A stretch of 51,747 bases of DNA, taken from positions 1 through 51,747 of the forward strand of contig CAMUML010000031.1 in assembly GCA_947089855.1 (NCBI GenBank), read 5' to 3'. The stretch comes from an uncultured Eubacterium sp. (lineage in GTDB: Bacteria > Bacillota > Clostridia > Lachnospirales > Lachnospiraceae). Both the position numbers and the translations under genes were made by a program. A model generated the notes under the pieces. That model was not told the DNA's origin, searched no databases, and saw only the letters and a list, made by a program, of their open reading frames with translations. Below, piece after piece: positions 1-51,747 of the stretch (position 1 is the first letter of the stretch; each line of letters starts with the position of its first letter).

Positions 1-9
1 CCCATAAGC

Positions 10-498
10 CTAACCTTTAACATCAGTCCCGTCCTCCGAACATGGCGTACAGATCGTGGTTATACGTTGCGTATTCCGGATAGCGTATTCCGAATAGCGT
101 ATCTGTATTGCCTGCCAAAAATAGGGCGCATAGGCACAGCAGAACAGTTCTTCCACTGTGTACCGTCTGCACTCGTCCACCTGTTCCTCCGCATCATCAT
201 AGTCAAGGACGCTCGGCGTACCGTTGCAGTAAAGGTTAAACGCCATCCTGACCACTCTCACGCTCCCGCTGGTCTGCCAGCCTTCATGCAGGCACTCCGT
301 TTTCACGCAGCCTGTCTTAAAATCATAAATACTTTTGATGTTTCTTCTTGTGTCATCGCTGATACCAAGACAATATACAAGTGCTTTATGGTACACGTCC
401 TGATACCTGACCTCTTTCAATTTCTCATAGTAGAATTTTTCATGTGCATCACTGATAAAAATAATCGCTTTCTCTGCTCCTAACGCTGTACTACTCAT
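10..498 (-). CDS. DUF6075-like hypothetical protein
   Basis: Small soluble protein of 162 residues with no signal peptide or membrane segment. The conserved block FYYEKLKE...YHKALVYCLGI...GWQTSGS...RMAFNLY is, from memory, that of the uncharacterised DUF6075 family found on clostridial mobile elements; no function is known to me. I chose the ATG at 498 rather than the in-frame ATG at 513, because the sequence around the latter supplies the GGAGG ribosome binding site (507-511) eight bases before the inner ATG. It lies on the same strand as hemZ but beyond that gene's terminator, and near three short direct repeats, so it may mark the edge of an integrated element that continues outside the window. 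Confidence 0.6.
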   Translation of the reverse strand: MSSTALGAEKAIIFISDAHEKFYYEKLKEVRYQDVYHKALVYCLGISDDTRRNIKSIYDFKTGCVKTECLHEGWQTSGSVRVVRMAFNLYCNGTPSVLDYDDAEEQVDECRRYTVEELFCCAYAPYFWQAIQIRYSEYAIRNTQRITTICTPCSEDGTDVKG

Positions 499-537
499 AC
501 ATTTTTCCTCCATTCTTGATGATTGACTATAACAAAA

Positions 538-573
538 AAGGACAGTCCTATTCGTTAGAATAAGATTGTCCTT
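538..573 (-). terminator. Rho-independent terminator of the relA-MBL-hemZ operon
   Basis: A 16-bp imperfect stem (538-553 with 558-573) and a GTTA loop are followed on the minus strand by a run of six T. It lies downstream of hemZ. Confidence 0.75.
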
Positions 574-637
574 TAGGCGCTATATTAGGTTGTTCCTCTA
601 CATCATCAAGTATTATTCAGTACCATTGGGTAAAAAA

Positions 638-676
638 TTGATGTACAATTGATGTACTAACCCTATTTTGATGTAC
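638..676. repeat. Three direct repeats of TTGATGTAC
   Basis: TTGATGTAC occurs at 638-646, 649-657 and 668-676, that is, three times in 39 bp just past the hemZ stop. Short clustered direct repeats like this are typical of recombinase or integrase arm sites, or of an operator; which one cannot be told from the sequence. Confidence 0.5.
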
Positions 677-690
677 AACAAAAACTCTTT

Positions 691-2151
691 TTAATCCTCA
701 AGAAGTTTCCGTTTTCTCTCAATCATTTCGTCGATTCTTTCTATGAAAGACGCTACATCCTTGACATTTTCGCATCTTTCGATACGTCCGTCAGGGTATA
801 CCCTCTTTGACACGCTACCGGCTCCGCAGGCGACTATGGTCTGTTTCTCTTCCATCATTAAGATATTATACAGCCCCTCCTTCCCATCTTTCGCATATCC
901 GACATTTTCAAAATTGCCTGCCATATTTTTTTGGCGGTAAAGGTAATATGGGTACATGCCCATCTGGCGGCAAGCCGCAGCAGCCGCATCTAGGTGAGCC
1001 TGTGTGTTGACCATTGTAAGGCCGGCATAGTCTTCTTTAAACATTTGGAGCCTGGCAGCACGTTTCAAGGCAAGCGAATGGACGGTAACGCTGTCTGGGC
1101 CCAGCTTTTTTATCTGGTTCAAAGTATCTTGGGCATCTTCCAGCGTTTCCTGGGGCAAGCCCATGATCAAATCCATATTTATGTTATCGAAACCTAGGCT
1201 GCGGGCCAAATAAAAGCTTTCAATAGCCTGCGCTGTAGTATGGCGCCTGCCGATCAGGTCCAGTGTTTCTTGTTTCATGGTCTGCGGGTTAATGGAAATG
1301 CGGGTAATGCCGTACCTGCGCAGCACCTCCAGTTTTTCCTGGCTGATACTGTCTGGACGCCCGGCTTCTACGGTATATTCCAGCAAATGGGAAAAATCAA
1401 AACGGATGGAAAGTGTATGCAGCAGGCGGTCCAACTGGCGCGGCGGCAGCGTAGTAGGTGTCCCGCCACCGATATAAAGGCTGTTTAGATGCTTGCCTGC
1501 AAAATGCTGGGCGGCATATGCAATCTCCTTCTCCAGTGCATCCAGATAATCGTCCAGGCGCCCTTTCCACACCGAAACTGGGTAGGAAGTAAACGAACAG
1601 TATAGGCAAGTGCTTGGGCAAAATGGGATGCCGATGTAAAGGCTGTAGCCGGTTTGGCCGTCCAGCCTTTTCAATAATTTCCGCTCCCTGTGTGCAATCT
1701 GGATACTGAGGCCTATTTTTTCTTTGGACGTCCCGTATTCCTTTTGCATATAGGTTTCGATCTCGGTTTCCTGGCTGCCGGCTTCCAGCATGGCCATTGG
1801 GATTTTCGTCGGGCGGATACCGGTAAGGGTCCCCCACGGAAGCGTCTTTCCTGTATATTTTGAAAGCAGGTTATAAATATTTTGTTTTAAACGGTTTTTT
1901 GTACTGCGCCTATCTGTAAAATCTACCGGAAAAGAAACGCTGGATATGCATTCCGCACATGCGGCATCCAACAGCCTCAGATCAACGGCGTCTTCCTGAT
2001 AGGTAACGTAAAGCCGCAGAAGTGCTGGCTGCGGCATTTCTTTTTCTGCACATGCGGCAGACACAAAAACATTCTCTGATGGATAAAATGCTTTCACCAG
2101 AGAATGGATGTCATATGCAAAATCTTCTTTATTTAACTGCACTACGATCAT
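691..2151 (-). CDS. hemZ: Oxygen-independent coproporphyrinogen dehydrogenase-like radical SAM protein HemZ
   Basis: Cytoplasmic radical SAM enzyme of 486 residues, the usual length for HemZ. The 4Fe-4S motif is CPSTCLYC with cysteines at 178, 182 and 185, and the glycine-rich SAM-binding GGGTP follows at about 228-232. The N-terminal 160-residue extension carrying LPWGTLTGIRPTK is characteristic of HemZ as opposed to HemN/HemW. The family is assigned to anaerobic oxidation of coproporphyrinogen III, but activity of clostridial HemZ is poorly tested. It is the last gene of a relA-MBL-hemZ operon, 17 bp after the MBL gene, and ends at a clear terminator. Confidence 0.9.
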   Translation of the reverse strand: MIVVQLNKEDFAYDIHSLVKAFYPSENVFVSAACAEKEMPQPALLRLYVTYQEDAVDLRLLDAACAECISSVSFPVDFTDRRSTKNRLKQNIYNLLSKYTGKTLPWGTLTGIRPTKIPMAMLEAGSQETEIETYMQKEYGTSKEKIGLSIQIAHRERKLLKRLDGQTGYSLYIGIPFCPSTCLYCSFTSYPVSVWKGRLDDYLDALEKEIAYAAQHFAGKHLNSLYIGGGTPTTLPPRQLDRLLHTLSIRFDFSHLLEYTVEAGRPDSISQEKLEVLRRYGITRISINPQTMKQETLDLIGRRHTTAQAIESFYLARSLGFDNINMDLIMGLPQETLEDAQDTLNQIKKLGPDSVTVHSLALKRAARLQMFKEDYAGLTMVNTQAHLDAAAAACRQMGMYPYYLYRQKNMAGNFENVGYAKDGKEGLYNILMMEEKQTIVACGAGSVSKRVYPDGRIERCENVKDVASFIERIDEMIERKRKLLED

Positions 2152-2168
2152 ATCTTATGCACCCAACC

Positions 2169-2795
2169 CTATAAAAATGGATTATACTGCCGTTCTTCGC
2201 CGATTGTCGTCCACTCGTTATGCCCCGGCAATACTTTTGTATCATTTGGCAATACCAACAGCCTTTCTTTTATACTGCGCACAATTTGCGCCATACTGCC
2301 GCCCGGAAAATCGGTACGCCCAACAGACTGGCAAAATAAGGTATCGCCGCTAAATAAAATACCCTCGCTTTGTATATAAAAGCAAACCCCGCCTGGCGTA
2401 TGCCCTGGCGTATGGTAAACCTCAATTTCAAACCCTGCAACTGATATATGGTCTGTTTCCCCATGAAAATACTGGTCCGCATGGAATGCGATCCTTGCGC
2501 CAATCATACCGCTGCAGTTATACGCTGGGTTTTCCATTGTTTCTTTATCTGCTTCATGTACATAGATGGAAATGCCATAATGCTGTGCCAGTTCCTGGGC
2601 TGCCATACAATGGTCAAAATGCCCATGTGTCAGCAAAACTGCTACTGGGGCAAGGCCATTTTCATCGATATAGGCAATCAGCGCTGCTGCGTTATCGCCT
2701 GGATCAACAATAAATGCTTCTTTTGTTTTGCTATTGCACGCCACATAGCAATTCGTGGCCACATCTCCAACGATAAAACCTTTTACTGTCATCAT
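2169..2795 (-). CDS. MBL-fold metallo-hydrolase, glyoxalase II-like
   Basis: A 208-residue metallo-beta-lactamase fold protein. Metal ligands are visible in order: THGHFDH at 56-62, H132 in HTPGHTPG, D151 in SGDTLF and H192 in LPGHNEW. The size and motifs match the short hydroxyacylglutathione-hydrolase-like proteins that commonly sit between rel and hemZ in clostridia; the true substrate is unknown (thioesters such as S-lactoyl thiols are a guess). There is no signal peptide, so it is cytoplasmic. The start is ATGATG at 2795, with AGAGGGA just upstream. Confidence 0.85.
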   Translation of the reverse strand: MMTVKGFIVGDVATNCYVACNSKTKEAFIVDPGDNAAALIAYIDENGLAPVAVLLTHGHFDHCMAAQELAQHYGISIYVHEADKETMENPAYNCSGMIGARIAFHADQYFHGETDHISVAGFEIEVYHTPGHTPGGVCFYIQSEGILFSGDTLFCQSVGRTDFPGGSMAQIVRSIKERLLVLPNDTKVLPGHNEWTTIGEERQYNPFL

Positions 2796-2910
2796 TTCTT
2801 TATCCCTCTATCCTGTCATTTTTATATCTGATGCCGGCGTACCGTAAGCCCTTGGCAAACGCCATCCGCCTGCTGGCCCAGACATAGCCATATAACTTAT
2901 GCCGCCTGCA

Positions 2911-5232
2911 TTAGCCCGAAGTCCGTTCAATATCTACTACGCTTTCCACTTGCCGGATCTTCTCAATGATCCGGTTCATTTCTTCTTTGCCTTTTGTGCC
3001 GAATGCAATGGAAATCGTGGCAATTCCCTGTTTGCTTGTCTGCGAATGGATGGAATTGATGTCAATCTCCCGTTCAGTGAAAATACGTGTGATGTCAACC
3101 AAAAGCCCTGTCCGGTTATTTCCATAAATTTTGACTTCGCCCAGGTACAGCCCATGCTCGCCGCCCTCGCAGCCTACCTGCCATTCGGCATCAATGACAC
3201 GTTTTTTTTCCATATCGTTTAAATGCATCATATTAATGCAGTCTGTCCGGTGTATGGTGACGCCGCGCCCCCTGGTAATATATCCGCAGATTTCATCCCC
3301 CGGGACCGGGCTGCAGCATTTTGCAAAATGGGCCGCTACATCATGCAGCCCGTGGACGATAATGCCGCTTTTGGAGCTTACAAGCACGTTCTTGTGGCTG
3401 CCTTCCAGCGTTTCCGCCTGCACAAGTACTTCATCGTCCGTAAGGGTGATCGGATGGTCTTTTAAATATTCGTCATGCATCCTGTTGACGACGCTTGCCT
3501 CTTTCAATCCGCCGTGCCCTACGGTTGCAAGACAGGCATTCCAATTATTAAATCCATATTTACGGATTACTTTTTCCTGGTAAATAGATTTATTCAACAG
3601 GGAAAAATCAAGCCCTTTTGACCTGCAGTATGCAATGATCAAATCTTTGCCGCGCTGGATATTTTCTTCTTTCAGTTCACTGCGGAACCATTGGTTGATT
3701 TTTGTCCTCGCCTGTGTGCTTTTGACAATATTCAGCCAGTCATGGCTTGGGCCTTTTGAATTCTGCGATGTGATAACTTCGATACGGTCGCCGTTTTGAA
3801 TCGTATAATCAATGGTCACGAGCCTGCCGTTGACCTTTGCGCCGATCATGCGGTTGCCGACGGCGGAATGGATGCTGTAAGCAAAATCTACCGGAGTGGA
3901 ACCGTTTGGCAGGTTTTTTACGTCTCCATCCGGCGTAAAACAAAAAACGGTATCCGAAAACAAATCCAGGTCGCTTTTCAGCACGCTCATAAATTCTTTA
4001 TTATCAGATAAATCCTGCTGCCACTCCAGGATCTGGCGAAGCCAGCTTAACTTTTCTTCTTCCTGGTTGCCTGTCGATTTTACGCCGTTTGCAGCTTCTT
4101 TATATTTCCAATGCGCCGCAATCCCGTATTCTGCGATCCGGTGCATTTCTTCGGTCCGTATCTGGATCTCAAACGGCTGGCCGTCTGAACCCATAAGCGT
4201 TGTATGCAGCGACTGGTAGCGGTTTGGCTTTGGCATTGCGATATAATCTTTAAAACGCCCCGGCAGCGGCACATAATGTTCATGGATCACCCCCAATGAT
4301 GCATAACAGTCCCGGATGTCCTTTACGATAATGCGGATGGCAAAAAGGTCATAGATCTGGTCGAGCGTCTTATTCTGGTTGACCATTTTTTTATAAATAC
4401 TGAAAAAATGCTTTGCCCGGCCCCCGATTTCTGCATGGATGCCTGCACGTTCGATAATCTTGCGCACTTCCTCTGTAAGCCCCCGGATATAATCATCCTG
4501 CGCTGTCTTGCGCTGCGCCACCTGTTCCACCAGGTCCAGGTAGGCAGCCGGCTCCAAATATTTTAAGGACAGGTCGTCCAGTTCAATCTTTACTTTCGAT
4601 ATACCAAGGCGCTGCGCGATCGGGGAATAAATATCCATTGTTTCCCTTGCGATCTTCTTTTGCTTTTCACGGCGCATATATTGTAAGGTACGCATATTGT
4701 GCAGCCGGTCGGCCAGCTTGATCAGTATGACACGAATATCCTTGGCCATTGCAAGGAACATCTTACGCAGGTTTTCCGCCTGTATTTCCACTTTGTCCGC
4801 ATCGTAAGACAGCTGTTCGAGCTTTGTGACGCCGTCAACCAGCAGCGCTACCTCCGAGCCAAATTCCTGTGCGATCTCCTCATCTGTCATTACCGTATCT
4901 TCTACTACGTCGTGCAGCAGCCCGGCTACGATGGTTTCTTTGTCCAGTTCAAGCTCCGCGAGAATGACGGCAACGCACAGCGGATGGATAATATATGCCT
5001 CCCCAGACTTACGCTTTTGGTCTTTGTGCGCATCCCTTGCGATCTGATACGCCTTTTCCACCTGCGAAATATCCGCAGACGGGTGGTATTTGGAAATACT
5101 TCCAACCAGCTCTTTATACAATGCCCCTGGTTCCATAAAATCCGGGAATTTCCGCACGCTTCCCCGCCTTGCGCCAATTTTTATTTCTAAATCTTCTATA
5201 TGCTGTAATGTTTCCATAGATAATTCTGCCAT
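2911..5232 (-). CDS. relA: Bifunctional (p)ppGpp synthetase/hydrolase Rel
   Basis: Long RelA/SpoT homologue of 773 residues that makes and degrades the stringent-response alarmone (p)ppGpp. In order: an HD hydrolase domain with HDVVEDT near residue 107, the synthetase domain with MPKPNRYQSLHTT and the EIQIRT block, a TGS domain (FCFTPDGDVKNLPNGSTPVDFAY), a zinc-finger-like segment (AKCCSPVPGDEICGYITRG) and a C-terminal ACT domain. Both the HD pair and the synthetase residues look intact, so it should be bifunctional. The ATG at 5232 is preferred to the GTG at 5241 because AGGTGA lies six bases before it. It heads the relA-MBL-hemZ operon behind a sigma-A promoter. The dtd gene often found next to rel is not here. 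Confidence 0.95.
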   Translation of the reverse strand: MAELSMETLQHIEDLEIKIGARRGSVRKFPDFMEPGALYKELVGSISKYHPSADISQVEKAYQIARDAHKDQKRKSGEAYIIHPLCVAVILAELELDKETIVAGLLHDVVEDTVMTDEEIAQEFGSEVALLVDGVTKLEQLSYDADKVEIQAENLRKMFLAMAKDIRVILIKLADRLHNMRTLQYMRREKQKKIARETMDIYSPIAQRLGISKVKIELDDLSLKYLEPAAYLDLVEQVAQRKTAQDDYIRGLTEEVRKIIERAGIHAEIGGRAKHFFSIYKKMVNQNKTLDQIYDLFAIRIIVKDIRDCYASLGVIHEHYVPLPGRFKDYIAMPKPNRYQSLHTTLMGSDGQPFEIQIRTEEMHRIAEYGIAAHWKYKEAANGVKSTGNQEEEKLSWLRQILEWQQDLSDNKEFMSVLKSDLDLFSDTVFCFTPDGDVKNLPNGSTPVDFAYSIHSAVGNRMIGAKVNGRLVTIDYTIQNGDRIEVITSQNSKGPSHDWLNIVKSTQARTKINQWFRSELKEENIQRGKDLIIAYCRSKGLDFSLLNKSIYQEKVIRKYGFNNWNACLATVGHGGLKEASVVNRMHDEYLKDHPITLTDDEVLVQAETLEGSHKNVLVSSKSGIIVHGLHDVAAHFAKCCSPVPGDEICGYITRGRGVTIHRTDCINMMHLNDMEKKRVIDAEWQVGCEGGEHGLYLGEVKIYGNNRTGLLVDITRIFTEREIDINSIHSQTSKQGIATISIAFGTKGKEEMNRIIEKIRQVESVVDIERTSG

Positions 5233-5296
5233 ACTGATCACCTGCTTTCCCGGCTTGCTTTCTTTGTCTTATTTCTGTCAATATCGATAATTATGA

Positions 5297-5325
5297 ATTA
5301 TACTCAATTTACTGGAAAATTGCAA
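5297..5325 (-). promoter_or_regulatory. Sigma-A promoter of relA
   Basis: On the minus strand TTGCAA (5320-5325) and TATAAT (5297-5302) are separated by exactly 17 bp and lie about 65 bp before the relA start. Confidence 0.75.
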
Positions 5326-5365
5326 CGATTGTATGAAATTTATTATGGCGGCAAATTTATGATAC

Positions 5366-5395
5366 AGGGCGATATTGAAAATCCGCTTCGCAAAA
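5366..5395 (+). repeat. Decayed copy of the double-hairpin repeat (family 1, copy A)
   Basis: GGGCGATATTGAAAATCCGC followed by TTCGCAAAAC matches the second hairpin of the family-1 element seen at 29.1, 43.9 and 48.3 kb. The first hairpin and the ends are not recognisable, so this is a remnant. Confidence 0.5.
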
Positions 5396-5443
5396 CCAGC
5401 CCATAAATCGTAACCAGCTGTTACTAGCCACGGATAATGGTAC

Positions 5444-5782
5444 TCAAACCATATCCACAATAGGATGCTGTACCCATATCTGCTTCTCATACAGCCCCAT
5501 TTTCAGCAGCTCTGGCATCTGGCTATCAAAAGCTTCCTGAACTTTATATTCTTTTAGCAGTTTTAGCAGGTACGATTCTTTTTCGTTTTTGGGTTCATAG
5601 CCTGTAAGCAGGGGGCTTATAAATGCCTCCAGTTCCTTTGGTACTGGCGCCTGCTGCGGAATCTGGCCTGCCAGATGGCATAATAAACCGCCTGCATAGT
5701 AAAATTCATAATTGCCCATTAAAATCGAGGCATTTAAGGTACATTTAATAATGACGCTCTGCCTCGCAAGGATTACTTCCAT
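5444..5782 (-). CDS. DUF3837-like small protein
   Basis: A 112-residue cytoplasmic protein with no membrane segment. The opening (MEVILARQSVIIKCTLNASILMG...YYAGGLLCHL) resembles, from memory, the DUF3837 proteins of clostridia, whose function is unknown. AAGGGG lies eight bases before the ATG. It sits alone between relA and the sugar importer operon. Confidence 0.6.
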   Translation of the reverse strand: MEVILARQSVIIKCTLNASILMGNYEFYYAGGLLCHLAGQIPQQAPVPKELEAFISPLLTGYEPKNEKESYLLKLLKEYKVQEAFDSQMPELLKMGLYEKQIWVQHPIVDMV

Positions 5783-5851
5783 ATATATTTCCCCTTATCC
5801 AATTTTGAATGATACCATTCTAATACAAGTTAAAAATAAAATCAACGGCAA

Positions 5852-5883
5852 AAACGGCTGCCATAAACTTATGGCAGCCGTTT
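5852..5883 (-). terminator. Terminator of the sugar ABC importer operon
   Basis: AACGGCTGCCATAA pairs perfectly with its complement across a 3-base loop, and on the minus strand a run of five T follows. It lies 20 bp after the stop of the second permease. Confidence 0.85.
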
Positions 5884-5903
5884 CCACTGGCTTTTCCTTC
5901 TTT

Positions 5904-6752
5904 CTATTCTTTGACACCGCCAAGCGTTACGCCGGCGATAATATACTTCGATAAAATGAGATATACGATAATAATCGGGACAATGGCTACCGTAATCATC
6001 ATGTAAATTTTAGCCATATCAAAATTCATATAATCCGCGCTACGCAGCGTAGCAATAAGAATTGGAACCGTCATCTTTTCCTTCGATTGGATCACCAGTG
6101 CAGGGACGAAATAATTGTTCCACGAACCTACGAAGGTAAATATTGCCTGTACCGCAACCGCCGGCTTCATAATCGGAAGGACGATCCGGTTAAATGTTTT
6201 AAATTCCCCCGAACCATCGATCCTCGCTGCTTCAATCAATGACAGCGGAAGCGACGACTGCAAATAGCTGTACATAAAGTAAAAGACAGACGGGGATGCA
6301 ATGGATGGGATAATCAGCGGAAGCAACGAATCATACATCCCCATATTGGTAACCAGCCGTAAAAACCCCATTGCCGTAACCTGGGTCGGCATAACCAAAA
6401 TAGCCATAATAAATGTAAATGCCGCTTTCTTTCCTTTAAAGTCATATGCATACAAGCCATAAGCGGTCAATGCGGAAAAATAAGTACAGATCGCCGCCGA
6501 ACATCCGGAAACCAGCAGGCTGTTTAAAATACCCCGGAACATCGGGAAGGTACCGTCATTTGCAACATTGCTTAAGTTTTCCAGTAAATGTGACCCTGGC
6601 AGCGCCGAAAACCCTTTCTGCAATTCTGCATGGGAACGTGTCGCATTTACAAACAGGATATAGAAAAAGAATAAGCACATAAATGACAGAAGGATAAGTA
6701 CGATATGTGCGAAAACGGTGCGCACACGATTGGCTACATTTGATTTCATCAT
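5904..6752 (-). CDS. Carbohydrate ABC transporter permease, MalG/LacG-like
   Basis: Inner permease of a CUT1-type sugar importer, 282 residues and about six membrane spans. The cytoplasmic EAA loop that docks on the ATPase is visible as EAARIDGSGEFKTFNRIVLPIMKPA-type sequence near residues 175-200. It follows the MalF-like permease by 12 bp and closes the operon. No ATPase gene is in the operon, so an MsiK-type shared ATPase encoded elsewhere must energise it (inference from CUT1 systems). Confidence 0.92.
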   Translation of the reverse strand: MMKSNVANRVRTVFAHIVLILLSFMCLFFFYILFVNATRSHAELQKGFSALPGSHLLENLSNVANDGTFPMFRGILNSLLVSGCSAAICTYFSALTAYGLYAYDFKGKKAAFTFIMAILVMPTQVTAMGFLRLVTNMGMYDSLLPLIIPSIASPSVFYFMYSYLQSSLPLSLIEAARIDGSGEFKTFNRIVLPIMKPAVAVQAIFTFVGSWNNYFVPALVIQSKEKMTVPILIATLRSADYMNFDMAKIYMMITVAIVPIIIVYLILSKYIIAGVTLGGVKE

Positions 6753-6764
6753 CGAATCTCCTTT

Positions 6765-7715
6765 CTACCTCCTGGCTTTTTTGGCAGCTTTTTTTGCCGC
6801 TGCCTTCGATCCATCCGGATCGTTATTATTGGTCATACGGTACACAATAAAACATAAAATACCGCTGACGATAAACAGATAAACGGATAATGCACCTGCC
6901 ATGCCGTAATTTTTACTCTTAAGGTGGCTATTTAGGAACATAATCAATGTCATGGACGTACGGTCTGGGCTCCCCTGCCCGTTCGTCAAGATCTGCGGCA
7001 CATCGAACATCTGCAGCCCGCCGATAATAGAAGTGATCAGTGTATAGGCGAGGATTGGCCGTATCAATGGCAATGTGATACGGAAAAACCGCTGTATGCT
7101 GTTGCAGCCATCCAGCTCCGACGCCTCAAAAATATCCGGGCTAATACCCATAATCGCAGCCATCAGCATAATAGTCGTATTCCCAAACCACATCAAAAAA
7201 TTCATAAACCCTACCAGTGACCTAGTCCCAAATACTGTCCCAAGGAAATCAAACGGCTTGCTGATTACCCCTAGCGACATTAAAATAGAATTAATCGGCC
7301 CGTTCGTAGAAAACATGGTAAAAAACAACATCGCAAACGCAGAGGCCATGATCAGGTTTGGCAGGTATATAACTACCTTAAAAAATTGTGTCCCACGGAT
7401 TTTCAAACGGGCGTCTACAAACCAGGATGCAAGCAGCAGCGCGATCACAATCTGCGGGATAAAGCCAATAATCCATAAAATAAATGTATTTCCCGCATAC
7501 TTAAGCATATCTGACGATAGCAGGCTGGTATAATTTTCCATTCCAATGAAATTCGGGCCGATTTCTTTAATCCCGGAACGATAATATTCGAAAAAACTGT
7601 ACCGGACCGTATCTACCAAAGGAATCAAAGAAAATATGAAAAAACTGGCAAAAAACGGAAGAATAAAAATATATCCCCATTTTGCATAACTGACGCTTTT
7701 ACTTTTTGGTTTCAT
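6765..7715 (-). CDS. Carbohydrate ABC transporter permease, MalF/UgpA-like
   Basis: Permease of 316 residues with about six spans. The EAA loop is present (EASELDGCNSIQRFF...LPLIRP). The C-terminus is lysine- and alanine-rich (AAAKKAAKKARR), which is common in clostridial homologues. It is the middle gene of binding protein - permease - permease, and probably pairs with the next gene to form the channel. Substrate is inferred only from the neighbouring GH94 enzyme: an oligosaccharide, likely a beta-linked gluco-oligosaccharide. Confidence 0.92.
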   Translation of the reverse strand: MKPKSKSVSYAKWGYIFILPFFASFFIFSLIPLVDTVRYSFFEYYRSGIKEIGPNFIGMENYTSLLSSDMLKYAGNTFILWIIGFIPQIVIALLLASWFVDARLKIRGTQFFKVVIYLPNLIMASAFAMLFFTMFSTNGPINSILMSLGVISKPFDFLGTVFGTRSLVGFMNFLMWFGNTTIMLMAAIMGISPDIFEASELDGCNSIQRFFRITLPLIRPILAYTLITSIIGGLQMFDVPQILTNGQGSPDRTSMTLIMFLNSHLKSKNYGMAGALSVYLFIVSGILCFIVYRMTNNNDPDGSKAAAKKAAKKARR

Positions 7716-7776
7716 AAATAATCATCCCTTTCTCATATGCTATGGTGCGCCAGGAGCCCCGTAGTTTTTTGCTGGC

Positions 7777-9174
7777 TTATTCTGGCCACTGGACTTTGGT
7801 AAGTTCTGGATAACGTTCTATAATCGCTGTTTCAAAGTTTTCCTTTGCTTTCGCAAATTCAACCTGCCCCTGGAAATAATCACTAAACGCGTTCTGGATC
7901 AGTTCCACGCATCCTTGGTCATACGCTGACAATGGCGCTATAACAACCTTTTCTGCAACTGGGGTAAAATATTTAAATGCGTTCTGGCCGCCGAGGAATT
8001 TGGATGCATACACCTTGTCATTTTCTGCTGCTTTCTTCATATTGGTTTTCGCATTTGTATAATCGGAATATTTCTCAGAAATTTTTGCAAGGTTTTCTTC
8101 ATTTGCAGTCATTGCAAGGATAATATCCTTTACATGTTGCGGATTATCAGTCCCTGTGCATGCATGGATATAAGATCCGCCCCAATTATACTCCTGCGGC
8201 GGGTTGGTAACTGCCCATTCCCCTTCTGCGCCGTCCCAATTTTTCTTTAATGTAAAATCAATGCCCCATGCTGGAAATAGGAACGCGAATACTTTTGATT
8301 TTGACCCCATTGCTTTATTCCAGTCATCGTTAAACTGCCCTTTGACCGTCTTATCGAAATACCCCGCGTCTAGCCATTCCTTTGAATCGTTGATCCAGTC
8401 CATAATTTTTTGGTCTATTACGACCGTTGTTTCACCCGGGCTGACCCAAGGCTGTCCAATGCTGTTGCCATATAGCCGGAAGGTGTCTGCATAAGAAGAA
8501 AACGTATAATACCCCTTCTCTTTTAATTCTTTTGCTGTTTCTTTCATCGTATCCCAGTCTTTTACCTTTTCTCCGATTGTAACCGGGTCGTCTGTCCCAA
8601 AGGCCTCCTTTGCAATATCACGCCGGTATACCAGCAGCCCTGGGCAGCACTGCCAGGTTGACGCCCTTTGCACACCATTCACATCCGAAGCGGTCACTTT
8701 CGTAAAGTCATACTGGTCTGCTAAATCTTTTTCTGGATCAATCCCAAGGTCTACAAGCGGCATTGCGACATCTGCTTCTGCATCTGTATATTTATTTACA
8801 TAATCTGTTTCTGACAAAAAAATATCGACCTTATCGTCAGCTTCCGCGTCTGCCTGCTTTAAAAGCGCCTCATCCAGCTTCTGCTGGTATACCCCATCCT
8901 GGTTTGGGTTTGTAATCCAATGGATTTCCGTCCCATCTTTTAGCGTTGTTACGGTCCCGTCTTTAGAAGTCTTTTCTACTTCTGGATAGACGTCCTGCAA
9001 GCGTTGGCTGAATTCACTGTTCCAGCTATAAATATTAATTACTTTGCCTTCTGGCATCTCGGGCTGCCCTGCCCCATTTCCCTGTGTCTGTGCATCCGGC
9101 TCTTTCCCACAACCAGACAATGCACCGGCAGCCATTGCTGCCACTAATAACATACTGGCCACTTTCTTTTTCAT
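7777..9174 (-). CDS. Extracellular sugar-binding lipoprotein of the ABC importer
   Basis: Family 1 solute-binding protein of 465 residues. The N-terminus has a lysine-rich start, a hydrophobic core and the lipobox LSGC with the lipidated cysteine at 22, so it is anchored outside the membrane. It delivers substrate to the two permeases encoded after it. Conserved W/F/Y-rich segments fit sugar stacking (for example FAFLFPAWGIDFTLKKNWDG). The leader contains a TATAAT box without a good -35 box and, upstream, the 19-bp motif shared with two other operons, so transcription probably needs an activator. Confidence 0.9.
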   Translation of the reverse strand: MKKKVASMLLVAAMAAGALSGCGKEPDAQTQGNGAGQPEMPEGKVINIYSWNSEFSQRLQDVYPEVEKTSKDGTVTTLKDGTEIHWITNPNQDGVYQQKLDEALLKQADAEADDKVDIFLSETDYVNKYTDAEADVAMPLVDLGIDPEKDLADQYDFTKVTASDVNGVQRASTWQCCPGLLVYRRDIAKEAFGTDDPVTIGEKVKDWDTMKETAKELKEKGYYTFSSYADTFRLYGNSIGQPWVSPGETTVVIDQKIMDWINDSKEWLDAGYFDKTVKGQFNDDWNKAMGSKSKVFAFLFPAWGIDFTLKKNWDGAEGEWAVTNPPQEYNWGGSYIHACTGTDNPQHVKDIILAMTANEENLAKISEKYSDYTNAKTNMKKAAENDKVYASKFLGGQNAFKYFTPVAEKVVIAPLSAYDQGCVELIQNAFSDYFQGQVEFAKAKENFETAIIERYPELTKVQWPE

Positions 9175-9219
9175 TTTGAAATCCTCCTTTTTTATATGTT
9201 TGATTGCATTGCAATGTCT

Positions 9220-9281
9220 ATTATAACGGCATATATTCCGTCCTATATACTAGATAAGTTCAAAAAATATCAAAATGATGC
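9220..9281 (-). promoter_or_regulatory. Importer promoter with shared 19-bp operator (site 1)
   Basis: On the minus strand GCATCATTTTGATATTTTT (9263-9281) lies 37 bp before a TATAAT box (9220-9225), with no convincing -35 box. The same motif at nearly the same distance precedes the GH94 gene at 11.7 kb and the chemoreceptor operon at 18.8 kb. This is the layout expected for an AraC-type activator; the divergent regulator at 12.1 kb is the obvious candidate. Confidence 0.6.
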
Positions 9282-9291
9282 CCCATATATC

Positions 9292-11706
9292 TTAAGACAT
9301 CTCCAACACAATTTCCGAGTGGCTTTTGAGCATTTGATATGGAATATAGTTCCCTTCCAGTTCTTCCCCATCTACTACAAGCCTTTTGCAGCCAGACTGG
9401 GCATGCCTTGGGTTATGGATGGTAATATGTAAATGTTTTCCCCTAAAATCCTTTTCTATTTCAAACCTGTCCCAGCCATTTGGAACCGCTGGCTCTATTT
9501 TCAGCCCATAGAAATCTGGCCGCATCCCTAAGATCCCTTCTACACAGCCTGTCATAATTGTCGATGCTGTACCCGTAAGCCAATGTACATGGGACCGCCC
9601 AAAATACGGGCTGTCTTTTCCTTCTGTAAACTGTCCATAGCAATATGGCTCTAATTTACGGATCTGCGCCTGGTTATTTTGCGCTGCCGGCGCATGTTCC
9701 ATAAAATAAGTAAATGCACGGTCCCCATGCCCGCATAAAGCTTCAGCAAGGATCAGCCAGCCCTGCGGCTGGGAAAAAATACCAGCATTTTCTTTTGTCC
9801 CTGCATTGTAAATAACGGCCAACGCCCCTTCAAACGCATGTTCATGGTATGGCGGCGCCATCAGCATTGCCCCATATTCGGTATTCAGCCTTTGGAATAC
9901 GCTATCCAATGCCATATCCGCCTGTCTTTTATTTGCAAGCCCGCTGATTACCGCCCAGCTCTGCGGGTTCAGCCACATATTCGCCTCTGGGTCTGCCCGT
10001 TGCCCAATCCTCTCCCCTTTTTGTGTAAACCCGCGGATAAACCGGTCTTCATCCCAGCAAAATTCCTGTATGGCACTGCCCAGCTTTTCTTGTTCCTTGT
10101 CCAGGTAATGGATATAGCCAGTATCTTTTTTGTATTCGGCAAACTTTTTTAAGATGCCCATAGCATAATAAAGCTGGAACGCAACAAAGGTAGATTCCCC
10201 TTTTTCCCCTAGCCTTAAACAGTCGTTCCAGTCTGCATATAGCCCCGCCGGCATCCCGTGTGCTCCAAGGCGGTTCAAGGAAAAGTCAACCGCACGTTTT
10301 AAATGCCCATAAACGCTTGCCTCCCCTTTATTTGCAAACGGTATTACTTCATCGATAAAAGAAAGGTTGCCGGACTCCGCGATATATTTATAAACTGTCG
10401 GGAACAGCCACAGTGCATCATCTGCCCGGTACTGCGGATGCCCGGTCGCCTTTACGTAAGACGCATCATCCGGCGTATCCTCATGCCCAGGGTTATGGGT
10501 AAACTTTACCAATGGCAGCCCGCCGCCATGTTCTACCTGCGCAGAAAGCATAAAGCGGATTTTTTCCACCGCCATTTCCGGCGCCAAGTGGATAATCCCC
10601 TGTATATCCTGTACCGTATCCCGGTATCCATATCCATTGCGCAAGCCACAATAGAAAAAGGACGCAGCGCGTGACCAGATAAACGTCATAAAACAGTTGT
10701 ATGCATTCCACGTATTCACCATTGTATTGAATTCCGGGCTTGGCGTTTTTACTTGAAAGTGCATAAATTTTTCATGCCAGTAGCGGATCAGCCCGTTGTA
10801 ATCCTGTTCACAAGGTTTGCACGGATCCCCATATTTTTTAAGGATCTTTTCTGCCTGCGCATCACTTTGCATCCCAAGGATAAATACTAGGTGCTTTCCC
10901 TCCCCTGGCGCAAGCTTGATTACAGAAGAAAGCGCGCCGCAGGCATTTCCGTTATAATTCAGTTCCCCGGATAATTTTCCTTGTATAACCCCTTCTGGAT
11001 TTCCGTATCCATGATAATGCCCAAGGAATTTTTCCTTATCGCCGCAATAAGAAGAAACGTCTGCCCCGGCCATTCCAAAAAACCGCTCTATCATAATCTT
11101 ATCGTCGACATCTTTTCCGTCTTCTACCCCGTCCAGGTTGCCATGTATCTTCTGGCAAATACGGTTGCCATGGAACTCCGTCTTCGTGATAAACTGTGAA
11201 TACTGCAAGTTTACCTGGTCTTGTTCATAATTGCTGTTATTTGTAAATTCTGCATACCCGGTAACACATAAATCACGCGGCAGTCCGGATTGATTGGAAA
11301 GCGACAGGCTCCACACCTCATACGCCTGCCCCAGCGGCACATAATACAGCACTTGCGAATGGATACCGCTGTAATCCGCCGTCATTTTCGTATAACCTGT
11401 CCCGTGGCGGCACTCGCAACGGTAGGTTTCCAGGCCCTTCCCAACCGGCTGCCAGGAAGCTGACCAGTAATCTTTGGAATCATTGTCCCGGATATAAATA
11501 TAACGCCCCGGCTGGTCAAACTGGTTAAAAATATAACGCAGGATCCTGCCGTCCGCCCCGGATTTTGCGAAACTGTAGCCGCCCGCATTATTGGAAATAA
11601 TCGCGCCATATTCCGGTGAACCAAGGTAATTGACCCACGGGGCCGGCGTATCTGGGCGGTTAATGGCATATTCCCGTTTGTCATCATCAAAATACCCAAA
11701 CTGCAT
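9292..11706 (-). CDS. GH94 glycoside phosphorylase (cellodextrin/laminaribiose-type; substrate uncertain)
   Basis: Intracellular inverting phosphorylase of 804 residues that should split a beta-linked disaccharide or oligosaccharide with phosphate to give a sugar 1-phosphate. The catalytic aspartate is D495 in the ADWNDCLRLG motif; the phosphate-site region YRDTVQDIQG (361-370) and the TGTAS block near the C-terminus are present. N-terminal sequence FGYFDDDKREYAINRPDTPAPW is typical of the family. It differs from the classical cellobiose phosphorylase at 49.1 kb in the acceptor-site loops (HNPGHEDTPDD...TGHPQYRADDALW), so a different acceptor is likely; chain length and linkage cannot be read. 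GGAGG lies before the ATG. A 154-bp repeat separates it from its probable operator. Confidence 0.88.
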   Translation of the reverse strand: MQFGYFDDDKREYAINRPDTPAPWVNYLGSPEYGAIISNNAGGYSFAKSGADGRILRYIFNQFDQPGRYIYIRDNDSKDYWSASWQPVGKGLETYRCECRHGTGYTKMTADYSGIHSQVLYYVPLGQAYEVWSLSLSNQSGLPRDLCVTGYAEFTNNSNYEQDQVNLQYSQFITKTEFHGNRICQKIHGNLDGVEDGKDVDDKIMIERFFGMAGADVSSYCGDKEKFLGHYHGYGNPEGVIQGKLSGELNYNGNACGALSSVIKLAPGEGKHLVFILGMQSDAQAEKILKKYGDPCKPCEQDYNGLIRYWHEKFMHFQVKTPSPEFNTMVNTWNAYNCFMTFIWSRAASFFYCGLRNGYGYRDTVQDIQGIIHLAPEMAVEKIRFMLSAQVEHGGGLPLVKFTHNPGHEDTPDDASYVKATGHPQYRADDALWLFPTVYKYIAESGNLSFIDEVIPFANKGEASVYGHLKRAVDFSLNRLGAHGMPAGLYADWNDCLRLGEKGESTFVAFQLYYAMGILKKFAEYKKDTGYIHYLDKEQEKLGSAIQEFCWDEDRFIRGFTQKGERIGQRADPEANMWLNPQSWAVISGLANKRQADMALDSVFQRLNTEYGAMLMAPPYHEHAFEGALAVIYNAGTKENAGIFSQPQGWLILAEALCGHGDRAFTYFMEHAPAAQNNQAQIRKLEPYCYGQFTEGKDSPYFGRSHVHWLTGTASTIMTGCVEGILGMRPDFYGLKIEPAVPNGWDRFEIEKDFRGKHLHITIHNPRHAQSGCKRLVVDGEELEGNYIPYQMLKSHSEIVLEMS

Positions 11707-11773
11707 ATCTATCTGCCCTCCTGTAACTTTTCTTTTTACCGTGTAAGTACTGATGCCCAGATGCGTTTACTTA

Positions 11774-11927
11774 GGAACTGTGCATAAATAACTTGTACAT
11801 CTGACTTGTCTAAATTTCCATCCACTGCGTTGTCGTCAATCGGCGTACGCCCAGTACGCCTCATTCCTCCGCCTTGTGCATGAATATTTATCCTGCGCCA
11901 TCTGCACAAGTTATTTTGCACAGTCCC
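11774..11927. repeat. Family-2 MITE-like element, copy 1
   Basis: A 154-bp non-coding element with imperfect 26-bp terminal inverted repeats (left end GGAACTGTGCATAAATAACT, right end complementary). It is flanked by TTA on both sides (11771-11773 and 11928-11930), a 3-bp target duplication. Its interior matches copy 2 at 45.8 kb in reverse orientation, at about 85 percent by eye. It sits between the GH94 gene and the promoter region shared with the AraC gene, so 11707-12126 holds this element plus the regulatory region and no gene. Confidence 0.85.
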
Positions 11928-11972
11928 TTAGAAGCCCGTCTTGGCATACAGCCTGTACCACGGTTATTTACG

Positions 11973-12033
11973 ATTATAAATATCCTACGCATTTTGATAT
12001 ATTAAACTATGTACAAAAATATCAAATTCATGC
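11973..12033 (-). promoter_or_regulatory. GH94 promoter with shared 19-bp operator (site 2)
   Basis: On the minus strand GCATGAATTTGATATTTTT (12015-12033) lies 36 bp before a TATAAT box (11973-11978) reading toward the GH94 gene at 11.7 kb. A partial copy of the motif runs the other way (GCATTTTGATATATT on the plus strand), so the divergent region carries an inverted pair and could also control the AraC gene. Confidence 0.6.
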
Positions 12034-12039
12034 TATAAT
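12034..12039 (+). promoter_or_regulatory. -10 box of the AraC regulator gene
   Basis: TATAAT on the plus strand directly abuts the 19-bp operator (site 2), about 88 bp before the ATG. No clear -35 box is visible. Binding at the operator would cover this box, so autorepression is plausible. Confidence 0.5.
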
Positions 12040-12126
12040 ATAGCCAATGCAGGCTGCTAACCCGCAGCTTCCAGTACCACCACACTGGCGCCCCCATACG
12101 GCGTATACCCAGAAAGGAAGCAAAGG

Positions 12127-12867
12127 ATGGATTTACGAAAAGAATGGAACCGTCAGGAACTTCAGGATGCAGAAGATTCCCTTGCGCACCGCCCAATGGA
12201 AGAAGAATTTGCGTTTTACCATGCCGTCAGTTCCGGCGATATAAATTTTGTACAAAAAAACTGCAAACAGAATACCTTCGCCAACCCGGCTGGAATGGGC
12301 GTCCTCTCGACAAACCCCCTTACCAATATAAAATATCATTTTGTTGTCACAGCAGCCATGATTGTCAGGCACTGCGTGGAAGCAGGAATGGAATTGGAAC
12401 AGGCGTACCGCCTAAGCGATTTTTATATTTTAAAAATGGACTCCTGTACCTCCATAGAGTCCATTTATAAGCTGCATGACAGCATGGCGCTTGATTATAC
12501 CGGGAAAATGCTAGTTCAAAAAAAGGAAAGCGTAATATCCAAAGCCGTTATCCTGTGCATGGATTATGTCTACAACCATTTAAACACCCGCATCACAATT
12601 GAAGAACTTGCCGCTTTTACAAACCTGTCCCCTAGTTACCTGTCAAGGCTATTTAAAAAAGAGCTTGGGATTTCCATCAGTAATTACATAAATGAAAAGA
12701 AAATAGAAAAAGCACGCAACCTGTTGAAATACTCCGATTACAGCTTCGTAGAAATTGCAAATTACCTGGCTTTTTCTTCACAAAGCCATTTTATCCAATC
12801 GTTTAAGAAATCGGTTGGGCTTACCCCCAAAAAATACCGGGATAAGTTTTACCGTACTTCTTGGTAA
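12127..12867 (+). CDS. AraC-family transcriptional regulator
   Basis: DNA-binding regulator of 246 residues. The C-terminal 100 residues contain both AraC helix-turn-helix units: TIEELAAFTNLSPSYLSRLFKKELG and the second with DYSFVEIANYLAFSSQSHFIQSFKKSVGLTPKKYR. The N-terminal 140 residues are a helical domain without a cupin pattern, of the kind often seen with sugar operons in Lachnospiraceae. It is divergent from the GH94 gene and lies between two carbohydrate operons that share an operator motif, so it is the likely regulator of both. AAGGAAG precedes the ATG. Confidence 0.9.
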   Translation: MDLRKEWNRQELQDAEDSLAHRPMEEEFAFYHAVSSGDINFVQKNCKQNTFANPAGMGVLSTNPLTNIKYHFVVTAAMIVRHCVEAGMELEQAYRLSDFYILKMDSCTSIESIYKLHDSMALDYTGKMLVQKKESVISKAVILCMDYVYNHLNTRITIEELAAFTNLSPSYLSRLFKKELGISISNYINEKKIEKARNLLKYSDYSFVEIANYLAFSSQSHFIQSFKKSVGLTPKKYRDKFYRTSW

Positions 12868-12905
12868 TATATACTGCACACCAGTTAAATTTACAGTACC
12901 ACCCG

Positions 12906-12968
12906 ACTGCAGGCCGCCAGCCAGGCACTTTCTTGGTTACATTACGGTATATTCTGGCGGGCTGCAGT
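12906..12968. repeat. Long inverted repeat after the AraC gene
   Basis: ACTGCAGGCCGCCAG (12906-12920) pairs with CTGGCGGGCTGCAGT (12954-12968) with one mismatch across a 33-base loop. No T run follows on either strand, so it is not an ordinary terminator; it lies between convergent genes and may act in mRNA protection or as part of a compound terminator. Confidence 0.5.
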
Positions 12969-12980
12969 ATAAAAACAAAA

Positions 12981-13016
12981 GCGGAATACCCATCCGGTTC
13001 CTATTGGATATTCCGC
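12981..13016 (-). terminator. Terminator of the SBP-chemoreceptor-GH94 operon
   Basis: GCGGAATA and its complement, extended by a few further pairs, form a hairpin followed on the minus strand by CTTTTGTTTTTA. It lies 75 bp after the stop of the 900-residue GH94 gene. Confidence 0.6.
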
Positions 13017-13052
13017 CCGAAACAAACCGCAGTTACACTGCAATGGTTAGGC

Positions 13053-13071
13053 AGCCCGCCAGCTGCGGGCT
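13053..13071 (+). terminator. Weak hairpin near the end of the AraC transcript
   Basis: AGCCCGC and GCGGGCT form a 7-bp stem followed by only TTT on the plus strand, so termination here would be weak. Confidence 0.35.
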
Positions 13072-13090
13072 TTCCCTGCCCCCCCCCATT

Positions 13091-15793
13091 TTAAACTCTG
13101 CCTACATCGATTTCGATTGTATGTACCTGACCTGCCATAGACATGATCTTTTCCCTTTCAAGGACAGCATACGCCCCATAAACCGGCAATTGCATATGCC
13201 CGTCACAAATTGCCTTTTTTATTATATATTCCCCATAATCCAGCCTTTCTGGATTTTTATAAATGACCTGGAACTTGCTACCTGCAAAAACAAGCTCTAT
13301 CGCTGCCTTGCCCTGCGCATCAAACTGCCCTGCTACCAGTTTTGGCTGGATAGCCATATCGCCGATTTTACCGCATACGCCAAATACTTCCGTAACCATC
13401 GTCAGCATATACCAGCTTGCAGCCCCGGTTAGATAATGGTACATCCCTCTCCCTTCCCGGCTAAAATACTCAGGGATCCCTGGATATATTTTGCTGGTTT
13501 CAAACTGCATAGCCGCATCCGCCAGTGACTGCAGCGCCTGGTACCCTTCTTTTACAAACCCCCTTTGATACAATGCATTTGCATACATCACAGCCATATG
13601 GCAAAAAACCGCGCCATTTTCTTTTTCCCCATATGCAAAGCCAAACATCCTGCCCATATCATACTTTTGTTCCTGAAAATCTGTGTTCAGGCGGTAGCCG
13701 CCCGCTTTTTTATCATATAAATAATGGCCGGCGCTTTGGCAGATGCCCGCAACCTGCTCTTTCCTTGCAATCCCGCCCATAATTGCAAACACCTGGCCGG
13801 TCAGCATCATCCGCACGCCCTGTGGGAAGTACCCTTCCACCGCTTTTCCGTGGTTATCATAATAGCTGTTAAACCAGCCTTCCCCTTCTCCTTGGATCCA
13901 CTCCGTTTTGCGGATATGCTGCTGCATCCATGCTGCCTTATGCTTTAAATTATCCGCAAGCCCTTTGACATCCACCTGGATCTGCCTGCCGCTCACCTGA
14001 TGCCTGCACAGCTGCAGATAGCCCTGCAGGATTTTCTTTTTTTCATCCACATCATGATAAATACACGCTTGATCCGTTAAAAGCACCTGCATTTCTTCTA
14101 AAAGCAGCGTTGTTTGAACGCCAAAGCGTTCTGACAAAATTTCCAGGAAATTTGCAAGCTGCATCAGGTTGCCCGCATAAGCGCAAGTAAAAGCTACACT
14201 TTCGCCGCGTTCCTCTGCCATATCCAACGCGTCATTCCAGTCCGCCCCTCTAAGCCTGATATGGTTGTGTTCCCCCACTTCATAAAAAGCGCATAGATGC
14301 TGCAATAATAAATGCTCCAGAATACTCCCGTAATAAGTTTCCCCATTTATACATGCCAGCTGCGTCCCATCGGATATATGCCAGCTACTGTCCAGGCTGC
14401 TGCCGCGCCCTGTCTGCCCGTCTTTAAAATACGGCGCTTTTTCTTTTAAAATGCCAATATCGCCGGTCTGGTTAATATAAAGCCTGATCGTCATAAATGG
14501 CCATACCCCATGATCCATCCAAACACGTGCGATGCCGTTGCGGTCCGCAATAAATTCCCCCTGTTTTGCCCCGATAATTGTTGCATTGCTCCCGTCCACA
14601 CGCACGCCTGCGCAATTGTCTAAAATCATCTGGCGCACGCCATCCGGATCCATAATCAGAAGCGACAGGCAATCCTGCCATAAGTCCCTCCACCCTCTGC
14701 CGCCCCTGCCATAATCATGGTACGGCAAAAAAGAACAGCCATAGATCCGCCGTAAAATAGGCTGGAAATTCACCCATCTCATAAAGTTGTCAAAATCCGC
14801 ACTGCTTGTATGGTAACGGACGTTTACCTTTTCCTGCCAATACCTGCTTGTCTGTCCGAGGGATTGCTTTACCTGGCCAGCTGTCCGGTAAGCGCCAACA
14901 ATACCCTCTATCTCTTCTTCCTGTGCTGTAATGCCCATAATAACCGTATAAGATACCTGCTCCTTTGGGCCAACGCTAACTTTTTGGAAACGGATGCCAC
15001 CAATTGCTTCCTTTCCTTCAAAATAGCTTCCGGCTGCTGCCCCATCCCCATTTTCCCGGATTTTCTGAGGATTGGTATAACTGCCGCCTTCCCCGATATA
15101 ATCTTCCACGACCGGATAGAAATCCAATGGCTTTTCCCCATTTCCAGTAATGCCGCAAACAAAATACGTTAGTTCATTGACCTGGTGCCCGCGCTCATCA
15201 AAAGACAACGCCGGCTTTACGTATACCCCATAATCAGCCGTCCGGATCCGGTGCAGCAATGAAGTCACATGCCTGTGGTCACGGATATTATCGGCACTCC
15301 GCCCAAAAATAGGCACTGCTGCCACCGGCGTAAAGGCCAGCGGGCTGCCGCCCAAATTACAGAGTGACACCTGCATAATTTCTACATTGTGCCCCGTCGG
15401 CACAAAGGAAACGACTTCTGCCTCCAGTTGATATTTTTCAGATTTCCGGTACATAGTATGCCACATAAACCCTGCTTTTAGGCTGCTTTCATCCTGGCTT
15501 TCTGTAAATTTCTGGCTTTCTTGCCCTACCGACGCCCCTACCGCAGACCACATGCCCCCGTCTTCCATCCTGCACCAAAAATTCCTCCCAGAACGGTTGT
15601 TATGCAGGTTTTCCACACTGGCCGGCTCCATCAGGAACGCGTTTTGGTTCACCTTGCTGTCCCCTCCCAGATTTGGCGTCAGCGCACATTTCATCCCGGC
15701 TTCCCCAGCAACCGGGAAATAAAGGTAACTGTAATTTTCCGGCTTTTTAATCGTAAACGTCCCATCATTATCTAAAAAATTTATGGTTTTCAT
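13091..15793 (-). CDS. Divergent GH94-type glycoside phosphorylase, 900 residues
   Basis: Glycoside phosphorylase-like protein. The catalytic aspartate is D521 in [16 protein letters not shown], and [10 protein letters not shown] (366-375) corresponds to [10 protein letters not shown] of cellobiose phosphorylase. The N-terminal sandwich domain is unlike the two other GH94 proteins here: it starts [22 protein letters not shown] and has the [19 protein letters not shown] segment. It belongs to a longer, GH36-type-annotated subgroup whose substrates I cannot name. There is no signal peptide, so it acts inside the cell. Its ATG overlaps the stop of the chemoreceptor gene by 3 bases (ATGA-type overlap), showing translational coupling. 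Specificity is open. Confidence 0.8.
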
Positions 15794-17808
15794 ATTCCAT
15801 CCCCCTTATGTATTTTAAATATACCAATTTGCCCAGTAAGCTTTTGCGCAGAATCTGACAGCTCCTTGGATTGCTGCGCTACCGATTCGCTGCTGGCCAT
15901 TAGGCTGTCCGCATGGGCAGCCAAAGAATCCGAAGCATTCAAGATCTGCTCTGAACTTGCTGCCTGTTCTTGCGAAATCGCCGCTACGTCAGCCGCTACA
16001 GTATCCACACATGCTACTTTTTCCATCATTTCCTGGATCAAGTTTCCAACTGCCGCTATATTTTCATATATATGATCAAAAGTCCCCATCGCATGCTGGA
16101 TCATACCGTTGCTTTCATTAATATTGCCAACACTGTCATCCGCCTGGTGTATGGCATCCCCGACAGACGTGTTAATCTTCATTATTAAATTGTCAATATG
16201 TTTCACCGACTCCATGCTGGTTTTTGCCAATTTTCCAATTTGCGCAGCCACTACTGTAAAACCTTTCCCTGCTTCCCCCGCCCGGGCCGCTTCGATCGAA
16301 GCATTTAATGACAACAGGTTTGTTTCATCTGCAATATCCCCAATCACTTTTGTAATCTGGATGATTTCTTCCGATGAGGCCCCCACTTCATCAATCGCAT
16401 TTTGCAGTTTCTTCACCGAATGGTCTATATTGCGCATTGCAACGTCCACACACTGCATATCCTGCTTTCCTTTTTGAGAAACATGGACCATTTCCTTCAT
16501 TCTTCCATTTACATCCTCACCGTTATCTTTTGCTTCCGATGCCGCCCCTGCCAAGTCGGATGCGCTTTGCGCAATCTGGCCGACTGAAACAGAAAGCTGT
16601 TCTACCGTGACGTTAAGGTCTTTCATAGATTGGCTCTGTTTTTTAGACGCTTCCAGTACTTGCCTGGACACTTCCCCGCCATTGTCTGCCTGCTCATGAA
16701 GCGCATTTGTAATGTTATGGATCGTCGTAATCATTGCACACATCGCCGCAGTAAACGTTTCCATGCACTGGCTCATCACGCCGATTTCATCATTACTTTT
16801 CGTATGGATGGATACGGCAAAATCGCCGCTTGTCATTGCCTTTACCACTTTCGTTAAATCCTTTACTGGTAAGATTACAATATGTATCGTCCGCTCAACC
16901 AAAACCAGCAATATCAATACCGAAACGACCCCAAACACCACCATAATATTACGGATATGGTCTAGTTCGCCAAACAACGTTGCTGACGGCACATAAGAAA
17001 CCAGCAGCCACTCCGTGCCCTCTACCTTTTCAAACACAGCCATTTTCCCGGTTATTTCGGCCATCCCTAAGTCATCCTCTAAAATCTTGGCTGCCACAGC
17101 CTGCATAAATTCTCCGTCGATCTCGTCTATCCTTTTAGAAATCAGGCTGGTATCCCTGGATGCAAGGACCGTATTGTCTTGCGTATTTACCAAAAATGCT
17201 TCTGCATCTTTCATTTTTACAAAACTGTTTACAAAAACGCTGACCTTTTCCAAAGATAAATCGGCCGAAAGGATACGGACGCCCCCTTTTTGGTTCCGCA
17301 GCATCCCGCAGGCGCTGATCACCTGTTTTCCATCTTCCCTTATATATGCATTGGTAAACCCCATATTAACCCTGGTCAAACCGCTTTGAAACCATTCCGG
17401 CCTAACCTCATCTAAAGATACCCTTGTATTGCCTGCAATATCCGCCTGCTGCGCCTGGTAAAACGTACCGTCCAAATCGGCTGCATATATTCCATCTGGA
17501 TAATTGCTGTTATAGCCATAAAAAGCATTGAGGCAATCCTGAAATTGTTTTCCATCAAAATCCATCTGCTCCAGCACATGTTTTACTACTTGGAAAGATG
17601 TTAAATTTTGATCCAACCAAGACTTAATTTCCAATGCCTGGCTTTCCGCCGACATTTCCAAAAGTGCCTGGGCATCTGACCAAATTACATTTCTAGACAC
17701 AAAATAAGACAGGCCGACAAGCACCGTAACCATTACGATAACCACAGGCAAGATCAATGCAAGCAGTTTTGTTTTTACAGAGATAAATTTTTTTTGTTTC
17801 CTTTTCAC
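15790..17808 (-). CDS. Methyl-accepting chemotaxis protein with large extracellular sensor
   Basis: Transmembrane chemoreceptor of 672 residues. Membrane spans are near residues 13-37 and 285-308; the roughly 245-residue extracellular part looks like a Cache domain ([18 protein letters not shown]...[13 protein letters not shown]). A HAMP domain follows ([19 protein letters not shown]) and then the signalling hairpin with the conserved tip ([23 protein letters not shown]). A GTG start is used, 12 bases after GGAGG. It lies between a lone sugar-binding lipoprotein and a GH94 enzyme in one operon, which suggests that it senses the same sugar, perhaps through the loaded binding protein (inference). 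Confidence 0.92.
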
Positions 17809-17873
17809 GAATCTGTCCAGCCTCCACTCCTAAAGCACAGTAACCAAGCCTGATAAAGATAACCGCAGCGTCC

Positions 17874-18848
17874 TTATTGGTATTGCGCTACATTTTCAGC
17901 GTCTACTTTTTCAAAAGGGATAAAAATATACTTCCCATCTTCTGAAGCGCCTTCCATCCCTTCGATTGTACTTCCTTCCTGCAGCCTCTTTGCCGCCTCT
18001 ACTGCAGCTTCCATTTGCTTTGCTACTGCCTGGTATACAGTAAAATCCATTTTACCATCGGCGATTGCTTCACAGCCCTTTTCCGAAGCGTCGACCCCCA
18101 AAAACAGTGTCTGGCTTTTCGCAATGCCTGCTTTTTCAAAGGCTGCGATACCACCTAACGCCATATCATCGTTATTTGCCGCAATGCAGTCCACTGGCTT
18201 GCCCGTTTCCAAAAACAGCTGAACCATTTCTTCGGCAAGCTCTTCCTTCCAATCTGCATAATCTTCAAATACGTAGTTAATTTTCTTGCCGCTGGCTTTC
18301 AGCGTCTGTTTCAGCCCTTCTGTCCGTCCACGTGTCCCGGAAGCGTCTTTTGGCCCTTTTAACAATACAATATTAATCTCATCTTTATGGCCCAGCTTTT
18401 CCAATATATATTCGGCCTGGTACTGCCCCGCCATAAATTCATCGGATGCCACATAAATATAGCGGCCTTTTTCAAGCTGGTTTTCTTTCGGTGCATTATT
18501 GATAAATATGATTGGCGTTTGCCCGGCCGCTGCTTTTATTTCAGGGGCAATATCCGCCTGTACCAGACCGCACAAAAATACGCTGTATCCGTCCGCAAAT
18601 GCTTTTTTTACTTGGCCAGCCTGCATTTCTACTGACTTTTCCGCATAGCCAGCCTTAAACGCAAACCCAAATTTCCCAGCCTGCCCTTTTAACCCTGTCG
18701 CCCACCCTTCATAATAATCGCCGCTTTCCATTGCAGCATAATACATTTTTTTGCCTTCCGCCCCTGCTGCTTTCGAGCCCTGGCACCCGCTTATCAAAAC
18801 TGCCGCCAGCAATGAAACCAAAATTACTGCCCCGGTCTTCCCCCGCAT
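17874..18848 (-). CDS. Sugar-binding lipoprotein, RbsB-like (Peripla_BP_4)
   Basis: Periplasmic-binding-fold protein of 324 residues with a lipoprotein signal peptide (lipobox ISGC, cysteine 22). The two-lobe pattern of pentose/galactose binding proteins is visible: the TPIIFINNAP region, GRYIYVASDEFMAGQYQAEYI, CIAANNDDMALGGIAAFEKAG and LFLGVDASEKGCEAI. The ATG at 18848 is preferred over the upstream TTG because GGAGG lies seven bases before it. No permease or ATPase gene accompanies it; the next gene is a chemoreceptor, so a role as a sensor subunit is likely. The AraC-type operator lies upstream. Confidence 0.88.
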   Translation of the reverse strand: MRGKTGAVILVSLLAAVLISGCQGSKAAGAEGKKMYYAAMESGDYYEGWATGLKGQAGKFGFAFKAGYAEKSVEMQAGQVKKAFADGYSVFLCGLVQADIAPEIKAAAGQTPIIFINNAPKENQLEKGRYIYVASDEFMAGQYQAEYILEKLGHKDEINIVLLKGPKDASGTRGRTEGLKQTLKASGKKINYVFEDYADWKEELAEEMVQLFLETGKPVDCIAANNDDMALGGIAAFEKAGIAKSQTLFLGVDASEKGCEAIADGKMDFTVYQAVAKQMEAAVEAAKRLQEGSTIEGMEGASEDGKYIFIPFEKVDAENVAQYQ

Positions 18849-18878
18849 AAACCTGCCTCCGTCCAACAATTTTGTTTC

Positions 18879-18939
18879 ATTTTATCTTCTTAAAATAAAC
18901 ATATATATCAAATTCCTGAAAAAAATGTCAAATCCATGC
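18879..18939 (-). promoter_or_regulatory. Chemoreceptor operon promoter with shared 19-bp operator (site 3)
   Basis: On the minus strand GCATGGATTTGACATTTTT (18921-18939) lies 36 bp before TAAAAT (18879-18884), with no clear -35 box. A second half-site, GGAATTTGATATATATG, follows one start-to-start period of about 20 bp later, as AraC-type activators often require. Confidence 0.6.
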
Positions 18940-18949
18940 TTTGATAAAA

Positions 18950-18961
18950 AACGCCGGCGTT
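18950..18961 (-). terminator. Possible short terminator after spoVAB
   Basis: The palindrome AACGCCGGCGTT is followed on the minus strand by TTTT. The stem is very short, so this is only a weak candidate. Confidence 0.3.
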
Positions 18962-18972
18962 ATGTCCGCTTT

Positions 18973-19401
18973 TTAACCGTTTGAATACCCATTGATAAAA
19001 TAGAACAGGCATCCGCCCATTTTCCCAAGGGCAATCGCCCCCAGCATCCATTCCAGCCCCATTTTTAGCTTGAGCCTGCGGTACATGATCGGATAGGCAT
19101 TGATAATCTCTGCCAATGCAACCGCCATACATCCGACAAAGATGCCGGCGCTTAACCCAAACATCCCTAGCACAAAATGCCCCACCGGAAAATGGATTGC
19201 CGGATAAACTGCTAAGATATTTCCAACGACCCCTCCGCATATAGTAGCATTTTCATACGTTATAATATGCTTTGCCGTCTTTGACTTCTTTGCCATCTGC
19301 GGTATAATGCCCAGTTTCACCGCAATGGCAAAGCTGCCGGTCGCAACCGACAGCCCGCAGGCAAGCCCTAAAAACCCAAGAAACACATGTTGCAGCCACA
19401 T
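18973..19401 (-). CDS. spoVAB: Stage V sporulation protein AB
   Basis: A 142-residue integral membrane protein with about four spans, of normal SpoVAB length. The pattern FLGLACGLSVATGSFAIAVKLGIIPQMA and ALAEIINAYPIMYRRLKL is typical. SpoVA proteins of the spore inner membrane take part in movement of dipicolinate during sporulation and germination; the exact role of AB is not known. AAGGAGG precedes the ATG. It is downstream of spoVAA in the same transcription unit. The AC, AD and AE genes are not in this window. Confidence 0.9.
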   Translation of the reverse strand: MWLQHVFLGFLGLACGLSVATGSFAIAVKLGIIPQMAKKSKTAKHIITYENATICGGVVGNILAVYPAIHFPVGHFVLGMFGLSAGIFVGCMAVALAEIINAYPIMYRRLKLKMGLEWMLGAIALGKMGGCLFYFINGYSNG

Positions 19402-19488
19402 CTTGTAGGCCTCCTTTCTGTTTGCGCCCTCCCCTCTTTCAAATACAGGCGTTCCAGCCGAAATCCCTTGTACACCATTTGGGGCCTA

Positions 19489-19695
19489 TTAAAATTCCCC
19501 GGCCCATGCATCATCTACACCTGCCTCCACATCGATGTCCGCATCCAAATCTTCCCATCCTATGCCTGCTGCAAACAGATGCCTGTCTATAAAATCCACG
19601 AACGCGCGGCATAGCCGCATCCATAACCCGCCGTTTCCTTTCTCTTCGTCTAAAAACCGGTCTACAACCCCTACTAAAACATAATTAATCCACAT
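19489..19695 (-). CDS. Small ORF between spoVAA and spoVAB
   Basis: Possible 68-residue protein starting MWINYVLVGVVDRFLDEEKG and ending in an acidic tail (DLDADIDVEAGVDDAWAGEF). It overlaps the spoVAA stop by 11 bp, which could be translational coupling, but the ribosome binding site is weak (GGAAGG, 11 bases away). I do not recognise it. It may be a real small gene of the spoVA operon or only an open frame. Confidence 0.35.
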   Translation of the reverse strand: MWINYVLVGVVDRFLDEEKGNGGLWMRLCRAFVDFIDRHLFAAGIGWEDLDADIDVEAGVDDAWAGEF

Positions 19696-20338
19696 CGATG
19701 CTATTGCCTTCCCTTTCTGCATTTTCTACAAACGTATTGTCAACATCCTGTTCATATTTGCGCATTTCCACCTGAATTGGCGTTGGGTCATGCGTAACCT
19801 TTTTCTTTCCGATATGGTTATAAAAAACAATAATCCCGATCGGCATCCCAAGTGCATAGAAAACCTCAATTTCTGTCACACCGTTTGACTGAGTACCCGT
19901 AACTTGCTGGTAAAGCTGCTGGAACACTTCCCCCACACCCACATCGTTATTAAACGTCATTATGGTAAACGCGGCACCAAAGAAAATAATAATACATAAA
20001 ACAATCGTTTTAACCGTATCCAGCCATTTATTTTCCTGAATGCCCGCATTGCATTCTACAACAAAATCCGTTTCCCCCATATTCTGTACTTCCAGCTGCG
20101 GATAATCCTCATGGATCTGCTGGATAATGCTTAGAATGGAAAATACTTGTATCTGCTGCTTTTTTTTATGCGGCGTATCTTTCTCCTGAAATGAATAGAT
20201 TTTTTTCTGCTTTAACTGCCTTAATGCTGCCGCATCGGTACATTCCATTTTTGCAATGTCCTGCAAGTGTACCTGGCGGTCCTGGACCACAATATTCCGG
20301 TCTATTTTCAGATAAAGCGTATCCGGTGTCGCTGCCAT
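19685..20338 (-). CDS. spoVAA: Stage V sporulation protein AA
   Basis: A 217-residue membrane protein of the SpoVAA family. It begins TPDTLYLKIDRNIVVQDRQVHLQDIAKMECTD, the conserved N-terminal domain, and has two membrane spans in the second half (TIVLCIIIFFGAAFTIMTF and VFYALGMPIGIIVFY). The ATG at 20338 is chosen because GGAAGG lies eight bases upstream. It is preceded by a gene for an LEA-like repeat protein and a candidate sigma-G promoter, which fits forespore expression. Confidence 0.9.
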   Translation of the reverse strand: MAATPDTLYLKIDRNIVVQDRQVHLQDIAKMECTDAAALRQLKQKKIYSFQEKDTPHKKKQQIQVFSILSIIQQIHEDYPQLEVQNMGETDFVVECNAGIQENKWLDTVKTIVLCIIIFFGAAFTIMTFNNDVGVGEVFQQLYQQVTGTQSNGVTEIEVFYALGMPIGIIVFYNHIGKKKVTHDPTPIQVEMRKYEQDVDNTFVENAEREGNSIDVD

Positions 20339-20413
20339 AGCAGTTTCCTTCCTTTCCATTGGTTTCTTATGAAAAATTTCTGATTGCCATCTATACTTTT
20401 GCCACGATCCTGC

Positions 20414-21142
20414 CTACGCCTGCCGCCCGACTTTTCTATCTATTACAGTTCTATCTATCACAGTTAGCTTTTTCATTGCTGCCTTCACAGCATTTTCGGC
20501 CCTTTGTGCTGTTTTTTGCGCCTTTTCCAGCAGGGCCTTTCCTTCCTGTGCTGCATTTACAGCCTGTACCGCCGTATTACTTGCTATTTCCCCTGTCCAT
20601 CTTTTTGCTTTGTTTACGGCTGCTGCTTCCTGCTTTCCTGTTTCCTGCACTGCAGCAATCGCCTGCCCCGTTGTATTTTGTGCGGCTGCCTTCGTATACC
20701 CTTCTACCTTACGCACATTTTTTACCGCCAGCTTCTCTGGTTCCTGCACTGCTTTTATGGCCTGGCCGGTCGTCTTCTGTGCAATTGCTTTCGCCTGCCC
20801 TACCGTTTCCATGGCCTGGCCGGCTGTCTTCTGTGCAATTGCTTTCGCCTGCCCTACCGTTTCCATGGCCTGGCCACAAGTTTCTTTGCCCGCTATCTGC
20901 ACTTTACCGTATAACCGGCCCCCGGCATTTGCTGCCTGCTTCCATTCCCCCTGCATATCTTTCTGCGCTTGTGCAAACATCTTCCCATCCGCACTACGCA
21001 CTGTGCGGTCCATTTTATCTACAAATGTGACTTGATCTAGATCCTGCCTTTGCTGGTTAAACGTTAAATAATAGTATATGCCGCCTGCAACTGTAATAAC
21101 TAGGATTACAATAAGGCACATCCTGTAAATGAATTTTCCCAT
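20414..21142 (-). CDS. Membrane-anchored, alanine/glutamine-rich LEA-like repeat protein
   Basis: Unrecognised protein of 242 residues. One membrane span near residues 5-24 (YRMCLIVILVITVAGGIYYYL) is followed by a long charged, Ala/Gln/Lys-rich helical region with imperfect repeats of the type GQAMETVGQAKAIAQKTA, one unit of which is duplicated almost exactly at the DNA level. The composition recalls LEA group 3 proteins, which protect membranes and proteins from drying. The inner ATG has GAGG six bases upstream. It lies 75 bp before spoVAA behind a sigma-G-like promoter, so it may be a forespore protein (inference). Confidence 0.65.
   Translation of the reverse strand: MGKFIYRMCLIVILVITVAGGIYYYLTFNQQRQDLDQVTFVDKMDRTVRSADGKMFAQAQKDMQGEWKQAANAGGRLYGKVQIAGKETCGQAMETVGQAKAIAQKTAGQAMETVGQAKAIAQKTTGQAIKAVQEPEKLAVKNVRKVEGYTKAAAQNTTGQAIAAVQETGKQEAAAVNKAKRWTGEIASNTAVQAVNAAQEGKALLEKAQKTAQRAENAVKAAMKKLTVIDRTVIDRKVGRQA
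20757..20864 (-). repeat. Tandem duplication of a 54-bp unit within the LEA-like gene
   Basis: Positions 20757-20810 and 20811-20864 differ at only two of 54 bases and encode an 18-residue repeat. The near identity implies a recent duplication and probable length variation between strains. Confidence 0.9.
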
Positions 21143-21226
21143 GCCATTCCTCACTTTCCATACATATGCCAAAGAACTATCAAACCGTTGCCGCAATAGA
21201 AAAACTGCCGACAATCCGATTGCAGA

Positions 21227-21255
21227 TAGTATGTCCTATTTTTTTCTTACTATGC
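21227..21255 (-). promoter_or_regulatory. Candidate sigma-G (forespore) promoter for the LEA-like/spoVA operon
   Basis: On the minus strand GCATA (21251-21255), 17 bp, then CATACTA (21227-21233) fits the sigma-G consensus known from Bacillus (GHATR and CATWHTA). It is about 85 bp before the first gene. The interval 21143-21448 otherwise holds only the terminator of the next operon. Confidence 0.55.
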
Positions 21256-21351
21256 CTTTCTATGAATAATTTATAAAACAATCTAATCCACCATGCGGGG
21301 CCGCCGCAATACAACCCCGCCGCTCACGTTCCTCCATTACCGTAAAAAAAT

Positions 21352-21383
21352 AGAGCATACAGGTTTCCGTTCCTATATGCTCT
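21352..21383 (-). terminator. Terminator of the FtsX/ABC operon
   Basis: AGAGCATA-AGG pairs with CCT-TATGCTCT, and seven T follow on the minus strand. It lies 65 bp after the permease stop. Confidence 0.85.
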
Positions 21384-21448
21384 AACGCTGCTATTATATG
21401 CGATTTTGATTGATATGATTGAGCAAGGCTGCTTCAAAGGATTGTAAA

Positions 21449-24277
21449 TCAATGCGAGGCTGCAATTTCCTCTGTTACCGCCCCATGCACTATTTTGTAT
21501 GCCGGCCCGAAAACCGCCAAAACCGAAACCACAATGTTAAACCCTAAAATCCCAGCCATCAGCCCTATAGGGACCTGTGCCGAAAAATGCAGGAACTGCA
21601 CCACATGGGCCATATAGTAATCCATAGCCCTGCGCAGGCATAGATGGTAGCATAGGAAAATAAATATATCCGTTAAAACCCCATACCATACCCCTGCAGC
21701 AGCCGTCATCTTATATAACCCAATATCCGTTATCCCCATCGCACGGATAATGCCATATTCCCGCTTGCGTGCCAATATGGTATAATGCATACTGTTTATC
21801 ATATGGAATAAACTAATGGCCAGCAGGATCAGCGCAACTGCTGTAAAAAAAATCTGCTGCCTTTCCAGATATGCCTCCTGTGCCGCAATTGCCGCCGTAT
21901 AGTCTTTGAGCACTGCTTTGGGCACATCCTGTATTTTTGCCAGCAGGCTTCCTGCAGCTGCCTCTACATCCATCCCTTCTGCTGGCGATGCATGGAGGAA
22001 ATGGTATCCGTGAATCCCATACGTGTGCTCCATTTGGCTGTTTGTCATAATAATACTCTGCGCATCCGTCCACCCGCCTGCATTCAGCCACCCTTGTTCC
22101 TGCGCCAGCCCCCTGCTGGCCACTGCTGCAACCTCAAACTCCTTTTCGATATAATGTTGCGGCTCAGAATCAAATTTCAAATCTTGTGGCGGGCAGTCCA
22201 AATCTTTCACAACGCGCAGCGTAACCATGTCCCCAGGGTGTTTTCCATAAAAATCATAATTGTTCTGCCCGTCGCGGTTTGCAACTACTATGACCTGTCC
22301 CTTCTTTTCCATTTCTTCTGGTACGATTGCGCCTTCCAAAATAAAATCCTGCATTTGTCCGAGCATCCCGGCGTCATATCCGTACACGTCATATTTAACC
22401 CCATACAAGCCATCTGCTTTTTGATTCAGGATACCCCCAAACCGCTGCCTGTGATAGCTGTTTTGATCCATCTCGTCAAAATATTGGCCCCACGTTAGCT
22501 CCCCTTTGTGGATCAGCAGTTCACCCATTGTAAATTTAACGGCATAGCTTTCCGATAGCTCCGGCATTTGACGGATTTCATCCACAACTGCCTTTGGAAC
22601 CATATCTGCAAGGGAATCTGACTTTACGCTGACCCGGAAGGCCGACCCCAGCCCATCATCCGATTTCAGCGACATCTCAGCATGGATTTTTAGGTTTTCC
22701 ACCATATAAACGGTGCACAAAACCATACATCCGCCAATAGACAGCGAAAGCAGGATCCCGGCTGCCCGTTTCTTGTTGGAAAACAGGAACTTCCTTACAA
22801 GTACATAGGACAGGCGGAAGCTCCTCCTGCTATAAATGCACCGGCTAAAAGAAACATACCCGCTCATTGCCTGGCGGATAGTCTGCTTGTGCAAGGTATA
22901 CACCGTTAAAAAACCGATACCTGCCAATGCTGCCAGCAAAAACAAAAAACCCAGGGCAGCTACATTCCAGGACACATAAAATCCAGTATGGACGCCGCGC
23001 TCCAAAGTAGCCTCCTGCCCAGATTCTAACATCTGCGCTGCGGCATATGCCGGTACCGCTTCCCCATTGGCAAACACCCCGGCCAGCCGCCCATAAAACA
23101 GCTTCAGCAGGCCGTTCCCAAGCAGGCACCCAACTGGATACCCTACAAGAAATAAGATCCATAGTTCTAAAACCAACGTACCCGCAATCACGCTCCCGCT
23201 AATGCCAAGCGTCTGCATTATAGCATATTCCGCCGTCCTTCTAGAAACGGATATTTGAAAAATACTGTAAACCACAAACAGGCTGAACAGCCCCAACAAC
23301 AGCAGCATCCCATGATATGCCAGGTTATAATCGCTTTGCAGTTTTAAAATAATATAGGTAAAATTGCCCCGTTCATTTGTCAAAGCAAAAGTTACTATAT
23401 CTAAAATGCTGTCCGGTTTTTCCCCACCCATAAACTGGGTGACCTCATCATTGGCCTGTACCTGGCTTCCGGGCAATCCATACGCCTGTAAAAAAGCGTC
23501 CAGCTGCTTGTATAACGCCCCGCTTTCCGCAAATTTCAAATACAGGTATCTGCTGCCTGCTTCTAAGGCGTTCGCAGTATATGCCCCGGTGACAAATACC
23601 TCCATATAGCCGGCATCCAAATCCCATCTGCTTTTTACGATCCCTGACAACTTATAAAGGCGCCCGTTGATGCCCACCTTATCCCCTACCTTACCAGAAA
23701 ACCCCAAATTACGAAGTACATAACGGTCTGTTGCAATTTCATCCGCTTGTTTTGGGTAGCTCCCCTGCAAAAACTCCCGGTGCATCATCTGCATATAAGA
23801 TTGGTCCGCACATATAAACTGGATCTTATATGGCACAGATACCGAATCCATAATCTGTACTTTTCCAACCTGTTCCAGCGAAAACCCCTTGCCAGCACCG
23901 CTGCCATTACCTGTGCCAGCATCCACATCTGCCCCGTTCGGCTGTTGTGTAGCTATACTCATGAGCGGTAAAATTTGCCTTCGTGAGTCGGCGTTACTGG
24001 CAAATTTTATTGCACGCCAGTATAATTTGCCTGGCGTCTGGCTGCCTGCTTTGTTTGGCGTTTGCCCTCCTGCTTTGCCTGGCGCTATGCTTTCCGCCTG
24101 AATGCAATAATGCCAATCCCCATAGATACCCTTTTTATTTTCCAAGTCATTCATACGGTTGCTGTACATCAAAGAACCCATCCCTGCCATCAAGGCAGCT
24201 GTTAAAACCATGCTTGCAAAGATAGCCACGGTCTGGCTTTGATAATGCCTCATATACTGGAAAACCAGCTTTAACAT
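21449..24277 (-). CDS. FtsX-type ABC transporter permease (Bce/MacB-like)
   Basis: Large membrane protein of 942 residues. One N-terminal span (about 15-38) is followed by a long extracellular region, a first FtsX core (about 315-460), a span near 510, a second extracellular region and a C-terminal FtsX core with three spans (about 800-935). This duplicated layout is that of two-domain FtsX permeases that export or sense antimicrobial peptides or lipids. A short Lys/Pro/Gly-rich stretch with repeated QTPNKAGSQTPGK-like units (about residues 70-83) is unusual. It overlaps the ATPase gene by 7 bp, and a two-component system follows the same order seen in Bce modules. Confidence 0.88.
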   Translation of the reverse strand: MLKLVFQYMRHYQSQTVAIFASMVLTAALMAGMGSLMYSNRMNDLENKKGIYGDWHYCIQAESIAPGKAGGQTPNKAGSQTPGKLYWRAIKFASNADSRRQILPLMSIATQQPNGADVDAGTGNGSGAGKGFSLEQVGKVQIMDSVSVPYKIQFICADQSYMQMMHREFLQGSYPKQADEIATDRYVLRNLGFSGKVGDKVGINGRLYKLSGIVKSRWDLDAGYMEVFVTGAYTANALEAGSRYLYLKFAESGALYKQLDAFLQAYGLPGSQVQANDEVTQFMGGEKPDSILDIVTFALTNERGNFTYIILKLQSDYNLAYHGMLLLLGLFSLFVVYSIFQISVSRRTAEYAIMQTLGISGSVIAGTLVLELWILFLVGYPVGCLLGNGLLKLFYGRLAGVFANGEAVPAYAAAQMLESGQEATLERGVHTGFYVSWNVAALGFLFLLAALAGIGFLTVYTLHKQTIRQAMSGYVSFSRCIYSRRSFRLSYVLVRKFLFSNKKRAAGILLSLSIGGCMVLCTVYMVENLKIHAEMSLKSDDGLGSAFRVSVKSDSLADMVPKAVVDEIRQMPELSESYAVKFTMGELLIHKGELTWGQYFDEMDQNSYHRQRFGGILNQKADGLYGVKYDVYGYDAGMLGQMQDFILEGAIVPEEMEKKGQVIVVANRDGQNNYDFYGKHPGDMVTLRVVKDLDCPPQDLKFDSEPQHYIEKEFEVAAVASRGLAQEQGWLNAGGWTDAQSIIMTNSQMEHTYGIHGYHFLHASPAEGMDVEAAAGSLLAKIQDVPKAVLKDYTAAIAAQEAYLERQQIFFTAVALILLAISLFHMINSMHYTILARKREYGIIRAMGITDIGLYKMTAAAGVWYGVLTDIFIFLCYHLCLRRAMDYYMAHVVQFLHFSAQVPIGLMAGILGFNIVVSVLAVFGPAYKIVHGAVTEEIAASH

Positions 24278-24975
24278 ATGCCCTCACCGCCTTCCCTGGT
24301 ACTGCCTGGCCCAACAATGCGCCCGTCTTCAATATGGATGATCCGGTCGCACGCCTGTGCAATGGCCTCATTATGGGTAACCATCAAAATCGTCTGATGG
24401 TATTTCCGGCAGCCAGCTTTTAAAAGCCCCATTACTTCAACCGTTGTACCGGAGTCCAGATTTCCGGTTGGCTCGTCTGCCAGCAGGACTGCAGGCCTGT
24501 TTACTAGTGCCCTGGCGATTGCCGTGCGCTGCTGCTGCCCGCCAGACAGTTCATAAGGATATTTTTTCCGCTTCTCCCAAATCCCCAGCTCCTTTAGCAG
24601 TTCTTCAATATACGCATGGTTGATATGCCTGCCCCGGTCAAAGGTTACTGGCAGCGCTACATTGTCATACACATTCAAAACTGGCATTAGGCTGTAATTT
24701 TGAAATACAAACCCAATATTCCTGCGCCGGAAAACTGTCAATTCCTTCCTTTTTAACAGGCCAATGTCCTTGCCTTTGATAAAAACCTTCCCCTGGTCCG
24801 GCACGTCTAGCCCGCCGGCCATATGCAGCAGCGTCGTTTTCCCCGAACCCGAGGTGCCTACCACTGCGATAAACTCGCCTTCCCTGGCCTGCAGCTGGAT
24901 GTCCTGCAACGCCTTTACCTGGTTGCCTTTTTCCCCATATACCTTATTGACATGGACCAGTTCCAAAATATTCAT
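24271..24975 (-). CDS. ABC transporter ATP-binding protein, LolD/MacB/BceA type
   Basis: ATPase of 234 residues. Walker A GTSGSGKT (40-47), Q-loop FQNYSLMP (91-98), signature LSGGQQQR (143-150), Walker B VLLADEPTGNLD (163-174) and the H-loop MVTHNEA are intact. It powers the FtsX permease encoded immediately after it with a 7-bp overlap. GGAGGGC lies before the ATG. Confidence 0.93.
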   Translation of the reverse strand: MNILELVHVNKVYGEKGNQVKALQDIQLQAREGEFIAVVGTSGSGKTTLLHMAGGLDVPDQGKVFIKGKDIGLLKRKELTVFRRRNIGFVFQNYSLMPVLNVYDNVALPVTFDRGRHINHAYIEELLKELGIWEKRKKYPYELSGGQQQRTAIARALVNRPAVLLADEPTGNLDSGTTVEVMGLLKAGCRKYHQTILMVTHNEAIAQACDRIIHIEDGRIVGPGSTREGGEGIC

Positions 24976-25017
24976 ACTATCTGCCCTCCGTTTTGTGTTT
25001 TCTAGTAACAGTTCAGA

Positions 25018-25035
25018 TAACCCGTTGAACGGTTA
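25018..25035. promoter_or_regulatory. Inverted repeat before the ABC genes
   Basis: TAACCCGTTGAACGGTTA is an imperfect dyad about 45 bp upstream of the ATPase start, in the 136-bp gap after the kinase gene. It may be the binding site of the adjacent OmpR-type regulator, as in Bce-like systems where the sensor pair controls the transporter. Confidence 0.4.
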
Positions 25036-25111
25036 CGTTTTCTACAGACAGTATAATGATGCCGCCTTTCATTTCCTTTACAAATCTGCAGATAATTCTT
25101 ACAGTTTTGTA

Positions 25112-26032
25112 TTATCTGCATTCTAAATTTTCGCTGTAATTGCGCAGGAATACGGAAAAACAGCTTCCCTTCCCATACACTGACTTTACCGTCATATACC
25201 CTTTCTCTTTTTCCAAGATCAAGTTCGACAGGTACAGGCCAATGCCGCAGCCTTCTGCCTGCCCTGCCGCACGGCCCCGGTAGAACCGCCGGAAAATTTT
25301 CAGTATTTCATCCTGTGGGATGCCACAGCCGTTATCTACAAATTGAACCTCCGTATACAATTCATATGGCTGGATACGGATAGACACTTTACCGCCAAAA
25401 CCAGTATACTTGACCGCATTTTCCAAAATATTTACAAATACTTCCACTGTCCATTTCCGGTTGTGGTACAATACGCAGTCCTGGGCCGCTTGTGGGCATT
25501 CCAGCTGGATTTCTTTCTTTTCCAGCCTTTCATAAACAGCATCAACTGCTTCCAGTATGGTTTGACGCAGCGGTATCCCATGCACCTCAAAAGCAATTGC
25601 ATCCTGCTCCAGTTTTACCATTTTAAGCAAAGAGCCAATGATCCAGTCCAGCTTTTCAATCTGCCTTTTTATTTTCCGGCTGATTTCCTCTGCCTGCACG
25701 GCGTCTAGGCGCTGCCCTGACAAAATTTCCGTATACACCGCAAGGTTTGCAAGCGGCGTTTTCAACTGGTGCGACATATTGGACACCAGGCCCTTTACTT
25801 GTTCTTTTTCTTCGTCGGCTACTTCTACCTGTTTTGCCATAATTTCTTGTATCCTTGCTATTTTACTGGCTAAGGCAAAAAATGCGCCTTCCTTGGCATC
25901 CATATCTTTTATTTCCTCTTGCTGCAGCACACAATCCAGCAGCTGGTCAATGGCGCGGTATGTCCGCCCGTTCCAATAAATGCCAACCCCCACCGCTGCA
26001 GCCACTGCTACAGCTAACAGCACCGTTACCAT
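25112..26032 (-). CDS. Sensor histidine kinase, short-input type
   Basis: Kinase of 306 residues with a single obvious N-terminal span (about 2-20) and no sizeable extracellular domain, as in kinases that sense through a partner transporter. The phosphorylated histidine is H88 in SNMSHQLKTPLANL. The N box (NILENAVKYT), G1 (DNGCGIP), F box (FRRFYRG) and G2 (GCGIGLYL) are all present. It starts 3 bp after the regulator gene, and its ribosome binding site lies within that gene. Confidence 0.92.
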   Translation of the reverse strand: MVTVLLAVAVAAAVGVGIYWNGRTYRAIDQLLDCVLQQEEIKDMDAKEGAFFALASKIARIQEIMAKQVEVADEEKEQVKGLVSNMSHQLKTPLANLAVYTEILSGQRLDAVQAEEISRKIKRQIEKLDWIIGSLLKMVKLEQDAIAFEVHGIPLRQTILEAVDAVYERLEKKEIQLECPQAAQDCVLYHNRKWTVEVFVNILENAVKYTGFGGKVSIRIQPYELYTEVQFVDNGCGIPQDEILKIFRRFYRGRAAGQAEGCGIGLYLSNLILEKEKGYMTVKSVYGKGSCFSVFLRNYSENLECR

Positions 26033-26035
26033 CTT

Positions 26036-26713
26036 TTATGATTCCTTCCAAATATATCCAATCCCGTGGACTGTTTTTAAATACACTGGGCCATTTTCAT
26101 CCAAGCCCAGTTTTGTACGCAGCCGGCTGACATTTACAGAAACTGTATTTGTATCCACATATTTACCCTGCATATCCCATAAACGGTTTAAAATCTGTTC
26201 TTTGGACAACACATGGTTTTTATTCTCAACCAGATATAACAAAAGCCGGTATTCCAGCTTGCTGACCATTAGTGCTTCCCCGTCTTTATAGACTTTACAA
26301 TCCCCCTGGTCTATGGTGATACTGCCCGAAACTAACTTCGCTGTACCAGACGTCCCTTGCAGGATCCGTTTCATCCTTGCTTTCAGCACGCCTAGGGAAA
26401 ACGGCTTTGACAAAAAATCGTTTACCCCAAGCTCCAGGGCTTGAATCTCGTCCAGCTCCGTATCCCGTGCCGTCAGCATGATGATTGGGATACTGCTAAA
26501 GCTACGCACTTTCCTGCACAGGTCAAAACCTGACCCATCCGGCAAATTGCAGTCCAACAGCACCATATCATAACAGCCCTTTTCAATTTCCAGGATACCA
26601 GCCCTTTTGCTGCCTACACAAGCAACATCATATCCGTCCTGGTTAAATGAAAAATATAGCCCTTCCTGTAAATCTACATCATCTTCAATAATTAAAAGCT
26701 TCCCTGCCGGCAT
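26036..26713 (-). CDS. OmpR-family response regulator
   Basis: Regulator of 225 residues. The receiver has the acidic pocket EDD (10-12), phosphoacceptor D54 in VLLDCNLPDGSG, threonine in MLTARD and lysine in LSKPF. The C-terminal winged helix (about 125-225, with VSKLEYRLLLYLVEN and TVSVNVSRLRTKLG) is the OmpR/PhoB type. It forms a two-component pair with the next gene and probably controls the ABC genes downstream. Confidence 0.93.
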   Translation of the reverse strand: MPAGKLLIIEDDVDLQEGLYFSFNQDGYDVACVGSKRAGILEIEKGCYDMVLLDCNLPDGSGFDLCRKVRSFSSIPIIMLTARDTELDEIQALELGVNDFLSKPFSLGVLKARMKRILQGTSGTAKLVSGSITIDQGDCKVYKDGEALMVSKLEYRLLLYLVENKNHVLSKEQILNRLWDMQGKYVDTNTVSVNVSRLRTKLGLDENGPVYLKTVHGIGYIWKES

Positions 26714-26769
26714 ATGCCCCCACCCCTTTTTGATTCCATTTTTTTATGGGACATTGCAACAAGAAAAAA

Positions 26770-26799
26770 ACAACGTCCCCCTTCCGGCTAAAACGTTGT
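26770..26799. terminator. Terminator between coaBC and the response regulator
   Basis: ACAACGT and ACGTTGT form a stem with T runs on both strands (seven T on the minus strand, five on the plus strand). It lies about 28 bp after the coaBC stop and serves chiefly that minus-strand gene. Confidence 0.75.
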
Positions 26800-26826
26800 C
26801 TTTTTCTTATAGCTGCCCTTTTGCTA

Positions 26827-28029
26827 TCAGCCCGCTGCCTTATCCATCTCGGCAAGGATGCAGTCAAAAACGGCGCCCGCCGCTTCATCTTTGCTCATTT
26901 GCGGAAGCTGGCACACATCATCCTTTGTGATCAGCGTCAAGATATTGGTATCTCCCCCAAACCCGGCGCCTTCCATGCGCAAATGGTTGGCTGCGATCAT
27001 ATCTGCTTTCTTTTTTTCCAGTTTGGTTTTGGAATTTTCCAGCATATGTTCGGTTTCCATAGAAAAGCCACACAAAAACTGCTGTTTTTTCCGTTTGGCC
27101 ATACTGCCTAAAATATCTTTGGTGCGCTCCAGCTCCAATGTATCTGCTTCCCCTTTTTTCTTGATCTTCTCAGAAGCAACATGGGCCGGACGGTAATCTG
27201 CCACGGCCGCTGACATCACGACAATATCCTGCCCATCAAAACGGGCGTCGACCGCTTCATACATTTCCTGCGCTGTCGTCACATGCACGGCTTCTACAAA
27301 CAATGGCACACGCAAGTTGACCGGGCCGGTAACCAGAACTACCTGCGCCCCCCTGCGCACAGCATTCCTTGCCAATGCATACCCCATTTTACCAGTGGAA
27401 TGATTTGTAATAAACCGTACTGGGTCAAATGCCTCACGTGTAGGCCCTGCCGTAATCAGCACTTTTTTGCCTTCCATATCCTTTGAATAGGCAACTTCAT
27501 GCAGGATATATTCCAGCAATTCTTCCGGCTCCGGCATCTTCCCTTTGCCAGTATCGCCACATGCCAAGTAGCCGCTTGCCGGTTCTATGATATGGTAGCC
27601 ATAAGTTTTTAGCTTTTGCATATTCTCCTGCGTTGCGGCATGTTCATACATCAGCGTATTCATGGCCGGGACAATATACACTGGCGCCCTGACTGCCAGC
27701 ATTGTCGTCGATAACATATCGTCTGCAATGCCATGTGCCAGTTTTGCGATCATGTTTGCAGAAGCCGGCGCAACCATGACCAGATCCGCCTCATGTGCCA
27801 CTGCGATATGCGCTACCGTATAACCGCTGTTGCGGTCAAATACATCATCCAGCACTTTATTCCCCGTCAACGCTTCAAATACCGTTGGTGAAATGATCTG
27901 CTGCGCATTTTTTGTCATAATGACATGAATATCCGCATGCAGCTTTGCAAGCATACTAACAAGATTTGCCGTCTTGTATGCTGCGATACCCCCAGTAATC
28001 CCGACCAGTATATGTTTCCCTGTAAGCAT
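26827..28029 (-). CDS. coaBC: Bifunctional phosphopantothenoylcysteine decarboxylase/phosphopantothenate-cysteine ligase
   Basis: Coenzyme A biosynthesis enzyme of 400 residues that joins cysteine to 4-phosphopantothenate and then decarboxylates the product. The N-terminal flavoprotein CoaC domain has GITGGIAAYK, the active-site PAMNTLMYEH and the ASGYLACGDTGKGKMPEP loop; the C-terminal CoaB domain has ITAGPTREAFDPVRFITNHSTGKMG. The inner ATG at 28029 is preferred because GGAGG lies eight bases upstream; a longer open frame reaches 28080. It stands alone between terminators. Confidence 0.95.
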   Translation of the reverse strand: MLTGKHILVGITGGIAAYKTANLVSMLAKLHADIHVIMTKNAQQIISPTVFEALTGNKVLDDVFDRNSGYTVAHIAVAHEADLVMVAPASANMIAKLAHGIADDMLSTTMLAVRAPVYIVPAMNTLMYEHAATQENMQKLKTYGYHIIEPASGYLACGDTGKGKMPEPEELLEYILHEVAYSKDMEGKKVLITAGPTREAFDPVRFITNHSTGKMGYALARNAVRRGAQVVLVTGPVNLRVPLFVEAVHVTTAQEMYEAVDARFDGQDIVVMSAAVADYRPAHVASEKIKKKGEADTLELERTKDILGSMAKRKKQQFLCGFSMETEHMLENSKTKLEKKKADMIAANHLRMEGAGFGGDTNILTLITKDDVCQLPQMSKDEAAGAVFDCILAEMDKAAG

Positions 28030-28118
28030 CCGGCATCCCTCCCTTCTAATCCCTGTGTTAGCCCTTATCGTAAAATGCACGCTAATCCAAGGTTATTGCC
28101 CCTGTTTTCATGCTGCAC

Positions 28119-28943
28119 TTAAAACTCATTTGGAATTTTCATATCAGTATACAAAATATGGTTGATCAGCCATCCAAGCAGAAATTCGATCAGGCTTTGC
28201 AAATAAACTTTCGGATCGCCGTCAATCGAATCCATGTCAATATTCGATATTTTATCAATAAACCCTTCGTGTGCCCGCTGCTGCGCCGGCAGGCCCTCGT
28301 AATGGATACGTTCCATATATGCCTCTTCATCTTTAAAATGGCGCTGCGTATAATCCCGCAGTTCCTGCAAAATAGACAGTATCTCATCGTATGTATCGTA
28401 GCCGGAATCCTCTTTTAAGCATTTATATGCCTTATCGGTAATCCGGAACAGCTCTTCGTGTTCTTCATCAATAAAGTCTATGCCCGTGCGGTACTCATCG
28501 GAAAATTCACATGGATTTTCTTTCAACATCCACTCTTCCAGCGGCGGCAGTTTTCCAATCATGACATCGCTGGAAATAATATGGTGGTAAAGCCACCGTG
28601 CCAAGTATGCCATAATATCCGCCAACACCCGTTGCTGCTCCTCAGCATCATTAATATCCGTAAAAAACCATCCACGGACTTTATCCCGGAAAAGCTGGTG
28701 CTGTGTACGCTGCAGGATCAATTCCGGGTCACGGATTTTCTGCATATATTCCTCTTCATAAGTAAAATGCTGTTCCGCATATTCATCCAGCTCATCCAGC
28801 AGCCTTTTAATATCAGCATAGCGGTCTTGTATATAGTTATTACGGGCCAGGTCCATCCCCTCATTCAGTAATTCAAATAAGTGCCTGTGTTCCCCGTCAA
28901 TCCGCTCATTGCCTAATATACAATCTTCAGTAAACTGAAACAT
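28119..28943 (-). CDS. Tandem-domain bacteriohemerythrin
   Basis: Cytoplasmic protein of 274 residues made of two hemerythrin domains. Each shows the diiron ligands: domain 1 H(GEHRHLFELLNEG), H(QHFTYEEEYM) and HQLFRD...YHHI; domain 2 H(DEEHEELFRI), H(RHFKDEEAYM) and HEGFIDK...NHI. Single-domain bacteriohemerythrins bind oxygen, and a role in oxygen scavenging or sensing is likely in an anaerobe. A fusion of two full domains without a signalling module is less common. GGAGG lies seven bases before the ATG. The 401-bp gap upstream holds a family-1 repeat and a terminator. Confidence 0.88.
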   Translation of the reverse strand: MFQFTEDCILGNERIDGEHRHLFELLNEGMDLARNNYIQDRYADIKRLLDELDEYAEQHFTYEEEYMQKIRDPELILQRTQHQLFRDKVRGWFFTDINDAEEQQRVLADIMAYLARWLYHHIISSDVMIGKLPPLEEWMLKENPCEFSDEYRTGIDFIDEEHEELFRITDKAYKCLKEDSGYDTYDEILSILQELRDYTQRHFKDEEAYMERIHYEGLPAQQRAHEGFIDKISNIDMDSIDGDPKVYLQSLIEFLLGWLINHILYTDMKIPNEF

Positions 28944-29121
28944 CTTCCTTCCTCCTAATTCTAACTGCATTCACTAGGGCCTGGCCGGTTTCTTGTAGAT
29001 GGCGTTCTATTTTCCATATGAACGTTCCTTTTCATAACGGCCAGTTTATTCTATCATACCGGAGTCTGAAGCGGTATGCAATACTATTTTGCATAAAAAA
29101 TTGGGGGCATTTTGACAAACT

Positions 29122-29197
29122 GTTACTATTTACGGCCTGGAAGGGCCGCTCATAGTAACAATTCGGGGCGATATTGAAAGTTTGTTTCGCAAAATCG
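29122..29197 (+). repeat. Family-1 double-hairpin repeat, copy B (3'-truncated)
   Basis: GTTACTATTTACGGCCTGG and GGGCCGCTCATAGTAAC form hairpin 1; GGGGCGATATTGAAAGTTTG followed by TTTCGCAAAATCG begins hairpin 2. The right part seen in copies C and D is missing. Confidence 0.75.
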
Positions 29198-29274
29198 AAC
29201 AAAGCCGCTGTTTTTATATCCTCTTCCGGCGTCCCAGCAACCAAAAACATCCATATGCCAATCCCCCACAAAAA

Positions 29275-29312
29275 GGCTCCGCACCCCTGGAAATCCCAAG
29301 GCCTGCGGAGCC
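29275..29312 (-). terminator. Terminator of the butyrate (thl-etfA) operon
   Basis: GGCTCCGCA and TGCGGAGCC form a perfect 9-bp stem, followed on the minus strand by five T. It lies 32 bp after the etfA stop. Confidence 0.85.
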
Positions 29313-29344
29313 ATTCCTATTTTATCCACCATCTGCGGACAATT

Positions 29345-30385
29345 TTATTTGCCAATCTCTTCTTTCAGTGCAGCTGTCAATGCAGGCACGATCTTATTCA
29401 GGTCGCCTACAATACCGTAATCCGCTACATCAAAAATCGGAGCATCTTCATCTTTATTAATCGCTATAATAATATCTGCTTCTTCCATACCAGCCACATG
29501 CTGGATTGCACCGGAAATACCGATTGCAAAATATACATTCGGACGTACTGTCTTACCTGTCTGGCCTACCTGGCAGTCAACTGGCTTCCAGCCGTTTTCT
29601 ACAACGGCACGGGAACAGCTTACCATCCCACCAAGGACATCTGCCAGATCCTGCAGAATTTGGAAGTTCTCTGGTGAACCAACCCCGCGGCCGCCAGATA
29701 CCAGGATTTTTGCATCCATAATGTTTTCTGCACTCTTTGCCTGCTTTACTACATTCAGGATTTCCACATATTTGTGGTTTACTTCAAACCCTGGGTTGTA
29801 TTCGATAATTTCTGCTTTCCTGCCTGCAACTGGCTCCAGTTTCTGCATAACGCCTGGACGTACCGTTGCCATTTGCGGACGGTTGTCCGGGCAGGCAATC
29901 GTAGCGATCGTATTGCCGCCAAATGCCGGACGTGTCATTAATAACTGGTTATGTTTCTGCTCTTTGCCTTCTACTGCTTTCAGTGGGAAATCGCCGATTT
30001 CCAGCTGTGTACAGTCAGCGGTAAGGCCGGTAGCTACCCTTGCAGAAACCGTAGGGCCAAGGTCACGGCCAATTGCGGTTGCACCAACCAGCATAATTTC
30101 CGGTTTATATTCATTAATTACAGATGACAGAGCATGTGCATATGGTTCTGTCTTGTATACCTCCAAAGCCGGGTCGTCTACAACGATAACTTTGTCCGCA
30201 CCATATTCTGCCAGCTGGTCAGCCAGCCCCTTTACATTTGAGCCAAGAAGGACTGCCGTTACATCTGTACTTAAGTCTTTTGCCAAATCTTTTGCTTTTC
30301 CAATTAATTCAAAGGCTATACTGCTTAATTCATTATCTACCTGCTGTGCGTAGATATATACGCCCTTATATTCTTCTAAACCCAT
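29345..30385 (-). CDS. etfA: Electron transfer flavoprotein alpha subunit
   Basis: Alpha subunit of 346 residues of the EtfAB complex that, with Bcd, couples crotonyl-CoA reduction to ferredoxin reduction (electron bifurcation). The C-terminal FAD domain has VSGGRGVGSPENF, QVGQTGKTVRPNVYFAIGISGAIQH and DEDAPIFDVADYGIVGDL. The ATG at 30385 is taken as the start; an in-frame GTG at 30397 is also open. It is the last gene of thl-hbd-bcd-etfB-etfA. Confidence 0.95.
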   Translation of the reverse strand: MGLEEYKGVYIYAQQVDNELSSIAFELIGKAKDLAKDLSTDVTAVLLGSNVKGLADQLAEYGADKVIVVDDPALEVYKTEPYAHALSSVINEYKPEIMLVGATAIGRDLGPTVSARVATGLTADCTQLEIGDFPLKAVEGKEQKHNQLLMTRPAFGGNTIATIACPDNRPQMATVRPGVMQKLEPVAGRKAEIIEYNPGFEVNHKYVEILNVVKQAKSAENIMDAKILVSGGRGVGSPENFQILQDLADVLGGMVSCSRAVVENGWKPVDCQVGQTGKTVRPNVYFAIGISGAIQHVAGMEEADIIIAINKDEDAPIFDVADYGIVGDLNKIVPALTAALKEEIGK

Positions 30386-30411
30386 TTTTTTCACCACTTT
30401 CCTTCATCTTA

Positions 30412-31194
30412 TTAGATTACATGCTTCTCTTTTAACTTGCCCATGATGTATGTCACGGATTCTGCAGCATCAAGCGTAACTTTTTCGCCTGCACCCTTAC
30501 GTACTTTATCGGATGCTTTTGCGATTTTTGTCGGGGAACCATTCAAACCGATGTTAGAATCATCGACATCTTTCAGGTCATTCCTTCCCCATACTGTCAC
30601 TTCTTTGCCATACGCATCGAAGATCCCGCCTGGTGTCATATAACGAGGAACATTTAATTCAGAAAGTGCTGTCACAAGGCAAGGCATCTTCACTTTCAGT
30701 TCATGATACCTGTCTTCATACTGCCTTTTTACTATTACAGAGTCGCCTTCTACTTTCAGCTCTTCTGCATAAGAAATTACCGGAAGGTTCAAATGCTCTG
30801 CGATCTGTGGGCCAACCTGCGCGGTATCGCCGTCAATTGCCTGGCGTCCGGTAATCACCAGATCATAATCAATATTTCTAAGCGCACCTGCAATAGTCGT
30901 AGAAGTAGCCCATGTATCGGCCCCTCCCAATACCCGGTCTGTTACAAGGATCGCTTTATCTGCACCCATTGCCATTGCTTCGCGAAGTACATCGTCAGCT
31001 TTTGGAAGGCCCATCGTAACTACAGTAACTTCTGCGCCTGTTTCATCTTTAATCCTAAGTGCTGCTTCCAGTCCTGCTTTGTCATCTGGGTTCATGATTG
31101 CAAGCATGGCTGCCCTATCCAGTGTACCATCCGGGTTAAATTTCACGCCGCCTTTGGTATCTGGCACCTGTTTAATACATACAACGATTTTCAC
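30412..31194 (-). CDS. etfB: Electron transfer flavoprotein beta subunit
   Basis: Beta subunit of 260 residues. Conserved patterns include MKIVVCIKQVPDT, the GRQAIDGDTAQVGPQIAE nucleotide-binding region and the LPRYMTPGGI-like LNVPRYMTPGGIF. The start codon is GTG, with GGAG ten bases upstream. In bifurcating Etf this subunit holds the FAD that takes electrons from NADH. It lies 50 bp after bcd and is followed after a short gap by etfA. Confidence 0.95.
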   Translation of the reverse strand: MKIVVCIKQVPDTKGGVKFNPDGTLDRAAMLAIMNPDDKAGLEAALRIKDETGAEVTVVTMGLPKADDVLREAMAMGADKAILVTDRVLGGADTWATSTTIAGALRNIDYDLVITGRQAIDGDTAQVGPQIAEHLNLPVISYAEELKVEGDSVIVKRQYEDRYHELKVKMPCLVTALSELNVPRYMTPGGIFDAYGKEVTVWGRNDLKDVDDSNIGLNGSPTKIAKASDKVRKGAGEKVTLDAAESVTYIMGKLKEKHVI

Positions 31195-31243
31195 GGTAGT
31201 TTCACTCCTTATATTCTATTTAAATTGTCTGCTTAAGAAACCA

Positions 31244-32398
31244 TTATCTTAACAATGCACCTGAGATTACCATACGCTGGACTTCGGATGTCCCTTCGTA
31301 AATCTCTGTAATCTTAGCATCACGCATCATACGCTCTACGTCGTATTCCCTGATATATCCATATCCACCAAACAGCTGGACAACTTCGGTTGTAACAGCC
31401 ATTGCCGTTTCTGCCGCAAATAATTTTGCCTTTGCTGCTTCTACCGAATATACTTTCTGTGTCTCTTTTGCCTTTGCTGCACGGTAAACTAAAAATTTTG
31501 CAGCATCAATACGTGCTGCCATATCTGCCAGCTTAAACTGCGTATTCTGCTGCTGTGCGATAGAGCGGCCGAACTGTTTTCTTTCTTTTGTATAGTCAAT
31601 CGCCCTTTCCAGAGCGCCTTCTGCAAGGCCAAGTGCCTGTGCAGCAATACCGATACGTCCGCCATCTAAGGTATGCATTGCAATCGGGAACCCTTTGCCC
31701 TCTGGCCCAAGGAGTGCATCCTTTGGAATCCTGCAGTCTTCAAAGATCAATTCATAAGTAGAGGAACCACGGATACCCATTTTCTTTTCTTTGGTACCAA
31801 ATGAGAATCCTGGAGCGCCTTTTTCTACGATAAATGCAGAGAAGTTTTTCTTCTTCCTGCCCCTCTTATCCTCTGTAATGCTTGTAATTGCGATAATGAT
31901 GTAGACATCGGCAACCTTACCGTTTGTAATAAAACATTTTGAGCCATTTAATACCCATTCATCGCCGTCTAAAACAGCCTTTGTCTGGCAGCCCTGCGCG
32001 TCTGTACCAGCGCCCGGTTCGGTCAGGCCGAATGCACCAAGCTTTTCCCCTTTTGCGAGCGGTGCAACATATTTTTGCTTCTGCTCTTCCGTACCATAAG
32101 TCATGATCGGGTCAATACACAGGGAAGTATGTGCAGATACAATAACGCCTGTGGTACCGCAAACTTTTGACAATTCTTCTACACACATTACATATGTAAG
32201 TGGATCGCATCCCTGGCCGCCATACTCCTTCGGCACCGGGATCCCCATAAAACCAGCCTTTGCCATCTTAGCAACTGTCTCTGCCGGGAATACCTCTGTC
32301 TCATCTACTTCCTGAGCAAGCGGCTTTACTTCTGTTTCAGCGAAATCTTTAAATAAAGTTCTCGCCATTTCATGTTTCTTGTCTAAAGAAAAATCCAT
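31244..32398 (-). CDS. bcd: Butyryl-CoA dehydrogenase
   Basis: Acyl-CoA dehydrogenase of 384 residues that reduces crotonyl-CoA to butyryl-CoA with EtfAB. Visible features are FGLTEPGAGTDAQGCQT, the CFITNG FAD region, and EIYEGTSEVQRMVISGALLR at the C-terminus with the catalytic glutamate in YEGTSE. The ATG at 32398 (MDFSLDKKHEMARTLF) has GGAGGAG eight bases upstream and gives the normal length; the longer open frame to 32440 is rejected. The 281-bp stretch upstream to hbd has small hairpins but no gene. Confidence 0.95.
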   Translation of the reverse strand: MDFSLDKKHEMARTLFKDFAETEVKPLAQEVDETEVFPAETVAKMAKAGFMGIPVPKEYGGQGCDPLTYVMCVEELSKVCGTTGVIVSAHTSLCIDPIMTYGTEEQKQKYVAPLAKGEKLGAFGLTEPGAGTDAQGCQTKAVLDGDEWVLNGSKCFITNGKVADVYIIIAITSITEDKRGRKKKNFSAFIVEKGAPGFSFGTKEKKMGIRGSSTYELIFEDCRIPKDALLGPEGKGFPIAMHTLDGGRIGIAAQALGLAEGALERAIDYTKERKQFGRSIAQQQNTQFKLADMAARIDAAKFLVYRAAKAKETQKVYSVEAAKAKLFAAETAMAVTTEVVQLFGGYGYIREYDVERMMRDAKITEIYEGTSEVQRMVISGALLR

Positions 32399-32679
32399 GA
32401 TTCTTACTCCTCCATTTACTTTTGCAGGCTGCATTTTCATACAGCCTGCCCTTTATTCTGTTTTTCTATCTTAATGGGCTGCAGACACCGCTAGGCGGGA
32501 ATGCTTTCCTTTCAGATTGCCTCCCTCCCTGCTGCTTATCGGGCACCCTTATGGCAGCCCCTCGCCCTGCGGGAACGGTTTTTGTGAAAAACCGCACCAT
32601 ACCGGATACTGTGGAAACGGTACACAGATTACAACCATCCTCTGCCTGCTGCCACAGCACGGTTTTGTTTTATCAGTAA

Positions 32680-33519
32680 TTATTTGCTGTAATCGTAGAA
32701 ACCTTTGCCTGTCTTCTGGCCTAATTTGCCGGCACGTACCATTTTCTTTAACAATGGATGCGGACGGTATTTTGGATCGCCTGTTTCATCATATAATACA
32801 TTCATAATAGCAAGGCAGATGTCCAGCCCTACCAGGTCGCCCAAAGCAAGAGGCCCCATTGGATGGTTTGCACCCAGCTTCATAGCGGTATCAATGCCTT
32901 CTACCGAAGCAACGCCGTCTGCATAAATGCCGATCGCTTCATTAATCATCGGGATTAAGATCCTGTTTACTACAAAGCCTGGCGCTTCTTTTACTTCTAC
33001 TGGCGTTTTGCCGATTGCTTTTGAAATCTCTACGATCTTATCGCGCATTTCGTCCGGTGTATTTTCACCTTGGATAACCTCAATAAGTTTCATAACGGGA
33101 GCTGGATTGAAGAAATGCATACCGATAACCGGCCTGTCAAGCCCAGCTGCAATTTCGGTAACAGAAAGGGAAGATGTATTGGTAGCAAACATGCAGTCCG
33201 CTTTTACAATATCCTGCAGTTCTTTAAATGTCTGCTTTTTAATATCCATAACTTCAAGGGCTGCTTCTACGATCAAATCGCAGTCTGTACAAATAGTTTT
33301 AACGCCTGTTGTAATCTTTCCTAAAATCTTGTCAGCGTCTTCCTGGTTCATTTTGCCTTTGGCAACCCTTTTTTCAAAACCCTTTGCAATTTTGTTCTTG
33401 CCATTTGCAGCAAACTCTTCATTAATATCGCATAAGCAAACTTCATACCCTTCAGTCTGTGCAAATGCCTGTGCAATACCGGAACCCATTGTCCCCGCGC
33501 CTATAACTCCTACTTTCAT
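32680..33519 (-). CDS. hbd: 3-hydroxybutyryl-CoA dehydrogenase
   Basis: Dehydrogenase of 279 residues that turns acetoacetyl-CoA into 3-hydroxybutyryl-CoA. The dinucleotide site is [16 protein letters not shown], the catalytic histidine lies in [16 protein letters not shown], and [15 protein letters not shown]-like [19 protein letters not shown] follows. It is the second gene of the operon, directly after thl where many relatives carry crt as well. Confidence 0.95.
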
Positions 33520-33602
33520 TGTAGTTCCTCCTTAAATATAAATTGAATATATGTACTGCAGGCTAGATAACAACACCTGCCTATTGCCATCAGCAACAGA
33601 TA

Positions 33603-33637
33603 TTTACCCGAGGGCCGCTGCCGGCCGCCCGGGTAAA
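33603..33637. other. Strong GC-rich hairpin between thl and hbd
   Basis: TTTACCCG-GGGCCG pairs with CGGCC-CCCGGGTAAA. No T run follows on the minus strand, so it is more likely an mRNA-processing or stability element that adjusts thl and hbd levels than a terminator. Confidence 0.5.
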
Positions 33638-33649
33638 CTGCTTTTGATT

Positions 33650-34834
33650 TTAATCCATTTCAACGATTGTAGAGCAGCCCATACCACCGCCGATACACAA
33701 GGTAGCAAGCCCCCTCTTAGCATTCCTCTTTTTCATTTCATACAATAAGGTAACAAGAATACGGCATCCGGAAGCCCCTACCGGATGTCCCAATGCGATA
33801 GCTCCGCCGTTTACATTGACTTTTGACATATCGAATCCAAGGTCTTTTGCAACTGCCACAGACTGTGCTGCAAATGCTTCGTTTGCTTCAATCAGATCCA
33901 TATCGTCAATCTTAAGGCCAGTACGTTCTAATACTTTCTTTGTCGAAGCAACCGGGCCTACACCCATGATTTCCGGTTCTACACCGCCGAGGGCGCCTGC
34001 AATCCAAGTAGCCATTGGTGTAACGCCAAGTTCTTTTGCCTTTTCTTCGCTCATTACAACGATCGCTGCAGCACCGTCATTGATACCGGATGCATTGCCT
34101 GCTGTAACAAGGCCGCCCTGCTTGCCGGAGCAGCATTTTAACTTGGAAAGGCTTTCTACTGTTGTACCTGCACGCGGGCCTTCATCTTTCTTAAATTCTA
34201 CGATGTCTTTTTTCACTTTTACCGGAACCGGGACAATTTCATCGTCAAATCTGCCTTCTGCAATTGCCTTTTCACATTTCTGCTGGCTGTTTGCTGCAAA
34301 AGCATCCAATTCTTCCCTTGTCAGGCCATATTTATCACATACATTTTCTGCTGTAATCATCATATGGTAATTGTTGAACGCATCCGTCAAAGCATCATTT
34401 ACCATTGTATCTACAATTGTCGCATTGTTCATGCGGTAACCAAAACGAGCTTTTGTCATAGCATACGGGGCCATAGACATATTTTCCATGCCGCCCGCAA
34501 CGACGATGTCTGCCTGTCCTGCCAAAATCTGTGCTGCTGCCTCATTTACGCATTTCAGGCCGGAGCCGCATACTACATTCAATGTAACTGCCGGAACCTC
34601 AATCGGAATACCTGCTTTAATGGAAGCCTGGCGTGCCACGTTCTGGCCCTGTGCTGCCTGGATTACGCATCCCATCAATACTTCGTCAACCTGCTCCGGC
34701 TTAACGCCAGCCCTGTTCAACGCTTCTTTGATCACGATAGAACCAAGGTCAACGACTGGTGTATTGCTTAATCCTCCACCCATTTTACCGATTGCAGTAC
34801 GACATGCGCCTGCTAAAACTACTTTGTTTGCCAT
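33650..34834 (-). CDS. thl: Acetyl-CoA C-acetyltransferase (thiolase)
   Basis: Biosynthetic thiolase of 394 residues that condenses two acetyl-CoA to acetoacetyl-CoA. Active-site residues are C89 (NVVCGSG), H350 (LGHPVGASG) and C380 ([10 protein letters not shown]). It is the first gene of the butyrate operon. AAGGAG lies before the ATG, and a sigma-A promoter with a Rex operator in the leader is clear. Confidence 0.96.
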
Positions 34835-34868
34835 TTTCTCGTCTCCTTTACAAAACTTGTACTTAAAG

Positions 34869-34886
34869 ATGTTAAATTTTTAACAA
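34869..34886. promoter_or_regulatory. Rex operator in the thl leader
   Basis: TTGTTAAAAATTTAACAT on the minus strand matches the clostridial Rex consensus TTGTTAANNNNTTAACAA at all but one defined position. It lies about 50 bp downstream of the predicted start of transcription, where a repressor would block elongation. Rex senses the NADH/NAD+ ratio and is known to control butyrate and solvent genes in clostridia. Confidence 0.8.
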
Positions 34887-34939
34887 TCTCTTCAAAAAAA
34901 TAAAATGCCTTAAAATATTAAGACTTTACCGTTAAACTT

Positions 34940-34968
34940 AGTCTACCACAATCATCTGAATTTGGCAA
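34940..34968 (-). promoter_or_regulatory. Sigma-A promoter of the butyrate operon
   Basis: TTGCCA (34963-34968), 17 bp, TAGACT (34940-34945) on the minus strand, about 105 bp before the thl start. Confidence 0.75.
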
Positions 34969-35101
34969 CCAAAAGTTTCAAAAATTTGTATATATTTTAC
35001 AAATATTGGAACCATTTTGAAAAAGTGTTATTTTTTTGGATACAAAGCATTTCAATGAGGGGGCGGCGTCCAGCACCAATCCCCCTCTCCAGAAAATCCC
35101 C

Positions 35102-36469
35102 TTAATAAAATACATGGTCGCCGATAATAAGCCCATCTATCTGCCCGGTATCCACCCTAAAATACAGGCAGTTTACCGTGCGCACCCCGCCCAGTACGGC
35201 CTGCGCGGCCTGCCTGCAGCTGCTGCCCAACCCCGTAGCCAGCGCCTGTGCAAAGCGCCCGCTGGCCACCGGCGAAAACTGCCCGCTTTGGTAGATTACG
35301 CCGCTGACGCTGTTTGGAAAGCTGCTGCTGGCCACGCGGTTCATAATAACACTCCCAACCGCAAGCTGGCCCTCATAGGACTGGTTGCCGGCTTCACAAA
35401 AAATAATGGCGGACAGCAGCTCTAAATCGCTCCCACTGGCCGCATAGCTGCTTGCGGTATCCCCGCCTGTACCACTGCCCGCGCCAGAATCATCCCCCTG
35501 TGCAGGCTCTTCCTGGCTAGGCTCCTGGCTCTGCTGTTCTTGGGCCTGTGCCTGCTGCTCTTGCTGCCTGCGTTCCTGCTCCTGGCGGGCCTGCTGCTCC
35601 TGTTGCCGGCGTTCTTCTTCTGCCTGGCGCTTTTGTTCTGCTTCCCGCTGCCTGCGTTCCTGCTCCTGGCGTTCAAATTCTTCCTGCTGCCTTTTTATTT
35701 CCTCGGCGCGCCTACGGTCCTCCTCGGCTTTTTGCCGTTCCAGCTGCGCCTCGTACTGCTTTTGCTGCTCTAACTGCTGTGCATACTGCTCCCGCATTGC
35801 CTCGGAGTTTTGGATCTGTGAAATCTTATCGCTTAACCTGGACTTTAAATCCATCACTGCCTGGTCAATCTGCGCCAATTTCTCCGTCTGTTCTTTTTCC
35901 AAAGTTTCCAGCTGGCCTTTTTCCTCCACCAGCTGTTCCTCTTCTTGCTTAATCTGGCGTGTCGTTTCTTTATATTCTTCCAGTTTTGACCGGTCATAAT
36001 CCATCACTGCCTGAAAATAATTGGCGCGGCGCAGCGCCTCCGGCAAAGAACCGGCATCCAGTACGTATGTGATCATACTGCCCAGGCTGTTTTCGTACAT
36101 AAACTGGATTCGCTGCTTCATCTGTTCATATTGTTCTTTGCTGTCCTCTTTGGACTTTGCCAGTGCTTTTTGTGTCTCGGAAATTTCTTCCTGCTTTTTT
36201 TCCATCGCAGCCTTTGTATTGTCCAATTCAGAAGAAAGGCTGCTGATCGTTTCCTGGCCCTGCGAAATATCCTGCTCCAAAGCCTGCTGTTCCCTCTGGT
36301 AAGCGCTTATTGTTTCATCGGTTTCGTCCAGCTCGTTTTCCAGCTCGTCAATTTTTTCCCCCGCGCTGTTAATCTTATCCTGTATCGCGCTAGCCTTTAC
36401 CTGGCTTGTCCCTACCATACACAAGCACACGGCAAAGGCCAGCCACCGGTTCCTTTTCTTTTGGATCAT
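35102..36469 (-). CDS. Secreted cell wall hydrolase: PcsB-like coiled coil plus SleB (Hydrolase_2) domain
   Basis: Exported protein of 455 residues. A signal peptide (about 1-27, ending VKASA) leads to a PcsB/CwlO-like coiled coil (about 28-245), a Q/E/R-rich linker (about 245-320), a Gly/Ser hinge and a C-terminal SleB-type domain (about 340-455: ELLSAIIFCEAGNQSYEGQLAVGSVIMNRV). The glutamate in FCEAGNQ is the expected catalytic residue of this lytic transglycosylase-like fold. The coiled coil suggests FtsEX-style control, so it may act in cell separation rather than germination. GGAGGGG lies 11 bases before the ATG. Confidence 0.88.
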   Translation of the reverse strand: MIQKKRNRWLAFAVCLCMVGTSQVKASAIQDKINSAGEKIDELENELDETDETISAYQREQQALEQDISQGQETISSLSSELDNTKAAMEKKQEEISETQKALAKSKEDSKEQYEQMKQRIQFMYENSLGSMITYVLDAGSLPEALRRANYFQAVMDYDRSKLEEYKETTRQIKQEEEQLVEEKGQLETLEKEQTEKLAQIDQAVMDLKSRLSDKISQIQNSEAMREQYAQQLEQQKQYEAQLERQKAEEDRRRAEEIKRQQEEFERQEQERRQREAEQKRQAEEERRQQEQQARQEQERRQQEQQAQAQEQQSQEPSQEEPAQGDDSGAGSGTGGDTASSYAASGSDLELLSAIIFCEAGNQSYEGQLAVGSVIMNRVASSSFPNSVSGVIYQSGQFSPVASGRFAQALATGLGSSCRQAAQAVLGGVRTVNCLYFRVDTGQIDGLIIGDHVFY

Positions 36470-36672
36470 AATAGCGTTAGCCCCTCCTGTTAGGCCTTTC
36501 AGATGTTGTACATCCGTAGTGCATTACACCATTGTAAAAATTTGGAAATATTACGGCGGATATTATATCACATTTTGCACAAGAAAGAAATATATTTGTT
36601 ATAATTTGACATTTTTTAGGTACAATTGGTTTGATTTTCATGACTAAACTAAAATTTGCAAGGAAACATGCC

Positions 36673-36701
36673 TTGTTTTTTTTTTCTTTTTATGATATGA
36701 T
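36673..36701 (+). promoter_or_regulatory. Promoter of the HD-GYP-like gene
   Basis: TTGTTT (36673-36678), 17 bp, TATGAT (36696-36701) on the plus strand, about 48 bp before the ATG. Confidence 0.55.
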
Positions 36702-36749
36702 AAGAAAAATGTGAACACGTCGAAACGATTATAGCTTAGGAGGGGTATT

Positions 36750-37931
36750 ATGCTATTTATAGAATCGCAGGATATTAAGCCGGGCATGAGGCTTGCGAAA
36801 CCGGTATATAACAGGCATGGTGTATTGCTGTTTGACCGAAATACAAAATTAACAACGCAAAATATTATAAACCTGACAAATTTCGGGTTGATCGGTATTT
36901 TTATACTGGAACCAGCAGAACCGCTCCCGCCAATTACAAAAGAAGAAATTGAGTTTGAACAGCTCCAGACCTTTTATATGTTCCGCCTGCGGGACAATCT
37001 GGTCAATATTAGCAAAGGAAAAATGCCGGAAGACCTGCCCGCCCTTGTAAAAGACGTCGTACAGCACTTTGGTACCTTAAACCACAAAGTACACTTTACA
37101 CAGACTATCCGCAGCAATACAGACTTTGTCTACAAGCATTCCGTCGGCGTATCCATTATATCCGCCATGATCGGGCATGCTATGGGCCTGCGCGAAAGCA
37201 CCCTGCTTTCTGTTGTAACCGCTGCATTTTTATATGATTTTGGATATTTGTATGTACCTGCCGATATTATGAAAAAAGGGGAAGATATTACCGACATCGA
37301 AAATACCACGATCTCCAAATACCGTGAAAAAGCGTTTGCGCTGCTGCACCCGGATACCAACCCTTATAATATCCCGCCGGATGCAATGGCTATGGTTACA
37401 CAGATGCTTCAGGCAGGCAAATCCACAGACAGCGGGGCAGAAAACCGCAGCAAATGGCTGACAGGGACGAGCATCCTGTCCGTTGCCGACAAATTTGACC
37501 GTATGACCGCCATGAGCTTAAGCCGCAAGCCAAAATCAGAAGTATCCGCTATGCGCTATTTAATCGACCACCCGGATATTTATCCGCAAAATGTCGTGTC
37601 AGCCCTTGCAAAAAGTATCCACCTGATGCCGGTCGGATGCTGCGTAGACCTTTCAAACGGCGATAAAGGGCTTGTACTGGAAACAAACGATGGCGATTTT
37701 AACCATCCTGTTGTATTAAGCTTTTCCTTAAACCAGGTATTCGATTTAAGCGACCCGAAAGTACGTGAAAAAGTGCATATTGCAGATGTAATGCATACAA
37801 TGGACAACCGGATCAAAATCGATGAACATACCCTAAAACAATTTTCCAGCGATGAAAACAGTTCCAAAATGATACAGACATACCAGTTTAAAAAGCTCCA
37901 AAAAGAGCAAAAACTGCGGAAACAGGCATAA
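36750..37931 (+). CDS. Degenerate HD-GYP domain protein
   Basis: Cytoplasmic protein of 393 residues. It has the N-terminal segment seen before many clostridial HD-GYP domains (KPGMRLAKPVYNRHGVLLFDR) and the helical order of HD-GYP, with a first histidine at H130 in YKHSVGVSIISAMIGHAMGL. Where the family has HDIGK, this protein has LYDFGYLYVP (Y162 D163): the HD histidine is replaced by tyrosine, and no GYP triad is seen. It probably cannot cleave cyclic di-GMP and may bind a ligand or partner instead. AGGAGG precedes the ATG. A bidirectional terminator follows. Confidence 0.8.
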   Translation: MLFIESQDIKPGMRLAKPVYNRHGVLLFDRNTKLTTQNIINLTNFGLIGIFILEPAEPLPPITKEEIEFEQLQTFYMFRLRDNLVNISKGKMPEDLPALVKDVVQHFGTLNHKVHFTQTIRSNTDFVYKHSVGVSIISAMIGHAMGLRESTLLSVVTAAFLYDFGYLYVPADIMKKGEDITDIENTTISKYREKAFALLHPDTNPYNIPPDAMAMVTQMLQAGKSTDSGAENRSKWLTGTSILSVADKFDRMTAMSLSRKPKSEVSAMRYLIDHPDIYPQNVVSALAKSIHLMPVGCCVDLSNGDKGLVLETNDGDFNHPVVLSFSLNQVFDLSDPKVREKVHIADVMHTMDNRIKIDEHTLKQFSSDENSSKMIQTYQFKKLQKEQKLRKQA

Positions 37932-37940
37932 ACGGCAAAA

Positions 37941-37971
37941 AACCAAGGCCAGCCCCTATGCGGCCTTGGTT
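37941..37971. terminator. Bidirectional terminator between the HD-GYP gene and carB
   Basis: AACCAAGGCC and GGCCTTGGTT form a perfect 10-bp stem with TTTTC on the plus strand and TTTTTTGCC on the minus strand; it ends both convergent transcripts. Confidence 0.85.
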
Positions 37972-37989
37972 TTCTATATTGCCTGTTCC

Positions 37990-40900
37990 TTATTTTTTAT
38001 CTGCATCTTTGATCTTTGCTATATCTACCATTGTCATCTCATCATGTGCCGTTTCCAAGCTGAGGGCGAGCGCCTTTGCCGTATCCATTGCCGTAATACA
38101 GTTTACCCCAGTCTCTATCGCCACACGGCGGATCACAAAGCCGTCCCTTGCTTTATCCCGTCCCTGTGTCGGTGTATCGATTACAAGGTCGATTTTATGC
38201 CCCAGCAAAAGGTCCATGATCGTCGGCGGTTCCTGGTGGATATTTTTGACGCGCAGCGCAGGCACGCCGTGTTCCTGCAGGTACTTGGCCGTACTGCGGG
38301 TCGCATAGATCTTATACCCAAGCGCTTCAAACCGCCTGGCTACTTCTACGGCTTCCGGTTTATCTGCATCTTTTACGGTAATGATCATCTGCTTATGCTT
38401 TGGCAGGACCACCCCTGCGCCGATAAACGCCTTATACAAAGCCTCCTCAAACGTCTTCGCAATCCCAAGGCACTCCCCGGTAGATTTCATTTCCGGCCCC
38501 AGGCTAATTTCCGCACCACGTATTTTTTCAAAGGAGAAGACTGGCATCTTGATCGCATAATAGCCCGCATTTGGCTGAAGCCCAGGCTCATACCCCAATT
38601 CTTTGATTTTTTTGCCAATAATAACCTCTGTAGCCAGATCCACGATCGGAATCCCGGTCACTTTGCTGATATATGGGACTGTCCTGGACGAACGCGGGTT
38701 TACCTCGATTACATATACATCTTCTCCTACTGCGATAAACTGGATATTGATCAGCCCTTTGACATGCAGCGCCTTTGCCAGCCGCCTGGAATACTCTGCA
38801 ATCTTATCACGTACTACACTGCTGATCGTTGGCGCTGGATATACCGAGATCGAATCGCCGGAATGTACGCCTGTCCGTTCAATATGTTCCATAATCCCAG
38901 GGATTAAAATATCGGTGCCGTCGCATACCGCATCCACTTCCAATTCTTTGCCCATTAGGTATTTATCCACTAGAATCGGGTGCTCCTGCGAATACCGGTT
39001 AATGATTGCCATAAATTCTTCGATCTCCCCATCGGAATAGGCAATCTGCATCCCCTGCCCGCCAAGCACATAGGACGGGCGCACCAGGACCGGATAGCCT
39101 AGCTTTCCAGCCACTTCCTTTGCTTCCTGTGCCGTAAAGACAGTACCGCCTGCCGCACGCGGGATTTTAGTCTCCTGCAAAATCCGGTCAAACAGCTCCC
39201 GGTCTTCGGCAGCATCTACATCTTCGGCAGCGGTCCCCAAAATCGGGACGCCCATCTGCATTAGGCTCTGTGTCAGCTTAATGGCCGTCTGGCCGCCAAA
39301 CTGTACTACCGCACCGTCCGGTTTTTCGATATTGACGATATTTTCCACATCTTCCGGCGTCAATGGTTCAAAATACAGCTTATCTGCAATATCAAAATCC
39401 GTGCTGACTGTCTCCGGATTATTATTGACAATAATCGTCTCATAGCCCGCTTTGGAAAATGCCCAGGTCGCATGCACCGAACAGTAGTCAAACTCAATCC
39501 CCTGGCCAATCCGGATTGGGCCGGAACCAAGCACCAGCACTTTTTTGCGGCCGTCCGTACACTGTGCTTCGTCTTCGCTGCCAAATACCGAATAGTAATA
39601 AGGCGTTGCCGCCTCAAATTCCGCTGCACAGGTATCTACCATCTTAAAGGCTGCCGTAACCCCGTTTGCGTAGCGCATACTGCGGATTTCCTGCTCGCTT
39701 TTCCCGGATAGCCGCGCAATGACGCAATCCGGAAATTCAATGCGCTTGGCCTCCTTTAGCAGCGCTACGGTCAGCTCTTCTTTTTGCAGGCGCTGCTCCA
39801 TTTCCACCAGGATTGCAATCTTATCGATAAACCATTCATCAACCATTGTAATATCATGGATAGTTTTATAATTGATCCCTTTCCGGATAGCCTCTGCGAT
39901 CAGGTAGATACGCTGGTCGTCCACCGTTTTCATACGTTTTAACAGCTCTTTTTCCGACAAATCCGAAAAATCATAAGACAGCAGGCTGTCCACATGCTGT
40001 TCCAAGGAACGCAGCGCCTTCATCAGAGCACCCTCAAAATTATCGCAGATGCTCATCACTTCGCCAGTCGCTTTCATCTGTGTCGTCAGCGTCCGTTTTG
40101 CCGTAATAAATTTGTCAAACGGCAGCCTTGGCAGCTTGACCACGCAGTAATCCAACATTGGTTCAAAACTTGCATAAGTTTTATGGGTAATGGCGTTTTT
40201 AATCTCATCCAACGTATAGCCGACCGCAATCTTAGCCGCAACTTTGGCAATCGGATACCCCGTCGCTTTAGAAGCCAGGGCCGAAGACCGGCTCACCCGG
40301 GGATTGACTTCAATCACACAGTATTCAAACGAATCCGGCTTTAGGGCATACTGTACATTACAGCCCCCGGTTATCTGCAGTTCAGAAATAATATTCAATG
40401 CAGAAGTACGCAGCATCTGATATTCCTTATCGCCCAGCGTCTGCGAAGGCGCAACAACAATGGAATCCCCGGTATGGACGCCGACCGGGTCGATATTTTC
40501 CATATTGCAGACCGTAATGCAGTTGCCGGCCGCATCCCTCATCACTTCGTACTCGATTTCTTTCCAGCCGGCAATGCAGCGTTCCACCAGCACTTGCCCT
40601 ACGCGCGACAGGCGCAGGCCATTTTTTAATATATCAACCAGTTCCTGCTCGTTATGCGCGATGCCGCCGCCGCTGCCGCCCAGCGTATAGGCCGGGCGCA
40701 ATACGACCGGGTATCCAATCGTATTTGTAAAATCAATGCCGCTGCGGACATCTTCCACAACCAGCGACGGTGCAACCGGTTCCCCGATTTTTTCCATTGT
40801 TTCCTTAAAAGCAAGCCTGTCTTCTGCCTTTCGTATGGTCTGTGCCGTCGTTCCAATCAATTTTACGCCGTTTTCCTCCAAAAAACCGGACTCGGCCAGC

Positions 40901-41202
40901 TCCATACCAAGGTTTAACCCCGCCTGCCCGCCAAGCGTCGGCAGGACACTGTCTGGTTTTTCCTTTAAAATAATCTTTTTTAATACGTCCACAGTCAGCG
41001 GCTCAATATAAACCTCATCCGCAATGTTTTTATCGGTCATGATCGTAGCCGGGTTGGAATTGACCAGGCATACTTCCAGCCCTTCTTCCTTTAGGGAACG
41101 GCACGCCTGCGTCCCGGCATAGTCAAATTCCGCTGCCTGCCCAATGACAATCGGACCGGAACCGATTACTAATACTTTTTTAATATCTGTTTTTAATGAC
41201 AT
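37990..41202 (-). CDS. carB: Carbamoyl-phosphate synthase large subunit
   Basis: A 1070-residue synthetase of standard length with two ATP-grasp halves, each opening with an ATP-binding GSGPI(V/R)IGQ motif: VLVIGSGPIVIGQAAEFDYAG near residue 11 and VLVLGSGPIRIGQGIEFDYC near 555. It uses ammonia from CarA to make carbamoyl phosphate for pyrimidine and arginine synthesis. The C-terminal MGS-like allosteric domain is present (about 930-1070). The gene overlaps carA by 10 bp, with its ribosome binding site inside the end of carA. Confidence 0.97.
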   Translation of the reverse strand: MSLKTDIKKVLVIGSGPIVIGQAAEFDYAGTQACRSLKEEGLEVCLVNSNPATIMTDKNIADEVYIEPLTVDVLKKIILKEKPDSVLPTLGGQAGLNLGMELAESGFLEENGVKLIGTTAQTIRKAEDRLAFKETMEKIGEPVAPSLVVEDVRSGIDFTNTIGYPVVLRPAYTLGGSGGGIAHNEQELVDILKNGLRLSRVGQVLVERCIAGWKEIEYEVMRDAAGNCITVCNMENIDPVGVHTGDSIVVAPSQTLGDKEYQMLRTSALNIISELQITGGCNVQYALKPDSFEYCVIEVNPRVSRSSALASKATGYPIAKVAAKIAVGYTLDEIKNAITHKTYASFEPMLDYCVVKLPRLPFDKFITAKRTLTTQMKATGEVMSICDNFEGALMKALRSLEQHVDSLLSYDFSDLSEKELLKRMKTVDDQRIYLIAEAIRKGINYKTIHDITMVDEWFIDKIAILVEMEQRLQKEELTVALLKEAKRIEFPDCVIARLSGKSEQEIRSMRYANGVTAAFKMVDTCAAEFEAATPYYYSVFGSEDEAQCTDGRKKVLVLGSGPIRIGQGIEFDYCSVHATWAFSKAGYETIIVNNNPETVSTDFDIADKLYFEPLTPEDVENIVNIEKPDGAVVQFGGQTAIKLTQSLMQMGVPILGTAAEDVDAAEDRELFDRILQETKIPRAAGGTVFTAQEAKEVAGKLGYPVLVRPSYVLGGQGMQIAYSDGEIEEFMAIINRYSQEHPILVDKYLMGKELEVDAVCDGTDILIPGIMEHIERTGVHSGDSISVYPAPTISSVVRDKIAEYSRRLAKALHVKGLINIQFIAVGEDVYVIEVNPRSSRTVPYISKVTGIPIVDLATEVIIGKKIKELGYEPGLQPNAGYYAIKMPVFSFEKIRGAEISLGPEMKSTGECLGIAKTFEEALYKAFIGAGVVLPKHKQMIITVKDADKPEAVEVARRFEALGYKIYATRSTAKYLQEHGVPALRVKNIHQEPPTIMDLLLGHKIDLVIDTPTQGRDKARDGFVIRRVAIETGVNCITAMDTAKALALSLETAHDEMTMVDIAKIKDADKK

Positions 41203-42275
41203 GCCCTTTCCCCTCCCATCATAGCAATAAACTTGTCAAATAAATACGCACTGTCTTGCGGGCCTGGGCACGCTTCTGGATGGAACTGTACGGTAAAGAT
41301 TGGTTTATCCGTGTACTTCAGCCCTTCGTTTGTCCCATCGTTAACATTGATAAACGCCGGAACTGCAATGGATGCATCCAGTTTGTCCGTGTCAACGACA
41401 TACCCGTGGTTTTGCGAAGAAATATAAACCCTGCCCGTCTCCAGGTCTTTAACCGGATGGTTGCCGCCGCGGTGCCCATATTTCAATTTATGCGTATCCG
41501 CCCCTGCTGCAAGCGCCATCAGCTGATGCCCAAGGCAAATGGCAAACATCGGGACATTGGAACGATACAATTTTTTCAGCTCCTCAATAATCCCCGTACA
41601 GCTTTTCGGGTCGCCCGGACCGTTGGACAGCATAATCCCATCCGGCGCCCCGGCCAAAACCTCCTCTGCCGGCGTACCTGCCGGATAAACCGTTACCTGG
41701 CAGCCGCGTTCGTGCAGCGACCTTGCAATATTGTCCTTTGCGCCAAGATCCAATAGCGCCACATGTAAGCCTTTCCCTTCCAGCACCTTTTTTTCTTTTA
41801 TCGTAGTCCGCCCGACTACATCCCCTACCCGGTATGCCTTTAATTTTGGTATAACCTCTTCCATATTATAATGCTCATTTGTCGTAATCATACCATTCAT
41901 CGTGCCTGATTCGCGCAGCAGCTTCGTCAATGCACGGGTATCTATGCCTGCGATTCCCGGGATGTCATGTTTTTCCAAAAATGCCTGGATCGAACTTTCA
42001 CAGCGGAAGTTGCTTGGCATCCGTGACAGCTCCCGTACAATGTAGCCGTCTACCCAAGGGATACGGGACTCCATATCGTCAAAACAAATCCCATAATTCC
42101 CAATCAGCGGGTAAGTCATAACAACCGCCTGCCCGGCATAAGAAGGGTCCGTCAACACTTCCAGATAGCCGGTCATGGATGTATTAAACACAATTTCGCT
42201 GATGGCTTCCCTTGTAGAACCGATGTTTGTCCCTTCAAATATACGCCCGTTTTCAAGTATCAGAAAAGCTTTCAT
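41193..42275 (-). CDS. carA: Carbamoyl-phosphate synthase small (glutaminase) subunit
   Basis: Glutamine amidotransferase subunit of 360 residues. The catalytic triad is C247 (FAICLGHQLM), H332 and E334 (QFHPEACPGP). The N-terminal CPSase domain contains SEIVFNTSMTGYLEVLTDPSY. It is cotranscribed with carB. The leader holds a U-tailed hairpin between the promoter and the ATG. Confidence 0.97.
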   Translation of the reverse strand: MKAFLILENGRIFEGTNIGSTREAISEIVFNTSMTGYLEVLTDPSYAGQAVVMTYPLIGNYGICFDDMESRIPWVDGYIVRELSRMPSNFRCESSIQAFLEKHDIPGIAGIDTRALTKLLRESGTMNGMITTNEHYNMEEVIPKLKAYRVGDVVGRTTIKEKKVLEGKGLHVALLDLGAKDNIARSLHERGCQVTVYPAGTPAEEVLAGAPDGIMLSNGPGDPKSCTGIIEELKKLYRSNVPMFAICLGHQLMALAAGADTHKLKYGHRGGNHPVKDLETGRVYISSQNHGYVVDTDKLDASIAVPAFINVNDGTNEGLKYTDKPIFTVQFHPEACPGPQDSAYLFDKFIAMMGGERACH

Positions 42276-42312
42276 ATTATTATATCCTTTCTATCCTTTC
42301 TTCGCGGCAAAA

Positions 42313-42334
42313 AAAAAAGAGAATTCTCTTTTTT
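42313..42334 (-). promoter_or_regulatory. U-tailed palindrome in the carA leader (possible attenuator)
   Basis: A perfect 22-bp palindrome centred on GAATTC, flanked by six A and six or more T, lies between the carA promoter and its start codon and is followed by ten T in all on the minus strand. Read in the leader RNA it resembles an intrinsic terminator. Confidence 0.5.
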
Positions 42335-42363
42335 GACGTCCTGTTTGGTATTAAATTGTAAAG

Positions 42364-42392
42364 AGTGTATCATATTGGGATGGATTTTTCAA
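42364..42392 (-). promoter_or_regulatory. Sigma-A promoter of carAB
   Basis: TTGAAA (42387-42392), 17 bp, TACACT (42364-42369) on the minus strand, about 90 bp before the carA start. Confidence 0.75.
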
Positions 42393-42424
42393 CCTTTTTG
42401 CATGGGAAACTGCGCAAATAAAAT

Positions 42425-42452
42425 GGCCATCCCCCTTTGTCCGGAGACAGCC
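42425..42452 (-). terminator. Terminator of the second chemoreceptor gene
   Basis: A 10-bp stem (42425-42434 with 42443-42452, with G-T pairs) is followed by ATTTTATTT on the minus strand, just after the chemoreceptor stop. Confidence 0.65.
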
Positions 42453-42462
42453 TATCCTATCC

Positions 42463-43830
42463 TTAAATCGCTTTGAATTTTGCAATCTCATTTTTCAGGT
42501 CATTGGAAACCTCATCATTTGCCGCCGTACAGTTGGAAATTTCATCCATATTCGCCGACAGCCCGTACATAATACCAGACAATGCATCGACCCTGGTATT
42601 TTCTTCCATTACAGAGTTGGTAATCTGCTCAATCCGTTCACTGGCATGTTCCGACGCGTGGGTCAGCTCTTCTGATTTATGCTGGAAATCATTCATCATA
42701 TCTTCCATTGTATCTGCATCTTTTAAATATTCGATGGAAGAATCCACAAAACTTCCATAATCTTTTAAAATATCGGTTGATACATAATTCAGCAGCTTTA
42801 CTGCTGACTCTGACAGGCTGCTGACCGCTGAAATCACCACATTGCTGATTTCCTGGATGCGGTTTGCCGTATTACGGCTATTGTCCGCCAGCACACGGAT
42901 CTCATCTGCAACGACTGCAAAACCCTTTCCAGCCTCCCCGGCCCTAGCTGCTTCTATAGACGCATTCAACGCAAGCAGGTTCGTCTGGCTTGTAATATCT
43001 AAAATATCTTCGGTCAGATTTTGGATGGCATTTACACTTTTACTGCTTTCCACAGAACTGCGCAGGTCTTCTTCCAGCGATTCCGTAATGCGTTCAGACT
43101 CACGCTTGCTGTTATCGGCCAGCAGGCGGACTTCATCTGCCCGCTTTTTCATTTCCGTTGCATAATCCATGCCAGACAAAGAAGACTCGGAGATATTGCT
43201 GCCAATTTCTTTTAAGGAGTGCATATCTTCCATGATAGAAGAAAGCGTATCTGCTACCGACTGCATTTCACGGCAAAGCTGCTCGGTTTCTTTCGATACT
43301 TCTTCTGCGCTTTGTGTAGAATCGGATACTTTTGATACAATATTGCGTGAAGAATCGTCCAGGGATGCAGAATGCACCTGGATAGCCTTCATTGTTTCCT
43401 GCAGTTTGTCCATAAACAGGTTGATCCCGTAAATCAGACTACCGATTTCGTCCTGTTTGTTGGTCTGAATCCGTTCTCCTAAGTCGCCGCAGTTATTTTC
43501 CAGGTTGTCAATTAGGTTATTTAGCTGCTTTTCTGCATCTTTGACCGGTTTCACAACTGCAAGATATGTAATGATAATTGTGAATATAAACATAATAACC
43601 AGCAAGGTACTTACAACGCCGATCTTCGTTAATGTGGATGAAATATTTTGAGAAGAATTTTTTGCAAACTGCACTATTTCATCCGGAAGTATGCCATTGG
43701 AATCAGCAATTTGCATGAGAGCACTTCTTGTCGCCCGCATCTGCATGATGGATGCCAGGTTAACAAAAAACGTCATCAAAAAAATGATTACCAGGGGCAG
43801 CATGATTTTGAATGAGACGTGTTTTTTCAT
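42463..43830 (-). CDS. Methyl-accepting chemotaxis protein with a small sensor domain
   Basis: Chemoreceptor of 455 residues. Two membrane spans (about 8-29 and 71-95) enclose only about 40 extracellular residues, so it probably senses a signal within the membrane, through a partner, or in the cytoplasm. HAMP follows ([21 protein letters not shown]), and the signalling tip is [33 protein letters not shown]. The inner ATG ([12 protein letters not shown]) is chosen: it has AGAGG upstream and gives a proper N-terminal anchor. It is alone upstream of carA behind its own terminator. Confidence 0.9.
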
Positions 43831-43930
43831 TTTACGATTACCTCTTTTCTTTTTTTCTTTGATTATACAATAGACGCTGGAAAAAAGCAATTGAGTGGAG
43901 GGTGTCATCTTGTTTTCTGTCAAGTACAAG

Positions 43931-44177
43931 GTTACTATTCACGGCCTGGGGGCCGCTCATAGTAACCATTCGGGGCGATATTGGAAGTTTGCTTCGCAAA
44001 ACCGCCCCTCACTCCTGAATCATGTTCTCACAGAATGCGCTCGTGAATCAATGTCATTTACTTAAGCCATCTGGCCCTTGATCAGTATTAGAAAACACCA
44101 GATAATTCAAGGCTTTGTATAGCTGAATTTCAGCCGGAAAGAGCCTAAGTTAATGACATTGCTCGTGAATAGTAATC
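43931..44177 (+). repeat. Family-1 double-hairpin repeat, copy C, split by a family-3 insertion
   Basis: Starts GTTACTATTCACGGCC and ends CGTGAATAGTAATC, giving inverted ends. Hairpin 1 (43931-43966) and hairpin 2 (GGGGCG...CGCCCC, about 43972-44008) are intact. The 113-bp family-3 element and its 9-bp duplication interrupt the right end; without them the unit is about 125 bp. Confidence 0.8.
44049..44161. repeat. Family-3 element, copy a (113 bp, complete)
   Basis: Ends CAATGTCATTTACTTAAG and CCTAAGTTAATGACATTG are imperfect 18-bp inverted repeats. The direct repeat CTCGTGAAT at 44040-44048 and 44162-44170 is a 9-bp target duplication. It lies inside a family-1 element. Confidence 0.85.
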
Positions 44178-44216
44178 GTGGGAATAATGCCAGACATACG
44201 AGCACCAAAAAGGCTC

Positions 44217-44245
44217 TTGCAATCGAACCTAAGATATGCTATATT
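44217..44245 (+). promoter_or_regulatory. Sigma-A promoter of a small RNA
   Basis: TTGCAA (44217-44222), exactly 17 bp, TATATT (44240-44245), reading into a structured non-coding segment. Confidence 0.65.
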
Positions 44246-44251
44246 ATAAAC

Positions 44252-44345
44252 ACAAGCAAAAAAGCAACCGCCCACAAGGGGGGTTGACCGATAATGAGAT
44301 AGCAATGCCACCCGATACCTGTCAAAGTACAAGGGTGGCTTTTGC
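44252..44345 (+). ncRNA. Putative small structured RNA, type I antitoxin-like
   Basis: From the promoter just upstream an RNA of about 95 nt would carry hairpin CAACCGCCC/GGGGGGTTG (44265-44286) and end at terminator GCCACCC/GGGTGGC plus TTTT (44307-44343). The first hairpin is also a terminator on the minus strand (six T), so a convergent minus-strand transcript would overlap its 3' end. This convergent layout recalls type I toxin-antitoxin loci (bsrG/SR4-like), but only a possible remnant of the toxin frame (LLTFVFTFCK and stop) is seen on the minus strand at about 44354-44386. Confidence 0.4.
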
Positions 44346-44396
44346 TATGTATGACTACTTACAAAACGTAAACACGAATGTAAGCAATGCCAGATG

Positions 44397-44465
44397 CAAA
44401 GCCTTGAATTATCAGGTGTTTTCTAATACTGATCAAGGGCCAGATGGCTTACGTAAATGACATTG
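44397..44465. repeat. Family-3 element, copy b (partial, inverted)
   Basis: AAAGCCTTGAATTATC to AAATGACATTG matches the left part of copy a in the opposite orientation, with about four differences. The other end is lost. Copies a and b form an inverted pair flanking the small RNA locus; 43831-44559 contains these repeats and no protein gene. Confidence 0.75.
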
Positions 44466-44559
44466 ATTCACGCATCAAAACATAAATGGCGCTGTGCAGC
44501 ACTTGCAAGCCACTATGTTTCATGGTAAAATAGGCACAAAAAGAAGCGGAGCGTATGGT

Positions 44560-45627
44560 ATGCCAGAACAGAAAATTTATGTGGAACTGGAAAAACAGCC
44601 AAAAGGCAAAGGAAACCGTGAATATAAGTCACGGCTATTCAGTTTTATCTTTGGACGGGAAGAAAACAAACGTTGGACGCTTTCCCTTTATAATGCTATC
44701 CACGGTACATCCTATGATGACTTGTCCAGTATCACTATAAACACCATTGAAGACGTGGTTTACATGGGCATGAAAAATGACCTCTCCATCCTTGTATCAG
44801 AAACGGTAAGCCTTTACAGGTCTATGGAACTGTATGAGCAGCAGAGTTCCTTTAACCCGAATATGCCTGTCCGTGCGTTCATGTATGCCGGAAAGCTCTA
44901 TGATAAATTCATCCATTCGGCAAGGCTGAACCGGTACGGCAGAAAGCTCCTGCCGCTCCCACTTCCAAAACTCGTTATTTTTTACAATGGGAAAGATGAA
45001 AAAGAAGATGAAACCGTACTGTCGCTCAACGACGCATTCAAAGAGGAAATCCGTCAGAATGTCATGCTCAAATATGGTAAAAACAGCAGGGAACTGGATG
45101 ACACGGAAGTACCTGCAGAGGTGGAGCGGATTTTTCAGGAAGCTAGCCCTGATATAGAAGTAAGGGTCCGGATGGTCAACATCAACTATGGGCATAGCAG
45201 GAAAATACTTTCTGCGTGCAGGCCGCTTAGGGAATATGCATGGTTTGTGGCAGAGGCCAGAAAGAACCTGGCAGCCAGTAACGCAAATAATTCGCCTACG
45301 GGAATCGGAGATGCGATCGATAAAGCGATCGATGAAATGCCAGAGGATTTTGAGATTAAAAAAATTATAACAGCTAACAGGGCGGAGGTGAAGGATATGT
45401 GCCTGACAGAATATAATGAAACGGAAACTATGGAGATGCTGCGCCAGGAGGCAAAACAAGAGGGACTACAAGAAGGATTACAAGAAGGATTACAAGAGGG
45501 CTGGAAGAAAGCAATGCTGCTCAATATCAAAAATTTAATGGACAGCACAGGGTGGACAGCAGAAAAAGTCATGGATTTACTAAAAATCCCTCTGGACCAA
45601 CGCACTGGTTTTCATACAGAACTCTAA
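44560..45627 (+). CDS. Rpn-like PD-(D/E)XK nuclease/transposase-family protein
   Basis: A 355-residue protein of the recombination-promoting nuclease (Rpn/transposase_31-like) group. The nuclease core lies at about residues 20-110: SRLFSFIFGREENKRWTLSLYNAIHGTSY, then the aspartate in MKNDLSILV and the E-x-Q in MELYEQQSSFNPNMP, as in PD-(D/E)XK enzymes. The C-terminus has the family's QEGLQEGLQEGLQEG-type repeats. The inner ATG (MPEQKIYVELEKQ) has GGAG eight bases upstream and is preferred over the GTG at 44494. Members are thought to nick DNA during recA-independent recombination; the true role is unsettled. It lies among three repeat families. Confidence 0.8.
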   Translation: MPEQKIYVELEKQPKGKGNREYKSRLFSFIFGREENKRWTLSLYNAIHGTSYDDLSSITINTIEDVVYMGMKNDLSILVSETVSLYRSMELYEQQSSFNPNMPVRAFMYAGKLYDKFIHSARLNRYGRKLLPLPLPKLVIFYNGKDEKEDETVLSLNDAFKEEIRQNVMLKYGKNSRELDDTEVPAEVERIFQEASPDIEVRVRMVNINYGHSRKILSACRPLREYAWFVAEARKNLAASNANNSPTGIGDAIDKAIDEMPEDFEIKKIITANRAEVKDMCLTEYNETETMEMLRQEAKQEGLQEGLQEGLQEGWKKAMLLNIKNLMDSTGWTAEKVMDLLKIPLDQRTGFHTEL

Positions 45628-45782
45628 AAAAATATAGGAAATGGATCTTCCATATAGTCCGGAAAACCCCAAAAATAATCTTAGTACTATAATGCAAATA
45701 CAAATTTTGAAAAAATAACGCTTGCTACTACTTCAACAACAATGAAATCATCGATAAAAGTTACAAAGCTACCAAACACTAA

Positions 45783-45930
45783 GGAACTGTCAGAAAATAA
45801 CTTGTGCAGATGACGCAGGATAAATTTTCATATGCAAGGCGGAGGAATGAAGCGTAATGCACGTACGCTGATTGACGACAACGCAGCATATGGAAATTTA
45901 GACAAGTCAAATGCACAAGTTATTTTTTCC
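45783..45930. repeat. Family-2 MITE-like element, copy 2
   Basis: A 148-bp element with ends GGAACTGTCAGAAAATAACT and the complementary right end, flanked by TAA (45780-45782 and 45931-45933). Reverse-complemented, its interior matches copy 1. The gap 45628-46177 holds this element and a terminator and no gene. Confidence 0.85.
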
Positions 45931-45964
45931 TAACCATCCACACATATAAAAAGGCGCCAATAAA

Positions 45965-46003
45965 GCTGTTATAGAATTTGCACTCCGAAAATTCTATAAC
46001 AGC
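45965..46003. terminator. Bidirectional terminator
   Basis: GCTGTTATAGAATTT pairs perfectly with AAATTCTATAACAGC across a 9-base loop, with CTGTCTTTTT on the plus strand. It can end both the nuclease gene and the convergent BlaR1-like gene. Confidence 0.75.
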
Positions 46004-46177
46004 CTGTCTTTTTCAACTGAATCGCGATATTTGATTACACACACCAAATGCTATTCATAAAGTGGGACATAAAACATTGCAAACTTCCGTTTACCAAAAG
46101 CAAAGATTATGATTTTATAATCGTCCAGATCATAGTACGTCTTACATCTGTGGAGCATGAAATTTTGATATTTTTTG

Positions 46178-47695
46178 TTAATCCGCATATACAAAATACC
46201 CCGTTGCATTAAGCTTTGTGCCATCCCTATAGTTATTTTGAACAAACACACAATAATCATCTGTTTTATCAACTTTAAAATTATGTGATGCTGCACCACG
46301 CCCTTCTACATAATGAATCACGCCTTCCCTCATAATTCCAATCCAAAAATCTTTTGTTCTAGGCGTTACAACTGCAGATACAGAAACATACTGTCCTTTA
46401 TTCATTGCATAATTGGCAGTAACATATCTTGTATTTGGATCAACTATCCAATCAAAATTATAATGAACCCCTTTTGCATATGATACACTATCCTTATTCG
46501 GAGTAGAAATAATCTGTAACCCATCTAAGTCCAAATCTTCAACTCTGCACCAATGTTCTACCATTCCATCATCTGCAATAACTAACTTTTCGCCTTCGAG
46601 TTCAGTATCGGATTCATCTGCTGGTACAGCACCAGCCTCGGCAACTGGCACGGAGACTTCTAATGCTGATACCTCGGTTTCATTTACATGTTCTTCTGTA
46701 TTTCGATAAATCATATTATGTAAATCTGCGACCGCTTTTCCAGATGCAAATGCAGTTGATGTGGTCATAAAAATAAATGCGGCAGTCATCGCTGCAGTGA
46801 CAATTCCGTTTGTCTTACTGAATTTTTGGTACTTTTTCATAAAATCAACTCTCCTATTTAATACCTCTTTATTGTTATTTAAGGTTGAAAAGAAGAATTT
46901 ATCTTTCTTTGACACCGTTTCATACGGTATCAATTCCATGATATTATCGAAGTATGCATGTGCGTTGTGAAGATTTCCGGATGCCTCTAAGGCAGTGGCA
47001 TCAGCCATACATTCGCTCCAATAATTGACAGCAATAGAAAGTAAATAAACACATGGGTTAAAACAGTGTACCATCATAACAATGACAACAAAACCTTTTA
47101 AAAATAAGTCCTTGTGCTTGTAATGGGCCAGTTCGTGGTAGAAGATCAGCTCTAATTCCGCTTCTGTATAATCCCGTTCCGGCAGCACAATTTGCGGATG
47201 GGCCAGCCCTATAATAATCGGCGTTGGCGTAAATACATTCCTGTTGATCGGCATCTCCATATACGGAAGGCCCAATTGCCTGCGCACTTTATGGAATATT
47301 TCGAGCGTCGTTTTTTCATCTTCCATCGGAACATTATCATCCAGTTTCCGGCACCAGTCACTGCGTTCATGCCATCGGTATAGAAATACCAAACACATTG
47401 CAATGATCCATAAGACGGAAAAGATATTCATGCCCTTTACCATTTTGGATGTCTGGCGAAATACCGTTCCCCATGCTGACGCCTGTCCAACAATCCATCC
47501 ACGGTACGTTAATATAACAGCAATATATCCAATAGGAATAAAAAATAATACACAAATCCATCGAAGCGTCGTGTATATCATTTTAGGATTGGTAACCATA
47601 AAAAAGCCCCGCAACGCCCACCATGCTATAAACAGCAGAGTGCTTGATGCGGAGCTTATCACTATCGCAAAACATGATTGGCTAATCAAGTTCAT
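46178..47695 (-). CDS. BlaR1/MecR1-type M56 membrane metalloprotease with an atypical C-terminal domain
   Basis: Membrane sensor protease of 505 residues. Spans lie near 8-28, 41-62, 91-106 and 298-317. The zinc site is HELAH (187-191), with the distal glutamate in WSECMADATAL (E228). In classical BlaR1 a penicillin-binding domain follows the last span; here the exported C-terminus (318-505) lacks the STYK and KTG motifs and instead shows a beta-rich tail (YAKGVHYNFDWIVDPNTRYVTANYAM...FWIGIMREGVIHYVEGRGAAS). The signal sensed is therefore probably not a beta-lactam. It overlaps blaI by 14 bp and likely cleaves that repressor. Confidence 0.85.
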   Translation of the reverse strand: MNLISQSCFAIVISSASSTLLFIAWWALRGFFMVTNPKMIYTTLRWICVLFFIPIGYIAVILTYRGWIVGQASAWGTVFRQTSKMVKGMNIFSVLWIIAMCLVFLYRWHERSDWCRKLDDNVPMEDEKTTLEIFHKVRRQLGLPYMEMPINRNVFTPTPIIIGLAHPQIVLPERDYTEAELELIFYHELAHYKHKDLFLKGFVVIVMMVHCFNPCVYLLSIAVNYWSECMADATALEASGNLHNAHAYFDNIMELIPYETVSKKDKFFFSTLNNNKEVLNRRVDFMKKYQKFSKTNGIVTAAMTAAFIFMTTSTAFASGKAVADLHNMIYRNTEEHVNETEVSALEVSVPVAEAGAVPADESDTELEGEKLVIADDGMVEHWCRVEDLDLDGLQIISTPNKDSVSYAKGVHYNFDWIVDPNTRYVTANYAMNKGQYVSVSAVVTPRTKDFWIGIMREGVIHYVEGRGAASHNFKVDKTDDYCVFVQNNYRDGTKLNATGYFVYAD

Positions 47696-48059
47696 CGATT
47701 TTTTTCTTTAGTTCCTCCCGATCTGATCTGCTTAATATATCTTTTCCAAATAACCCGCATACAAATGCTGACATACTCCCGCCGTTCCAGAACTGGACAT
47801 AATCTTTTAACACATCATCTTTATATTCTTCTTTGTCAACTAATGGCTGATAAAAGAAACACCTTCCCTTTCGGTACATCTTCAGGTAATCTTTTTTTAC
47901 AAGTCTCGCAAGGAACGTTGAAACGGTTTGTGTTTTCCAGTTCTTACCATGCTGTGTATTGACCATCTCTGTAATTTCCTGCATCGACAGGTCATGTGAA
48001 CTATCCCATACACACTTCATAACAACCTTTTCACATTCTGTAATTTCCTTTGCTCTCAT
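47682..48059 (-). CDS. BlaI/MecI-family repressor
   Basis: Repressor of 125 residues. The winged helix (about 1-75: ITECEKVVMKCVWDSSHDLSMQEITEMV, TVSTFLARLVKKDYL) and the wing/dimer segment with the cleavage-region GRCFFYQPLVDKEEY are typical. The inner ATG at 48059 is chosen since AAGGA lies before it and the promoter's -10 box at 48087 leaves too short a leader for the ATG at 48080. It presumably represses its own operon through the palindrome over the -10 box. Confidence 0.9.
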   Translation of the reverse strand: MRAKEITECEKVVMKCVWDSSHDLSMQEITEMVNTQHGKNWKTQTVSTFLARLVKKDYLKMYRKGRCFFYQPLVDKEEYKDDVLKDYVQFWNGGSMSAFVCGLFGKDILSRSDREELKKKIDELD

Positions 48060-48085
48060 ACTCCATCCTTTCTCAACCATGCAAA

Positions 48086-48115
48086 TAGTATACTACATTT
48101 ACTGGCTGCTTTCAA
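48086..48115 (-). promoter_or_regulatory. blaI promoter with overlapping operator palindrome
   Basis: TTGAAA (48110-48115), 17 bp, TATACT (48087-48092) on the minus strand. The perfect palindrome TAGTATACTA (48086-48095) covers the -10 box, a fitting place for BlaI binding. Confidence 0.7.
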
Positions 48116-48255
48116 CTTTTATTTGTGGCTATAGTTTTAAAGCGCATATGAGCACCTTATTATCATAATATCTGTTATGTATCTCTTAGTATATCTGAAA
48201 AAAAGCCAGAAAACAAGAGAATTTATGGATATTTCATATCTTTTTTTGGAAACCA

Positions 48256-48397
48256 GTTACTAATGACGGCCCGGGCCGTCCATAGTAACCATTCGGGGCG
48301 ATATGGAAAGTTTGCTCCGCAAAATCGCCCCTCACTCCTGAATCATATTCTTACGGAACGCGCAGTAAATGCGCATTCCTAGCCCGTAAATAGAAAC
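48256..48397 (+). repeat. Family-1 double-hairpin repeat, copy D (complete)
   Basis: Starts GTTACTAATGACGGCC and ends GCCCGTAAATAGAAAC. Hairpin 1 (GTTACTA...TAGTAAC) and hairpin 2 (GGGGCG...CGCCCC with GCTCCGC-type loop) are both intact. It lies between the 32-residue peptide gene and blaI and accounts for most of the gap 48060-48473. Confidence 0.8.
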
Positions 48398-48473
48398 GGA
48401 AGCCAGTCCTTTATGCCTGAATCGACATGTGTACTCTGACTAATATTGTATCAAAAAAAATACATATTATACG

Positions 48474-48572
48474 TTATTTTTTTGCACAAACCTTTGAAAA
48501 AAACATACCAGCTGCGACGGCCAGCAATGCCCATGCAAATAAGATGTTCCATTTCATTTTTTTGTTGTCCAT
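48474..48572 (-). CDS. 32-residue single-span membrane peptide
   Basis: A short frame, MDNKKMKWNILFAWALLAVA followed by AGMFFSKVCAKK, with a perfect GGAGGAG four bases before the ATG. It has a lysine-rich start, one hydrophobic span (about 9-25) and a basic tail. The quality of the ribosome binding site and the amphipathic layout argue that it is translated. I do not recognise it; toxin-like, holin-like or regulatory micropeptide roles are all possible. It lies upstream of the blaI operon but is separated from it by a family-1 repeat. Confidence 0.6.
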   Translation of the reverse strand: MDNKKMKWNILFAWALLAVAAGMFFSKVCAKK

Positions 48573-48724
48573 ATTACTCCTCCGTAGTATCATAGTTTTC
48601 ATTATCCCAATGTGGTTAGCATGTTTGGAATAATAATGGTTATCATAACATGGAACGCACTCGAACGCAAGTACTATTTTATATTATTCACAAAAAAAGG
48701 GCTTATTGGGTTACTATTTACAGG

Positions 48725-48997
48725 CAATGTCATCAACTTAGGAACGGTTGTGAAATAACTTGTGCAGTTTGCTGAGGATAATTTTTCGAGAGTGCCCTGC
48801 AAAAACCGGAGGCATAGTGGGCTATGTTGAGGATTTTTGCAGGGTGCTATCGGAGATTTAGACCAGCAAAATGCACAAGTTATTTTGCGACAGTTCCTTA
48901 GGCTCTTTCCTGCTGAAATTCAGCTATGTAAAGCCTTGAATTATCAGATGTTTTCTAATACTGGTCAAGGGCCAGATGGCTTAAGTAAATGACATTG
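48725..48997. repeat. Family-3 element, copy c, split by a family-2 insertion
   Basis: Ends CAATGTCATCAACTTAGG and CTTAAGTAAATGACATTG, opposite in orientation to copy a. Removing the 157-bp family-2 element and its 3-bp duplication leaves exactly 113 bp, the length of copy a. The flanks TTACTATTTACAGG and CCTGTAAATAATAA are inverted copies of the family-1 ends. The gap 48573-49123 holds these repeats and a terminator. Confidence 0.85.
48741..48897. repeat. Family-2 MITE-like element, copy 3, nested in family 3
   Basis: A 157-bp element with the same inverted ends as copies 1 and 2 (AAATAACTTGTGCA inward), flanked by TTA (48738-48740 and 48898-48900). The interior is diverged and contains its own inverted repeat (CCCTGCAAAAA/TTTTTGCAGGG). 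Confidence 0.85.
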
Positions 48998-49020
48998 CCT
49001 GTAAATAATAACAGCCAAAT

Positions 49021-49056
49021 CTCAAAAAACCCCTATAAAACAAGGGGTTTTTTGAG
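49021..49056. terminator. Terminator of the cellobiose phosphorylase gene
   Basis: CTCAAAAAACCCCT pairs perfectly with AGGGGTTTTTTGAG. The T run inside the stem acts on both strands; it lies 68 bp after the gene's stop on the minus strand. Confidence 0.8.
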
Positions 49057-49123
49057 CATATAGCGGGCAGCTGGATTGCCAGCCCCAAAACCGCAGCGCC
49101 ATGCGGTCCGAACCAGCCTATCC

Positions 49124-51559
49124 TTAACCCATCTTCACATCTACATGATAACAATCTTTTCCATCCACAATAGGCACAACAGCACCATCTACCAGGCAGC
49201 CGTCTACCGTCATCTGCTGTACACCTTTTTGCACATGTGCAGAATTATCCACCGTAATGACATATTTTGCCCCACGGTACATCCGTTCGCAAGTATACCC
49301 GTCCCAGGTATCTGGGATACATGGATCAATACACAGGCCGTCCAAGGTCGGCTGGATGCCGAGGATATATTGGCTAATACAGGTAAACGTCCAGGCTGCT
49401 GTTCCGGTCAGCCAGCTGTTTTTGCCTTCCCCATGCGTCGGCCCGTCGGCGCCGACGATCATCTGGCAGTATACGTAGGGTTCTGTCTTATGGATTTCAC
49501 TGATGTCTTCCAGATAAACAGGGCATGTTTTTTGGAATACTGCAAATGCACGGTTCCCATGGCCGATTTTTGTTTCTGCACAGGCAATCCACGGGTTGTT
49601 ATGGCAGAATATCCCGGCATTTTCCTTATATCCAGGCGGATAAGAGGTAATTTCGCCCAGTTTGGCCTGGTAAGCCGTATAAGCCGGCTGCAAAAGCATA
49701 ATGCCATACGGGGTTTCCAGCCGTTTTTCTACGCTTTTTAGCGCAGTTTCCGCTTTGCCGTCCGCTGCCCCGATGCCTGCCATAACGCACATGCCCTGCG
49801 GCTCGATATAAATCTGGCCTTCCTGGCAGCGTTTGCTTCCCACTGGCTCAGAAAATGCGTCATAGGCACGGATAAACCATTCGCCATCCCATCCGCTTTC
49901 CAAAACTGCCGCTTCCATTTCTGCGGTTTTTTGTTCCACTTCTTCGGCTTCCTGCACCCGTCCAATATGCCTGCAGATCTGTGCATATTCCAGGCCATAT
50001 TTGACAAACATGCCCGCGATAAATACGCTTTCTGCCACAGAGCCTTCGCTGCTTCCCGTTGTCTGGAAGCTTTCCCCCGGCGTTTGTGAAAAACAGTTTA
50101 AATTCAGGCAGTCGTTCCAGTCTGCCCGCCCGATCAACGGCAGTTTATGCGGGCCCAAATGTGTTGCCGTATATTGGAAACTGCGCCGCAAATGCTCCAT
50201 CAACGGCTGCGCCGCAGTTTCATCATTATCAAATGCGCAAAGCTCATCCAGTATGGAAAAATCGCCCGTTTCACGCAGATAAGCTGCTACACCCGCGATC
50301 AGCCAAAGCGGGTCGTCACAGAAACCGCCCCCGGCATCTGCATTCCCTTTTTTTGTAAGCGGCTGGTATTGGTGGTAGGCACTGCCGTCTTCAAACTGGG
50401 TACTTGCTATATCGAGGATACGTTCCCTTGCACGTTCTGGGATCAAATGCACAAAACCAAGCAGGTCTTGGCAGGAATCCCGAAAACCCATACCACGCCC
50501 CAAACCGCTTTCGTAATAGCTGGCACTGCGGCTCATATTAAACGTCACCATACACTGGTATTGGTTCCAGATATTGACTACCCGGTTTAGCTTTTCATCT
50601 GCGGTCTGTACCGTATAAGCCTGGAGCAGCCCCTGCCAGTAAGTGGCCAGCGCTGAAAATGCCACTTCCACCTGCGCGTCAGACTGGAATTTTTCCAACA
50701 GGCGGCGTGCCGGTTTTTTCTGAATCCGGTTAGGGGATTCAAATTTTTCATCTAAGGGATTTTCACAATATCCCAGGACAAAGATATAAGAAACGGATTC
50801 CCCTGGTGCAAGCCGTGTTTTTAAATGGTGCGAGCCAATAGGCGCACCACCGTGCGCAATGCTGTTTTTACTTTCCCCTTCTGCCACCGCCTGCGGGTTG
50901 GCAGGGCCGTTATATAGCCCGACAAATGCATCCCTGCTGGTATCAAACCCTGCCAGCTCCTTATTTACCGCATAAACAGCATAATGGTTCCTGCGTTCCC
51001 GGTATTCGGTTTTATGGTAGATCGCGCTGCCATCGACTTCTACTTCCCCGGTGGAAAAATTGCGCTGGAAGTTCGTGGAATCATCCTGCGCATTCCATAG
51101 GCAAAATTCCAGGTAGCTGAATACATCGATTGCCTTTTTTTCATGGCTGCTGTTTTTTAATACAAGCCGGTGCACTTCGCAAGGCTCCCCAACCGGTACA
51201 AATACCAAAAGGTCCGCTTCCAGGCCATTTTTTACGCTTTCTATCCGGGTGTAGCCAAGGCCGTGGCGGCAGGTATATGTATCGAGTGATTCCTGCACCG
51301 GCTGCCAGCCTGGGTTCCAGACGGTATTGCCGTCTTTGATATAATAGTAGCGGCCGTTGCAGTCTGTAGGGCTGTTGTTATAGCGGTACCGTGTCAGTCT
51401 GAGCAGTTTTGCATCTTTATAAAAGGAATAGCCGCCTGCGGTATTGGAAATTAGGCCAAAAAAATCTTGGGTCCCTAGGTAATTGATCCACGGCAGGGGG
51501 GTTTGGGGGGTTGTGATTACGTATTCTTTTTTTGTGTCGTCAAAATATCCGTATTTCAT
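49124..51559 (-). CDS. cbp: Cellobiose phosphorylase (GH94)
   Basis: Cytoplasmic enzyme of 811 residues that splits cellobiose with phosphate to glucose and alpha-glucose 1-phosphate (EC 2.4.1.20). The sequence follows the characterised clostridial enzyme closely throughout (from memory): [17 protein letters not shown] start, [16 protein letters not shown], the catalytic D483 in [36 protein letters not shown] and a MG end. Length is identical to the Clostridium thermocellum enzyme as I recall it. AAGGAGAG lies before the ATG. The upstream 188 bp to the window end hold no recognisable gene, so its operon context is unknown; it lacks the 19-bp operator found at the other GH94 genes. Confidence 0.95.
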
Positions 51560-51747
51560 TTTTTCTCTCCTTTTGGGTTGTGCGTTTCTGGATTTGTATG
51601 AGGAAGGGATTGGATTTCTGGGGCTGTTGGGGGTTTGGGCCTTTGGAGGGTTTTGGCTTCTCGGGAGGGGCGGAGGGGATGGCCTCTCGGACGCTGCATC
51701 CAGAAGCTGGGGTATTCCTGCTATGCCGCTGCGAAATGCAGGTACCT

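What the first reader, a model, noticed from the sequence alone, without database searches (positions are those of the whole stretch)
9220..18939. A shared 19-bp operator with fixed spacing defines a glycan sensing, uptake and phosphorolysis regulon
GCATSRWTTTGAYATTTTT occurs at 9263-9281, 12015-12033 and 18921-18939, all on the minus strand, and each lies 36-37 bp before a -10 box (TATAAT, TATAAT, TAAAAT) that lacks a good -35 box. The three promoters drive an ABC importer, a GH94 phosphorylase and an SBP-chemoreceptor-GH94 operon. The divergent AraC gene at 12.1 kb is embedded among them. Together they look like one activator-controlled system for an unidentified beta-glycan.
Basis: partly seen in the sequence, partly recalled or inferred. 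Interest (0 to 1): 0.72.

Follow-up and report, generated by a model that had tools for sequence, protein, structure and literature searches.

The report
Conserved AraC switch for cereal-glucan uptake
Three genetic switches in this bacterium share one conserved DNA docking site, and they appear to turn on import, breakdown and sensing of oat- and barley-type beta-glucan together under one neighbouring regulator.

Summary
The 19-mer is the upstream half of a bipartite site: NCATGAWTTTGAYATTTTT, then a weaker TNRTATA copy 20 bp on that covers the -35 position, then a -10 box 36-37 bp after the 19-mer. A model of 22 such sites picks out the three window sites in the 4.08-Mb genome (E 5e-11 to 2e-8; next 0.047). 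In 13 genomes of the genus, 28 sites (E below 1e-5) lie in the 10 genomes with the AraC gene, none in the 3 without it. In 80 GH94 loci from named genomes, 79 of 85 hits directly precede regulon genes. The glycan can now be named: the 9292-11706 GH94 is the orthologue of BpGH94MLG (PDB 8BOU), which phosphorolyses mixed-linkage beta-(1,3/1,4)-glucan oligosaccharides; the second GH94 is laminaribiose phosphorylase-like. So this is a Blautia-type mixed-linkage-glucan locus, with an operator I found in none of the papers searched, plus a laminaribiose phosphorylase and a binding protein-chemoreceptor pair, but no GH16 endoglucanase found. The site before GH94 also overlaps the divergent araC promoter, predicting autorepression. 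The AraC N-terminus is predicted all-helical, not a cupin. Binding and activation are inferred, not shown.

The parts
9220..9281 (-). Operator-promoter 1, for the ABC importer: distal half-site 9281-9263, degenerate proximal half-site about 9254-9246, -10 TATAAT 9225-9220
   Evidence: model R1 E = 6.0e-10 in the whole genome; the matching site is present in 8 of the 9 same-genus relatives fetched, and the ninth (L065) shows no SBP1 gene in its stretch
11973..12033 (-). Operator-promoter 2, for the GH94 gene: distal half-site 12033-12015, proximal TTTAATATA 12006-11998, -10 TATAAT 11978-11973
   Evidence: model R1 E = 4.8e-11
12010..12039 (+). Predicted araC promoter: -35-like TGTACA 12010-12015, 18-bp spacer that is the distal half-site, -10 TATAAT 12034-12039; predicts autorepression
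   Evidence: Sequence; an opposite-strand TATAAT (5 or 6 of 6) abuts the operator in 10 of 10 araC-divergent sites of the genus against 1 of 16 other sites, and in 14 of 19 against 6 of 50 sites of the 80 loci, 3 of the 19 being sites already in the genus set
18879..18939 (-). Operator-promoter 3, for the SBP2-MCP-GH94 operon: distal 18939-18921, proximal TTTGATATA 18912-18904, -10 TAAAAT 18884-18879
   Evidence: model R1 E = 2.3e-8
12127..12867 (+). AraC-family regulator, 246 aa: C-terminal double HTH, predicted all-helical N-terminal domain, no cupin
   Evidence: HTH_18 E 2e-22; model mean pLDDT 90.8, pTM 0.54, helices only; best PDB matches cover the DNA-binding domain
9292..11706 (-). GH94 phosphorylase, orthologue of BpGH94MLG (PDB 8BOU), for beta-1,4 linkages of mixed-linkage and cello-oligosaccharides; Asp495 at the general-acid place, Tyr633 where chitobiose phosphorylase has Val631
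   Evidence: 1467 bits to 8bou over 801 residues; activity from PMC10318527
13091..15793 (-). GH94 phosphorylase, laminaribiose phosphorylase-like
   Evidence: 1018 bits to 6ggy over 895 residues
15790..17808 (-). Methyl-accepting chemoreceptor with an extracellular dCache-type domain, HAMP and MCP signalling domain
17874..18869 (-). MglB/RbsB-type sugar-binding protein (CUT2 type) with no CUT2 permease beside it; predicted ligand carrier for the chemoreceptor
   Evidence: Peripla_BP_4 E 4e-37; best PDB match an MglB, E 1.6e-23
7777..9174 (-). Lipoprotein-like binding protein of the importer (SBP1), 465 aa
   Evidence: No Pfam family; weak PDB matches to extracellular solute-binding proteins; position before the permeases
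6765..7715 (-). ABC importer permease 1
   Evidence: BPD_transp_1 E 1e-10
5904..6752 (-). ABC importer permease 2 (no ATPase gene in the operon)
   Evidence: BPD_transp_1 E 4e-16

Best explanation
The three promoters form one local regulon for mixed-linkage beta-glucan oligosaccharides, run by the short AraC-family protein at 12127-12867. The protein is inferred to bind a 20-bp direct repeat: a strong distal copy (CATGAWTTTGAYATTTTT) and a weak proximal copy (TNRTATA) that covers the -35 position. There it would stand in for the missing -35 box and recruit RNA polymerase to the -10 box 36-37 bp after the distal copy (class II activation, as known for AraC, MelR and XylS; recalled). It would switch on (a) the importer SBP1 and two permeases, (b) a GH94 that phosphorolyses beta-1,4 bonds of imported oligosaccharides to Glc-1-P plus cellobiose or laminaribiose, (c) a laminaribiose phosphorylase that takes the remaining beta-1,3 disaccharide to Glc-1-P, and (d) a binding protein and dCache chemoreceptor that steer the cell to the released sugar. 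At the araC-GH94 divergent region the same site fills the araC promoter spacer, so occupancy should also hold back araC. Shown: the site, its spacing, its near-confinement to these promoters, its conservation and co-occurrence with this AraC, and the homologies. Inferred: protein-DNA binding, activation, autorepression, the inducer, and the role of the chemoreceptor pair.
For: Only these three full sites stand out in the genome. In 13 genus genomes there are 28 sites (R1 E at most 8.5e-6, next 0.0024; R2 at most 1.5e-5, next 0.003) in the 10 genomes with the AraC and none in the 3 without it; 22 of the 28 trained R1 and 6 did not. In 80 GH94 loci 79 of 85 hits (E below 0.01) directly precede regulon genes; leaving out 8 training sites seen again, 72 of 77. 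In 200 family genomes, 12 have a hit below 1e-5; 11 carry the AraC at 53% identity or more and the 12th carries it in two pieces; each of the 12 has a hit on the AraC's contig within 7 kb of it. Offset-20 repeat: 5.69 of 8 matches against a mean of 2.58 over offsets (26 sites), and 5.52 against 2.56 in 63 unique sites of other loci, where the -10 gap is 36 in 52, 37 in 6, 34 in 4 and 42 in 1. An araC -10 abuts the operator mainly in araC-divergent sites. GH94 identity. In Blautia producta the GH94, importer and GH16 genes rise about 4- to 5-fold on barley beta-glucan while the AraC gene hardly changes (PMC10318527, section 4).
Against: No binding or expression data exist for this organism. At E up to 1e-3, 7 of 19 family genomes with this AraC have no hit, and 4 genomes without a match in the AraC search do: G197, which holds the AraC in pieces, and G178, G206 and G230, which have no regulon genes near the hit. 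Two of the 7, opened, have weak sites (E 0.011 and 0.016 in a small search). Twelve of 61 GH94 loci with AraC had no R1 hit, three of which a broader model recovered at E 0.007 or better. No GH16 was found in this genome at E up to 1e-6, so it may only scavenge oligosaccharides, or the gene may lie in the missing tenth of the assembly. The 53% identity cut was chosen after seeing the list; with the preset E cut of 1e-60 (33 genomes) the link is weaker (Fisher p 7e-8 instead of 1e-11). Genome scans score only a limited number of first-look candidates (150 per genome).
Confidence: 0.82

Rival explanations
1. The sites are real operators but belong to a different regulator; the neighbouring AraC is a passenger.
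For: No binding was tested. Seven GH94 loci with a hit show no AraC in the stretch held.
Against: Five of those seven stretches are whole short contigs or run to a contig end. AraC presence and site presence match in 13 of 13 genus genomes. The direct-repeat form fits AraC-family binding, and the araC promoter is built around the site.
Confidence: 0.1
2. The substrate is a chitin disaccharide (with laminaribiose, a fungal-wall diet) rather than cereal-type glucan, as the PDB name of the nearest structure, N,N'-diacetylchitobiose phosphorylase, suggests.
For: The name on PDB entry 8bou. Second best match is Vibrio chitobiose phosphorylase, 553 bits.
Against: 8BOU is BpGH94MLG, measured on cellotriose, G4G3G and G4G4G3G (passages of PMC10318527). 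That paper says its tyrosine 653 is a valine (V631) in chitobiose phosphorylase, crucial for chitobiose specificity. Window Tyr633 is residue 653 in 8bou numbering and lines up with the tyrosine of cellobiose phosphorylases; against the Vibrio enzyme HMMER places a one-residue gap there, and the match holds only if that gap is closed. Relatives carry GH16 with CBM4 in the regulon.
Confidence: 0.07
3. The three similar 19-mers are a chance or A/T-rich promoter feature (UP element plus -10) with no specific regulator.
For: The pattern is T-rich, and loose matches (up to 3 mismatches) are about twice as many as for the reversed pattern across the genome.
Against: The full site is nearly confined to regulon promoters in many genera, has a steady spacing, and is absent from genus genomes lacking the AraC.
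Confidence: 0.02

Closest known systems
Blautia producta ATCC 27340 mixed-linkage beta-glucan locus (BpGH16MLG, BpGH94MLG, AraC, BpSBPMLG, transporter genes; PMC10318527)
   Same: Orthologous GH94, an AraC-type gene and a binding-protein importer in one locus; induced on barley beta-glucan in B. producta.
   Different: No GH16 found in the window genome; an added laminaribiose phosphorylase; an added SBP-chemoreceptor pair; the operator, which the passages I read do not describe. I did not have the B. producta AraC sequence or promoters.
AraC/XylS-family class II activators on direct-repeat half-sites (AraC at araI, MelR, XylS; recalled)
   Same: Double HTH domain, two direct half-sites about two helical turns apart, proximal one over the -35, divergent own gene.
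   Different: No cupin sensor domain; a predicted all-helical N-terminal domain for which the whole-chain Foldseek search gave no close solved counterpart.
Laminaribiose phosphorylase of GH94 (PDB 6GGY/6GH2/6GH3)
   Same: Full-length match, 1018 bits.
   Different: Activity of the window protein not measured.
SBP-assisted sugar chemotaxis (MglB or RbsB with Trg; recalled)
   Same: MglB-like binding protein next to an MCP.
   Different: The MCP sensor is predicted to be a dCache domain; no CUT2 transporter sits beside it; it lies in a polysaccharide-utilisation regulon.

Membership tests
Blautia-type mixed-linkage beta-glucan utilisation locus | BpGH94MLG-type phosphorylase | tested here: met
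   full-length match to 8bou; Asp495 and Tyr633 correspond to its D515 and Y653 (offset 20)
Blautia-type mixed-linkage beta-glucan utilisation locus | AraC-type regulator and binding-protein importer in the locus | tested here: met
   (the importer's binding protein has no Pfam match; weak PDB matches)
Blautia-type mixed-linkage beta-glucan utilisation locus | Cell-surface GH16 endoglucanase with CBM4 modules | tested here: not met
   PF00722 gave no match at E up to 1e-6 in this genome, 89.7% complete. 5 of 13 genus genomes have one, and in four of them it sits in this locus
Blautia-type mixed-linkage beta-glucan utilisation locus | Induction by barley beta-glucan | not testable with these tools
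   Known for B. producta only (PMC10318527)
AraC/XylS transcription factors | C-terminal double helix-turn-helix domain | tested here: met
   HTH_18 79.7 bits, cut-off 33.6; PDB matches to AraC-type DNA-binding domains
AraC/XylS transcription factors | Cupin-type effector-binding domain (common but not universal) | tested here: not met
   No Pfam cupin listed up to E 10, though HMMER's filters drop most matches above 0.1; helices only in the model
AraC/XylS transcription factors | Operator of two direct half-sites about 20 bp apart | tested here: met
   (sequence level; protein binding not tested)
N,N'-diacetylchitobiose phosphorylase | Valine at Val631 of the Vibrio enzyme | tested here: not met
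   Tyr633 before the conserved GxKEN stretch, as in cellobiose phosphorylases; depends on where one gap is placed
Laminaribiose phosphorylase (GH94) | Full-length similarity to a characterised laminaribiose phosphorylase | tested here: met
Chemotaxis receptor | MCP signalling domain, HAMP and extracellular sensor in a flagellated organism | tested here: met
   MCPsignal and HAMP, dCache fold (Pfam dCache_1 only 19.4 bits, below its cut-off of 45), flagellin genes in 13 of 13 genus genomes

The most novel reading that the evidence does not exclude
A cupin-free, all-helical short AraC regulator defines a new sensing mode for dietary beta-glucan in Lachnospiraceae. It responds not to a sugar in a cupin pocket but through an unknown helical domain, perhaps to a phosphorolysis product or a partner protein. 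Through one conserved 20-bp repeat it ties uptake and two successive phosphorolysis steps to chemotaxis, so that oligosaccharide scavengers without their own endoglucanase swim to the grazing site of others.
Probability: 0.25. Interest if true: 0.62.

Novelty: new variant of a known kind. Interest (0 to 1): 0.46.

Why it matters
Mixed-linkage glucan from oats and barley is a daily dietary fibre, and genes that use it in a Firmicute are known, but I found no described operator for them in the library searched. A conserved, very specific site lets anyone list the regulon in the Lachnospiraceae and some Oscillospiraceae genomes that carry it. It makes the regulator testable in a tractable Blautia strain, and it shows chemotaxis genes placed in a glycan regulon.

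Tried and rejected
Chitin or fungal-wall reading of the first GH94: taken up from the PDB name, dropped after the paper behind 8BOU was found.

Inverted-repeat operator: site 2 alone suggests one (TTTGATAT ... ATATCAAA), but the stack of 26 sites favours a 20-bp direct repeat.

Further regulon members in the own genome: of the six places with two mismatches in the 19-mer, the full model lists two, at E 0.11 and 9, and the others not at all up to E 10.

RNA elements: no Rfam match at the gathering score and no tRNA in the window.

Papers: searches for this operator or for a chemoreceptor in such a locus listed nothing that names it. I saw listings and starts of abstracts only, except PMC10318527 (passages and section 4) and PMC5171806 (passages, not relevant). 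The regulon papers of Caldicellulosiruptor and Clostridium thermocellum and the review were not opened. Most subscription papers are outside that library.

The inducer was not modelled. The AraC N-terminal domain was not searched on its own.
Full report
What was checked. They are the only exact matches in the 4.08-Mb assembly, and the -10 boxes lie 37, 36 and 36 bp downstream. Because the pattern was fitted to the sites, I looked for independent evidence.

The site is bipartite. With the window's three, the genus gives 26 sites: 9 before the importer, 9 before GH94 or a GH16-GH94 pair, 5 before the laminaribiose phosphorylase and 3 before SBP2. Stacking them shows a second conserved block, TNRTATA, 20 bp after the first: the core TTTGAYAT agrees with the stretch 20 bp on at 5.69 of 8 positions, against a mean of 2.58 over offsets 10-49. 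In 63 unique sites (66 hits of at least 20 bits from the 80 loci described below, leaving out three records that match training genomes) the same offset again leads, 5.52 against 2.56; the gap to the best -10 is 36 in 52, 37 in 6, 34 in 4 and 42 in 1. These were found with a model that already contains the block, so they test its repeat character rather than its existence. The proximal block covers the -35 position, which explains the missing -35 box.

Specificity. A sequence-only model (R1) of 22 sites was run on whole genomes. In the own genome the three sites score E 4.8e-11, 6.0e-10 and 2.3e-8, and the next place 0.047. In 13 genus genomes 28 sites score at most 8.5e-6 with R1 and at most 1.5e-5 with the broader model R2; the next places score 0.0024 and 0.003. 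The 28 lie in exactly the 10 genomes that hold the orthologous AraC gene (three each, one in G011), and the 3 without it have none. Six of the 28 were not used to train R1; two of those, in G001 and G008, precede the binding-protein gene SBP2. Over 200 genomes of the family (two of them from the genus), 12 have a hit below 1e-5: 11 hold the AraC at 53% identity or more, and the twelfth (G197) holds it in two pieces beside the importer and both GH94 genes. In each of the 12 a hit lies on the AraC's contig within 7 kb. At E up to 1e-3, 16 genomes have hits, 12 of them among the 19 with the AraC (Fisher p 1.3e-11). Of the other four, one is G197 and three have no regulon gene near the hit; 7 of 19 AraC genomes have no hit. 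The 53% cut was chosen after seeing the list; with all 33 genomes at E up to 1e-60, p is 7e-8.

Spread. By their titles these are mostly Lachnospiraceae (among them Roseburia, Blautia, Mediterraneibacter), with some Treponema and Oscillospiraceae. R1 gives 85 hits at E below 0.01 in 1.36 Mb. By a mechanical rule (same-strand reading frame starting from 400 bp before to 500 bp after the hit's end) 79 precede SBP1 (48), laminaribiose phosphorylase (13), GH94 (12), GH16 (4) or SBP2 (2) homologues. Of the six others, three (L117, L124, L126) lie near contig ends, L175 and L190 precede a gene not labelled by my queries, and L179 is unexplained. Of 61 loci with AraC 49 have a hit; of 19 without AraC in the stretch 7 do. 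R2 found sites at E 0.007 or better in three of the 12 AraC loci that R1 missed (L134, L135, L191).

Autoregulation. In the window the araC gene is divergent from the GH94 gene, and its -10 (12034-12039) abuts the operator, whose distal half fills the 18-bp araC spacer. An opposite-strand TATAAT with at least 5 of 6 letters abuts the operator in 10 of 10 araC-divergent sites of the genus against 1 of 16 others. In the 80 loci it is 14 of 19 against 6 of 50 (69 of the 85 hits could be anchored; 3 of the 19 repeat genus sites, leaving 11 of 16). The natural reading is that occupancy activates the enzyme gene and holds back araC. That is inference. In Blautia producta the AraC gene changes little on barley beta-glucan while neighbouring genes rise (PMC10318527, section 4 read).

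The glycan. The GH94 at 9292-11706 matches 8bou end to end. The PDB calls it N,N'-diacetylchitobiose phosphorylase, but PMC10318527 (passages and section 4 read) states that 8BOU is BpGH94MLG, which phosphorolyses cellotriose, G4G3G and G4G4G3G. Its D515 and Y653 correspond to window D495 and Y633. The GH94 at 13091-15793 is laminaribiose phosphorylase-like. In B. producta laminaribiose is a product of the first enzyme, so the second would complete the phosphorolysis. Relatives add a probably secreted GH16 with CBM4 and a GH3 to the same locus. No GH16 was found in the own genome; 5 of 13 genus genomes have one. This strain may therefore live on oligosaccharides released by others, unless the gene lies in the missing part of the assembly.

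The sensors. The chemoreceptor's outer domain is predicted to have the dCache fold (model mean pLDDT 79.7 from six sequences), and SBP2 is MglB-like. The genus carries flagellin genes in 13 of 13 genomes. In two named-genome loci (L123, L172) the operator directly precedes SBP2, and in three more (L132, L136, L171) SBP2-MCP follows the importer genes. All 12 other genus genomes hold a homologous MCP at E below 1e-60. In the three copies outside the regulon that I opened (L232, L233, L236) an SBP2-like gene follows the MCP, so the regulon copy may be a recruited paralogue. The AraC model (mean pLDDT 90.8, pTM 0.54) is all helical. Foldseek's matches at E 0.001 or better align 94-115 residues of proteins with AraC-type DNA-binding domains, plus XylR over 148 columns at rmsd 14. 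What the regulator senses is open.

Verdict. An ordinary kind of system, a Gram-positive polysaccharide-utilisation locus already described in Blautia, with a highly specific and widely conserved operator not described in the papers I searched, two additions (laminaribiose phosphorylase, chemoreceptor pair) and an unusual regulator sensor domain.

Noticed in passing
11775-11940 and 45779-45925: A small mobile-element-like repeat (about 165 bp, inverted-repeat arms AAATAACTTGTRCA) sits between the GH94 promoter and its gene. A second copy, 87% alike, lies in the same window, and 18 partial matches occur in the genome. It lengthens the GH94 leader and might affect expression.
   Followed up: partly
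Genus genomes G001, G002, G007, G010 and the own genome: These hold the AraC regulon but show no GH16 endoglucanase, against G004, G005, G008, G009 and G011, which do (assemblies 89-97% complete): possible scavengers and degraders within one genus.
   Followed up: partly
12127-12867; TIGR04094 match: The AraC residues 24-238 align to the C-terminal part of the YSIRK-adjacent regulator model (135.6 bits, below its cut-off of 200): the helical domain may be a shared module of longer AraC regulators.
   Followed up: no
L065 (MCP reading frame 2882-5461), also L064, L123, L132, L136, L171: In some relatives the chemoreceptor homologue matches in two separate pieces (a break near residues 119-133 in L064 and L065), and in L065 the reading frame is 859 aa against 672 in the window: the sensor domain seems to carry an extra insert there.
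   Followed up: no
18973-19401: A SpoVAB gene lies directly upstream of the SBP2 promoter on the same strand, so the organism has sporulation genes and the regulon operon sits beside one.
   Followed up: no
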